Shown: positions 1 through 64,000 of the stretch, one piece after another
How the letters are laid out: each line of letters opens with the position of its first letter
How positions within the stretch are numbered: position 1 is the first letter of the stretch
Made by a program: the position numbers and the translations under genes
DNA from: Henckelia pumila
Lineage: Eukaryota; Streptophyta; Magnoliopsida; Lamiales; Gesneriaceae
Assembly (NCBI RefSeq): GCF_033568475.1
Contig: NC_133122.1
Coordinates: forward strand, 152,720,861 to 152,784,860
Direction of reading: 5' to 3'
DNA: 64,000 bases
Notes under the pieces: model-generated
Told to the model about the DNA's origin: nothing
Database searches by the model: none
The model's input: only the letters and a program-made list of their open reading frames with translations

Positions 1-1589
1 AATTTTGAAATCAAAGAAACTCGCTCAATTAAATATCATCCAAAATCAAATATTCTGAATGACAGCGAGTGAATCAAATCAAACTCTAGAAAAGAAATAA
101 GAGTCAATCAAAATTGATTTAGGTCAAATAACAAAACCTCATAATTGATATCAAGAAATTTAAGAATCATGATTTCTATGATGTAATAGCTTCAGCAAAA
201 ATTGAAGAGAAGACTCAACTGTAGCTGATTTTTTCTTATTCTCTATCGATATGAGTTTATCGATTAATTCTCAATTGACAATAGTCGAATATCATCTTTT
301 TGACTTAACTTATTGTCATAGAATTAATAACCACTTCGGTACTAGGATAATTCTTTGCTAATAAATATTCTGTTGTTTCTGGAATTTTTCAGTTCAAGTA
401 GTGCTCTTCTATATGAGTTGTCATAAAACCTTTGTATGAGACGCCACTCTATATAGAACTTCATTCATTTCGTAGAAAGATCGGAATCTTTCATCTGAAT
501 ATTTCTGTACATTCTAACCACTGACATATCTGTCAATTCTAGGTTAGTTCTATACTGGTCTAGTACATCTACTAGAATTATTTCGACACTCTTCTACATT
601 AATCTTGATATAACCAGTACCGAATAAAAGAAATCTTATTTTCTAAAACTCATAATACATCTCTAGTCATTTCTATTGTTGTTGTAAACCAATGTTGCAT
701 TAATATCTATAATGCATCTTAACTTAATACCCAAATATTATTTTATCAAATTCAATCTTATTTCCTCAAATCCGTATTTTATCTTTTCTGTCTAGTCTTT
801 CAAATGTGTTCCATCTACTCAAAGGCAAAATCTCAGCAAATACAATTCATAAAGGCTCAACCAATAAAGATTGTAGCATAACAAATCACTGATCTATGAA
901 TATATGCTATGCAATCAGGGTATAAACAGGTTAACTAGAATTAACTCACTTACCTGCAATACTATTATCTGATAAAACTTGAGCCCAATCTTCTGTACTT
1001 GCTTATTGACTCTGAGATTATCTGCGATTCGAATTTCCTCTTGATATGTTTTATCTAGGGGAGCTATTCTCATATTTCTTCATCTACTGGCCTTTAGGCT
1101 GAATCGATCTTTGCTGCTGTTGTCACTATCTCTTGCTTCATAGCTATACTGCTATGGAATCTGTAGTGGAGGTGATGATCATAGTTTTCTCAATTACAGA
1201 GGCGTGAATAAAATTCCACTCTGCCTCATACAACTGGTTCGTGGTTTCTTTATTCTGTCACTGGCTTCAATCAACTCATTCAAGTGGTTATGCTTTTGTT
1301 TTGCAAATTCTGCTTTTCTATCTTATCTTATCAAATATAAAAAGAAACAATTCTGTTTACTTACCTGCCAAACCATTTCAGTACCTCTGCTCTTTAGCTA
1401 TCTCTTCTTCGCAATCCACCAACTTCTTGCTAAGGCATAGAGTTGAAATATAATTAGGCTGGTTCTATGTTCAACTGAATATTCTTCACTTGAACAACTG
1501 ATCCAGCTCTTTAACTCAACGCTTTCTAGCCATAGCATATTCTGTATCTTTCTGAGTTGGTGATTCATAGCTCTGGGGTTGTTAACTCA
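1..1589. other. Unassigned AT-rich sequence, no gene seen
   Basis: I recognise no gene here. Open frames are short (under about 80 codons), overlap in several frames and show no family motif. The segment lies directly left of a non-coding LTR element (from about 1590) and may be an older transposon remnant, but I found no LTR end, PBS or PPT in it. Confidence 0.4.
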
Positions 1590-3164
1590 CCTTGGAGTCT
1601 CTGCTGACACCATAATCACTAGCTACCTATCACGCACCCGACCATTGTCCATTGTTAAAATGCAATATCCTTAACAAACAGTCTGTACGGATGTATCTCA
1701 CTGACTGGAAAGAACGAATTCGATCCGTCCCGATCTTGCGAAGTCTTCGATACAAAAGGCAATCCTCGTTGGCTACTAAGACGATCATCGACTATCTCGA
1801 TCATCTCAACAGTATCACGCATCTCATGCTAGAAACTAGTGACACAACCTTCTAGATCTTAAGAACTATATCCTTCCTAATGCCACATATCACGATCAGA
1901 CAACTGATGCTCCCTTATTAATGTCCATTAGCTTTTCCAACACTTGTCGGATTCAACATAACGGTTCAACACAAGAACACTCCGTCGAAATGTTTTGTTG
2001 ACACCCTTGATATCGTTGTTAGTGGACAATTCTCACACGAAGCAAAAATCTTGAACCCTTCCGATACTCAATCCCGAGTATGCGATTACTATCACTAAGC
2101 AATTGCTAGAATCAATATCAGTTTCTTCTTAGCAAAAGACACTATTCTGGGAAACTACCAACTCTCTAGCTTGTCTCAACTGTCAAGTTGTCGCCTAACT
2201 TGACCATACAAGTCCAATTCCAATCGTCCCCGATTACAGCAATCCCAAATTATTCATCTCCGGCAACCCTAGAGATTCTAAATTACCCAAATCGCCAACT
2301 GCTATGAGATTGTACCAGATACAAATCCCCTCAAGCACTTATGCGACAAAATACTATCCCATGTATTTCTTAATTTCTACACCCTGATCATCACAGATTG
2401 GGCTCAACTAATCGACTTCTTCGATTCTACTGTGGCTCACACTTATCTCAACAGTGAAGCTCAAATCAGGATACCTACATGGCTCGATCAATAATCTTGA
2501 CTCGGCTGCCACAAGTCTATTATTCCCAACACTTGGAATACCCAAATCGCTCTGGTTCCAACTCACCTATACTCGATAGCCATACAATAGCTATTAGTAA
2601 TCTATCAGCACAATCTCGCGCCTTACTACTGACAGCAACCTCGTACACTGGAAACCAATATTAAGGCGAACTAAACCCAAGAAATGCTCGTGATCTATCA
2701 ACTTAGATCATTCCAATATCATGGAAAAATCCTACGCTCAACCTGTGAAAACATCAGACGGTACTTAGCGCTATCACTGGACTCACTATCCATTGCTTTG
2801 TTCATTCAGAAAGAACGCCACGGCTAATCAAGTCCAAAAATAAAATCTAATCCCAAAGATTACCAAAATCTCCGGACACACTCTTGATTATATCCCTCGC
2901 TAAGATTGTGTAACAATTCAAGACTGAGGTAGCTTACCACGATAACCCACCTGGACAACCACCCAGGTTTCATGGGTATAGGCCACGCTTCCCTCACGCC
3001 TCAAATAGTTCTGTACAATCCTCAGAATCTTGACATAATCCATTACTAACGAAAAACTATCATCACTGGGCAATACCCATCTTCAGGTCAAAGCCTACAA
3101 TCCCATGTCCTGGATAAACCTTATGGGAAGAAATCTCAATCATATCATCAAATATGATACTAAG
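1590..3164 (-). mobile_element. Left part of a non-coding (LARD-like) LTR element, interrupted
   Basis: From about 1590 the sequence is collinear with 33147 onward: both contain the stretches around 'ccattgtcca' and 'actgactggaaagaacgaat' in the same order. The same family resumes at 10300 and ends in its 5' LTR at 11893-13344, so these are two parts of one minus-strand element split by the insertion at 3165-10299. No gag or pol reading frame is visible. The far-left LTR is not present; the left limit is where I lose similarity to the other copy. Confidence 0.6.
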
Positions 3165-5157
3165 TGTGAGATCTCGATTCTAATCATCTAATCTCAGAAT
3201 AAACAATAATTACGCATACAAGATCTAAGATTAAAAGCAAAGTTTTTTTTTTTTTTTTTTACACAGGGTGACGCGCGGGCGCGCCACCCGAGGCGCGGGC
3301 GCGCATACAGACCTGCCCGGGCCTCCGAGAAAGGGAGCAGAACGCGCGGGCGCTCCTCACCAGGCGCGGGCGCGCATGGCCTGCTGTTTTAGCTCAAAAA
3401 AAGGTTCCAAAAGTGCAATCTAACACCCGGAAAGGCTCCGACATGATCCAACTAACACTTTTCCAACAACGAAGTATTCAATTACAAGAAAGAGTAGAAC
3501 ATGCATCAATTCTAAGTTCCAAAATCCAAAATACAAATCGAGTTCGAATACAATCTAAGTTCGATTTCAAATTCGACTTCTACAATAACAAGGCCTCACT
3601 CTATCAACTCGACCACCTAGCCATGCGATCTCTGACTCGGTCCTGCCCCACCTATTGCCAAGCACACATACAAAGACAAGACAACAGCCGGATAATCCGG
3701 TGAGAATAATATTCCCAGTAAAAGAGACAAACATGCAATATCATAAAAACATCTCAAACGAAATGCATCATCTTCTACATATTCAAATAACAAACATGCA
3801 ATTCCACAAGCATGTCTAAAACTCAATTCATATGCATAAATGCAATGCATGTCTTTAAATCTGAGATTATCAAGTCGGATAATCAAAACATTTCAGCTTT
3901 TGCTTTTGGATCCCGAGGACGAGATCACGTAAACAACTCACCGACTCTCCCGATCGAGGTGGTGCTACGTATCTTCATCCTCTAGACTTTGGTGCAACTA
4001 TAAGGAGTATGCTAGCACTAGGTGAAACAGCTACACCCAGGCCACTCACAATATAATTCCCAAAACGTCTATCATCAAAAGGGCCGTCCTGCCCGCTATT
4101 CAAATCAGGGTTCATATGCTCAATATGAATGCAATGCAACATAACTCAAATAATCAATTAACATGCAAGTATGTGATTTTTCCGGAACACTCGAATCAAG
4201 TCGGATTCGAGTCATTCGTTCCATTCCATTCCAAGTCATCTTATACCTCTTTTCAACAACGTCGATGCTCCAAACCTGGAAACAACATCGATACAAGAAT
4301 TCCAAATCAAAATTCTATTCCAAATCAAGTTCAACGATAAAGATAATTCAATTCAACTTTCGAGGATGGATCAACTCGATACCAAACCTCGATCAACTCT
4401 TCAACGATTCGAAAGTTGCCAATTCGGAACTCCACGATCTTCAACTAATCTGCGGAGATAAAATCAATCCAATATCAATCCATTCAAAACGAGCAACTCC
4501 CAAAAACTCAAACGAATCTCCAATTTCCAAAATCTCAAACCGGCGGCATAACGGCTATAAATTCAACTAACCGAAAATGCAAACAACATAATATCACTCT
4601 AAGCAACTCATATCAATCAACATTCAACCAAAACAATCCAATTCCAACAAATCACAAAACTCACTTTTTCGAAAATCCCTTCAAAATTCATAACAAATCC
4701 GAACGTCGCTCTAATTCAAAACTGACAGATAATAAACGATCAGAACTCCGCTAGGAACAACATACTAGAATCTAAATCGATTCTAACCACCTCCGAAAAA
4801 CAAAACATATCCGATCGGAGAAATACTTACGGTATAACGAAGCTCTCTCAGCCGTGATCGCTAATCTGCCTTCAGAAATAATTTCTAACGGACGGATCGA
4901 ACTCGGGAGGAAATCCAAAAGCTTGAAACTCACGTTGAGTTCTTCAATGGGGGAGAGAAACGTTTGGGAGGGATGAAGGGAGAATGGGATACTTAGTCAA
5001 AGTCTAGATATTATAACAATTCCATTTTTTGCGTTTTAGTCTCTGAAAATTCCGAAATTTGCAAAGTAGTCCCTGATCAAATACAAGTCGTCTCTTGAAC
5101 TCTGGAATCTCCGATTATCTCAAATAAACTCATTTAAGATAAAAACGGGGCGTTACA
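3165..5157 (-). repeat. 3' LTR of the gag-only element
   Basis: This 1993 bp LTR is bounded by TG and CA and preceded by CTAAG. It contains a run of T at about 3242-3260 followed by a very GC-rich block (about 3268-3375) with repeated GCGCGGGCGC units. The internal side begins with pyrimidine-rich 'attctccccctctaag', the complement of the polypurine tract. Short open frames inside the LTR recur in the other LTR and are not genes. Confidence 0.92.
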
Positions 5158-6828
5158 ATTCTCCCCCTCTAAGAAAAGATTTCGTCCTCGAAATCAAACA
5201 CGGTTCTAACACGAACTGTATCTCTCAACTTATTCCTTCAAGTCCGTCAATCAAAAGTCGACTCATTCTCGTCAGAATAATCTTCCTCTGCTTAGTCACA
5301 ATTCGATTCATCTTCTATCTCGACAAGAAATTTCCATCTTACAACCATAGTTTTTAAACGTCTAAACAAAAAGGGCGATTCTGCCCGCTCAAAGATAGGC
5401 TCAAGATGAAATCATAATAAAACATAACAAAACTCAATCCATCAACCAAATACGAGTTCCACAAGCTAGAACAAGTATCGATGCGATATGTGATTTGAAA
5501 GGGAAACTCGAGAACCAACTGTCCCGAGTATGCTATCCCGCTACGATGACTGCTTTTACCTTTCAAGGCAGTAGCTCCAACTCTGGATAAGCTACAACAA
5601 AAGATTGTATCAAAAGCTATACAATCTAAACAACAACAACGTCACTAGGTTGATTCTCTATATCGTTCTTTGTCCAAATCTCTGAAACGAACAATTGCTG
5701 CTAACTTCGGGCTCGACAACTCCAAACAAATCTGTAAGGAGACAATAACTGATCAACATAGCGATCAACTCAATTTTCAAGTTCAATACTCCAAAACAGT
5801 TCAAATCTCCAAGAATAAAGAATTCTGTCAACTAGTGCTAAGTCAAGCACTACAGGTCATGGCATAACCTCAAAAGTTCAACTCATCTGCTCTGGCTGTC
5901 CGTAGCTCTGAGGGTATCGAACTGAAAAATTTGAATTCAGACAACAAAATCTCATCGAAATCTATGCCGAAAGAACGAGTGCATCAAAAATCTCTGTCTA
6001 ATATGACAGACTTCGGCAAAAACAAGACATCTGACTACCTCTGACAATATATCAATCTTCTAATCTTGACTGAAAGTCATCCAGTACAGAAAATAATAGC
6101 AGATTCCAGCAATAGGTCACTCTAATTCAGATAGTAGATAAAATAAGAACAGTTCAAAACATCGGTTGCTGCATAAAATTCCTCAGATAAAGATTCGCAG
6201 TCAGAATCTCAAACAATCTAATCTTCTTCTCTGCTTTCAAATCAGTTCTGTATGCTAAAATAATTACTCCAACTCTTAAGATTAGAACAGATCACGTGAA
6301 TTTCCGCATAAGACAATAGAAGAACAGGTCTTCAAATCAATAAGATCGCTACGAGCTCAAAGTCCAGATTCAGACATTGAGTCTCGAGCGTCTTCAACTG
6401 TCTCGACGTCTAGACTATAGCGCAATTCCACTTAATAAGAACACATCTCCAAAACCTCGATAAGAAAAGATCGCTGATCGGCATAAATTCCATCATCAAA
6501 TCATACAATCGAAGAAGACCATTCGATTCAAAGAATTCAGACATCGAAAAAAACATACAACTGCTCGGCACAAACATCTGCTATACGATTCTCAAAAGTT
6601 CCGAAAGATCAGTACAATTCTCATTCCACAAAGATAAGAAATCAACGATAAGAATTCATAACCTCTACTAATTTTTCTGAAAGATCCGGTTAATAGAACA
6701 ACACTACTGGAGTATTCATCAATTCGACAATTCAACAATTTAATAGAGGCACGTTAAACATAAACAGATTCTTCAATAAGAAGGCAAGAGACTCGCCAGA
6801 ATCTAACATTCCAATAAGAATAGGGAAC
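5158..6828 (-). other. Pol-less internal region of the gag-only element
   Basis: In an autonomous gypsy element this position would hold protease, RT, RNase H and integrase. I find no such motifs and no long open frame. Immediately 3' of gag (about 6735-6830, minus strand) a short stretch resembles a protease active-site region with the catalytic triplet region decayed. Near 5175-5190 the stretch 'tttcgtcctcgaaatc' (minus: gatttcgaggacgaaa) is the usual end of a gypsy internal region. Confidence 0.6.
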
Positions 6829-8022
6829 TCAATATCGAACGTTACCTGATCTGTCATTATCGGGTGCAGCCTGAGTCTGCTGATCCTCAGACAAAGCAAA
6901 GACTCGTGCCTGCTGTCTGGGAGGCTGGCTTCCATACTGATTACCTTCCTGCCTATTCTGCTGCTGAGGTTGGAAAGAGTGAACAGAAGGTGCTTGCTGC
7001 TGAGGCTGAGCTGTCTGTCTCAAGAATTTTCCACTCTGTGCTTGCTCAGGGACACGCTGAGGACACGTTCTTGCAAAGTGCCCCGCCTGGTTACAAATAT
7101 GACAGCTTCCAAAAATACCTCTACACTGATCACTGGAGTGACGACCTCCGCAATTTGAACAAGACATGCCTGACTGTCCCGAACTCTGTCCCGATCCATA
7201 CTGTCTCGAACCACTAGAGCTCGAAGAACTGGTTCCGTGCTTCTTAAACTGCTTCCCTTTCGGATGATAGTATTCCTTCCTATTACCTCCACTGCTACCA
7301 CCTTCAAAACTCGATGGTTGATTCTGAAATTGAAAAGGTTGTGCCTGAAACTGTTCTTGCTGCTGCTGCGGCACAAACTGACCTCCTCTCTGTCTCCATA
7401 AACCTGCTTCAGCACCTTTTGCGTGATTCATGGGATCCGCAAAATTGTTAGGCCTATTGGTGTTTACCAACGTGAAGACGTCGGGGTTCAAACCATTAAT
7501 GAACTGGTCGGCTTTAGCTTCCTCATCGCTGGAAATCAGCGGTGCAAAACGTAACAGACTATCAAACTTGGCTACATACTCTTCAATATTCAAATTCCCC
7601 TGCTTCAGATTTGCAAACTCGGCTCCCTTGTCCTTTCGGTACGACACGGGTAAAAACCGCTTATAGAACTCAGACTTGAAAAGAGCCCAAGTAATTTCCA
7701 TACCTCTACTTTCCATTGCTTTCTTCGTCATAATCCACCAGTTCTTAGCAACACCACGAAGCTGATGAATGACTAACCTGGTTCGGCGGTCATTTGAGTA
7801 ATCGATAGAATCAAACAGCTGATCGATATCATCCAACCAACTCTCACAATCAACTGGATTTTCAGTGCCCATCAACAACGGCGAATTAAAAGACTGAAAC
7901 ATCTTCAGCAGGGTTTCCATAGGTGTTGCTGTAGCATCCATCTCAACAGTTTCAGTACTAGCTTGCTCAGTAGCAGGAATAACTGGTGGTGGGTTCCTGT
8001 TAATAACTCGTCGAGGACCCAT
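6829..8022 (-). CDS. gag: Ty3/gypsy Gag polyprotein (capsid-nucleocapsid)
   Basis: An open frame of about 397 codons encodes a Gag of the Tekay/Del type. I place the start at the Met of MGPRR, about 38 codons inside the longer open frame, because it matches the MPPRK start of the related element at 46939. In order: a proline-rich N terminus; the retrotransposon-gag capsid domain with the motifs ENPVDCESWLDDI, WWIMTKKAME and [18 protein letters not shown]; a Gln/Ser-rich linker; and two zinc knuckles, CSNCGGRHSSDQC and CHICNQAGHFARTC. The product would package element RNA into virus-like particles. The frame is uninterrupted, unlike the gag at 46.6-46.9 kb. It ends where protease should follow. 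Confidence 0.85.
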   Translation of the reverse strand: MGPRRVINRNPPPVIPATEQASTETVEMDATATPMETLLKMFQSFNSPLLMGTENPVDCESWLDDIDQLFDSIDYSNDRRTRLVIHQLRGVAKNWWIMTKKAMESRGMEITWALFKSEFYKRFLPVSYRKDKGAEFANLKQGNLNIEEYVAKFDSLLRFAPLISSDEEAKADQFINGLNPDVFTLVNTNRPNNFADPMNHAKGAEAGLWRQRGGQFVPQQQQEQFQAQPFQFQNQPSSFEGGSSGGNRKEYYHPKGKQFKKHGTSSSSSSGSRQYGSGQSSGQSGMSCSNCGGRHSSDQCRGIFGSCHICNQAGHFARTCPQRVPEQAQSGKFLRQTAQPQQQAPSVHSFQPQQQNRQEGNQYGSQPPRQQARVFALSEDQQTQAAPDNDRSGNVRY

Positions 8023-8307
8023 CTGATTATCAAAGGTTAGGACACAAGATATCTCAATCGCTGCAATTCGGTGCCTTTTCAACCTCTCAGAATTCCGGAT
8101 ACAGGTGAAATACAGTTCATATCTCAAATAATTCATGCTTCATATTTCAAATCACAAAATCATGTAAATCAAGTAATTCTCAACAACAAAGCATGCTCGC
8201 ATGGTATTTAAATAAATCAATTTAAATAACTCAACCACATGCGAGAATCAATTCATGCAGACTCGATCTACCCCGCTCACTTCTAAATTCAGTCCAAGAA
8301 TCTTATT

Positions 8308-8319
8308 GCTTTGATACCA
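8308..8319 (-). other. Primer-binding site (tRNA-Met type)
   Basis: The + strand reads gctttgatacca, the complement of TGGTATCAAAGC. It lies 5 bp before the right LTR and differs by one base from the usual initiator-Met site TGGTATCAGAGC. It sets the minus-strand orientation of the element. Confidence 0.8.
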
Positions 8320-8324
8320 CTTAA

Positions 8325-10299
8325 TGTGAGACCTCGATTCTAATCATCTAATCTCATAATAAACAATAATTACGCATACAAGATCTAAGATTAAAAGCAA
8401 AGTTTTTTTTTTTTTTTTTTTACACAGGGTGACGCGCGGGCGCACATACAGACCTGCCCGGGCCTCCGAGAAAGGGAGCAGAACGCGCGGGCGCTCCTCA
8501 CCAGGCGCGGGCGCGCATGGCCTGCTGTTTTAGCTCAAAAAAAGGTTCCAAAAGTGCAATCTAACACCCGGAAAGGCTCCGACATGATCCAACTAACACT
8601 TTTCCAACAACGAAGTATTCAATTACAAGAAAGAGTAGAACATGCATCAATTCTAAGTTCCAAAATCCAAAATACAAATCGAGTTCGAATACAATCTAAG
8701 TTCGATTTCAAATTCGACTTCTACAATAACAAGGCCTCACTCTATCAACTCGACCACCTAGCCATGCGATCTCTGACTCGGTCCTGCCCCACCTGTTGCC
8801 AAGCACACATACAAAGACAAGACAACAGCCGGATAATCCGGTGAGAATAATATTCCCAGTAAAAGAGACAAACATGCAATATCATAAAAACATCTCAAAC
8901 GAAATGCATCATCTTCTACATATTCAAATAACAACCATGCAATTCCACAAGCATGTCTAAAACTCAATTCATATGCATAAATGCAATGCATGTCTTTAAA
9001 TCTGAGATTATCAAGTCGGATAATCAAAACATTTCAGCTTTTGCTTTTGGGATCCCGAGGACGAGATCACGTAAACAACTCACCGACTCTCCCGATCGAG
9101 GTGGTGCTACGTATCTTCATCCTCTAGACTTTGGTGCAACTATAAGGAGTATGCTAGCACTAGGTGAAACAGCTACACCGAGGCCACTCACAATATAATT
9201 CCCAAAACGTCTATCATCAAAAGGGCCGTCCTGCCCGCTATTCAAATCAGGGTTCATATGCTCAATATGAATGCAATGCAACATAACTCAAATAATCAAT
9301 TAACATGCAAGTATGTGATTTTTCCGGAACACTCGAATCAAGTCGGATTCGAGTCATTCGTTCCATTCCATTCCAAGTCATCTTATACCTCTTTTCAACA
9401 ATGTCGATGCTCCAAACCTGGAAACAACATCGATACAAGAATTCCAAATCAAAATTCTATTCCAAATCAAGTTCAACGATAAAGATAATTCAATTCAACT
9501 TTCGAGGATGGATCAACTCGATACCAAACCTCGATCAACTCTTCAACGATTCGAAAGTTGCCAATTCGGAACTCCACGATCTTCAACTAATCTGCGGAGA
9601 TAAAATCAATCCAATATCAATCCATTCAAAACGAGCAACTCCCAAAAACTCAAACGAATCTCCAATTTCCAAAATCTCAAACCGGCGGCATAACGGCTAT
9701 AAATTCAACTAACCGAAAATGCAAACAACATAATATCACTCTAAGCAACTCATATCAATCAACATTCAACCAAAACAATCCAATTCCAACAAATCACAAA
9801 ACTCACTTTTTCGAAAATCCCTTCAAAATTCATAACAAATCCGAACGTCGCTCTAATTCAAAACTGACAGATAATAAACGATCAGAACTCCGCCAGGAAC
9901 AACATACTAGAATCTAAATCGATTCTAACCACCTCCGAAAAACAAAACATATCCGATCGGAGAAATACTTACGGTATAACGAAGCTCTCTCAGCCGTGAT
10001 CGCTAATCTGCCTTCAGAAATAATTTCTAACGGACGGATCGAGCTCGGGAGGAAATCCAAAAGCTTGAAACTCACGTTGAGTTCTTCAATGGGGGAGAGA
10101 AACGTTTGGGAGGGATGAAGGGAGAATGGGAGACTTAGTCAAAGTCTAGATATTATAACAATTCCATTTTTTGCGTTTTAGTCCCTAAAAATTCCGAAAT
10201 TTGCAAAGTAGTCCCTGATCAAATACAAGTCGTCTCTTGAACTTTGGAATCTCCGATTATCTCAAATAAACTCATTTAAGATAAAAACGGGGCGTTACA
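8325..10299 (-). repeat. 5' LTR of the gag-only element
   Basis: This 1975 bp LTR pairs with 3165-5157. It differs by scattered single bases, one extra T in the T run, one extra G near 9050, and loss of 20 bp in the GC-rich block near 8440; these account exactly for the 18 bp length difference. It is followed by the CTAAG duplication. Confidence 0.92.
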
Positions 10300-11892
10300 C
10301 TAAGTCAGATGATATCACCATTCATCATTGGTAGAAATTCGACTATCGACTAGTCTAGCAGTATCTCATAGGTCAAAAACCTACCTGCTCAGAACATTCG
10401 CTCGTCAAGGAGATCCCTCCAAGACTTGTCATCATAGAAGAAAACTCAATGAACATCTCTGGCACAAGTTAGACAATATCTAAATCATGATACCAAACTA
10501 GGCATCTAATCCATGGTCATACCTAGTCGTGACTGTTACCAAAACTCTAGACTGGGTAGCCTTCCCACTGCCATCCCATGAAGCACAAAGGCTACCAGGT
10601 ACATCGACATAGGGCCGCGCCTCCTCAAATCAAATCACGGTCATATTCCACAACTCTCGACATATACTCGAATGGCATCCCGAAGAAAATCCATCATCAT
10701 AAATCTTGACCTACGAAGGTCATCAGACTCTTGTTCTAAGGAAACAACCTAGAAAAAAACTCATTCCCACTGATGAATAAACTCATCACTGGCACTAACT
10801 TATCCCACTGACTAACTAGGTCAATCCTAGGAAAACACCTAGACTAACCACCAGTCTAGCTGTTACAATTGGCCCACTCAAAACCCATGAGTTACAATAG
10901 TTGAACACTAATCAACTAATACCAAGCCAAACTTTAGCAAACTCATGCAATCATTCACAATTGCTGGATAAATAATACACGTATCATTTCTTCAAGTTAT
11001 GTACAATTTCCTTTATTACAATCCCGAGTAATACAATCACAGTATTCCGAAAATATAACGAAAATGTACAACCAATAACTTGAAATGATACAACATTCTG
11101 ATGATTCATTACAACAGAAATATTGTTTACAATTACAATCATACAGTATTTAAAATCATCGCCTCGTCTTCGTTTCTTGATCATGAAGCTTCTAATAGAC
11201 ACACACATCAATGCAAGAATACTCCTGCCCAAATCTCTCGGTATCTCGTCCGACCAAGACTTTCGAAGAAATTAACTTGAGCTCGCTAACCAACTATGCC
11301 CTGCATCAGTGCCTGTCAGTAGACCTCTTCTGCCCACGGCCTACCGTCAGCTTCCTTCTTTCATCTAATTCATGATTTTGAACATGAAGTTTCCCACGTG
11401 CCTACCGAAAGAATCGATACAAGCATACCGGAAAAACCATGTTCTGCATGAATTTAATGACCTTACGCTCAAACCAAGTCATGCCTTAGCCACTCGAGGC
11501 ATTTCCTGGTAAAGGTCTTTATGACAATCTCTCCAACTACGATTGGAGAATCTTCAGAGCAGTGTCATCATGGTAAGGACGGTACAGATTCAAGCATCAA
11601 GTGCGTCCCAACCAATGATCTGCCACTGCCTCTTGCATCCGGTACTCGATCCAAATCTAGGATCCACGTGAGTAGAAGTCTTGAAAACATGGACACGATC
11701 CATCACTCCTGTCCTCACTTGCTGGAATCCCATAAGCCAAATCTTTAAAATTCCTGCCAATGATGATACTCTTCGGGCAACCTAATCGCCTCATCATTGT
11801 CTCTTTAAAAGGTCTCATAAATCCTACAAGGATAACCCAAAGTCTCAATACTATATCTCAAGTCTCTTGCATTCAGCTCTGATACCAATAAA
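10300..11892 (-). mobile_element. Right internal part of the interrupted non-coding LTR element
   Basis: This continues the family interrupted at 3164 and is collinear with about 34740-36389 of the second copy. Shared stretches include those around 'ataggtcaaaa', 'cacaactctcgacatatactcga' shortened, and 'gcatccggtactcgatccaa'. No coding frame is convincing. It ends in a tRNA-Met primer site at 11876-11887 just before the LTR. Confidence 0.75.
11876..11887 (-). other. Primer-binding site (tRNA-Met type)
   Basis: The + strand reads gctctgatacca, the exact complement of TGGTATCAGAGC, 5 bp before the LTR at 11893. Confidence 0.85.
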
Positions 11893-13344
11893 TGTAGCGA
11901 CCCAACCCGGATCCACTACTTAATCAGATTTAAAGCATAATTAAGCATGCGATTAAAATAAATCATCGCGAAATATTTAAATAAAAGCAGACCGGCAGAA
12001 TACAATCGGTTAAATAAACCAATATACAACCCAATCGAATTACAAATAATCCTAAGGGTAAAGACCTACAGCTAATCCTGCTGTCTTCACTGGTCACTGA
12101 CTACTCCAAGCTCCTGGTGCTCAACCCTGCACCTACACCTGCCCCGTTGAATGGGGTGCCCAGATACACAAAAAATACTGGACGTGAGCTCTAAGCTCAA
12201 TACGGAAGCAATGCTATTTATAATATATGCAGCACATAGATGTATTTAAAACCAAGGTAAAACAGTATACTCAGGGTGCCAAGAATATGCATGGTTGTGC
12301 CGGATAGATAATCCGCGGTGCCGCTCCCATATTCTCCTACCGACTATAGCGTCTACTCCACCATCGTGGTCGCTCATAGTGATAGCAAAACCAGGTGCTG
12401 AGTCTCCCTAATCCTGACTCGAATCCAAAACAGGACACTTGTTTCATATGGAAACTAGCAATGCTTGCCTCGAGTCCATGATGAGTTACAAGCTCCCTAT
12501 GGAAACTGTCAGTGACTCACATCATGCTAGATGCAGTCTACCGTAAAGACATGAATATGCTAAAGCTGAAAAACATATAAAACAAGTATCACATACTCAT
12601 GCAACACATATAATATATATCATGCTGGTCACCTCAGTCAGTACTTACGTACCTTACTACAGGCAGTCCTAGCAGTCCCACTCTAGGTTCCAAGCCTATC
12701 ATCCGTTCTACCATTCAAATACACATGCATCATTAATTAATCTTTAAAAGCCTTAACTAAGATATTGCATACTCCCAAATAATTTTAGGAAGCAAAAGTT
12801 ATACCTGCGTCCGTCGTCAGCCTGCTAATGGCAATTGCCTCAAAACTAGGCCACAACTCCGCTACGACACCTGGATTGCTATGCCACTTCCGGAATCCAA
12901 AAAGGATGCCTCGAATTCCCTAGATCTAAGCTAGAAGGCTAAGGAATTGAGAGAGAAAATAGGAGAGGGGCGAGTTGAAATGAGGCCTCGGCACCCCTAT
13001 TTATAGACGGAGTTCGGAGCCTCCGATCTCGGCTTTGGATCCTCCGAATTGGTTCGGATCCTTTGTTCCCGACTTTGGATCCTCCGTAGTCACATCAATG
13101 ATGTCACCAATGACATATTATTCTCGGACAACTGGCCATGCAAGTTCGGATCCTCCGTTCTGAGTTTGGATCCTCCGATCCCTCCGAACGCTCAGAACCT
13201 TCCCGGCCATTTTTGAGTGTTGTGGACCCATTTTTGAAATCCTTAGATCCTTTTGGAAACCCCTTAATCATGTTTTACTAAATCTAAACATGATCACTTG
13301 ATTAATTACTCATTAATCGTTAATTCTGGATACGGGTCACTACA
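11893..13344 (-). repeat. 5' LTR of the interrupted non-coding element
   Basis: This 1452 bp LTR starts TGTAGCGACCCAACCC and ends GGGTCACTACA. It is homologous to the LTRs at 30909-32151 and 36390-37785. Its partner LTR and target duplication lie outside the recognisable part of the window. Confidence 0.85.
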
Positions 13345-13429
13345 GGTAGGGTCGCTACAGATATAGTGCAGTGGTTGGTGAGATATTGGTGGCTAGGAGA
13401 GTTTTAAATGCCCAAAAAAAGGAGGAATA

Positions 13430-16400
13430 AAGTCAGCGAGAAAATCTTTTTCATACTCGTTGTTTTGTGAATGAGAAAGTGTGCAGTCTCATTATTGATG
13501 GTAGGAGTTGTACAAATTTAGCTAGTTGTGAGTTGGTGGAGAAATTGGGGTTGCCTACTTTAAAGCATCCACAACCATTATTGGTTGCAGTGGTTTAATG
13601 ACTGTGCGGAGGTAAAGGTGACCAAGCAAGTAGCGATCCCGTTTTCTATTGGTAAGTATGTTGATGAGGTAGTGTGTGATGTGGTACCTATGGATGCTTG
13701 TCATATATTGTTGGGTATACTGTGGCAGTTTGATAGGAAAGTAGTGCATGATGGGTTTAAAAATAAGTATTCTTTTACTATGAAAAAAGAGTCTATTTTA
13801 TTGTTACCCATGTCTCCAAAGCAAATATTGAAGGATCAAATGAAAAAGGAAAAAAGAGAGGAGGCCGAAAAAAAAGTGATAAAAAAGTGAGAGGGCCTTA
13901 GAAAAGAAAAGTGAGAAAAAAAAAAGATGAAAAGAAAAAAAATGAAAGAAAAGAGGCTGAAAAAAGATGTACATAGCCCAAAAAAGTGAGTTGAGAGATG
14001 TTTTGCATTCTCATGTTCCACTTGTGTTGATCTTTTATAAGGAATTTCTCCAAAACACAAGTGATATAGCCGGAGATCTTTCGAGCGTTGTTACATCTCT
14101 TTTGCAGGAGTTAGAGGAGTAGTTTCTAGAGGAGCTACCTCAAGGGTTACCACCTTTGAGAGGGATTGAGCATTAGATCGAATTCGTACCCGGGAGTGCG
14201 TTGCCGAACCGTCCAGCTTATAGGGGCAATCCAGAGGAGACAAAAGAACTGAAAAGACAGGTAAGTGAACTCTTAGATAAAGGTTTTGTTAGTGATTTGA
14301 TGTCACCATTTGCAGTGCCTGTATTGTTAGTTCCTAAGAAAGATGGATCTTGGCGCATGTGTGTGGATTGTAGGGCTATAAAAAATATTATCATCAAGTA
14401 TAGACATCCTATTTCTAGACTAGATGATATGTTAGATGAATTGCATGGCTTTAACATTTTTAGCAAGATTAATCTTAAGATTGGTTATCATCAAATTAGG
14501 ATGAGAAAGGGAGATGAGTGGAAAACTGCGTTTAAAATAAAGTATGGTTCGTATGAATGGATGGTTAAGCCTTTTGGACTTACTAATTCACCTAGTACTT
14601 TTATGCGTCTAATGAATCATGTATTGTGTGCATATATTGGAAAATTTGTGGTTGTATATTTTGATGATATATTGGTATATAGCAAGAATTAACATGATCA
14701 TGTGGAACACTTGAGATTTGTACTAATAAATTTGAAAGTTGAACACTTATATGCTAATCTGAAGAAGTGTGTGTTTTTTACAAAAGAGCTCGTGTTTCTT
14801 GGTTTTGTTGTGAGTGCACAAGTAGTAAGAGTGGATGAAGAAAAGGTAACTGCCAATCGAGATTGGACGACGCCTACGTCGATTGGTCAAGTTCGAAGTT
14901 TTCATGGGTTTGCAGGATTCTACAGGAGGTTTGTGAAAGACTTTAGAACGTTGGCAGCACCTATGACTGCAGTGATAAAGAAAAAAGTCCTGTTTCATTG
15001 GGGAGATGAACAGGATAAGTCTTTCAATTTAATGAAGAAAAAATTAATTAATGCTCATTTATTGGTTTTGCCTGATTTTTCTGACACCTTGAAATTGAAT
15101 GTGATGCTTCAGGTGTAGGAATCAGAGGAGTGTTGATGCAAGGAGGGAAGCCAGTGGCATATTTCAGCGAGAAGTTGAATGAAGCAGCGTTGAATTATCC
15201 AACGTATGATAAGGAGTTTTATGCTTTAGTGCGAGTGCTTGAGACGTGACAGCATTACCTGAGACCGAAGGAGTTTGTTATTCATACGGATCATGAATCG
15301 TTGAAGCATCTTAAAGGACAAAAAAATTTGAATAAGAGACATGCAAAGTGGGTGGCATTTGTGGAAACGTTTCCTTACGTCATCAAGTACAAGAAAGGAA
15401 AGGAAAATGTGGTAGCGGATGCGTTGTCACGAAGGTACGTTTTCTTAACTACTTTAGATGCTAAATTTTTGGATTTTGAGTATGTGAAAGAATTGTATGC
15501 TAGTGATAGTGAATTTTGTGAAGTGTATAAATCATGTATGCATAGTCCTCAAGGAAAATTTTATTTGCATGATGCATGGTTACTTATTTAAAGAAAATAG
15601 GTTATGTATTCCTAAAATGTCAATTAGGGAGTTACTTGTTAAGGAATCACATGGTGGTGGTTTAATGAGTCATTGTTTTGTGGCTAAAACATATCAAGTT
15701 TTGCATGAGCATTTTTATTGGCCACAAATGAAGCATGATGTAGAGAAATTTTGTGAGCGGTGTGAGACTTGTAGGAGGGTAAAGTCTAGATCGCAACCGC
15801 ATGGTTTGTATACCCCACTTCCAGTACCTAATGAACCTTAGGTAGACAATTCTATGGATTTTGTTCTTGGGTTATCGAGGTCTAAGAAGGGGAGGAATTC
15901 TATTTATGTTGTGGTAGATAGGTTTTTAAAAGTGGCACATTTTATTGTTTATAAAAAATCAGACGATGTTTCGCATGTTGCAGATTTGTTCTTTAATGAG
16001 ATTGTTAGATTGCATGGAATGCCTAGGATTATTATTTTTGATAGGGATACTCGATTTTTAAGTTACTTTTGGAAAACACTATGGTGTTAACTTGGTACTA
16101 AGTTGTTGTTTTCTACTAGTTGTCATCCTCAAATTGATGGACAAACAAAGGTAGTCAATATGACTTTAGGAACTTTGTTGCGCGCTATCATTAAGAAGAA
16201 CTTGAAAAATTGGGAAGAGTGTTTGCCATTTATTGAATTTGCTTATAATCGTAGTGTACATTCTACTACGAGTTATTCACCATTTGAAATTGTTTATGGT
16301 TTTAACCCATTGACTCTGTTGAATTTGATGTCTTTACCTATGAGTGAAAGGATTAACATGCCCGTCAAAAAAAAAAAATAAAGGGTTAACATGGATGGAA

Positions 16401-16977
16401 AAAAGAAAGCTAAATTTGTTAAGAGCTTGCATGAGAAGTGCGAGAGAACATTGAGAAGAAGAATTTGCAGTACACTAAGCAAGCGAACAAAGGGATGAAG
16501 AAGGTTGCATTTGAGCCCGGTGATTGGGTTTGGTTGCACTTGAGAAAATAGTGTTTTTCGAAGAAGAGGCGTTCAAAATTTTTTCCTAGAGGCAATGGTC
16601 CATTTTAAGTCCTTGATAGAATCAACGACAATGCCTACAAGCTAGATCAACCAGCAGGTGAGTATAATGTGAGTACTAGTTTTAATGTTGCTGATCTTTC
16701 GTTGTTTGATGTAGGTCATGAGCAAGATTTAAGGACAAATACATTTCAATAAGAAGAGGATGATGCGATCGTGGAAAGCTCGCATGCGGATCGTGTTGCG
16801 GGGAATGCTCGAGATCCATTGGAGTTGCCCTTAGGACCAATGACGAGGAGTCGAGCTAAAAAGTTTAAGAAAGCACTGCAAATATTGATTCTAAATTACC
16901 AAGATAAAGTTGGAACACTTGAAGATTATTCTGGAAGATGTTTATGCATCATTGAAGAGTTAAAGAGTGAGAAATTA
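13430..16977 (+). pseudogene. pol: Ty3/gypsy pol pseudogene (PR-RT-RH-IN)
   Basis: Protein similarity is clear but the frame is broken repeatedly. The protease-like segment ends in MDACHILLG. RT contains [17 protein letters not shown], then [14 protein letters not shown], and the catalytic YFDDILVYS. Breaks include a stop after the YFDD motif near 14690, a frame change near 15115, a TGA near 15247, a stop near 15590, a stop near 15839 and a TAA near 16088. The RNase H part has [14 protein letters not shown] sequence and ends in ADALSRR. Integrase shows the zinc-binding HCCC region and [10 protein letters not shown]. The C-terminal piece has GPMTRSRAKK, typical of gypsy pol tails. The family's product copies and integrates the element; this copy cannot make one. 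A Lys/Glu-rich low-complexity stretch separates protease from RT (13840-13980). Confidence 0.85.
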
Positions 16978-17640
16978 TGAATTCGGATAGAAAGTTTCTT
17001 GCCCGAGCGCAAGAACTTGTCGCTCAAGCAAGCACCGTGAAAATTTTTGGACAGAGAATTTCTCGCCTGAGCGAAACATTTTACCGCTCGAGCGAGCCTT
17101 GAAGAAAATTCGAGGCAGAAGTCTGCTCACTCGAGTGCATGTTATTACCGCTCGAGCGAGAGTTTATTTACGAGAAAAAACACACACTCGGCATGTTAGT
17201 GTGTGTACAAGAGTTTTGACTATTTTTGTGGTATTTTTCTATTTTTGAGACTTTTAAGTCTATTAATTAGGAAACTTTTAAGATATATCTTTTTGATATC
17301 TTTGTAATAATATTTTGCGTTATCTTTTATTTTTGATTTGTAACTGTAAATGCATTATTCTTATTCATCAATAATAGTTTTCAGATTTTATTCAAATTAT
17401 TGATTGAAATTCTCTCAAAAATTTTATTGAAGCTTTGGCTTTGTTCAAAAACAAACTTATAAAAGTTATTTACTTTGTGGTGTTTGTCAATTGTACTTCA
17501 TTGAAGATTATCAGATACAAGTTATCTGAAAATCTCATTGAATTCAATTGTTACGTAATTTCTGTTGTTAATCATTTATCGATTAAAGGTGAAAATTCAA
17601 ATTTTATCTTTTATTATTTTTCGTGAGATTATATTTGTCT
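16978..17640 (+). other. Non-coding gypsy 3' region with GCTCGAGCG palindromes
   Basis: This follows the pol tail. Between 17000 and 17165 variants of the palindrome-like unit GCTCGAGCGAG recur at least four times. The rest is AT-rich. I saw no polypurine tract or LTR boundary that I trust. Confidence 0.45.
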
Positions 17641-18049
17641 TAAAAAGATCGAAACATCAATTGAGTCTTTTGTTTAATTGATCTGAGGGCACGAATTGAA
17701 TTATTTTTGTGTTTGAACACAAAAAAATAAAAATCGGAGCAAATTACTTGGAGAAAACAAAGAAGACAACTCGCAGATTTTGGTCGAAATAGGGACGATG
17801 GTTTGCACGATTTGACCCGTAGTTTCTTGGATTCAGAACATAATTGATTTCATGAGATCTTGGACTAACCTCCAGGGTGGTCCCCAGTTTGTTTCCGTCG
17901 GATTTCGAGCGATGATGGCGGCTGATTGGCGCTGGTTAGGAGGTGACGAGAAAGGGTAGGGTTTGACAATTGGTTTCTTTTCTTTGTTCTGTTTAGTTTT
18001 GAGGAGAATAGACAACCGTTTGCTTATGTCATTGAGGGGGAAAAAATCC

Positions 18050-18377
18050 AAAACCTTTTAAAAAAACACCCTACGAAAACGATTTTTTAAAATCGTTATC
18101 GTAGCCCAAAAAAACCCACTAAAGGACAAAGGTTTTTAAAAACAGTTGTCTTTGTTCACAAAAAGAATGCCCATAGAAAACGTTTTTTAAAAACCGTTGT
18201 CTTTGACTCCAAAAATAAGCAAAAAGACAACAGTTTTTTGAAAACCGTTGTCTTTGGTAATAAAAAAACTCATAGACAACGGTTTTCATTAAAACATTGT
18301 TAAAAGCTAAAAGACAACTGTTTTAATTTAAAACCTATGTCTTTTAGGTGTTGTGTATTTGGAGTTTTGTTGTAGTG
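18050..18377. mobile_element. CACTA transposon end with subterminal repeats
   Basis: The right tip GGAGTTTTGTTGTAGTG (18361-18377) is the complement of CACTACAACAAAACTCC, a CACTA-type terminal inverted repeat. Inward of it, at least five short copies of 'acaacggtttt' / 'aaaaccgttgtc' alternate in both orientations, the usual subterminal repeats bound by transposase. The opposite end and a 3 bp duplication were not found, so this is probably a truncated or non-autonomous copy. The left limit is approximate. Confidence 0.7.
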
Positions 18378-19688
18378 TTATATACAATATAGCATATGAC
18401 TGATTTCTGTCGTCTACTGATATTGTCCAGTTGAGTAACTTAGTTCAGTTGTCAAACATCGTTCAGTTGAGTTACTCTTTACCAGTCATGATATTATTTT
18501 ACAATTTAATTGTTAAAGACCAAAACTTAAATTAATCTCCAACATATATATATAGCAGGTAGTTCGGCTTTTCTTTTAATGGGAGTTCTAGATATTGTTT
18601 TATATGGTTCTAATGAACCAACACTCAATTCTAAAATATTAATTATATCATTCCTATCCTTCGATTTTTCTAGATATGATCCAAGCCAGTTCAATTATAT
18701 TCCTTGAAGATCATATTTATCGAAACAAATACGATTTTCTCGATAAGATATTCTCCTCATTCTTTCTCTATGTTGTTTACGGAATCTAGTTCTTTTGGGG
18801 TTATAATTGATGGTTGTAATTTTTAGAATTCCATCTCTACAATAAAACCAGACGTGAGAGTTTCGACTCATTCAACGCCTCGCAAATAAAAGTATTCAAA
18901 ATTAATTACACTTATATTTGATTCTATATTAATTAAATAGATATTCACGTTTTTAAAATGTAATTAACCCAAAATAGAACATTATTCTAAAACGATTAAT
19001 TTGCCAATTCATCCCATTTTAATTTCTTAATTATTTGAGTTTTTTTTTGTTTCTAATTTTTTTTTTAATTTCATTGCGAGTCTATTTTCTAAAGGCTATA
19101 GCCATTATAATATCTTGGTACCTTTCGTAGAGTATGCTGTTTTACTGTACAATATTGAATATCTAGAAGCTCATCATTTTAAAAAAAAAGTAATATGTTT
19201 TTTTATATATAGTTAGACACAAAACATATGCATATATAACATGTGCAATAATAAAATCTTTAACACTAACTTTAGAAAAAAAAATAACTTACTCCACTAT
19301 TATATATATTCAACACCAAAAAGTAATATTTGACATAAAATGATAAGTTATTTTAAGATTTAATATATATTTATATGGAATTAATTAATACATACATTAA
19401 CTGACGAGTTTTTAACAGGACACTACTAGCTAACTATCCGTTCATACCGTTAATGTTAACGAGGCGCCACACTCTACTGTAGCCTGATCCTAGAAATTTA
19501 ATTTTGAAGGCTCTAGCTCTTATATATCTTCAACAGTACTTCTTGATGTTTATATATATATATATATATATCTGCCAATGCCATGCATATTTTATCACAA
19601 GAAGCTAGCGATTTAAATTTTTAGGATCTTAATAATTAAAATGGAAATGAATATATAATAGTGTACAAAGGGCCGGGGCAGCAACAGA
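18378..19688 (+). promoter_or_regulatory. Upstream region of the PDR transporter gene
   Basis: There is no gene in these 1.3 kb. The sequence is AT-rich, with an (AT)n run at about 19551-19571, roughly 120-140 bp before the start codon, that could act as or obscure the TATA region. The core promoter is not resolved. Confidence 0.35.
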
Positions 19689-22600
19689 ATGATGAGAAAT
19701 GTATCAGCGGCATGGAGGAAGAGCAACGGCTTGGAGATATTTTCTGGTTCATCGAGGGAAGAAGACGATGAAGAAGCCCTTAGATGGGCCGCCCTCGAGA
19801 AACTCCCGACTTATGATCGCTTGAGGAAAGGCATTCTTCTTGGATCAAGAGGTGATCCTAGTGTGATGGATGTGGCTGAACTTGGATTTGAAGAAAGGAA
19901 GCGGCTGGTCGATAGGCTCGTAAACGTAATCGAGGAAGATAACGACAAGTTTTTGATGAAGCTCAAGGATCGGATAGATAGGTACGTGCGTGCATGCTTT
20001 AGGTATTGTTTGCAACCTTTAAAAATAAGTGATTATGAAGATTTTTTTCACAAATTTGTAAAGAGAATCTCCATAATCACTTCTTTTTAGAGGTTGCAAA
20101 CACTACTTTAGTAACCGGATTATACAATGGTGTTGGTGATCATATATATATATCCTCCAGTTAAATATAATTATATGCATTATATATATGTTGTTTAATT
20201 TTTGTGTGTATGTAGGGTTGGAATAGAATTGCCTACAGTTGAAGTGAGATTTGAGAACCTACATGTTGAAACAGAAGCTCATGTAGGAAGTAGAGCTTTG
20301 CCTTCTTTCATCAACTTCTTCGCAAATATCTTCGAGGTAATCAAAATTTGGCATGTTCATTACGATCGAGCTAATATCATGCTTATATGCTTCACTAATG
20401 TGCGAATCATAATGTAAAAATAATAAGAATCAATGTAACTATATATTTAAAAGTGAGTAATATTGATCTTCATTATTTTTTTATAATTAAATAATATTAT
20501 ATTGTAAATAAACTCATCGTTTAATTAATATATTGTGATTAATTATAAGTAACTCTAAACCAATTGTGCAATAGGAAACACACACAAAACAACAATGATT
20601 CTTTATAATCTTTAGAAGTAACTCGATCTAAACCAATTGCGCAGTTCGAGAACCCAATATCGAAAATTTTGGATGTAATCAGAAAACATTATGTTGAATT
20701 CAACAAGATTTAAATTTCAAGAAGCAAAAAACAATTACAATCACATTTAACTAAATTTTTCTAGCTAGTTATGTATATAATTTTAAATAATTATTAATAA
20801 TTTATGATATTTAGATGTGTACGTATATATTTATATAAGTGTATTCGATCAAATTAATTATTATCTTATTAATTAATAATTATCAAAATTATTAATTTAA
20901 CATCGAATAATATTAATTTATAAATATTTTAATATATAAATAAATTAATCGAATTCCTACTTTCATCCCTATTGGTTGAGACTAAAATCACTTCAGTTCT
21001 CTAGTTTGCCATTTGCTTAAATATCGTTCAATTTATGAATACTAGACAATTTAGTCCCCGACGACGTTAATTCGTCGTTAAAAAATTTAATAAAAACTAA
21101 TTATTGCATTCAACAAAATAATTAATTTTTACGTTCGTAATCTCTAATATCAATACCGCTCTGATCATCTAAGGGTGGTATCATAATTAATCTCTATTAT
21201 ATGAAATATTTTAACCCTGAGCTATTTCTATTATACGAAATATTTTAATAAATGACTTTAGTCAAAGTATCTTTTTGGAAACTAGCATTCCTTAGTTTGA
21301 ATATCGATATCATACTGTTCAGATTGAAAAAAAAAACCCTAGTTTTTTAAATGAAAATAAAGGCTAGTTTGGTTTTGATTTTCGAGAATATAATTAGTTT
21401 TAAAAATTGACTACATTTGGTTTTTTTTACTTTAGTTTTCTTATTTAATTTTTAATTTCATTACTTTAAAATATTAAATTTTCTAATTTATAATATTGAT
21501 TCAATATAAATACTTTAAAATTTCAAAATTCATACCCAAAATTTCGTATTATTATCATGTCGTATTGATATTTCGAGATACCGAAAATATCGATTTTTTT
21601 AGTACTTTTTAATAAATGCGCTATACTGAAAATTTTGATATTTTTTCCACCTTGATTTGGTCTTATAAAACTTTCATGTTTATACCAAAAGGGGAAGAAA
21701 AGAAGAAGGAAAGGGTCCGAAGAGGATAAACCAAAAAATTAAAACTCCGTTGGGACAAGTAATTATAAAACGTGTTCATAAATTTTTTTTTGAATTTTTT
21801 TTATAAAATGTTTAAAACTTGTTTTAAGAATAAATGTGTTTGAAAAATATTCCAAGAAAATTATTTTATTTTTTTATCTTAATCCCATCAATTTTTGTTA
21901 TTTGAGATTGAATCCGACTATACGATCATTTTGGTTTCGTTGGACATGTAGTTATAAAACGTTTTTATAAAAGTGTTTTTAAAAACTTTTTATAAAATGT
22001 TTTAACAGTTATTTTAATAATAAATATGTATTTGAACAACTATTTTATAAAAATATTTTAATATTTCAAAAGTAGTGTTGTTTATCTTTGGCTTCCATAG
22101 TTCTATTTAGGGTGGTTCGGTACGATATACCGCGGTATTCAACGAATACCACATACCGTATCGAAAATTTAGTTACCGAAATTTTCGATACCGTAACGAA
22201 AATTTCGGTATACCAAAATTTCGATATGACATAAATTCATACCGTTCTTAACGAAATTCTGTACGATATCGGTATGATACCGCGTATACCGTCATTTGTT
22301 ATACGCGGTATCATACCGATACCGTGTATACCGACTTTTTTTATATTTTTTTCGATACGGTATAAGCGATATGACGGCATTTCGATATTTTTTCCCAACC
22401 CTAGTTCTATTCTAAAAACATCTAAAAATACATGGTAAGTATTCTTTCAAAACAATATTTGAAAAAAAACAATATTTGAAAAAAACTTTTTAAAAAATAT
22501 TTTTCAAAACATTTTACAAAAAATTTATGCACACATATTTTAAAATTTTTTTCGACTAAAAATACTTTTAGACGGACGTTTACGTATGTTTGGTGCGTGG

Positions 22601-25600
22601 GTGTCTAATTCTACATGCGCGTTTTTGTTTTGAAAGGGATTCTCAAGCTATCTGCACATACTTCCTAGCAACAGGAAACAACTACTGATCCTTCAAGATG
22701 TCAGCGGAATCTTGAAGCCTTGCCGGTAATTTCTCCAAGGGAACACTTATTCCAGTTCATTTTGTCAGGAAGATTTTTCCCTCCTTTCACTTTTTTTTTT
22801 TGGTTGCAGAATGGCACTTCTTTTAGGTCCTCCGAGTTCGGGAAAGACGACACTTTTGTTGGCTTTGGCTGGAATTCTTGATCCTTCTTTGAAGGTTATG
22901 TTTCCATGTTGTAATATACTGTTTCATTCCTTAATGTATTTCAGAGGGGAAATGTAAGGGAAGAGTTGATAATTTTTCGTTTCTTGATGATCAGTTTTCG
23001 GGCACGGTGACGTATAATGGGCATAGCATGAAAGAATTTGTACCACAAAGAACTGCTGCATATATAAGCCAACATGATGTTCATTTAGGGGAAATGACTG
23101 TACGAGAAACCATGGCCTTTTCTGCTAGGTGTCAAGGAGTAGGGAGCAGTCACGGTTGGTCTTTTTCGCTTCGATTTTTCGACCTCCCATCTGTAAAATT
23201 GGAAGAAATAAATACATGGTAATCTGCTGTGAAAATTTTGCAGAAATGCTAGCAGAGTTATCAAGAAGAGAGACGGAAGCGAACATAAAGCCTGACCCCG
23301 ATGTAGATATCTACATGAAAGTAAGAATGTTGCATTGATCATCTAATGCACAAAAAAAAAAAAAAAAGTAAATTTTAACTAAAATTTGTGTTTGAGAGCG
23401 AATCTTATCATTGCTGTTTGTTGTCATTGGATCATGTAGGCTGCAGCAATAGAAGGCCAAGAAGCAAGTGTAGTCACAGATTATATTATTAAGGTAGCTA
23501 GATTTGAATAGTTTATAATTTTAATCAGAGGGAAAATATAGAACTTATCCGTGTTGATTTGATTTCAAATTTTCAGGTGCTTGCATTGGATGTTTGTGCT
23601 GATACATTAGTAGGAAGCGACATGATCAGGGGAATCTCTGGTGGACAGAGAAAACGTGTTACAATAGGTGAATCAAGCTACGTTGGCGTAGTTATTAGGA
23701 ACTTGTACTATTTGTTGGATCAAGTACATGGGATGTATCAGAGGATTAGATTGGCGATAATAGGGTAACTCAAATACCTAATATCGTGCACTCGCAATAG
23801 GGGTAAATATTGGTGTCTAAACAACCTTCTCCTAATAAGTAGATCGACTCACAACTCTTTGGATTCAAACATATGACTGATTTCTGTTCCAACACTACCC
23901 TTTCGATAATTTCAATAATCTGCAAGTCATGAAAATAAAAAAACATTAACCGTTTTGACATTAAAAATTGTACGATGAAGAGCCTGTTGCCACATGAATA
24001 AATTATATAGATAATGATAACGTTGTTATTCAACTGAAATGACAAATTCACATTTCACTGATAACGTACATTGTAGCCTCTTATCACAGGAATCTGTTGC
24101 TTTCCGGCATTGATTTTTATATATATGTGGTTTAACCAAATTTATCAGGTGAGATGCTGGTTGGACCAGCAAAAGCGCTCTTCATGGACGAAATATCGAC
24201 AGGATTAGATAGTTCCACGGCGTTCCAAGTAGTGAATTCCATCAGACAATCCATCCATATCCTCAATGGCACAGCTCTTATTTCACTACTTCAACCCGAA
24301 CCCGAGACTTACGATTTGTTCGATGATATAATCCTTATGTCAGAAGGACATGTTGTTTATCAAGGGCCCCGGGAAAGAGTGCTCGAATTCTTCCAATCCT
24401 TGGGCTTCAGATGTCCTGAAAGAAAAGGGGTGGCTGATTTCTTGCAGGAAGTAGGAATCTGGAAAGAAGAGTATTTTTTGGCCGTTTTCAAACTATTGTT
24501 ACTCATTTTGGAATTTAATTCGATGCAGGTGACATCAAAGAAAGATCAATGGCAATATTGGGCAGATAATGAGAAGCCATATAGATTTATTAGTGTGAAA
24601 GACTTGGCTGAAATGTTTAAGGTATATGAGATTGGGCAGAAACTAAGTGCTGATTTATCAGTTCCATTTGATAAAGATAGAAGTCACCCTGCTGCATTGG
24701 CAACTGAAGACTATGGTGTCAGCAAAAAGGAGCTTTTAAAAGCTTGCGCATCCAGAGAACTTTTGCTTATGAAGAGAAACTCGTTTCTTTACATCTTCAA
24801 GCTCTTCCAGGTCCGTATAGTAACCGTTCCATAGAAATGTTTTTGGGTTTCTCTGTTTCATGTTTGGTGAGTTTAATCAGTAACCACTAGAGTTCGGGTT
24901 ACTTGCGGGGACCATGAACCCTGAAATATTACAATGACTCTGTAATTCAGTTTCTGGATTGTTAGTCAATTCATCTGTATTTTTCTACTTTTTCGTTTTC
25001 ACCTTTTTACAATTATATATAATTTTTTTTAATTATTCATGAACTCAGATCAAGTTGTGCTGCCCTTACTGGATTTTATGTTCAAGTTTGAATATTTACA
25101 ATGACTCCAATGGTATTTTACTGAAGACATCATATTTTTGTGTCTGTTTAAAATGGTCGTCATATATTTATTTTATTATATTCTAATAGTTCAATAATTT
25201 GAATAAACATATGCAAGTGTTATATGTTCAACGATGTATCGCTCACTGATGATTTCTTGAATCTACCTCTAGATTAGCATAATGGCCACCATTGCAATGA
25301 CGGTCTTCATACGACCAAAAATGCACAGAGATGACATATCAGATGGAAGAATATTTTCTGGAGCATTATTCTTTCTTGTCACCTGTGCTACATTCAATGG
25401 AATGTCAGAGTTAGCCTTGATCATTCAAAGGCTTCCTGTCTTTTACAAGCAAAGGAATTTTTATTTTTACCCTGCATGGACTTATGCTCTTCCAAAGTGG
25501 ATCCTATCGATCCCTATCAGTGCAGTTGAAATGGCTTCTTTGGTTGCAATAACTTACTATGAAATCGGTTACGATCCGAATTTATGGAGGTAAGAGTTAC

Positions 25601-28600
25601 CAACAAGTTTTTTTTATCAAGTTAAGAGGTTATATATTAGCAAAGCAAATACTAAGATTGATGACCATGATTTGTCTCAGGTTTTTGAAATGCTACTTGT
25701 TGCTCTTACTTCAGATTCAAGCGGCATCTTCTTTGTTTAGACTTATCGGGGTGGTCGGTAGGAACATGATCATCGCGAACACTTATGGGTTTTTCATATT
25801 GCTCCTAATGTTCGCCTTGTGTGGCTTTGTCCTCGAACGTGGTACTAACTGTGTTTCCATGTTGAACAGATTGAATATTCAGCTTGAAAATTCATTTTAT
25901 GTATATAAATTTTATAGGCTATTCTCTAAAAACCGTAAAAATGTGTTTTTTTTCTTATTCTTATATTTTTCTGAAATCCTAATATCCACATTTTCTAACT
26001 TCTTAATTTGGAAAGAAAATACCTTTTGAAACAGCTTCTATAATATTCAAACGAACTCTAAATTCTTTCTTATCCATTGTTTTGAACAACGTTTTCCAGA
26101 AAGTGTCAAGAAATGGTGGATATGGGGTTACTATATCTCGCCAATGATGTATGCTGAAAACGCAATTATGGTTAATGAGTTTAGGGGGCATAGCTGGATA
26201 CAGGTAGTTTTAATATCCAACATGATGATATATATATATGTATGTTCCTTGCACTAAAACATGACAAGATGATATTTGAATTTTTCTCAAATTTGGAAGG
26301 TTCCAGCAAATTCAAATGTATCATTGGGAGTCCAGGTTCTGAATAGTCTTGGTTTTTTCTCCGACTCGTACTGGTATTGGATTGGGGCCGGGGCATTAGC
26401 AGGCTGGATGTTACTGTACAACTTCTGTTCGGTTCTCGCTCTGACTTGGCTTAACCGTTAGTATCTCTCAATTTTTTTGCCATAATGTACCTTATTTTCT
26501 TCTACAATATGTTGTATCATATAACATTGCAGCTCTGGGGAAACCACAAGCTATACCGCTCGAAAATAGCTCCGAAAGTGAGAACCAGAGGGGCATTTCG
26601 ACCGAAACAAATAGTGAGTTATCATATCCAAGAGTTGTCTCATGGCTTGATGTAAGATGTTTATGAAACACTGAATGGCTCTCAGATAGAGAAGATCAGC
26701 AATCAAAAAGGGGCGTCATTCTCCCATTCGAACCACACTCTATCACATTTGATGAGGTCACATACGCGGTCGACATGCCTCAGGTAACATAAAGGTTATT
26801 TAGGATCAAAGCAAAATGTTTGTACATTTTCAGAAAAAAATAGAATACATAGGCACATATGAACTGCAGGAAATGAAAGATCAAGGTGCTAGTGGAGAAA
26901 GATTAGTACTTATCAATGGCGTGAGTGGCGTTTTCCAACCAGGTGTTCTCACAGCTCTAATGGGAGTGAGTGGTGCTGGTAAAACAACACTTATGGACGT
27001 CTTGGCGGGTAGAAAAACTGGTGGATATATTGATGGACGTATCATGATTTCTGGTTATCCTAAGAAGCAAGAAACATTTGCTCGGATTTCTGGTTACTGC
27101 GAACAAAATGACATCCATTCCCCTTGTGTTACAATTTACGAATCACTACTATTCTCAGCCTGCCTTCGTTTGCCCTCGGATGTCGATCCTGAAAGCAGAA
27201 AGGTACATTGTCTCAAAATCTCTTTTGTAGGAGGTTTAAAACGAGTATATATGCGACATTTTTTTGTATTTCAGATGTTCATTGAGAGTGTGATGGAACT
27301 CGTGGAGCTGACACAGTTGAGAGAAGCACTAGTGGGTTTACCTGGTGTCAGTGGTCTTTCGACTGAGCAACGAAAGAGGTTAACGATTGCTGTTGAACTT
27401 GTAGCAAACCCATCTATAATTTTCATGGACGAGCCAACTTCAGGGCTGGATGCAAGAGCTGCGGCAATAGTTATGAGAACGGTCAGGAACACAGTCGACA
27501 CTGGTAGGACAGTCGTGTGCACCATCCATCAGCCTAGCATCGACATATTCGAAGCTTTTGACGAGGCAAGATTCTTTAAATACGAAGATAAATTGATTCC
27601 AAGATTGTATTGCCTTGTTGGTTTTCAAGAGATCACTTGTTTGCTTTGCTTACAGCTATTCTTGATGAAACGAGGGGGACAAGAGATATATGTGGGACCA
27701 CTAGGTCGACATTCTTGCCATTTGATCAAGTACTTTGAGGTAAGTTTTGCAGGATGAACCCCCATTTTTACTGAATAAAATCTGTTTAAAAAAGCAAAAT
27801 ATCGAATCCAGGGAATTCCAGGAGTTAAAAAAATAAGGGATGGTACTAATCCAGCAACCTGGATGCTTGAAGTGACATCTTCATCTCAAGAAATGATCCT
27901 TGGAGTTGATTTCACAGATCCGTACAAAAACTCGGAACGTTACAGGTAAGATAATTCACGAATCACCAAAGAATTTAACCTTGTTAACCACAGGCAAATT
28001 CAAGAGACTCAACTGAACTTTGAATGGAATTTCAGGATGAATAAAGCTTTGATTAATGAGTTAAGCACCCCTCCTCCTGGGTCTAAAGAGCTATATTTTC
28101 CTACTCAATATTCTCAACCATTTTTCACACAATGCATAGCTTGCCTATGGAAACAACACTTGTCGTACTGGCGCAATCCTCTTTATTCGGCAGTGAGGAT
28201 CGTGTACTCAACATTTTTAGCACTCGTCTTCGGCTCAATGTTCTGGGATCTTGGTAGCAAAAGGTAATCATGAAGTAAACTATTTCAGATAACATTTTAT
28301 TTTCCAAATCTAGATACTTGTTTTCATTTTCAATGCTACGCATCACAGGGGAACAAAGCAAGATATTTTCAATGCTATGGGATCTATGTATGCTTCGGTT
28401 TTCTTTCTAGGGGTGCAAATCGCCTCGTCTGTACAACCTGTTGTGTCTATTGAACGCACAGTTTTTTACAGAGAGAAGGCTGCTGGATTGTATTCTGCTT
28501 TGCCATATGCATTCGGCCAGGTAACTAGACAACTCAATAATCAAGGAAATTGAAGTAGAAACGTATGGAAAAAAAATGACATTTTATTTCTTCTGATTTT

Positions 28601-29211
28601 GTGTTCAACAGGCTGTAATTGAAGTCCCATATGGTTTAGCTCAAGCTACTATTTATGGAACCATAGTTTATGCAATGATCGGATTCGAATGGACAGTGAC
28701 CAAATTCTTTTGGTATATATTTTTCATGTCCTTCACTATACTATACTTTACATTTTACGGCATGATGGCTGTGGCACTTACTCCAAATCTGAATATTGCC
28801 AATATTACATCGTATGCGTTTTACGCGATATGGAATCTCTTCTCCGGGTTTATAATCCCAAGACCGGTATGTTTTAACTAACGTTATACATAATATAACA
28901 TGCGCATGAACCCTGGATTCGAGTGAAATTGCTAAAATTTTGTTTTGGTGCAGAGGACACCCGTGTGGTGGAGATGGTACCATTGGGCGAATCCAGTAGC
29001 GTGGAGTTTGTACGGTTTGGTTGCATCTCAATTTGGGGATTTGGAGGAGCAGCTTAACACAAAACAATCGGTCGCAGAATTCGTGGAAGATTACTTTGGG
29101 TTTAGGCATGATTTTCTTGGCTTGACTGCTGGTGTTATGGTTGGATTTGTTGTCCTGTTTGCTTTTGTTTTTGCATATTGTGTCAAGACTTTGAATTTCC
29201 AAAGGCGTTAG
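19689..29211 (+). CDS. PDR-type (full-size ABCG) ABC transporter, 24 exons
   Basis: A plasma-membrane exporter of the pleiotropic drug resistance family, whose members move terpenoids, hormones such as ABA, or phenolics using ATP. Exons read: 19689-19981, 20216-20336, 22637-22725, 22810-22894, 22995-23154, 23244-23320, 23440-23493, 23577-23667, 24149-24450, 24529-24810, 25273-25589, 25681-25841, 26100-26203, 26300-26456, 26533-26613, 26686-26783, 26870-27202, 27275-27565, 27656-27739, 27812-27945, 28036-28263, 28349-28520, 28612-28866, 28954-29211. They join in frame to 1408 codons; the family has about 1400-1450. NBD1: Walker A GPPSSGKT (174-181), signature SGGQ (314-317), Walker B LFMDE (Asp337, Glu338). 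NBD2: Walker A GVSGAGKT (856-863), LSTEQ (963-967), FMDE (Asp987, Glu988). Membrane blocks follow each NBD, in reverse (NBD-TMD) order. The acidic [20 protein letters not shown] start and FNFQRR end suggest the ABCG40/NtPDR1 cluster. The substrate is unknown. Intron 18 uses a GC donor. Confidence 0.95.
20003..20105. repeat. Snap-back inverted repeat in PDR intron 1
   Basis: The arms at about 20008-20043 and 20066-20101 are near-perfect reverse complements (gtttgcaacct ... aggttgcaaac), with a loop of about 22 nt. It lies about 25 bp after the intron 1 donor. This looks like a very short foldback MITE. Flanking 'ctttag' at 19997-20002 and 20106-20111 may be a target duplication, but that is uncertain. 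Confidence 0.65.
20337..22636 (+). other. Long intron 2 of the PDR gene
   Basis: At 2.3 kb this is the largest intron, AT-rich and without coding sequence. It holds the hAT-like MITE at 22108-22403. Sequences such as 'gttataaaacgttttt' and 'tttttataaaatgtt' recur around 21780-22050, suggesting another old repeat. Confidence 0.7.
22108..22403. mobile_element. hAT-like MITE in PDR intron 2
   Basis: This is 296 bp, with short terminal inverted repeats TAGGGTGG at the left and CCAACCCTA at the right. It is flanked by a perfect 8 bp target duplication, GTTCTATT (22100-22107 and 22404-22411). The interior is dense in ggtat/ataccg units in both orientations, so it can fold on itself. The 8 bp duplication and the TAGGG tips fit the hAT superfamily. 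There is no transposase. Confidence 0.85.
27566..27655 (+). other. GC-AG intron (intron 18) of the PDR gene
   Basis: The exon ends in the Asp-Glu codons gac gag, and the intron starts gcaagatt and ends ttgcttacag. Only this junction restores the [15 protein letters not shown] motif conserved in PDR proteins. AG|GCAAG is the standard context of the rare GC donor class. Confidence 0.85.
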
Positions 29212-29550
29212 GTTCTTTGGTCTTCGATTGCATGAGCCGGTGGTCTGGTCTGTCTTGACAAGAAAAATAGGTTTTTGTGGCACTACATCAACAGTGTAAA
29301 TTAAAAGCACACTACCAATGTTATTATTTATAGGACACCCATTAACGTGCGCTATTAATATTATTATAGCTTATACAAACAACAGCTTGATAAAAATGCA
29401 CGCTGTAAATAGTTATTTCAATGACGAACAATCAATCTTCTCGTTTTGTTTCTTTTTTTTTTTTAAAATTTCTTCTAACTACAATATGAAAACTACTCGC
29501 ACAACCGACGAGACTTGAGCATGAACTCGAGATTTGCTTATTTTGAACAA
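29212..29550 (+). other. 3' flank of the PDR gene
   Basis: Presumed 3' untranslated region and flank. It is AT-rich, with no clear polyadenylation signal that I would single out and no further gene. Confidence 0.4.
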
Positions 29551-29559
29551 AGAAATTAC

Positions 29560-29700
29560 AAATAAACTACTAAATTTATCTAAATAATAAATAAATTAAA
29601 AAATCTATCCGCAAACCGCGAGAATCGAACCTGAGATCATATGGCTCAAGGCCTCAACCTTAACAGGCGAAGGCCTCATCGGCACATCATTATTAATTAT
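29560..29700 (-). repeat. Possible tRNA-derived SINE fragment
   Basis: On the minus strand, AGGTTCGATTCTC (about 29620-29632) matches a pol III B box. It is preceded by sequence that could hold a weak A box about 35-40 bp upstream (ttaaggttgaggcc), then AT-rich sequence follows. There is no tRNA fold that I can close and no clear target duplication, so this is only a SINE-like remnant. Confidence 0.4.
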
Positions 29701-29934
29701 TGTTACTTCAAAAACATCTGTATATGAGTAGATGCACGACAACTAAGTTTTGAAATTTATTTTTATTTTGCACTATTTCAACTGTTGAACGACAAGTATG
29801 AGCATTTGAGAAGGTAGATAATTAATGGGCTTCTTTGGCTGATTCTATGATCTATGCTATATCACAATAAATACTCACTTCCGATGTGTTTGTACGATAT
29901 GTTCGGCGAACTTATCATTTCACTGCAAAATAAC

Positions 29935-30160
29935 CTAGAATTTTGCAAAACCGTTGCAAATTTTGCAACAGTTTATTTTAAACCATCGCATTCGCGACGG
30001 TTTTTACTAATCGTCGAAATTTGCAACGGTTATTTAAAACCGTCGAAAATAATTTGCAACGGTATGTAAAGCCGTCGCAATTGGTGACGGTTGTACAATA
30101 AACCATTGCAAAAGTGTGCGACGATTATCATACAACCGTCGCAATTTTCGGGTTTACGGA
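29935..30160. repeat. Cluster of short inverted repeats (aaccgtcgc/gcgacggtt)
   Basis: At least eight copies of a unit near 'gcgacggttttt' or its complement alternate in both orientations. This is the pattern of CACTA subterminal regions, as at 18050-18377 but with a different unit. No CACTA tip is seen, so it is an internal fragment. Confidence 0.5.
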
Positions 30161-30908
30161 CCTTTATTGCTTGAAGTTGTGACCTAGGATTTAAAATTAT
30201 CGAACTAAAAAAGTATAAAATATTTTAGGACTTTAGGTGGCGAATTAAAAACTCTTAAAGTTACATTGGAACAATGATTTGAAATTTCTTTTAGGACATC
30301 ATCACTTGGGAACAAATAAGAATTGTTAATTTATATTGCAGTAGGAGTTAGTCATATCCTTGATGATATAGATATCACTTAAGTATCAGAGTGAGCAGCG
30401 AAAGCTGATTTGGGCCAACTCATGTGGATGCAAGGATTGAAAAATTTAATGTTGATCTGGCATAATGTATCCGAACCTAGTTAGTAAGTCTTGAATTTCG
30501 AGGACGAAATTCCATTTAAGGGAGAAAGGAATTGTAGTGCCTAAAATCAAATCTACTAATTCGCATGCATTAAATTAAAATAAATATTATGATTATTATT
30601 TTTAAGTTTAATTGATTTAAATTCTTTATTTGATTTATGTGTTATTAAAATGTTTAATTATTTATTTAAATTATTTTATTGTACTAACTATTTAATTAAT
30701 GCTTTTTTTTTACAGGATTTAATTAATGCTTTTAATTGTATAAGTTTACTTATGTAAATTATTTTATTATACAACTTATTTGTTTTAATGATTTTAAAGA
30801 TTTAAGCTTTGCTTATTTAAATTATTTTAAATATCTAGCTTATTTATTTAAATGCTTTTGATTGTCCAATTTGTTTTAAAAAAATTTAATCCGCTTATGC
30901 ATTTATTT
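30161..30908 (+). mobile_element. Tail of a plus-strand gypsy element and start of its 3' LTR
   Basis: 'ttgaatttcgaggacgaaat' (about 30490-30510) is the typical end of a gypsy internal region. A purine tract 'aagggagaaagga' then ends just before TGTAGTGCCT at 30533, a likely LTR start. This LTR is cut at about 30908 by the neighbouring element. No coding remains are identifiable upstream, and the left limit is approximate. Confidence 0.5.
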
Positions 30909-32151
30909 ACAACCGATTAAATAACCCAATATACAACCCAATAGAATGGAATAATTTCTACGGGCAAAAACCTACAGCTAATATTGCTGTCTCCAAGGTC
31001 AATGGCCACTCCAAGCTCCTGGTGCTCAATCATGCACCTACACCTGCCCCGTCAAATGGGGTGTCCAAACATACAGAAAACACTAGACGTGAGCTCTAAG
31101 CTCAATACATAAGCAATGATATATATATAATACATGCAACACATAAGTGTATTTAAAACCAAGGTAAAACGGTATACTCAGGGCGCCAAGAATATGCAGG
31201 GCTGTGCCGGATAGCTAATCCGCAGTGCCGCTCCCATATTCTCCTACCGACTATAGCTTCAAAACCCACCGTCATTGCCGCTCTTAGTGATAGCAAAACC
31301 AGGGGCTGAGTTTCCCCTCCCTGACACGAATCCATAAGGAGTAATCCCTCACTGATGAAAACTGTCAATGACTCACATCATACCAGATGCAGTCTACCGT
31401 AAAAACATGCAGGAGCTGTAAACCATATAAAACAAGTAGCACATACTCATGCAACACATATAATATATATCATGCTGGCCATCTCAGTCAGTACTCACGT
31501 ACCTTTTTAAGGCAGTCCCTAGCAGTCCCACTCTAGGTTCCAAGCCTATCATCAACTCTACAATACAAATACACATGCATCATCTAATAAGCTTTAAAAG
31601 CCTTAACTAAGTCATTGCATACTCCTAAATAATTTAAAGAGACCATAGCTATACCTGCATTCGTCGTCAGCCCATTGATGGCGACTGCCTCAAAACTTAG
31701 ACACAGCTCCGCTACGACGTTAGGATCGCTATGCCACTTCTGAATTCCCAATAGGACGCCAAGAAATCCCTAGATCTGAGTTAGAAGGCTAAGAAACGAG
31801 AGAGAAGAAAGGAGAGAGGCGAGTTGCAAATGAGTCTCGGCACCTCTATTTATAGACAGAGAATGAAACGTCCGTTCCTCCATCGTTGTGTTCGATTGTC
31901 ACATCACGGTCATAAGAAATGACGTCATCTTGCTGACGTCACGGATGACAACAGATGACCAGAACGTTGCATCCATTCCACGAACGTTGCTTTCGTTCTA
32001 AGTCACCCTTCGGGCATTTATGATCATTCTGAATCCATTTCTAAAGTTCGTTAATCCAACAAAAATCCATTAATCACGTTTTACTTAATATAAACATGAT
32101 CACACGATTAATATACTCATTAATCGCTAATTACGGATACGGGTCACTACA
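30909..32151 (-). repeat. Truncated 3' LTR of the non-coding element
   Basis: Homology to the right LTR begins at 'acaaccgattaaataaccc' (equivalent to 36498) and runs to GGGTCACTACA. The outermost roughly 108 bp are replaced by another gypsy LTR. The adjacent internal sequence is 'ttctcccccccccc', the polypurine tract complement. Confidence 0.85.
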
Positions 32152-35100
32152 TTCTCCCCCCCCCCCCCCTCTCTAAAAGATTTCATCCTCGAAATCTAGG
32201 GTAAAACCTCGAGAACGTACTAGAGACCCTTGCTCGAGTGTCTGGTCGAAATAGCTTCCGACACCCTCAGACTCTTGTCAAATTCATGAAAGCTCCATTA
32301 ATGCAGAACCGCATTAGCATTCTCCCACTTGCAGATTACTGCGCTACTTGCCAACAGTCGAACTTTCCTGGCACTAATGTATCAAATCACTGATACATCT
32401 TCCATTATGACCACGATCTCCCTGATCACTGAGGATACAAACACCCACTTGATCGAGATCATCATCACAAGGAAAAATCTTAGACCGAAAAGGTCCAAGT
32501 CATAACCTGACTGTCTTACGAAATTCGTCGAGTCACCGAACAAAATCTAACCATTTGATGGTTCCAAAAGCTCTCGGTGCATAACACCTCTAGTCAGGAA
32601 ACACCGATCCCAACACTGAGCTGACACATCCTATCATGAATCTCTTGTCAAGAGAATTCAGTTGACACAAAACTATACTACAACGTAACTGTTTTATCAC
32701 AATTTCCAGACTGGTTATCATTCCCATGCTCCCCTGAAGCAACAAGCTTTCCAAGAAATTTACTGGGAATTTAGCCCACCATGTCTAGTGTGAATCACAG
32801 TCCATGTTTCTTAGTATAACTGAACACTGTGTCCTAAAGAAACTCTCCTCATGAGACAGTCATGACACAAATCCTTTCCTAACCACTAGCCTGCGAAGCC
32901 ATACGCATATGCCGCAGTGACAATCATCGCATATATGATGATCTACATCATCTAGAACATAGGTTATTCACCCATGAATTCTAATCTATGGACATCCCCC
33001 TGATAGTTATACATACTCGCAATCACTGTACACACATCAAGACTAAGGCAAGCTCCCACCAATATGCTCGACTGGGACATTCCACAGTGCACTGGCATAT
33101 GGAAACGCTTTCTATTCTATCTCGAAACTCTATAGTCATTGCACCTGGTATAACTCACCTCGGAGTCTCTGATAACACCATCATCATTAGCTACCTATCA
33201 CGCATCCGACCATTGTCCATTTCTAAAGCGCAATATCCTTGACAAACAGTCTGCACAGATGTGACTCACTGACTGGAAAGAACGAATTCAATCCGCCCCG
33301 ATCTTGCAAAGTCTTCAATCCAAAAGGCAATCCTCGTTGGCTATTAAGATGATCATCGACTATCTCGATCATCTTAACTGTATCACACATTTTATGTTGG
33401 AAACTAGTGACACATCCTGCTAGATCTGGAGAACTAGATCCTAGCTAATTTCATATATCCCAGCCAGACAATTGATGTTCTCTTACTAATGTCCATTAGC
33501 TTTTCCAACACTCGTCGGATTCAACATACGGTTGAACACAAGAACACTCCGTCGAAATGTTTTGTTGACACCCTTAATGTTGTTGTTAGTGGACAATTCT
33601 CACACGAAGCAGAAATCTTGATCCCTTCCGATAATCAATCCCGAGTATGCGATTACTATTACTAAGCAATTGTTGGAATCAATATTAGTTTCTTCTTAGA
33701 AAAAGACACTATCCTGAGTAACTATCGACTCCCTTGCTTGTCTCTATTGTCAAGTTATCGTCTAACTTGACCATACAAGTCCAATTGCAATTGTCCCCGA
33801 TTACAGTAATCCCAAAAGAAAATCCATCCCTGGAAACCCTAGAGACTTCTAAATATCCCAAATCGTCGACTGCTCTGAGATTGTACCAAGTACAAATCCC
33901 CTTAAGCACTACGCGACGAAATACTATCCCAAGCACTTCTCGATTCGCTATGTCCTAGTCAACACTGATAGTATTAACCTAGCGAATTCGTCGATCTACT
34001 ACGGCTCACACTTAGCTCAACAGTGAAACTCAAATCAGATTAGCTGGATGGCTCGATCAATAATCTTGACTCAGCTGCCACAAGTCTACTATTCCAAAAC
34101 ACTTGGAATACCCAAATCACTTTGGTTCCAACAAACCTATACTCGATAGCCAGACAATAGCTATTAGTAGTCTACTAACAACATCTCGCGCCTTACTACT
34201 GACAGCTACCTCGTACACTAGAATCGGAATATTAAGGCGAACTAAACCCAAGAAATGTTCGTGATCCATCAACCTAGACCATTTCCATTCCATGGAAAAT
34301 CCTACGCTCAACTTCTGAAAACGTCAGACAGTACTTAGCGCAAACATTGGACTCAATATCCCTTGTCTCATTTGTTCGGAAAGAACGTCACGATTCGTCG
34401 AGTCCAAGAATTATAATTAATGAATTTCCAAAGATTTCCAAAATCTCTAGACACGCTCCTGATTATATCTCTCGTTAAGATTGTGCAATAATTCAAGAAT
34501 GAGGTAGCTTACCACGATAACCCACCTGAACAACCACCAATGCTCCACGGTTATAGACCACGGTTTTCTCACGCCTCAAATAGTTCTATACAATCCCTAG
34601 TATTTGATATAATCCATTACTGACGAAGTCAATCATCATGAAGCAATTCTCCTATTTGGGTCGAAGTCTCGAAACAACATTCCATCCAGTATCATGGATA
34701 ACTCCTATTACAAGGAAACTCTTAATCATGATTCTGATGACAACCCCTAGTCATCACTGGAAGACATCCGTCTATCTACTAGATCTACTCATCTAGTAAT
34801 ATCCCATAGGTCAAAACCCATCTGCTCAGAGTATACACTTGTCAAAGGAACCCCTCCAAGACTGGTCCTCATAGCAGAACACTCCCACTGATATCTTTGA
34901 CACACCAGACGATATCTACCCAATGATATCAAACCTGATATCCAATCTAAGGTCATACCCCATCGCGACTGTCGCCAAATCCCTAGACTGAGTAGCCTTC
35001 CCACCGCCATCTCCTGAAGCACAAAGGCTCCTAGGTAATCCTATGAAGTACAAAGACTCCCAGAGTAACACTGGCATAGGGTCGCGCCCCATCACGTCTA

Positions 35101-36389
35101 CTCATGGTCATAGTCCACAACTCTCGACATATACTCGATCTGGAATCCTGATGAAATCCCATCATCATAGTTTCGACCTTACGAAGGTCAAACATACTAC
35201 TGTTATAAGAAAACAACCTAGAACAAGCCCAAAGTTCCAAACCGAACCATTTTCCCATGCCTCAAGATGAATCACTTCATCACTGGCACTAGCTTAGTCC
35301 ACTGATTAACTACGTCAATCCTAGGAAAAACACCTAGACTAACCACATACAGGTAGTTACAATCGGCTTGCTCAAAACCTATGAATAACACAGTTGAACA
35401 CTAATAAACTAGAACCAAACCAAACTTAGCAAAATCATGCAATAATTCACGAATTTCTAAATAAATAATACACGTATAAATTATTTCAAGTTATGTATAA
35501 TTTCTTTATTACAATCCCATGTAATACAATTACAGTATTCCGAAAACACAACAAAATGTACATCCAATAACTTGAAATGATGTAATCAAAGTATGATGAT
35601 TCATTACAACTGAAATAATGTTTACAATTACAACAATACAGTATTAAAATCATCGTACTCGTCTTCGTTTTTTGAGCATGAAGCTTCTAATAGACACACG
35701 CATCCATACAAGCATCCTCCTGTCCAAATCTCTCTACCCGTACTCCTTCAAAGACATCCACAGAAATGGTACGTGCTGGCTAACCAGCTATGCTATGCAT
35801 CAGTGCATGTCAGCCGACCTCTTCTGCTCACGATCTACCGTCAGCGTTCATCTTGTAACTAATTCATGATTTTGAACATGAAGTTTTCCGTGTGCTTACC
35901 GAACGCATCGATACAAACATACATATAAAATCATATACTACATGAATTTAATGACCTTACGTTCACAATCAGTCATGCCTTAGCCACTTGAGGCATTTCC
36001 CGGTGAAGGTCTATTTGACAATCTCTTCAACTACGATTGGATAATCTTCAGAGTAGTGTCATCATGGTATGGACTGTACAGATGCAAACATCAAGTGCGT
36101 CCCAACCAATCCTCTGCCACTGCCTCTGGCATCCGGTACTCGATCCAAAGCTAGGATCCATATGAGTAGAAGTCTCAAAGACTCGGACACGATCCATCGC
36201 TCCTGCCCGTACTTGCTGGAATCTCATAAGCCAAATCTTAAAAAATTCCTGCCGATGATGATAGTCTTCGGACAACCTAATCGCCTCATCATCGTTTCTC
36301 TTTAAAGGTCTCATCAATCCTACAAGGATAACCCAAAAGTTTCATTACTATCTCCCAAGTCTCTTGCATGCTGCTCTGATACCAATAAA
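32152..36389 (-). other. Non-coding interior of the LARD-like element
   Basis: Only short open frames are found (all under about 90 codons) and none matches a retrotransposon domain. 'atttcatcctcgaaatc' at about 32180 is the usual gypsy 3' internal end, suggesting descent from a Ty3/gypsy element. Confidence 0.6.
36373..36384 (-). other. Primer-binding site (tRNA-Met type)
   Basis: The + strand reads gctctgatacca, 5 bp before the right LTR, identical to the site of the sister copy at 11876-11887. Confidence 0.85.
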
Positions 36390-37785
36390 TGTAGCGACCC
36401 AACCCGGATCCACTACCTAATCAGAGTTAGAGCATAATTAAGCATGCATTTAAAATAAACCGCTGCGGAAGACTTAAATAAAACTGATCGGCAGAATACA
36501 ATCGGTTAAATAACCCAATATACAACCCAATCGAATGGAATAATTTCTATGGGCAAAAACCTACAGCTAATCTTGCTGTTTCCAAGGTCACTGGCCACTC
36601 GAAGCTCCTGGTGCTCAATCCTGCACCTACACCTGCCCCGTCGAATGGGGTGTCTAAATATACAGAAAACACTGGACGTGATCTCTAAGCTTAATACATT
36701 AGCAATGATATATATAATACATGCAGCACATAAGTGTATTTAAAACCAAGGTAAAACAGTATACTCAGGGTGCCAAGAATATGCAGGGCTGTGCCGGATA
36801 ACTAATCCGCGGTGCCGCTCCCATATTCTCCTACCGACTATAGTGTCAAAACCCACCGTCGTGGCCGCTCTTAGTGATAGCAAAACCAGAGGCTGAGTCT
36901 TCCCTCCCTGACACGAATCCATAAGGAGTAATCCCTCACTGATGAAAACTGTCAAAGACTCACATCATACTAGATGCAGTCTATCGTAAAAACATGCATG
37001 TGCTAAAGCTGTAAAACATATAAAACAAGTAGTACATACTCATGCAACACATATAATATATATCATGCAAGCTATCTCAGTCAGTACTCACGTACCTTTC
37101 TAAGGCAGTCCCTAGCAGTCCCACTCTAGGTTCCAAGCCTATCATCAACTCTACAATGCAAATATACATGCATCATCTAATAAGCTTTAAAAGTCTTAAC
37201 TAATCCATTGCATACTTCTAAATAATTTAAGGAGAACATAGCTATACCTGCGTCCGTCGTCAGCCCACTGATGGCGACTGCCTCAAAACATAGACACAGC
37301 TCCGCTACGACGCCAGGATCGCTATGCCACTTCCGGATTCCCAATAGGACGCCTAGAAATCCCTAGATCTGAGTTAGAAGGCAAAGAAACGAGAGAGAAG
37401 AAAGGAGAGGGGCGAGTTGCAAATGAGTCTCGGCACCTTTATTTATAAAAAGAGAACGGAACGTCCGTTCCTTCATCGTTGCGTCCGTTCTCGAACGTTG
37501 CGTCCAATCCACCATCATTGCGTCCGATTGTCACATCATGGTCATAAGCAATGATGTCATCTTTCTAACATCATGGATGACATCAGATGACCAGAACGTT
37601 GCATCCGTTCCACGAACGTTGCTTCCGTTCTAAGTCGCCCTTCGGGTCATTTCTGATCATTCTATATCCATTTCTGAAGTCTGTTAATCCAAAAAAAATC
37701 TCATTAATCACGTTTTACTTAATCTAAACATGATCACATGATTAATATACTCATTAATTGCTAATTACGGATACGGGTCACTGCA
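36390..37785 (-). repeat. 5' LTR of the non-coding element
   Basis: This 1396 bp LTR starts TGTAGCGACCCAACCC and ends GGGTCACTGCA (one change in the usual CACTACA end). LINE coding sequence begins within a few bases after it, so the element appears to have inserted in or beside a LINE. Confidence 0.85.
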
Positions 37786-38694
37786 GCCCCTCTTCCCCGG
37801 GATATCACTGCCACCTCTATTGTTTTGATTCCTAAAATTCCAGATGCACAGAGGTGGTTGGATTTCAGACCGATTAGCTTATGTAATGTCAGTAAAAAAA
37901 TTTTTACTAAAATACTCTCATCTCGTTTGAATCAGCTACTGCCGAAGATTATTTCTCCTTCCCAGAGTGGATTTGTAGCTGGGAGAGCTATTTCGGGTAA
38001 TATACTTCTTGCTCAAGAGATGGTCAATCACTTGAATTATCAGTCAAGGGGAGTGAATATTATTATGAAATTGGATATGGCGTAAGCTTATGATAGGGTC
38101 CAGTGGGTTTTCCTTCACAAGATGCTGAGTGCTTTTGGCTTCTCAGAGGAGTTCTGCCATGTTATTCTCAGGTATGTGAATAATTGTTGCTTCTCTGTTA
38201 TTATCAACGGTTCTCTCTTGGGGTTCTTTCAATCGAACAGAGGGCTCAGGCAAGGGGATCCGATTTCTCTTTATCTTTTTGTGATTGCTGCTGAATATTT
38301 GTCTCGGGGTTTGGATCTTTTATTTGATCGGCATAAGCGGCTTAGCTATAGCACGGGTAGGCCATTCAGGTTATCTTATTTGGCTTATGCAGATGATCTT
38401 ATTCTTTTCTCGAATGGCTCAACTCCTGGGATCAACATTATCCGAGATTTCTTATATAATTATGAACAGTGTTCTGGTTAACTCATTAGTAATGCCAAGA
38501 GTTTTATAATCACTGCCAGTAATTGTCCGCCTCAGATAAAAGGGCAATACTATGCTATCACTGGTTTTGGAGAAGGATCTCTTCCTGTTCGGTATTTGGG
38601 TGCTCCTTTATTCTTAGGTCCGAGAAAGAGCTCTTATTTCTTTCATATTATTGTCAGTGCTACTAAGAAGCTTCAAGGTTAGGATTAGAAGATG
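37786..38694 (+). pseudogene. LINE (non-LTR) reverse transcriptase fragment
   Basis: The translated frame shows a plant L1-type reverse transcriptase. From about 37790 come SIVLIPKIPDAQRWLDFRP, then ISLCNVSKKIFTKILSSRLN, SQSGFVAGRAISGNILLAQE, GLRQGDPIS and the catalytic LAYADDLILFS. The enzyme would copy LINE RNA at a nicked target site. Stops interrupt it near 38083 (LDMA then stop before AYDRVQW), near 38480, and near 38680. The endonuclease domain and the C-terminal RNase H region are absent. It is bounded on the left by the LTR ending at 37785 and on the right by the copia 3' LTR. Confidence 0.9.
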
Positions 38695-38699
38695 CTGTC

Positions 38700-39533
38700 T
38701 GAAAGATGACGTGTACGTGGTTTGTTATGTGAAAACAAGCAGTGTTGTACTTGGTGTTGTAACACCAACGACAACACAGTGCAGCGGAAATTTAAAGCGT
38801 AAATAAAACACAAGTAAATAAATTTGCACGAGTATAAAAACTCGTGCGGGTGCCTTAGGGCTAAATATCACTAGAAAAAGTAAGATCAGTCTTACAAAAC
38901 AATACTAGTGATTTTACGAAAAATCAATTAATCCTAAATTTCTCAACAAGTTGAGAAATCAAACTTGCATCCTAAATAATCAGAGTACAAAATAAATAGA
39001 TGCAACTCCCGTAGCCTAAATTTGAAGAACCATAAAATATCTTCAACAAAAAAGTACCCACAGTGTTGTCTTCGATGTCTTCAATACTAACAGTAACACG
39101 GGGATAAGCAACAACGAATGTTGCAAAACCTTGCTTCAGAATCTTCGAATTCTTCAATTGAATTCTTCAGTCTATTCACAGAGAATTATACGTCTAAAGT
39201 CTTGTTTTTTCTTGTGTGTGAAACCTCCTTTTATAGATTGGAATCCAAGTCTTGAAGGTTTCCTTAGATAGAGTCCTACAATAATAAAGAAACATGATTA
39301 AGTAGGAATAAAACTCTATCAAATATATTAAATCATATCTTGATAATATCGAATACTTAATATATCTAATAAATACCTTATCAAGATATAATATAAGTAT
39401 GACAAATATATTTCATAAGATATTCGAAATATATGCAAGATATTTGCCAAATATTGTAACTTGTCTAGAAGGCAAAATCAAATATTAATTACTAATTAAG
39501 ATCGAGAATATCAAGGAATGAAAATTCCTTTCA
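38700..39533 (-). repeat. 3' LTR of the Sirevirus-like element (left edge approximate)
   Basis: On the minus strand the LTR starts TGAAAGGAATTTTCATTCC, directly after the purine tract aaaatggggagat. Its far end near 38700 is not fixed: several TG/CA options exist beside the LINE fragment. A cluster of acaacac/gtgttgt units lies near 38740-38785. Confidence 0.6.
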
Positions 39534-39660
39534 ATCTCCCCATTTTTGCTTTCTGAAAAAAACCTAGCACAAGTAAGAATAAACATAAACTCCCCCTGAG
39601 TTTAAAATACTTCTTCCCCTGAATTTGTAAGTCTCCCCCTGAAGGTTTTGTTCTTCATGT
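39534..39660 (-). other. Multiple polypurine tracts
   Basis: The + strand has 'atctcccca' at 39534, 'ctccccctgag' near 39590, 'cttcccctgaa' near 39612 and 'ctccccctgaagg' near 39632. These are the complements of AGGGGGAG-type tracts used to prime second-strand synthesis. Repeated tracts are a Sirevirus hallmark. Confidence 0.7.
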
Positions 39661-39860
39661 TGGCAAGACCAAGGATAACATCAACTTTAACACTTAGGGA
39701 TTCTATAATTCACATCTCAGAGCATAAGTGGGATAGAAGTTGTTAGTCTAGTTAAATCATATTCAAGCAATTAAGGCGCATAACTAGATCAAACAAAACA
39801 ATTATATTAACATTAAAACAAAACTAAACAACTAAGCAAGGATGAGAGAAGAAGCAAAAT

Positions 39861-40382
39861 CTAAAATTGATCACTAGCGGATCCCTCTTGAGTAGTATCT
39901 TCATCCTCTTCATCCTTAGTCCCAGATGGACCAGCTTGATCATCTTGTGCACTATCTCCCCCTTTTTGGCCAGAAATGTCAAGTTTTCTCCTACAATCAG
40001 CCAAGACCGTGCTATAAAAGGTAATATCTTCCCGTGCCTGAGAAATCTTCACCTCAGCCCGAGTCATCAGCAATCGAATAGTGGCAGTAGTAAATTCCAG
40101 AGGAGTAGGAGTAGGCACTGGTTCTTCAGTGTTGTCACCCGTGTTGGCAACGCTGGGTACAACATTAGAAGCTGCAACAGCAGGAGTAGGAATGGCAGTC
40201 CAGGGCAAATCAATGACTTGATTTCCCTTGAGAAGTCCAGCTGCTATCTTTAGAATCTCCGGTTGATCTGACGAATCTTCAGTAATGTTGCGAATAAACC
40301 CTTGAGATTCTAATACACCATAGATCAAAGACGGGAAGGGCAGCTTGGTAGACTTTAAGCCTCCATCAGCAAACTGGAGTAC
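39861..40382 (-). pseudogene. C-terminal part of the envelope-like ORF
   Basis: This is the second half of the ORF that begins at 50272. It reads in frame away from the insertion point, with the PFPSLIYGVLESQGF block typical of the 'putative plant transposon protein' domain. A Pro/Thr-rich segment and an acidic C terminus (DEEDEDTTQEGS) follow. Together the two halves would be about 555 residues. The role of these Sirevirus proteins is unknown; I see no convincing signal peptide or membrane segment in this part. Confidence 0.75.
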
Positions 40383-42233
40383 TGTGGGGACCCGGGTTGC
40401 TAATCTTATCTTAGGGCAATTTATTGTAATTAACAATTAAACAAGTACTTAAAAGAATTAAAGAAACAAGAGCTAAAAAAAAAATTTTTTGTTTTACAAG
40501 CTTCTAAACATAATAAACATAAACTAGCATGTATTCAAGCCATAATATACAAAGTTCTTGTATCACTTCTAGCATGGTTCAACAACATAAAGTACAAGTC
40601 GTGCTACTTAAGCCCGTGTCCTCACTTGCTATGCCTCAATCTCGAGCTATCCTTGTCTTTTCTGACTAGCTCCTGCCCCACCTATTGCCATGCACACATA
40701 CAAAACAAAGCAATAGCCGGATAACTCCGGTGAGAATAAAATCCCAGTATAAACAACTTTAAACGCGAGATAATAAACGTGAATGCAATGCAAATGGCAA
40801 AGGAAGGCTATCAAGCTGATATCAATAAAACTTAGTTCTTTGGGATCCCGAGGAATAAAATAACTATCAAACCACCGATACTCCCATTCGAGGCGGCATC
40901 AAGTATTTTAGTCCTCTGACTTTGGTACAACTATAGTGAGTCTTCTGGCTCTGAACATAAATCCATATTCTGTGCCATGAGTCAAGCTGACTCTAGAAAT
41001 AAATTTACAGTCCATGCCACTCACTACAGCTCTCCAAACGTCATCTGCACTCTAGGCGATGGCTGCCCTCTGTGCTATTAAGGCTGGAGTTCAAGATGAA
41101 TGAAACATAAGCTGTATGCATTAAAAGCTATAAAACACATCTTGAACAACTAAGCATATAAGCAAACAAAGCAGTACAAATAAATAATCACATAAGAAAT
41201 ATAAAGAAACAAGTATGTGATTGACATGGGAATACTTGAAATGAAAGCTATTTCAAGCGTTCTATCCCATCTGGATTTGCTGTCATTTATACCTTTCTAT
41301 GTCACGTCTGAAAGTACTTCAAATCTGCAAGTACATCAATGAAAATTCATATCAAAAGGTTTCTCCACTTCTTAATTCAATCTCAAGTGCAAATGCTAGC
41401 AAACCTTGCTTCAAATCCTTCTCGGTTTGACTCGGAGATCTCGAGTTCGGCAACTTCGATAGAAAGCTGATAAATTACATATCGAATAACTAACAAGATC
41501 AGATGCCATTAAAACCATGCTTCGTTCAATCAACAATATCAAATTCTTGATATTTTGCAAATCGACGGCATAACGGCTAAAACCGGCAATCCAAACAATA
41601 TCCAAATCAATCCAACAATCCAGATAACTTATAATCTCTAACATATCATCTCATTACCATAAAAATCAGTAATAATCAAACATGGTAGTGTTCGAATTAT
41701 TGTTCCCAAATTCATATAAAATCCGAACGACAGTCTTTTTCCAAACCTTCTGCGAATACACGATCGGTACAGCTGATATACGCATATATGATAAAATCAT
41801 AATTTTCCATCTTTCACATAAAAATAAAATCTGAGATATGTGAATAAAACATGTACCAAATCGAAGGTCTCGGAGCTGTGATCGCAGATATATATTTATC
41901 TGGAATTTCTGACAACCGGAGCGCGAGTTATCGAAGCTTTTACGGAGCGAAAATGGCGTGGGAAGGTTTCAGCTTTTCTTTCTGCCTTTCTTTCTTTTTG
42001 GATTCTGATGATACACGTGACAATGATATATATAAAGTGTAAGTTGAGATAAATATAGCCAAATTACAGTTTAGTCCCTGAACTTTTGGCTATTTGCAAT
42101 TCAGTCCCCGAAAAAGCGATTTAATTCAATTTCAACCCTTTTCAATTTAAGAATATTAGAATTTAATTCTAAACTCTAAATATTCCCAAATTAAATATTC
42201 TCGGATTAAAATTAAATAATCCCGGGCCTTACA
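40383..42233 (-). repeat. 3' LTR of the Tekay-like element
   Basis: This is a TG...CA LTR with an AGTAC duplication on its outer side. The inner side begins 'tttctcccccactaagac' (polypurine tract complement), and 'ttcgtcctcgaaatc' marks the end of the internal region. Confidence 0.93.
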
Positions 42234-42344
42234 TTTCTCCCCCACTAAGACATGAGTTCGTCCTCGAAATCATAAGCAAGCTGTATAGACAATCTGTATA
42301 CACATAAGATAATGAAATAGCATAAAACAAAATAAGAACTCACA

Positions 42345-45300
42345 TCAATGAAACAACTCTGGAAATCTCTGTCTCATGTCTGACTCAGTCTCCCAAGTCG
42401 CTTCTTCGATGCCATGTCGACTCCACTGAACTTTGACTAGCTGAATTATTTTGTTTCTGAGCTGTTTGTCTTTGCGATCAAGAATCTGAATAGGCTGCTC
42501 AAAATAACTAAGAGTCTCGTCAAGTTCAGCTTCATCAGGCTGAAGAATATGGGAAGGATCAGGCTGATACTTCCGCAGCATAGAGATATGGAATACGTCA
42601 TGAATACCAGACAAAGATGGAGGAAGAGCAAGTCGATAAGCAAGATCGCCTATCTTCTCAATAATCTCATATGGACCGATAAAACGTGGAGATAACTTTC
42701 CTCTCTTTCCAAATCTGACGGTACCTCTAAACGGAGAAATCTTCAAGAAAACTCTGTCTCCCTGATCAAAAGATAGAGGTCGTCGTCTGATATTTGCATA
42801 CTTTGCTTGTCTGTCCTGAGCTGTTTTCATTCTTTTCTGAATAAGCTTTACTTTCTCTGTCATTTCTCGGATCATATCAGGCCCAACATCAGGAACATCT
42901 GAGATATCATCCCAGTACAACGGTGATCTGCATTTCTTTCCGTACAATGCTTCAAAAGGAGCCATCTCAATGCTCGTCTGATAGCTGTTATTATAAGAGA
43001 ATTCTGCAAGTGGTAATGAATCTTGCCAACTAGTACCAAAATCTAGTATTACAGCTCTCAACATATCCTCAAGTGTCTGGATAGTCCGCTCTGACTGTCC
43101 GTCTGTTTGAGGATGATAAGTTATACTCAGATGCAATTGAGTACCAAGAGCTTGTTGCAAGCTATGCCAAAAGTGTGATGTAAATCTAGGGTCTCGATCT
43201 GAAACAATAGATTTAGGCACACCATGTAATCTTACCACTTCTCTGACGTAGATTTCTGCCATCTGATCATGTCTGTACGTCATTCTGTACGGAATAAAAC
43301 ATGCTGATTTCGTCAAACGATCAATAATCACCCAAATGGCATCGCACCCTCTGGATGAACGTGGTAGCTGTGTAACGAAATCCATGGAAATGTGATCCCA
43401 TTTCCATTCTGGAACTGATAGACTCTGCAATAGACCACCTGGTTTCTTTCTTTCTGCTTTTACCTGTTGGCAATTCAAACATCTGGCTACAAATTCAGTC
43501 ACATCTGACTTCATTTGTTTCCACCAATACTGCATTTTCAAATCATTATACATTTTTCTGCCACCAGGATGAATACTGAATCGACTACTGTGAGCCTCTT
43601 TCAAGATTTGTTGTTTCAAAGCTGAAACATCTGGAACAACAAGTCTGTTATTCACATATAACACATTATCAGCACTGACCTGATATTCAGATTGATGTCC
43701 AGATCTGACCATAGCAATCGAATTCTGAATATTCTGATCCTCTTTCTGTGCTTCTTTGATTCGTATCAAAAGTTCTGGCTCAGCTCGTATAGCACAAACA
43801 CAGATAGGGTGCATATCTGTTGCAAATATTAATCCAAAAAGACAACAATCTTCCACCATTTGAGATACACCTATCGTAGACAAGGATAAAGAACATACCT
43901 TTCTACTTAAGGCGTCCGCAGCTGCATTAGATTTTCCATAAAGATAATATTTAATCTCGCAATCAAAATCTTTCAATAAATCAAGCCATCTACGCTGTCT
44001 CATATTCAATTCTGATTGCGAAAACAGATATTTCAAACTTTTGTGATCTGAAAAGATTTCAAACTTCTCACCATAAAGATAATGTCGCCATATCTTCAAT
44101 GCAAAGACAATAGTGGCAAGCTCCAGATCATGGATAGGATATCGAGTCTCGTGTGGCTTTAACTGTCTCGAAGCATAAGCGATAACATGACCTCTCTGCA
44201 TAAGCACACAACCCAGACCCTTGTGAGAAGCATCACAATATACAACAAAATCACCTGTACCTGATGGAATCGTCAAGACAGGTGCACTTGTAAGCCTTTT
44301 CTTCAACTCCAAGAAACTAGTTTCACAGGCTTCAGTCCAGACATACGGCTTATTCTTCTGAGTCAGTTGCGTAATAGGCTTCGCAATGCTGGAAAAATCT
44401 CTGATAAAACGTCTATAATAACCTGCCAAGCCCATAAAACTCCGTATTTCTGGTACTGATGTAGGTCTAGGCCAATTCAATACAGCCTCGACCTTGCTTG
44501 AATCCACTGAAATCCCATCACCTGAAATAATATGCCCAAGAAACACAACTTTCTGCAACCAAAATTTACATTTCGATAACTTAGCATATAATTTCTCATT
44601 TCTCAAAGTCTGTAAAATGAGTCGAAGATGTTCAGCATGCTCATGTACATTCTTGGAATAGATCAAGATATCATCGATAAAAATAATGACAAAGTCATCC
44701 AAATATTTCTGAAATACCCGATTCATCAATCCCATAAATACTGCAGGAGCATTGGTTAAACCAAAAGGCATGACGATAAATTCATAATGTCCATACCTTG
44801 TTCTAAAAGCAGTTTTAGGAATATCTTCATCTCGTACTCTCAGTTGATGATATCCAGATCGCAAATCAATCTTTGAATAGATAGCTGAACCCTGTAGCTG
44901 ATCAAAAAAATCATCTATTCTAGGTAGTGGATATTTATTCTTGATGGTTACCTTGTTCAATTGACGATAATCAATGCATAAGCGCATGGAACCATCTTTC
45001 TTTCGTACAAACAGTACCGGAGCACCCCAAGGTGAAACACTCGGTCTAATGTACCCCTTGGCTAACAAATCTTCCAATTGATCCTTCAACTCCTTCAATT
45101 CAATAGGTGCCATTCTGTAAGGAGCCTTGGATATTGGTTGCGTACCTGGCATTAGATCAATACTGAAATCTATATCTCGTACTGGAGGTAAACCAGGAAT
45201 TTCATCAGGAAATACATCAGCAAATTCATGCACAACTGGAATATCTGTTACTGCTGGACTGGATTTTAATACATCGACTGCATAAATCAGAAATCCTTTC

Positions 45301-46652
45301 GCCCCTCTCTGCAATAAACGGGTCATAGATAACACAGATATCAAAGGAATCTTGGCTCGAGAACCCTTACCGTAGAATTTCCATTCAGATGCCATTTCTG
45401 GTCTAAATCGAACCACTTTCTGGAAACAATCTACAGTTGCTCTGTACTTGGTTAACATGTCGATACCAACAATACAATCAAAATCTGATAATCCAAGTAC
45501 TATACAATCTATATTAATCACATTCCCGTCATATTGCAACGCATAATTTCGAATCATTCGAACAGATATAATACCTTCACCCAACGGTGATGAAATAGAA
45601 ACAACAGTAGGCAATGGCTCAGAAGATAAAGAATGCATCATAACAAATTTTTCAGAGATGAATGTATGAGATGCACCTGTATCTATCAAAACATAGGCAG
45701 GATAACCATAAATAAAGCAGTTACCTGCTATGACATCGTCAGGTGCCGCCTGTGCCTGTTCCTCAGTAAGTGCAAAAACTCGAGCCTGTTGTCTAGGAGG
45801 TTGAGTCACAGTCTGGCTTCCTCCTCCTCTGGTCTGTTGCTGAGGTTGCTGAGGCTGAAATGAATGCACTGATTGCCTTTCGGCCTGAGGTATTGGTCGA
45901 GAAGAACTTTCACCTATAGCTCTTTGATGACATACCTTGGCATAGTGACCAGGTTGACGACAAATATTGCAATTACCTATCACACCCTTGCACTGATCAC
46001 TTGAATGTTTTCCACCACACTTAAAATAGAATTCTCCTGATTCACCAGTTCTCTGACCTGCCCCAAACTGTCTCTGTCCACTAGAACTTGAAGAACTACT
46101 ACCTGGCTTCTTAAATTGCTTTCCCTTTGGCCTGAATCTAGAATCCTTTCTGCCACTGCTTCCTCCCTCAAATCTGGGCGATGTTTGCTGAAACTGTGGC
46201 GGATTCTGTGGAATGAAAGCTGATACAGGCTGGGGAAATGGCTGTGGAATGAACGGTGTTCCTCTTTGTCGCAAAATACCTGCTTCGGCTCCCTTAGCTT
46301 TGTTCAAGGCATCAGCAAAAGTATTTGGTCGTCCACTGTTCACCAAGGTAAACACATCTGGATTAAGGACATTGATAAACTGATCCGCCATTGCTTCATC
46401 AGTAGCTGCTATATGTGGTGCAAACTTCAAAAGACTTGAAAATTTGACCACATATTCCTCGATATTCAAATTACCTTGCCTTAGATTGGCAAATTCAGCA
46501 CCCTTATCCTTCCTGTAGGAGACTGGAAAGAAACGTTGATAGAACTCAGTTTTAAAGACAGTCCAGGAGATAATCGTACCTCGTTGTTCCAATGCCCGTT
46601 TTGTTGTAATCCACCAACTTTTGGCAACATCATGAAGTTGATGTATTACCAA
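42345..46652 (-). CDS. gag-pol: Gag-Pol polyprotein (most of gag, PR, RT, RNase H, IN, chromodomain)
   Basis: An open frame of 1435 codons encodes the machinery of an LTR element. In order: capsid; a zinc knuckle [14 protein letters not shown] (about residues 228-241); protease [12 protein letters not shown] (about 323); RT with [18 protein letters not shown] and the catalytic FIDDILIYS; RNase [13 protein letters not shown] to ADALSRK; integrase with an HHCC zinc region ([11 protein letters not shown] ... CLNCQQVK) and DDE residues in [17 protein letters not shown] and SERTIQTLE; and a C-terminal chromodomain ([16 protein letters not shown]) ending [10 protein letters not shown]. The chromodomain places it in the chromoviruses, Tekay/Del type, and would steer integration into heterochromatin. 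The first zinc knuckle seen in the related Gag at 7.1 kb has lost its first Cys (Tyr). The true start lies upstream, beyond a frameshift. Confidence 0.95.
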
Positions 46653-46747
46653 TCGGATACGACGATCATCTGTATAGTCAAGTGATTCAAATAGTTGTTC
46701 TATATCTTCAAGCCAATTTTCACAATCAACTGAGTTTTCTGTTCCTT

Positions 46748-46939
46748 TCAGTTTTGCGGTTTGAATGATTGAAATCGCTTTAACAAAGTCTCCATTGGAG
46801 TAGCAGTAGGATCCAACGGGTCAGTAGATGTACTACCCTGTGCATTCTGAGTTTCAACAATTGGCGGTGGTACTTGTACTGGTTCAGCTGGAGGAACCAC
46901 TAATGGCTGTCTAATGACCGGTGCTTTACGAGGAGGCAT
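46748..46939 (-). pseudogene. gag: Frameshifted N-terminal end of the gag of the Tekay-like element
   Basis: This begins MPPRKAPVIRQP, matching the start of the Gag at 8022, and runs through [14 protein letters not shown] to a premature stop at 46748. The sequence just downstream (46653-46745) continues Gag similarity in another frame. A single-base loss near 46755 would explain the break. Translation from the normal start would therefore give only about 63 residues. Confidence 0.85.
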
Positions 46940-47250
46940 ATCTGATTGTCAAACAGATTAGTGCATAAACAATATAATATGCAGAAATTTATTCCATCCT
47001 TCTCTGATAAGCATTCTCATGAGAATTCAGGTTCTGACTAAGGATATTCTGGAATACAATTGCATATATATAGCATGCAGTAGCAATAAAAGCACATAAT
47101 CATGCAATCACATAATTATTTCTATATATAAAGCATGCTAGCAGATAATGCACATAATCAGATATAACATGTACTCTCATGCAATATTAAACAATCAGAC
47201 AGACTCAAACTACCCCGCTCATCAACTTCTATCTAAATCCAGAAACTTAT

Positions 47251-47262
47251 GCTCTGATACCA
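47251..47262 (-). other. Primer-binding site (tRNA-Met type)
   Basis: The + strand reads gctctgatacca, the exact complement of TGGTATCAGAGC, 5 bp before the 5' LTR. Confidence 0.88.
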
Positions 47263-47267
47263 CCTAT

Positions 47268-49118
47268 TGTGGGGACCCGGGTTGCTAATCTTATCTTAGG
47301 GCAATTTATTGTAATTAACAATTAAACAAGTACTTAAAAGAATTAAAGAAACAAGAGCTAAAAAAAAAATTTTTTGTTTTACAAGCTTCTAAACATAATA
47401 AACATAAACTAGCATGTATTCAAGCCATAATATACAAAGTTCTTGTATCACTTCTAGCATGGTTCAACAACATAAAGTACAAGTCGTGCTACTTAAGCCC
47501 GTGTCCTCACTTGCTATGCCTCAATCTCGAGCTATCCTTGTCTTTTCTGACTAGCTCCTGCCCCACCTATTGCCATGCACACATACAAAACAAAGCAATA
47601 GCCGGATAACTCCGGTGAGAATAAAATCCCAGTATAAACAACTTTAAACGCGAGATAATAAACGTGAATGCAATGCAAATGGCAAAGGAAGGCTATCAAG
47701 CTGATATCAATAAAACTTAGTTCTTTGGGATCCCGAGGAATAAAATAACTATCAAACCACCGATACTCCCATTCGAGGCAGCATCAAGTATTTTAGTCCT
47801 CTGACTTTGGTACAACTATAGTGAGTCTTCTGGCTCTGAACATAAATCCATATTCTGTGCCATGAGTCAAGCTGACTCTAGAAATAAATTTACAGTCCAT
47901 GCCACTCACTACATCTCTCCAAACGTCATCTGCACTCTAGGCGATGGCTGCCCTCTGTGCTATTAAGGCTTGAGTTCAAGATGAATGAAACATAAGCTGT
48001 ATGCATTAAAAGCTATAAAACACATCTTGAACAACTAAGCATATAAGCAAACAAAGCAGTACAAATAAATAATCACATGAGAAATATAAAGAAACAAGTA
48101 TGTGATTGACATGGGAATACTTGAAATGAAAGCTATTTCAAGCGTTCTATCCCATCTGGATTTGCTGTCATTTATACCTTTCTATGTCACGTCTGAAAGT
48201 ACTTCAAATCTGCAAGTACATCAATGAAAATTCATATCAAAAGGTTTCTCCACTTCTCAATTCAATCTCAAGTGCAAATGCTAGCAAACCTTGCTTCAAA
48301 TCCATCTCGGTTTGACTCGGAGATCTCGATTTCGGCAACTTCGATAGAAAGCTGATAAATTACATATCGAATAACTAACAAGATCAGATGTCATTCAAAC
48401 CATGCTTCGTTCAATCAACAATATCAAAGTCTTGACATTTTGCAAATCGACGGTATAACGGCTAAAACCGGCAATCCAAACAATATCCAAATCAATCCAA
48501 CAATCCAGATAACTTATAATCTCTAACATATCATCTCATTACCATAAAAATCAGTATCAATCAAACATGGTAGTGTTCGAATTATTCTTCCCAAATTCAT
48601 ATAAAATCCGAACGACAGTCTTTTTCCAAACCGTCTGCGAATACACGATCGGTACAGCTGATATACGCATATATGATAAAATCATAATTTTCCATCTTTC
48701 ACATAAAAATAAAATCTGAGATATGTGAATAAAACATGTACCAAATCGAAGGTCTCGGAGCTGTGATCGCAGATATATATTTATCTAGAATTTCTGACAA
48801 CCGGAGCGCGAGTTATCGAAGCTTTTACGGAGCGAAAATGGCGTGGGAAGGTTTCAGCTTTTATTTCTGCCTTTCTTTCTTTTTGGATTCTGATGATACA
48901 CGTGACAATGATATATATAAAGTGTAAGTTGAGATAAATATAGCCAAATTGCAGTTTAGTCCCTGAACTTTTGGCTATTTGCAATTCAGTCCCCGGAAAA
49001 GCGATTTAATTCAATCTCAACCCTTTTCAATTTAAGAATATTAGAATTTAATTCTAAAATCTAAATATTCCCAAATTAAATATTCTCGGATTAAAATTAA
49101 ATAATCCCGGGCCTTACA
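47268..49118 (-). repeat. 5' LTR of the Tekay-like element
   Basis: This 1851 bp LTR pairs with 40383-42233 and is followed by the AGTAC duplication. Both LTRs carry a short open frame of 63 codons near their inner end that is not a gene. Confidence 0.93.
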
Positions 49119-50272
49119 AGTACTGCCCTAAACACTGTCTTCCCAAAATTGAAAGGACCTATGGCATAGAGAATGAACGCCTGTGGCCTTGTTACCATGG
49201 TAGAATTTGATGAAGGCGTCCAATTCCTCACAGCAATTTTATGAAGAACCGAGTAGAATGAAGTGAGCTTAGCTGCAGAAAATTGCACGTGGTCAGAAAA
49301 TTGCTTGACCATACCACCAGTAAGAACAGAAATAACTTCATGAATGTCCGGGTGGTGTCCTTCATCCACATCGGGGGTTGAATATAGAAAGTTGATCACG
49401 GGTGGAGTAAACTCAAATAGCCTGCCCCGAAGATATACCAAACTATACTTTGCAGAATCTTGATCTTCAATACTCGAAGTAAGGTTGGCATAAAATTCCA
49501 GAATGACCCTCTTACAGTAGGGTATCAGAGCAACAACTGTAGAATAAAGCTTCCTAAGCTTTAAAAATTCGGTCAAAGAATACCTGCTGTATGACTCCAC
49601 ATCGATGTTCTTTTCATCCCACATTCCTCTGTGTACATAGAGAGGCCATACAGCAGCAGCATCACTAGAGTAAAATTGAAGGGAATGATTAGTATCAACA
49701 TCATACCCATCTTCAACAGTGTTGTCTGTGGTGTTGTCAACACCAACTGCAACACTGGCTTCATCAGTAGAAACAACCTCTTTATCCAAAGGTTCTTCAT
49801 CAGCATCCATGCTGGAAACATCATCAGAGTCTTCTTTATCTCCGATATCAGCACTTTTATCAAAAGATTCATCACCAGAATCGGCAGAGGAAGAGGAACT
49901 ATCTTCAAGATGTGCTTTGCCCGTAGCAAATTCCTCCATCATCTCAGCATCAGGTTCATCATCAGATTGATGAACAACAGAAATAGAGGGAGTAGACTTC
50001 CCTTGCTTGAGACTCTCTAAAATTTGTGCCAAAGTGGCATCTTCATCAGAAAAAGGAGTCTCCTTAGGAGCAGGTTGTGCAGTGTTTGCTTTCTTGGCTT
50101 GAGTAGGAAGAGGAACCTCATCGGAAGAACTCGAATCACTGCTCTCAGAAGCAGATTCGGCAATCGGAGCGGAGGCAGAGGCGGATGCAGAGGGTGAGGG
50201 TTTCTTCCTCGCGACAAATTTATAATCGGCATCCTCAGAGTCATCACCCAAACTACGATCTTCTTCGGCCAT
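49119..50272 (-). pseudogene. N-terminal part of the envelope-like ORF (split by insertion)
   Basis: The frame starts MAEEDRSLGDDSEDADY and has a long Ser/acidic low-complexity region. It then enters a folded region with SLTEFLKLRKLYSTVVA, VILEFYANL, VYLRGRLFEFTPPVINFLYS and FILYAIGPFNFGKTVFRAVL. These blocks match the 'putative plant transposon protein' domain, annotated as envelope-like in Sireviruses. The frame runs into the LTR at 49118 and gains about six foreign residues. The insertion, not substitution, is the inactivating event. The protein's function is not established. Confidence 0.8.
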
Positions 50273-50374
50273 GGAAATACGAGAACCCTTGTAAAACCTC
50301 TTTAACTAAGTAAAATATGGATTATACCAAGCTTGCCTCTTTGATCTGTGGGCCATTGGAGGAGCATGATGTAC

Positions 50375-50593
50375 TCAATTCAAAACAGAGAAATCCGACG
50401 GATTCTCTAAATCAATTTCGTTCCCAGGTTCTCTGGGCATGATTGCAGCAAGTGGAACGGGTTCCATGGGAACTGGAACGATCGGCAGAGAAGGAGCCGT
50501 GGATGGGTTTTCCGGTGTTGCAACACTGGCGGAAACATCGGGATTCACATGACCCATCTCGCTTCGAATATCCTGAGGATCAAAGCTTGCCAT
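50375..50593 (-). pseudogene. Short Pro-rich ORF upstream of the envelope-like ORF
   Basis: A 72-codon frame (MASFDPQDIRSEMGHVNP...) lies about 100 bp upstream of the envelope-like start on the same strand. The sequence between them reads on in other frames towards a basic FYKGSR stretch. It is probably the original N-terminal part of the same Sirevirus ORF, detached by stops or shifts, rather than a separate gene. Confidence 0.4.
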
Positions 50594-51616
50594 TGCAAAT
50601 GCAATTTGAGAATGAGAGAGAGGTAGGGTTTGCAGAGAAACAATAGGGTTAAAGAAGATTCAAGAAAAAGATAATGCCCGAAATAAAAGGAAACAAGAAT
50701 ATATAGCCTCTATCACAAATGGTAATATTTTTCCTAACAACCTCATAATTACTATGATTTCCTTATCTCATCAAGTTACTAACAGTAAATTTTCCTAACA
50801 TTCGAAAAATAAAAAATTGGAAATTAAGAGATAAAATCCCATAAATAAGGCAATAAACCGAGATATATATTTTGACCCAAATTTTCCAATATTAACTCCA
50901 CATCAGCATAACTCTACTAAAACAAAAATCAATCACAAAAATTCAATTTCAGTGTAATTCATCGAATTTTGTCTATTTTGATCCTTACCCAAAAACAGAT
51001 CCCTATTATCAAAATGCATATGCATGACCTATTTTATGCCTAAACAGAGTCTAACATAAAATAAAAATGCAATCACAAGCATATGATATGTTTACAAGTA
51101 TAGTGGTATCTCTCGTGTTGACAACATCATCAACAACACCAAAGTTTTTCAAAAGTATTTGAACCTTGCACACTTGATTACCCTTGATTTCAGAAAATTT
51201 CCAGAAGTGGTAGTCTGCACACTAAAAGAACAGTCTTCATTGGACTCAATTAGGTAGCTTTTTCCATTTTCTTCCGATTGTTGATAAAGTTTGTTTACAT
51301 CACATTGGTCATCAAACTTATTAAAAATTTGAACACTGAATTTGCGAAATCACCTTTCACATGGGACAAAAACATGAAATACACGTACATCCCTCAACTA
51401 CTTAATGGTTTATTCAGAGTTCGATTTTCAAGGGCCAGTGTGCTTAAAAAAATTTTTGCTGAAAAACTTGGCATCGACTGTATCACTGTAACAGAGATTT
51501 AAACACTACACATAACAAAGTGAATGCATAATGCCTAAAATCCTAAATATGCATGAACAGAAAAACAACAGTGTTGTCTAAGGTGTTGTAACATCGGAGA
51601 CAACACCAACAAAGAA
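50594..51616 (-). other. Spacer between copia pol and the envelope-like ORF
   Basis: AT-rich, no gene. Short runs of the 'acaacac ... gtgttg' type (about 51110-51145 and 51570-51610) echo those in the 3' LTR and envelope-like region. Confidence 0.5.
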
Positions 51617-51865
51617 TTATAATGCACACATGCTGAGAGATCTCCGAAGGGTTGAGAATCTCTTAAAATCTAATGCTTTAGTAAAAATTTCTGCCAATTG
51701 GTTATTGGTTCCAACAAAATCCATTCGAATCATAACTTTTTCTGCAAAATCTCGAATAAAGTGATGACGAATGTCAATGTGTTTTGTGCGTGAGTGTTGA
51801 ACTGGATTATTTGATATATCAATAGCACTCGAATTATCACAATAAACAATGGGGGGTTCACTCTT
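51617..51865 (-). pseudogene. pol: Ty1/copia pol C-terminus (RNase H end)
   Basis: 83 codons to a stop at 51617-51619. It reads [15 protein letters not shown], then [19 protein letters not shown] and [11 protein letters not shown], the hallmark end of Ty1/copia RNase H/pol. The rest of pol is missing to the right, where an LTR-like sequence starts at 51868. This fixes the strand and lineage of the element that carries the envelope-like ORF. Confidence 0.92.
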
Positions 51866-51867
51866 AA

Positions 51868-52769
51868 TGTGACGTCCCGTATTTTAAACATTGAATGAAA
51901 ATAGTTGCGAACTAAGGTGAGAAAATGTTTCAAAACTTAAAACCATATAGGGAGAGCATCACATCAATTCCAAAAAAATTTAAAATTCCAAATCTTTAAA
52001 AATAAAACTTGTGACTCAATGTTCACGAAGTCGAAGAAACACAGATGCAACCTTATAACAAATACCATTTAACATACAGCACGTCAAAACTTACTACTAA
52101 CATTTAAATAGGATGGGAAAAATGTGAGTTACTATAAACAAACTACGTACACCAAATACATTTAAAATAATCGAGGAACTCACATAAAAAATATCAAATT
52201 GAAATGAATATTTAAAAGACGAAACATTTGAAATCCACAAAACTTATCTTTAAAAGGTTGACAATGAAAATAATTAAATCATTACTTTTAAACATCATAC
52301 ATAAAATATTGTAACAACATGACATAAATAAACATAGGTAAATATTTTTGCTTTAAAAACATCAGAGTTTCTGAACTGTCGTGTCATGCAATGTCTTCGC
52401 CTCTTGGACTTTTCAGCCGTGCTACCAAAGATTTTAAGTCGAATCTTCTAATCCAACTGCACCATTCAATTATAGTGAGTCTAATGAATCAGCAAGATTA
52501 AAAACATGCATATTGATAACGTAATATCTTCAAAATACTTTAAACTTAAAATGACTTGAACATACATAACATGATACCTTGAACTTGAAGAATTTTAACG
52601 TAAACATCATGGAACTATAAACTTAAAAATCTTGAACATGAACTTCAAAACTCTTAAAAGATGCAAGGAACTTAAACATGGACATCAACTTACTTAACTT
52701 TAAATCTTGAAAGTAGCCTTCATGCATTTTCTCAAAATTTTACCATTTCATTCTTAATAAACATTTGCA
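51868..52769. repeat. Candidate solo LTR inserted at the pol end
   Basis: The segment starts TGTGACGTCCCG and could end at CA (52768-52769). CTTAA lies on both sides (51863-51867 and 52770-52774). It shows no coding. CTTAA-like words are common in this AT-rich stretch, so the right limit could be chance. Confidence 0.35.
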
Positions 52770-52966
52770 CTTAACATCTAATGAAAATCATGCAGCTTGG
52801 ACAAACATCAAACCATGAACATAACATAAAAAGTTATCATTTTGGGGTGATGAATTAAGTGAAATTGTGGTAACCGTCATAATGGGCACATTTGTAGTTC
52901 TTGTTGATCAACAAGCATTTTTTTTCTTTTCGGAGGCCCCTCCGGAGCTCATCCCGGAGTACCTAT

Positions 52967-53922
52967 GTTGAATCCTGACTTTTGGTGATAACAAAATAAT
53001 ACTTTGTTGTTTAGTCGGCCGCCAGTTATTTGTATAAGTAAGCTACGTCAACCGAACAAAGACATATCTACCGACGACAGTCAAAGCATGCAAAGCAGCT
53101 ACGTCAACCGAACAAAGACATATCTACTGACGTCAGCTAAAGCTTATCAACCAAAGAAAGATGCAAAACAGTTGTATGTCAAACATATCTACCGACTGAG
53201 ATATCTACCGAACTTCAAATACAAAAAGCTATACGCTACAGTTCGAAGTTACAGTTTTCCAGATCTCGGAAAGTGACAAGACAACTGAAAAGCAAAAGGA
53301 CGAAGCATTTAAGGATTTGTCTGATAAAGTGAGAAAGCCTTAAATAGCATTTAATGTGAGCGACACATTGAATAGACAATTAAAGGCGCTCCCAGTACGA
53401 AATATTCAGAAAGCTTTATCAGCAGGGAAATCCTACCGTTGGACAAAGAAGAAAGACGTTGAAGACAAAGACTATATATATCAAAGCCTCTCTGGACAGA
53501 AAGAAGATACAAAACAAACACAACAACGCTTATTGAGAATCTGTCTATCTGAGCTCTCGAACCCATCTTGAATACTCAACCGCTCAAAGAGAAAATCCTT
53601 AGTTTTAACAGCCTTATCCGATCTTCGAAGAGATCCTTTTCAAGGGTTGCTCAAATCCAAATATCGTTTGAAAGACGCTACCTTATACAAGGATTTGAGA
53701 AGTCTTAAGTCCTCGAGAGACTAAGATAATCATCATCACCATCTGAAGAAAAGTTTGATAAGAGCTTTAAATCTTATCACTGTGAATCTAGGAGTTTCAT
53801 ATTAGGCGTTGGATAAGTCTTAACTTGGATCGGGTGTATTGCAAGACATTGTAATTTATTCTAAGGAATGAAGACTTACGCAAGAGAAGGATAGTTGGGA
53901 CAAGACATGAGCTTAAATTACG
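52967..53922 (+). repeat. Copia-like LTR remnant
   Basis: TGTTGAATCCTG followed by 'ttttggtgataacaaaa' resembles the start of Sirevirus/copia LTRs. 'gtattgcaagacattgtaa' near 53838 is typical of their downstream part. The right end is not resolved and no target duplication was found. It contains a short tandem repeat at 53041-53143. Confidence 0.4.
53041..53143. repeat. Two-copy tandem repeat, 56 bp period
   Basis: 'agctacgtcaaccgaac' and the following bases through 'gacatatcta' start at 53041 and again at 53097 with few changes. Confidence 0.8.
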
Positions 53923-53924
53923 GC

Positions 53925-55049
53925 GCGGGTCGGGATCGCTTTCTCTAGTTTGGCAGAGTAAAAACGTATGCAGTAAAATTAAAAATGAAATTTTTTACCG
54001 TCCTATTTATAGGAGGACTAAATCAATCTCGACCTTTGGATGATAATACCGATCAGCGGTCCGGGGCGGGCCACGTCACTCGGGGAATATCTCAAAAATC
54101 GTACCGTCAGGAGATCTGGGCCGTTCACAGAAAACACATAATGCGGATCGAAATCCGGACCATTCATAAAAAGCACATTATGACAGATTACAGAACAAAC
54201 ACAATATCTTGGGCTCGGGTTCCAAACAGACAATTTGGTCTAAATTTCATACTTCTTTTTAGACCAGTAGGGGGAAGTACTATTGATGCCCCTGAAAATT
54301 ATATGGGTTTAATTAGACCCGAGCCCAATAATCCATATTCCTGGAAATATGTTTTAAGGCCCATCTAGTCTTCTTTTATGAGAAATCCAGTCTGGGATAG
54401 CCTTGTTAGGGAATAAGGTCATGGTAATAAATTCATGGGCTTGAGCTCCAGCTGGTATGGTTGAAGTCCGACCCCGGCCCAAGTCGGGCCCAATATCCAG
54501 AACCTTCCAATTATTCTCGGATATATTAAGATCTGCAACAGATAAGGACAATATTTCAAAAATCCAGAATGTGATAGGGTTTATAAGTCGGTTCAAGACT
54601 TTTGGTCATCAGGGTAACTTAGTTCTACTTGATCAAGGCTCTTACCTTGAGTAGAATTCCACCCTAATACAAACTCTACCTCCACAAAGTAATTACCCCT
54701 CCAGCCCTATAAATACAGGTACTTCTCATAGTTTTACACATTCATCTCTTCTATTCACTTCTTATCCACACACTCACGCACATATATACTCTTGTTCTTA
54801 CTTTTTGTCAAGCTCTTTATTTTTCGAGCACTGACTTAGGCATTGGAGGGGTCACGTCGAAACACCTTCAGCGCCCCATAACCTAGCTTCTGTTTGTGCA
54901 GAACTCCGTCGTGCCCGACCCGACCCAGTTTATTGCAGATTTGGAGATCCACTTTACCAGACCGAACCCAGGGAAAAATTTTCCAAGCATCGCACAGATG
55001 AAATACTAGTTGATGTCCCCATAAATTATTGGGTCTGGAAATCGACATC
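53925..55049 (+). repeat. Ty3/gypsy LTR-like remnant (possibly Tat lineage)
   Basis: Contains a TATAAATA box at 54708-54715. About 110 bp downstream is 'gcactgacttaggcattgga' followed by 'ggggtcacg', a layout common in U3-R-U5 of Tat/Ogre-type gypsy LTRs. Short open frames inside are not genes. The boundaries are approximate, and no internal domain or partner LTR is in the window. Confidence 0.45.
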
Positions 55050-55600
55050 ATCACTAGTATAATTAATTCTATAGTTGCATGATTACATCACTTTTTTTCT
55101 CTTTGGAGATGGGAAGGGTATCCACGAATACCCCCGATATCTACATACAACTTGATTAACTATGAGCTATAATATATGTCTAAGAACTCATATTTATAAT
55201 AAAAAATAATATTTTGAATAAATTTTTTTTTTGTAAGTTCGATATGTGAGAAAATATTGATCTCAAATGCGACACAATGGACCCTCATTTTCGAATTTTG
55301 TGTATCATAGTTTAGACTAGCCATTTTGTTGCATGCATTGCATGCTAATAATCTGTTTTTATAATAAATTTATATTTCAATTAAAATTCTCAAATAAAAT
55401 TATTATATTATATATTAAATACAAAAATTGGTGAGAATAAAAAAAATATTTAGATGAAACAAAGAAGAAAAAAATCATAATTGAGAGAAAAAAATGAGAT
55501 AGTGGAAAAAAGTGGTTGTGTGTTTTTTTTAATTTATATATTATTTTAATGGGCACACCAAGAGACTACACTAAAGGGCTCTTACATAATATATACTAGC
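55050..55600. other. AT-rich intergenic DNA
   Basis: No gene. The last 45 bp ('caagagactacactaaa' and onward) match a piece of the tandem repeat at 59108-59345, and the Cassandra array is inserted in it. Confidence 0.6.
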
Positions 55601-55979
55601 TGTGACGCTCGGGGATGAGGAGGCAGGGAGTGATCGCTGGTGCCAAGAGGTTGCACGGACAATGAGCGGCTCCTAGTAGGCTTCTAGGCGGAGGGATACA
55701 TGAATGAACCGATCCCGTGCCGGAATGAGAGGGAATTCTGAGACTGTGTAGGTATGGGACTACATAGTTGAGGAGGGCATAAAAGATTTCATATGTACTG
55801 CTCATATCAAGAAGGTGCATCTTCTTTTCGGAAGCTCATCACATAAGAACTCCAAAGTTAAGCGTGCTTGACTTGGGGCAATTATAGGATGGGTGACCCC
55901 TGGGAAGTTTCTCAGGGTGTGTGTGAGTGAGGACATAAGCACGCTGAAATGACCCGTCTTAACACAGTGGGTCGTTACA
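55601..55979 (+). repeat. Cassandra LTR 1
   Basis: 379 bp. It is the most divergent of the three (begins TGTGACGCTCGGGGATGAGG where the others have TGTGACGCCCGGGGCTGAGG). Confidence 0.93.
55811..55930 (+). promoter_or_regulatory. 5S-rRNA-like pol III module of LTR 1
   Basis: Matches plant 5S rRNA through 'aagttaagcgtgcttg' (A box, 55855-55870) and 'aggatgggtgacc' (C box, about 55887-55899), followed by 'tgggaagtt'. In Cassandra this internal promoter can drive pol III transcription. One C is missing in the C-box run compared with LTR 2. Confidence 0.9.
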
Positions 55980-55981
55980 AA

Positions 55982-55993
55982 TGGTATCAGAGA
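55982..55993 (+). other. Cassandra primer-binding site 1 (last base changed)
   Basis: Reads TGGTATCAGAGA; the usual last base is C. Compare the intact TGGTATCAGAGC at 56432-56443. Confidence 0.85.
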
Positions 55994-56049
55994 TTACCTC
56001 TCTTAGTACGGTATGGTTCGGGGACGAACCAAGCGGAAGCTGGTGGGCA

Positions 56050-56429
56050 TGTGACGCCCGGGGCTGAGGAGGCAGTGAGTGATCGCCGGTGCCAAGAGGT
56101 TGCACGAACAATGAGCGGCTCCTGGTAGGCTTCTAGGCGGAGGGAGACATGAATGAACCGATCCCGTGCCGGAATGAGAGGGGATTCTGAGACTGTGTAG
56201 GTATGGGACTACATAGTTGAGGAGGGCATAAAAAATTTCATATGTACTGCTCATATCAAGAAGATGCATCTTCTTTTCGGAAGCTCATCACATAAGAACT
56301 GCAAAGTTAAGCGTGCTTGACTTGGGGCAATTATAGGATGGGTGACCCCCTGGGAAGTTTCTCAGGGTGCGTGTGAGTGAGTACATAAGCACGCTAAAAA
56401 GACCCGTCTTGATACAGTGGGTCATTACA
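56050..56429 (+). repeat. Cassandra LTR 2 (shared, middle)
   Basis: 380 bp. It lies between the two internal regions and would serve as 3' LTR of the left unit and 5' LTR of the right unit. Confidence 0.93.
56261..56380 (+). promoter_or_regulatory. 5S-rRNA-like pol III module of LTR 2
   Basis: Contains 'aagttaagcgtgcttg' and 'ggatgggtgacccc', with 'ctgggaagt' after it; the least altered of the three modules in the C-box region. Confidence 0.9.
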
Positions 56430-56431
56430 AA

Positions 56432-56443
56432 TGGTATCAGAGC
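56432..56443 (+). other. Cassandra primer-binding site 2 (intact)
   Basis: Exact TGGTATCAGAGC, complementary to initiator tRNA-Met. Confidence 0.9.
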
Positions 56444-56499
56444 CGACCTCTCTTAGTACGATATGGTTCGGGGACGAACCAAGCGGAAGCTGGTGGGCA

Positions 56500-56877
56500 T
56501 GTGACGCCCGGGGCTGAGGAGGCAGGGAGTGATCGCCGGTGCCAAGAGGTTGCACGGACAATGAGCGGCTCCTGGTAGGCTTTTAGGCGGAGGGAGACAT
56601 GAATGAACCGATCCCGTGCCGGAATGAGAGGGGATTCTGAGACTGTAGGTATGGAACTACATAGTTGAGAAAGGCATAAAAGATTTCATATGTACTGCTC
56701 ATATCAAGAAGGTGCATCTTTTTTTCGGAAGCTCATCACATAAGAACTTCAAAGTTAAGCGTGCTTGACTTGGGGCAATTATAGGATGGGTGACCCCCTA
56801 GGAAGTTTCTCAGGGTGCGTGTGAGTGAGGACATAAGCACGCTGAAAAGATCCGTCTTGATACAGTGGGTCGTTACA
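56500..56877 (+). repeat. Cassandra LTR 3
   Basis: 378 bp. It is closest in sequence to LTR 2 at the start, and lacks 'tgt' in the 'gactgtgtaggtatgg' stretch present in the other two. Confidence 0.93.
56709..56827 (+). promoter_or_regulatory. 5S-rRNA-like pol III module of LTR 3
   Basis: Same module, with 'ccccctaggaag' where LTR 2 has 'ccccctgggaag', just 3' of the C box. Confidence 0.88.
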
Positions 56878-56882
56878 CTAGC

Positions 56883-59107
56883 AAACTTGGCACACGCGTT
56901 GCATGTGTAATAAAAATAAATTTAATGCTTCGAGTAAACTAACAAATAATTATAGATATATTACATATATACAGACTATGTACTTTTTAGAAAGACATAC
57001 AACTAATGAAGTTGAAATTATAATCTTAATATATAAATATTCAAAAAATAATTTATTTTTTGAGTTAAGCTTCAAGGATATTTCTGAATTTCAATCTTCG
57101 AACATAAACTTCTTCACGACCACATGGGTTTCTATTGTTTGGACCTATGGTATTGTAGTATCCAAATCGTCGTTGCTGCATAAATTCAATGTTATGATAT
57201 TAAAATTTATAGTAAATAATATATGAAAATATCGATATAATCGTGGTCTAATATTAACATTGCAAAAGAAAAGATACATAGAAAGTAATTTCCATTGTTT
57301 AAGGATGATTTGATTAGTTAATGTCTTTTTGGCATGTTGTTTGGGTTTTTAAAAAAATTCTCACTAATTCAAAAAAAAAACTTGAAAACAAATAATTTGA
57401 AGTTACTAAGAAAAAACAATATTAAATTATGTAGACATCGCTCATTCTAAAACATGGAATGAAGATTCTGCAAAAGGGAATCACTCAAAAAAAAAACATT
57501 AAAATTTGTAGATGAAGTCAATTCGTGGGAAAAATAAAAAGTAATACGAATTTAATTTTAAGACTAAATAAAATTTATAATATTTATCGATTCCAAACAC
57601 ACAAACAGAAAATTTTTAAGCTAGCTTTAACATTGTCAATACTCAAATTTATGTGGTCTAACTACTCCGTCAAATGCCAATAGAACTACAACAATAGTTT
57701 ATGTGACGCCGTCTGTGACCACTGACCATGCCTACTAATAACCATGATTACAACTATTGCACCAGATCCAAAAATTTCAGATAATTTGATATGTGCTTGT
57801 GTTTCTAGAACTTGGCACATATTACTTTACGGTTTTTACCACATAAATATATAAAAATGTTTGAGATGTGATATATTACCTCTAAAACAGAAAACATCTA
57901 CAATAGTTTTCTCATACAGCAACAAAAATCAGGCCAACCAAAAATAGTAAGAGATATCCAACAAACTCAAATAAAACACATGCACACTCAAATTTTTATT
58001 TTCTGAAACTCAAGTTTTTAACATGCGAAGATACTAATTGAAGAATCTTTCCCACTTAAATTAGGCATAGAAATCATACCGGACATTTTCTTCCAAACTG
58101 AGGTGGAGTCGTCGAGCCCTATCTACGGCTTTATCAACTTCGTACAGACTTGCTCTGAAGCTTCAGGCTCTCTTCTCCCCATGCTCTTTCTACTCCTTGT
58201 TTTTGTCGATCTCAATTTAAAACTCCTAAATAATTTTCCGAATACAACCTGTAAAAGAGTCCACCAATTAAGAATCTTAGATTGTCAATTTGCAAACCTT
58301 TGAAATCGATGACCTCAATGGACAGGAGCTAGCTGCTTTTGTTTAAAGAATTCATCGGTGCACTTCATAGTCAAATTGAGAAGACATCATCATATCAAAT
58401 TAATAAAATTTGATTCTAAATTATGAAGCCAAAAAAAGTACCGAAAAGTAAAATGCAAAACTCAAAAGGGAGATTTTCAGCTTTTTATTGATAATAAACA
58501 TTAGATTTCTTTAACACATTTTATCAAACATGTTACTTGCCTTTAATGCATTCAAACAACTGTAATCATAATTGTTAAATAGTAAAAGTTTGAAAACAAA
58601 ATATTCTTCAATCCATCAACATTGTTCTTTGATTTCACCAATTAATCTTGAACACTGCAACGAATTCTAAAAAAAAATATAAAAACACAACAGTACTATG
58701 TTTAAGAAAATCGAAGAAGGCCAAACCTGATAATTGAACCGTAAAAACTCTTGGCGGAAATACTTTTCGATGATGATTTGGGAGAGAGGCAGAGAGTAAA
58801 TGATCGATCAATGTTTGTCCAGATTTTGAGAGTGAAAAAAGAGAGTTTGAAACCGTAAAAAAACGTGTCAAAAAGGGTATAAAGTGGGACGGTTTTTTAA
58901 CCACGTTGGAAGAATAGGATGCAATTTTTGATTTTTTTCTCACGGTTTAAATTTATTTCTTAGTAAAATAATAGAAAATTATTGAAAAATTAAAAAAGGT
59001 CATACTAACGTATCAATAAGTTAGTATTAGACCCACATCTTTTTTAATAGAATAATAAGATAGTAAAATTTAATGAAATAGTAAGATAATAATATATATA
59101 TATATAT
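56883..59107. other. AT-rich intergenic DNA without a recognisable gene
   Basis: I find no convincing gene. An open frame at 56903-57226 is AT-driven and low in complexity. On the minus strand around 58082-58155 a short segment reads YEVDKAVDRARRLHLSLEEN followed by a GT, and 58635-58943 is open on the same strand. Neither links to a family I know. Confidence 0.5.
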
Positions 59108-59345
59108 GAATAGATACGGTAAATGGCTGGTCATATATATTTATATTTATAATACCAAGAGACTACACTAAATGACTTTTACATAATATATAGAAATAGA
59201 TAATATATAGGAATAGATACAGTAAATGGCTGGTCATATATATTTACATATTTATAATACCAAAAGACTACGCTAAAGCACTTTTACATAACATATAGAA
59301 ATAGATACGATAAATGGCTGGTCATATATATTTATATTTATAATA
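59108..59345. repeat. Three-unit tandem repeat upstream of the LSD1 gene
   Basis: Units start at about 59108, 59211 and 59298. Each contains 'gatac.gtaaatggctggtcat' followed by AT-rich sequence, and the first two continue with 'ccaa.agactac.ctaaa'. Spacing is 103 and 87 bp; the first unit has an extra 16 bp. It ends about 350 bp before the LSD1 start codon. Confidence 0.8.
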
Positions 59346-59694
59346 TTTATGCAGTAAATAATTGGAAGGGGGCATGGCATCCACCATACTGGATAAAGTT
59401 GCCAAGAAACTGCCAATACACGGCATTCGCTTCCCTCCCCCGATGTGACAACTGATAGAAAATTCCGATTCCAATTCCGATTCCTACTCCAACTACCCTA
59501 TCCTCAATCCTCCCCATGAAAACTCAGTTGTTTTCTTGATCAGATCTGTCTTTTTTATGGGTATCGTTTGAACATATTTATTTATTTATTTCTTTTTTTT
59601 TTTTGGACTTTTGGGTTTTGAAGCTCTGATTTTGCCTGTCGGTGGTGAATCTGGCCGTGTTACTTGCTTGAGATATTTTAGTGCGAGCGGAGGA
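59346..59694 (+). promoter_or_regulatory. Proximal promoter and 5' UTR of the LSD1 gene
   Basis: Pyrimidine-rich stretches near 59420-59440 and 59490-59520 are typical of plant transcription-start regions. The transcription start is not identifiable. A short T run lies at 59592-59602. Confidence 0.4.
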
Positions 59695-62600
59695 ATGCAG
59701 AGCCAGATTGTGTGCAACGGCTGTAGGAGTCTGCTGATGTACCCGAGCGGGGCAACCAATGTATGCTGCGCTTTGTGTAATGCCATCACTAATGTGCCCC
59801 CTCCAGGTTAATTTTGATGTCTGCTCGATAATTTGATAGAGTAATTTGTAAGTTTTTGGATGGAGAAAAGATGAGTGTGGTGTCATTTGTTGTGTTTCTG
59901 CGGGTAAAGTACTGTTTCTGTGATCTTTTATGACATGATTTGTTCTTTCTAATTAATTCTATCGCTTGAGAGGGTGAATATTTTTAGAAAGAAAGTTAGG
60001 TTACAATGCTTCTCGTCTTATGTAGTCCAAAACAATTTCAGCTGGCAAAATTTTGCTGTATTTTTGTCAATCATTTTCGTTGTCATTAATTGAGCTGCAT
60101 CATCTGATTGTTTTTTCAGTGTTATACGTGGACTAATTTGCGTTTAGCAATGGAACATACATTTTTATTCTTCGGTTTGGGTTTTAGAAGCAAGGAATTG
60201 GTTTTTTGGCTTCTTGATACAACGCGAGAGCCAGCTGCTAGTGCTATTTTGATTTTTTTTCCCTCCTAATTTTCACTCCACACGTTATTTTGCTCATCAA
60301 CTCGCACAATTATCTTTATACTGTTTACTTTTTCCCATCAGTCATTATGCTCTTCCACAGTTTCATAAAATATATCACGGAAACTTTCAAAACTTTTAAC
60401 CAAACAATATCTAAGAGCTATAATAGATACATAACTCTTTTGAAAAATCATTAGGTATAAAGCCCAAACTAAACACCACTAAAACCATTCCTTTCATTCT
60501 GTGAACTCGATATTTATGTTATAGATCAAAGAATGAGATCAATCGGAATCATGCCCACGGATTTCTATATGTGTGTTTGTGTATACACCAAGGCTATTAG
60601 ATTGCTCAGTCGACAATGTAGCTTAGAACAGAGCAATTTTCCATTATTTCCTAGTTTTAGGCTTCAATGTCATGGTTTTTCAATATAACATTGTCCCTCC
60701 ACAGGAATGGAAATGGCCCAACTGATATGTGGGGGTTGCCGTACATTGTTGATGTATACTCGTGGAGCTACAAGTGTGAGATGCTCCTGTTGTCACACGG
60801 TGAACCTTGCACCAGGTGATAATCATTGTTTACTGTAGATGCTACTTTAGAGACTACTGTTTAGTGACAAATGACAATGTCTTCAATCTAGAGTAATTTT
60901 GGTGTTTGATCTTGGCATCTTTGCTTATCCGTGAAAATTTTTGCTGTATTTTCGTTACTAATGCCACTGAAATGTATGGGGTACATACAATGTGATCTTC
61001 TATCAAGTTATATTTTGGAAGGATTTGATTCATACATTCACTGCCACTTTATCTCCTCCCATTGAACATTGTTCATGTCCTAAGACAAAAATTACATAAT
61101 GGGAAATTAGAAGAGCATATTATTATTATCGTTTTGGTGGCTAGATGTTAGATTATAAACCCAAGAGATGTTTGATCCTAAAATGCTTGTCAAATGGGTG
61201 TTACAACCTCATGTATTTATAAGCTATTCTTTTTTGGTTTTAATAACATTGTCGACCCCTTGAGAAGGCAATGTCCGTGGCTGCCTACTATGTACACCTA
61301 CATTTCAGTATTCAGCTCATGCACCATGCACCTCAATACACTCTATAACATGACTTTTTTTTTAACATGATTACCGACACTGGTCCGATGGTAATCCTTT
61401 TCTGATTGACTATTCCGCTACGCCGACTTTCAACGAGAGCACTAATGACTAATGTTAGGTTATAAACCAACAGTTGTTCCCAAGACCCAAAAGTTTGCCT
61501 AACAGGTGGTATAACCTCATAGGCTTATAAGTTATTCTTTATTTGTTTTAATATTCGATGTGAGAAATCTGTAACAGTAGACAACATAAAATTCTGCTCT
61601 TGCTATGATTATTGGTCGAGAAAGGAACATGAATGGCAAGTAATTGGTAAAATAAATTGTATGCTGTAAGGGAAACTCCAGTAGTTGATATCTGGTCCGA
61701 ATAAAGCCTTATTGATTGTTTCTTCTCCTCCAAGAGTGAAGATATTTGTGTTTCTTTTGTCCAAGCCACATTTAATGGTCGATCCATAACAATTACTGGA
61801 TAATAGGTTGATAGATATGTTTTTTATGCTTCCAAATCTGTCTTAACTCTTTATTTTTTTTATTGATGGTGCAGAGAGGGTGCAATGCAATAACATTATT
61901 ACTTTGTATTTACTGTTCATCTTTGGTGATCGCTATTTTTATTCACGGCTTGATTATATTAATCCAAAACCTCATAATGATAAGATCATGTGGAACCCAT
62001 CATGTAAATCCAAAAGATATGCAGAAACAACAAAAACAACTTATTTTGTCCATTGTCTGTCACCCATCTTAATGTGTAGCTGTTTTGTCTAGACTATTTC
62101 GGATTTCCTATGTTTTTTATTTGGATTTTGGTTGTTTTTTAGCATCTAATATCGCTCATGTCAACTGTGGAAATTGCCGCACAACACTTATGTACCCATA
62201 TGGGGCTCCGTCTGTCAAATGTGCTGTATGTCAATTCATCACTCATGTCAATGTAAGCATCCCAGTATATATCAATTGTTGTTGAGATTCGATGCACACT
62301 AAAGATCACTGAATGTTTTCTCATTCTTACCTGAATTCAACTAATGCTTGATTCTCATGGAGTATGTTAAACTTTCATTTGAGGTCATAGGATGAGTCGT
62401 ATGTTCCTTTTCTGTGCTGGTACTATGACTATCTATTTGTTTTGTGCTGGCAGATGGGAAATGTTAGGGTACCTATTCCCATGCATAGGCCGAACGGAAC
62501 TCCCTCTTCGGCATCGCCACCTTCAAGTACAGCGGTAAGTTCCTAATGTGGTTAGCTACCATGTAAGAGCTGCATATGGATCAGGAGCACCCTTCATGGG

Positions 62601-62857
62601 AAAGTCTTTTTTCTGAATGTTTAATTGTTGTCATTTTCTTTTTCCTTTGTGCAGGCATTGTCCAATTCTCAGAACCAAACCGTGGTTGTGGAAAACCCCA
62701 TGTCTGTTGACAAGAGTGGGAAACTGGTAGATCTGCTATTTGTGCCATCTGTGTCGTGATTTCTTACTACCCCCTTTCTGTTTGACCGAGTTTTGAACAC
62801 TATCTCAAATTTCAGGTTAGCAACGTTGTTGTTGGGGTCACTACAGATAAGAAGTGA
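59695..62857 (+). CDS. LSD1: LSD1-type zinc-finger protein, six coding exons
   Basis: Negative regulator of superoxide-triggered (hypersensitive) cell death and scaffold for metacaspase and bZIP partners in Arabidopsis. Exons: 59695-59806, 60705-60815, 62143-62252, 62454-62534, 62655-62726, 62816-62857. All have GT-AG junctions and join to 175 codons; Arabidopsis LSD1 is of similar length. Three zf-LSD1 fingers (C-x2-C ... C-x2-C): Cys7/10/25/28, Cys46/49/64/67, Cys83/86/101/104, each with the CRxLLMY (or CRTTLMY) core. The C terminus, [20 protein letters not shown] then TTDKK, matches LSD1 rather than the shorter LOL proteins. One oddity is residue 24, Cys, in finger 1 (VCCALC) where Arg is usual. 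Intron 2 is long (1.3 kb) and holds two diverged direct repeats. Confidence 0.95.
61146..61565. repeat. Pair of diverged direct repeats in LSD1 intron 2
   Basis: Copies lie at about 61146-61250 and 61457-61560. They share 'gttag.ttataaacc' at one end and 'ataacctcat...tttataag.tattctt' at the other, about 310 bp apart. They resemble each other at perhaps two thirds of positions and carry no coding. Confidence 0.6.
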
Positions 62858-63379
62858 TCCTGATTGATAATTTGGTGGATCACTGCAGCCATCACTAAGC
62901 CAAGAAATGCATTCACCATTTTGCTTTTTGGGTATATGAGGTATATATATATTTGGCGGGAATATATCTTGGTGATGTTGCTGCTTTGTGTTGTGGCACC
63001 TATGTTATCAAAAACAGAAGTGTTTGTGTGATTATGTATATTGAAAATATATATAAATATAATGTGATGAAAGCTCTACCTTCTGCGTCATTTGTAAGGA
63101 AATCATTGTAGTTGGGAGGAGAGAAACTAAGATCGTTGGTGTTGAAAAGTCTAGATTTGTTAGACTGAACTTGCTGTGCTAAGTGTGATATAAAAATTGA
63201 AGATAACAGCTTCTTGTAATATCATTATCTATAGTCCTATGCTACCAGTGATCCTTGATCTGTGCTGGGAAGAATATCTGCAGTTGGGTGGCACAACCTT
63301 GTCATGAGTTGTGTTTTTGAACTGCTTTACATGCAGAACCCATAAAAATCGTGCTACATTCACAGATATGTTCTTGAAT
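62858..63379 (+). other. 3' flank of the LSD1 gene
   Basis: 3' UTR and flank of the LSD1 gene, AT-rich, with no polyadenylation site that I can assign. No gene. Confidence 0.4.
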
Positions 63380-63535
63380 TCATGAATCATGATACGACTG
63401 TGTGTGAAGATGGTGTAACCTTGCGGCAGAAGCATATGGTGCATTTGCAATATTGCCAATATTTCCACCCCCTTCAATTTCTCTACTGATAACAAGGGCA
63501 TGAAATTTAAGATCCCCATGTGTGCCGTGAGGGCA
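63380..63535 (-). other. Possible terminal exon of an unidentified minus-strand gene
   Basis: The minus strand is open for about 50 codons to a TGA at 63380-63382, reading in part HGDLKFHALVISREIEGGG and NIGNIANAPYASAARLHHLH. The composition is protein-like. I do not recognise a family and cannot place a splice acceptor, so it may be chance. Confidence 0.2.
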
Positions 63536-64000
63536 AGGCGAAAGCTATGCTACTCGCGGAGAATTATATCACATCATCTTAAAACCGTTGGACTACATAG
63601 GTCCCAAAACTACATGTGAAATTTACCCAGCATAGAAATATCCTTGGCTATATTGAAAGGTTAGCAGTGAAATGTGGTGTTACGGTCCGAATTTGCATCG
63701 CTAGACACTACTTCGAGTGAGTATCAAACTCCGAGAGTTACAAAGATGTCATGGGAAGAAGACAACGGTTTTTACGAGCATAATTTTTATTTAATATTTA
63801 ATTAAATCAATTCCACTGGTAACTCGACTTAACCAAAATGTCGCTGATCTAAATGGCAGGAGGTCCATGTGGTTCAAAAGAAGTAAAGAATCAACCTTAA
63901 TCATAAACATGATGTGAATAATGGTGCTAGCAGTTGTGTATTTAAGGCATCTCTGGTACATTTACTCGAGGTCTTCATATAATTACACGCTGGCCATTTT
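63536..64000. other. Unassigned sequence at the window end
   Basis: No gene, repeat or transposon end recognised in the last 465 bp. Confidence 0.4.

What the first reader, a model, noticed from the sequence alone, without database searches (positions are those of the whole stretch)
55596..56882. Three-LTR tandem Cassandra array inside one target duplication
The sequence shows LTR-internal-LTR-internal-LTR, each LTR 378-380 bp and each internal region 70 bp, bounded by a single perfect CTAGC duplication. A standard insertion would have two LTRs. Both internal regions carry a primer site, but only the second is unchanged. The array could arise by unequal crossing-over between sister copies or by integration of a tandem cDNA; the single outer duplication is compatible with either. 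LTR 1 is the most divergent, which may help to order events.
Basis: partly seen in the sequence, partly recalled or inferred. Interest (0 to 1): 0.75.

Follow-up and report, generated by a model that had tools for sequence, protein, structure and literature searches.

The report
Three-LTR tandem Cassandra retrotransposon, ordinary type
A small non-coding plant jumping element carrying a 5S-RNA-like promoter sits here as a three-repeat tandem instead of the usual two; the structure looks real, but such tandems are common and already described in plants.

Summary
In detail: LTR 379 bp, internal 70, LTR 380, internal 70, LTR 378, flanked by one perfect CTAGC duplication. Each LTR carries an intact 5S-type box A, an 18-nt spacer and box C; the Met-type primer site is exact only in the second internal region. 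This is a Cassandra TRIM in the L3I2 form. Published surveys describe short Cassandra arrays of 'about three' LTRs in many plants (PMC7215508), and L3I2 as the commonest tandem TRIM form in maize, 63 of 93 (PMC4717578). What is added here is timing. The three LTRs differ in a star-like pattern (11, 7 and 8 private events), 18 of 19 majority-polarised transitions run C>T or G>A, and the internal regions differ about as much as the LTRs. So the array has probably been triple for most of its life; a late unequal crossover is disfavoured. Insertion of a ready-made tandem cDNA and an early crossover cannot be told apart. 'LTR1 is the most divergent' is true in count but not statistically (p=0.61). 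Other copies, relatives and long reads could not be examined. New member of a known kind; low interest.

The parts
55596..55600 (.). target site duplication, left copy (CTAGC)
55601..55979 (+). LTR 1, 379 bp, TG...CA
55856..55898 (+). 5S-type box A, 18-nt spacer, box C in LTR 1
   Evidence: exact match to published Cassandra box motifs; Rfam 5S_rRNA 24.5 bits, below the gathering score of 38
55980..56049 (+). internal region 1, 70 bp; primer site changed at its last base
56050..56429 (+). LTR 2, 380 bp, shared by both units
56305..56347 (+). 5S-type box A, 18-nt spacer, box C in LTR 2
   Evidence: Rfam 5S_rRNA 31.1 bits, below gathering 38
56430..56499 (+). internal region 2, 70 bp; exact TGGTATCAGAGC primer site at 56432-56443
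56500..56877 (+). LTR 3, 378 bp, private 2-bp deletion
56753..56795 (+). 5S-type box A, 18-nt spacer, box C in LTR 3
   Evidence: Rfam 5S_rRNA 24.1 bits, below gathering 38
56878..56882 (.). target site duplication, right copy (CTAGC)

Best explanation
A Cassandra TRIM in the L3I2 tandem form that entered this site in one integration event (one outer 5-bp duplication; shown) and has had three LTRs for all or most of its life (inferred from star-like divergence). Either a tandem cDNA, made by reverse transcription of a read-through transcript or by template switching, was integrated as such, or a two-LTR insertion gained its third LTR by unequal exchange between its LTRs soon after integration. 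I lean slightly to the tandem insertion (about 55 to 45), because the star pattern needs no second event; this lean is weak. Since then the LTRs have decayed independently, mostly by C>T and G>A changes (shown, with majority polarity); that DNA methylation drove this is inferred, and only weakly, since 8 of the 18 such changes lie at CpG or CHG sites.
For: Structure and single TSD. Boxes A and C intact in 3 of 3 LTRs. Private events 11/7/8, equal within error (p=0.61). Of 24 majority-polarised substitutions, 18 are C>T/G>A, 1 is T>C and 5 are transversions, so the majority base looks mostly ancestral and derived states shared by two LTRs look few. Internal regions differ at 4 of 70 sites against 3.1 expected from LTR divergence. 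Mosaic likelihood: best f (fraction of the array's age since LTR2 formed) is 0.66 with 2 internal events counted, 0.72 with 4, gaining 1.76 and 1.22 lnL over a star; 31 of 150 star simulations gain 1.76 or more; f=0.3 lies 3.5 (or 4.9) lnL below the best, f=0.2 7.3 (or 9.3). Precedent: PMC7215508, PMC4717578, PMC11899658.
Against: The best-fitting model is a mild mosaic with a breakpoint near column 135, in the sense that unequal crossing-over predicts, though not significant. Three of the four internal differences are adjacent and may be one event, which leaves 2 events and weakens that clock. No outgroup was available, so polarity rests on majority of three, and a GC-rich LTR would favour C>T/G>A by composition alone to some extent. 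If the tandem cDNA had come from an already diverged array, the middle LTR could have brought old differences; LTR2 in fact has the fewest private events (7), so nothing speaks for that version. Gene conversion among LTRs could erase or mimic either pattern.
Confidence: 0.85

Rival explanations
1. A standard two-LTR Cassandra inserted, and much later unequal crossing-over between its 5' and 3' LTRs on sister chromatids or homologues made the third LTR.
For: The geometry is what such a crossover gives; a non-significant mosaic signal with break near column 135 lies in the predicted direction. Recombination is the origin suggested for maize Wukong multi-LTR elements (PMC4528315 section 13).
Against: LTR2 has 7 private events; simulations gave 7 or more in 0 of 60 at f=0.2, 3 of 60 at f=0.3, 3 of 60 at f=0.4 and 14 of 60 at f=0.5. 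Only 1 of 19 transitions has the polarity expected of a shared derived state; P=0.002 at f=0.2, 0.009 at 0.3, 0.031 at 0.4, 0.083 at 0.5. Crossover at f of 0.5 or more is not excluded.
Confidence: 0.1
2. Assembly artefact: one unit was duplicated by the assembler.
For: No reads could be examined.
Against: The LTRs carry 7 to 11 private events each and the internal regions differ at 4 of 70 sites; a copied unit would be nearly identical. Tandem TRIMs in maize were confirmed by PCR and sequencing (PMC4717578) and a rice tandem LTR insertion by 4 long reads (PMC11899658).
Confidence: 0.03
3. Two separate Cassandra insertions that recombined or nested.
For: Would also give more than two LTRs.
Against: There is no TSD or foreign sequence between the units; both units pass directly from LTR end to primer site and from internal end to LTR start; one outer TSD. 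Recombination between separate insertions would normally join unlike flanks (inference).
Confidence: 0.02

Closest known systems
Tandem Cassandra arrays (Kalendar et al. 2020, PMC7215508)
   Same: LTR-internal-LTR-internal-LTR with 5S boxes A and C in each LTR, PBS TGGTATCAGAGC; [quoted passage not shown] Cassandra repeat units in its Table 2 range from 377 to 537 bp, here 449
   Different: The paper describes its long arrays as almost identical units; here the LTRs differ by 4-5%. The paper names pol III terminators in the LTRs; here no run of four T lies within 120 bases after box C. Host species unknown
TA-TRIM form L3I2 (Gao et al. 2016, PMC4717578)
   Same: Three LTRs, two internal regions, outer 5-bp TSD; L3I2 is 63 of 93 tandem TRIMs in maize; tandem TRIMs in 35 of 43 genomes
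   Different: Its illustrated maize examples are SMART, not Cassandra
Wukong multi-LTR TRIMs of maize (PMC4528315)
   Same: 8 of 89 intact elements have three LTRs
   Different: Different TRIM family
Tandem LTR-retrotransposon insertions in rice (PMC11899658)
   Same: Tandem sharing an internal LTR inside one TSD, judged linked to one insertion; mechanism left open between recombination and tandem insertion
   Different: Not a Cassandra; LTRs of the rice insertion described first are 85-89% identical, here about 95-96%

Membership tests
[quoted passage not shown]
   exact match in 3 of 3 LTRs, no other match in the 64-kb window on either strand (motifs from PMC7215508)
Cassandra TRIM | 5S rRNA similarity in the LTR as a covariance-model match | tested here: inconclusive
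   5S_rRNA at 31.1, 24.5 and 24.1 bits, E 0.0044, 0.23 and 0.3, below the gathering score of 38 (window 50000-64000); none in the whole window at the gathering threshold
Cassandra TRIM | Met-type primer binding site TGGTATCAGAGC after the LTR | tested here: met
   exact in internal 2, 11 of 12 in internal 1
Cassandra TRIM | no coding region; one-element length within the known range (563-968 bp) | tested here: met
   two LTRs plus one internal is 829 or 828 bp (range from PMC10853983); no ORF of 150 aa or more overlaps the array (shorter ORFs not listed)
Cassandra TRIM | RNA polymerase III terminator in the LTR (named in PMC7215508) | tested here: inconclusive
   only TTT, no run of four or more T, within 120 bases after box C in 3 of 3 LTRs; whether TTT serves is not known
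Cassandra TRIM | polypurine tract before the 3' LTR | tested here: inconclusive
   internal regions end AAGCGGAAGCTGGTGGGCA, purine-rich but not a clean tract (sequence printed, judged by eye)
Cassandra TRIM | sequence relatedness to reference Cassandra copies | not tested
   no plant reference held; exact-pattern scans of viral and bacterial/archaeal collections found 0; genome search unanswered
[quoted passage not shown]
TA-TRIM, L3I2 | confirmed in DNA as not an assembly artefact | not testable with these tools
   no reads; private changes in each LTR argue against an artefact

The most novel reading that the evidence does not exclude
The array was integrated as a ready-made tandem cDNA, so that Cassandra tandems can be direct products of retrotransposition rather than of later recombination; the star-like divergence of three LTRs and the similar age of both internal regions would be the record of it.
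Probability: 0.45. Interest if true: 0.3.

Novelty: new member of a known kind. Interest (0 to 1): 0.13.

Why it matters
As a single locus it matters little. Its use is methodological: in a three-LTR array inside one TSD, counting private against shared changes in the middle LTR dates array formation relative to insertion. Applied genome-wide with an outgroup, that could help settle whether tandem TRIMs arise during retrotransposition or by later recombination, which PMC11899658 leaves open. I did not search whether this dating has been applied to TRIM arrays before.

Tried and rejected
LTR1 as the oldest or most diverged copy: rejected, private events 11/7/8 do not differ from equal (p=0.61). 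Late crossover: disfavoured, not excluded for f of about 0.5 or more. Mosaic LTR2: best break near column 135 on a 5-column grid, but 31 of 150 star simulations gain as much; the converse control model gains 0.60 lnL (2 internal events) or 0.32 (4), with no real breakpoint. Other Cassandra copies in the window: none found (LTR3 and internal 2 against the window at E 1e-3; box motif scan). The TGTGACGC at 57702 looks like a chance octamer: LTR3 finds nothing there. A pre-insertion site elsewhere in the window: the 39 bases left of the target site match two repeat units near 59.2 kb, but the match stops at the target site and the right flank does not continue it, so no empty site was found. Relatives in public collections: 0 in viral contigs and 0 in genome contigs, exact patterns only, as expected for a plant element. 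Counting arrays genome-wide: not possible, the genome search did not complete. RNA folding of the internal regions: not exceptional (z -1.52 and -1.53). Methylation signature: weak, only 8 of 18 C>T/G>A changes at CpG or CHG (labels). The tri-state column (252) was dropped from the event counts, and the 2-bp deletion of LTR3 was counted once. No tRNA gene in the window.

Full report
What is there. The sequence reads CTAGC, LTR (379), internal (70), LTR (380), internal (70), LTR (378), CTAGC at 55596-56882. Tandem Repeats Finder reports one array of 2.8 copies of a 449-bp unit, 95% matches. All three LTRs run TGTGACGC...TTACA.

What it is. Each LTR contains box A, an 18-nt spacer and box C of the 5S type in the published Cassandra arrangement, with 43 identical bases in all three copies; no other such site lies in the window on either strand (motifs from PMC7215508). 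The Rfam 5S model hits all three at 24 to 31 bits, below its gathering score of 38, as expected if the sequence is 5S-derived and not a gene (inference). The primer site TGGTATCAGAGC is exact in internal 2 and has one mismatch in internal 1. One element's worth (two LTRs and one internal) is 829 or 828 bp, inside the 563-968 bp range of 81 Cassandra references (PMC10853983 section 12). No ORF of 150 aa or more overlaps it. Two family features are not clean: the polypurine tract is poor by eye, and no run of four T follows box C within 120 bases. No reference Cassandra could be aligned.

Chromosomal setting. The window is TE-rich DNA, plant by its elements (inference; host species not identified). 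A 1435-aa Ty3-type frame at 42345-46652 lies between 1.85-kb direct repeats that are 98.8% identical, and a pair of 2-kb direct repeats at 98.2% surrounds a gag-type ORF at 6829-8136. ABC-transporter pieces lie at 24154-24834 and 26816-27757.

Order of events. The LTR alignment has 28 variable columns, here 27 events because the 2-bp deletion of LTR3 counts once. One column has three states and was dropped; of the other 26, LTR1 is odd in 11, LTR2 in 7 and LTR3 in 8, not different from equal (p=0.61). If LTR2 had been made late by unequal crossing-over, it would have few private changes, would match LTR3 on its left and LTR1 on its right, and the two internal regions would be nearly identical. 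Instead LTR2 has 7 private events, and the internal regions differ at 4 of 70 sites against 3.1 expected from the LTRs; three of these four are adjacent and may be one event. A likelihood with free breakpoint puts the formation of LTR2 at 0.66 of the array's age before now (0.72 if all four internal sites count), with 1.76 (1.22) lnL over a star; 31 of 150 star simulations reach 1.76; 0.3 lies 3.5 (4.9) lnL below the best. Polarised by majority, the 24 substitutions are 18 C>T/G>A, 1 T>C and 5 transversions; derived states shared by two LTRs would appear reversed, so they look few (P 0.009 at f=0.3, 0.031 at 0.4, 0.083 at 0.5). This assumes a strong C>T/G>A bias of mutation, which the GC-rich LTR may exaggerate. 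The array has thus probably been triple for most of its life. Mean LTR divergence is 0.046, about 1.8 My at 1.3e-8 per site per year or 3.3 My at 7e-9 (both rates recalled, not tested for this species).

Mechanism. Two routes fit: insertion of a tandem cDNA, or crossover soon after insertion, before the LTRs had diverged. Kalendar et al. (Discussion) propose intrachromosomal LTR recombination and template switching during reverse transcription as not mutually exclusive, and report transcripts of two to five Cassandra units (section 2.3). Morales-Diaz et al. (Discussion) name exchange between LTRs on sister chromatids or homologues, and insertion of tandem structures, and leave the choice open. 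I lean slightly to tandem insertion.

Known or new. Kalendar et al. [quoted passage not shown] Gao et al. 2016 name this form L3I2, show a maize SMART example with a 5-bp TSD, and give 63 of 93 tandem TRIMs in maize as L3I2. In maize Wukong, 8 of 89 intact elements have three LTRs. The pear study of multi-LTR Cassandra (Yin et al. 2014) was not held; that it counts 252 such elements in pear and 13 in apple is as told in PMC4528315. What was seen of each paper: PMC7215508 abstract and outline, Results part 1 of 2, section 8, Discussion, figure legends and tables; PMC4717578 passages and section 8; PMC11899658 abstract and sections 8, 12, 13; PMC4528315 passages and section 13; PMC10853983 passages and sections 12 and 16. 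Other papers were seen as search listings only. The locus is a new member of a known kind.

Limits.

Noticed in passing
55557-55595 with 59154-59192 and 59259-59297: The 39 bases just left of the target site match two units of a roughly 105-bp tandem repeat at 59091-59307 at 92% and 85%; the match stops at the target site and does not continue to the right of the array.
   Followed up: partly
56014-56031 and 56464-56481: Both internal regions can form the same perfect 7-bp hairpin, TGGTTCG-GGGA-CGAACCA; the fold energy of the whole internal region is not exceptional.
   Followed up: partly
40380-49118: A Ty3-type element: direct repeats 40380-42233 and 47265-49118 at 98.8% around a 1435-aa open frame with gag, protease, RT and RNase H matches, and integrase-core and chromodomain matches below Pfam's cut-off.
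   Followed up: no
3159-10299: A second young LTR-like pair, 3159-5157 and 8319-10299 at 98.2%, around a gag-type ORF at 6829-8136.
   Followed up: no
55601-56877: After box C each LTR has only TTT, no run of four or more T, within 120 bases, so an RNA polymerase III transcript from one LTR might read on into the next unit (inference).
   Followed up: partly
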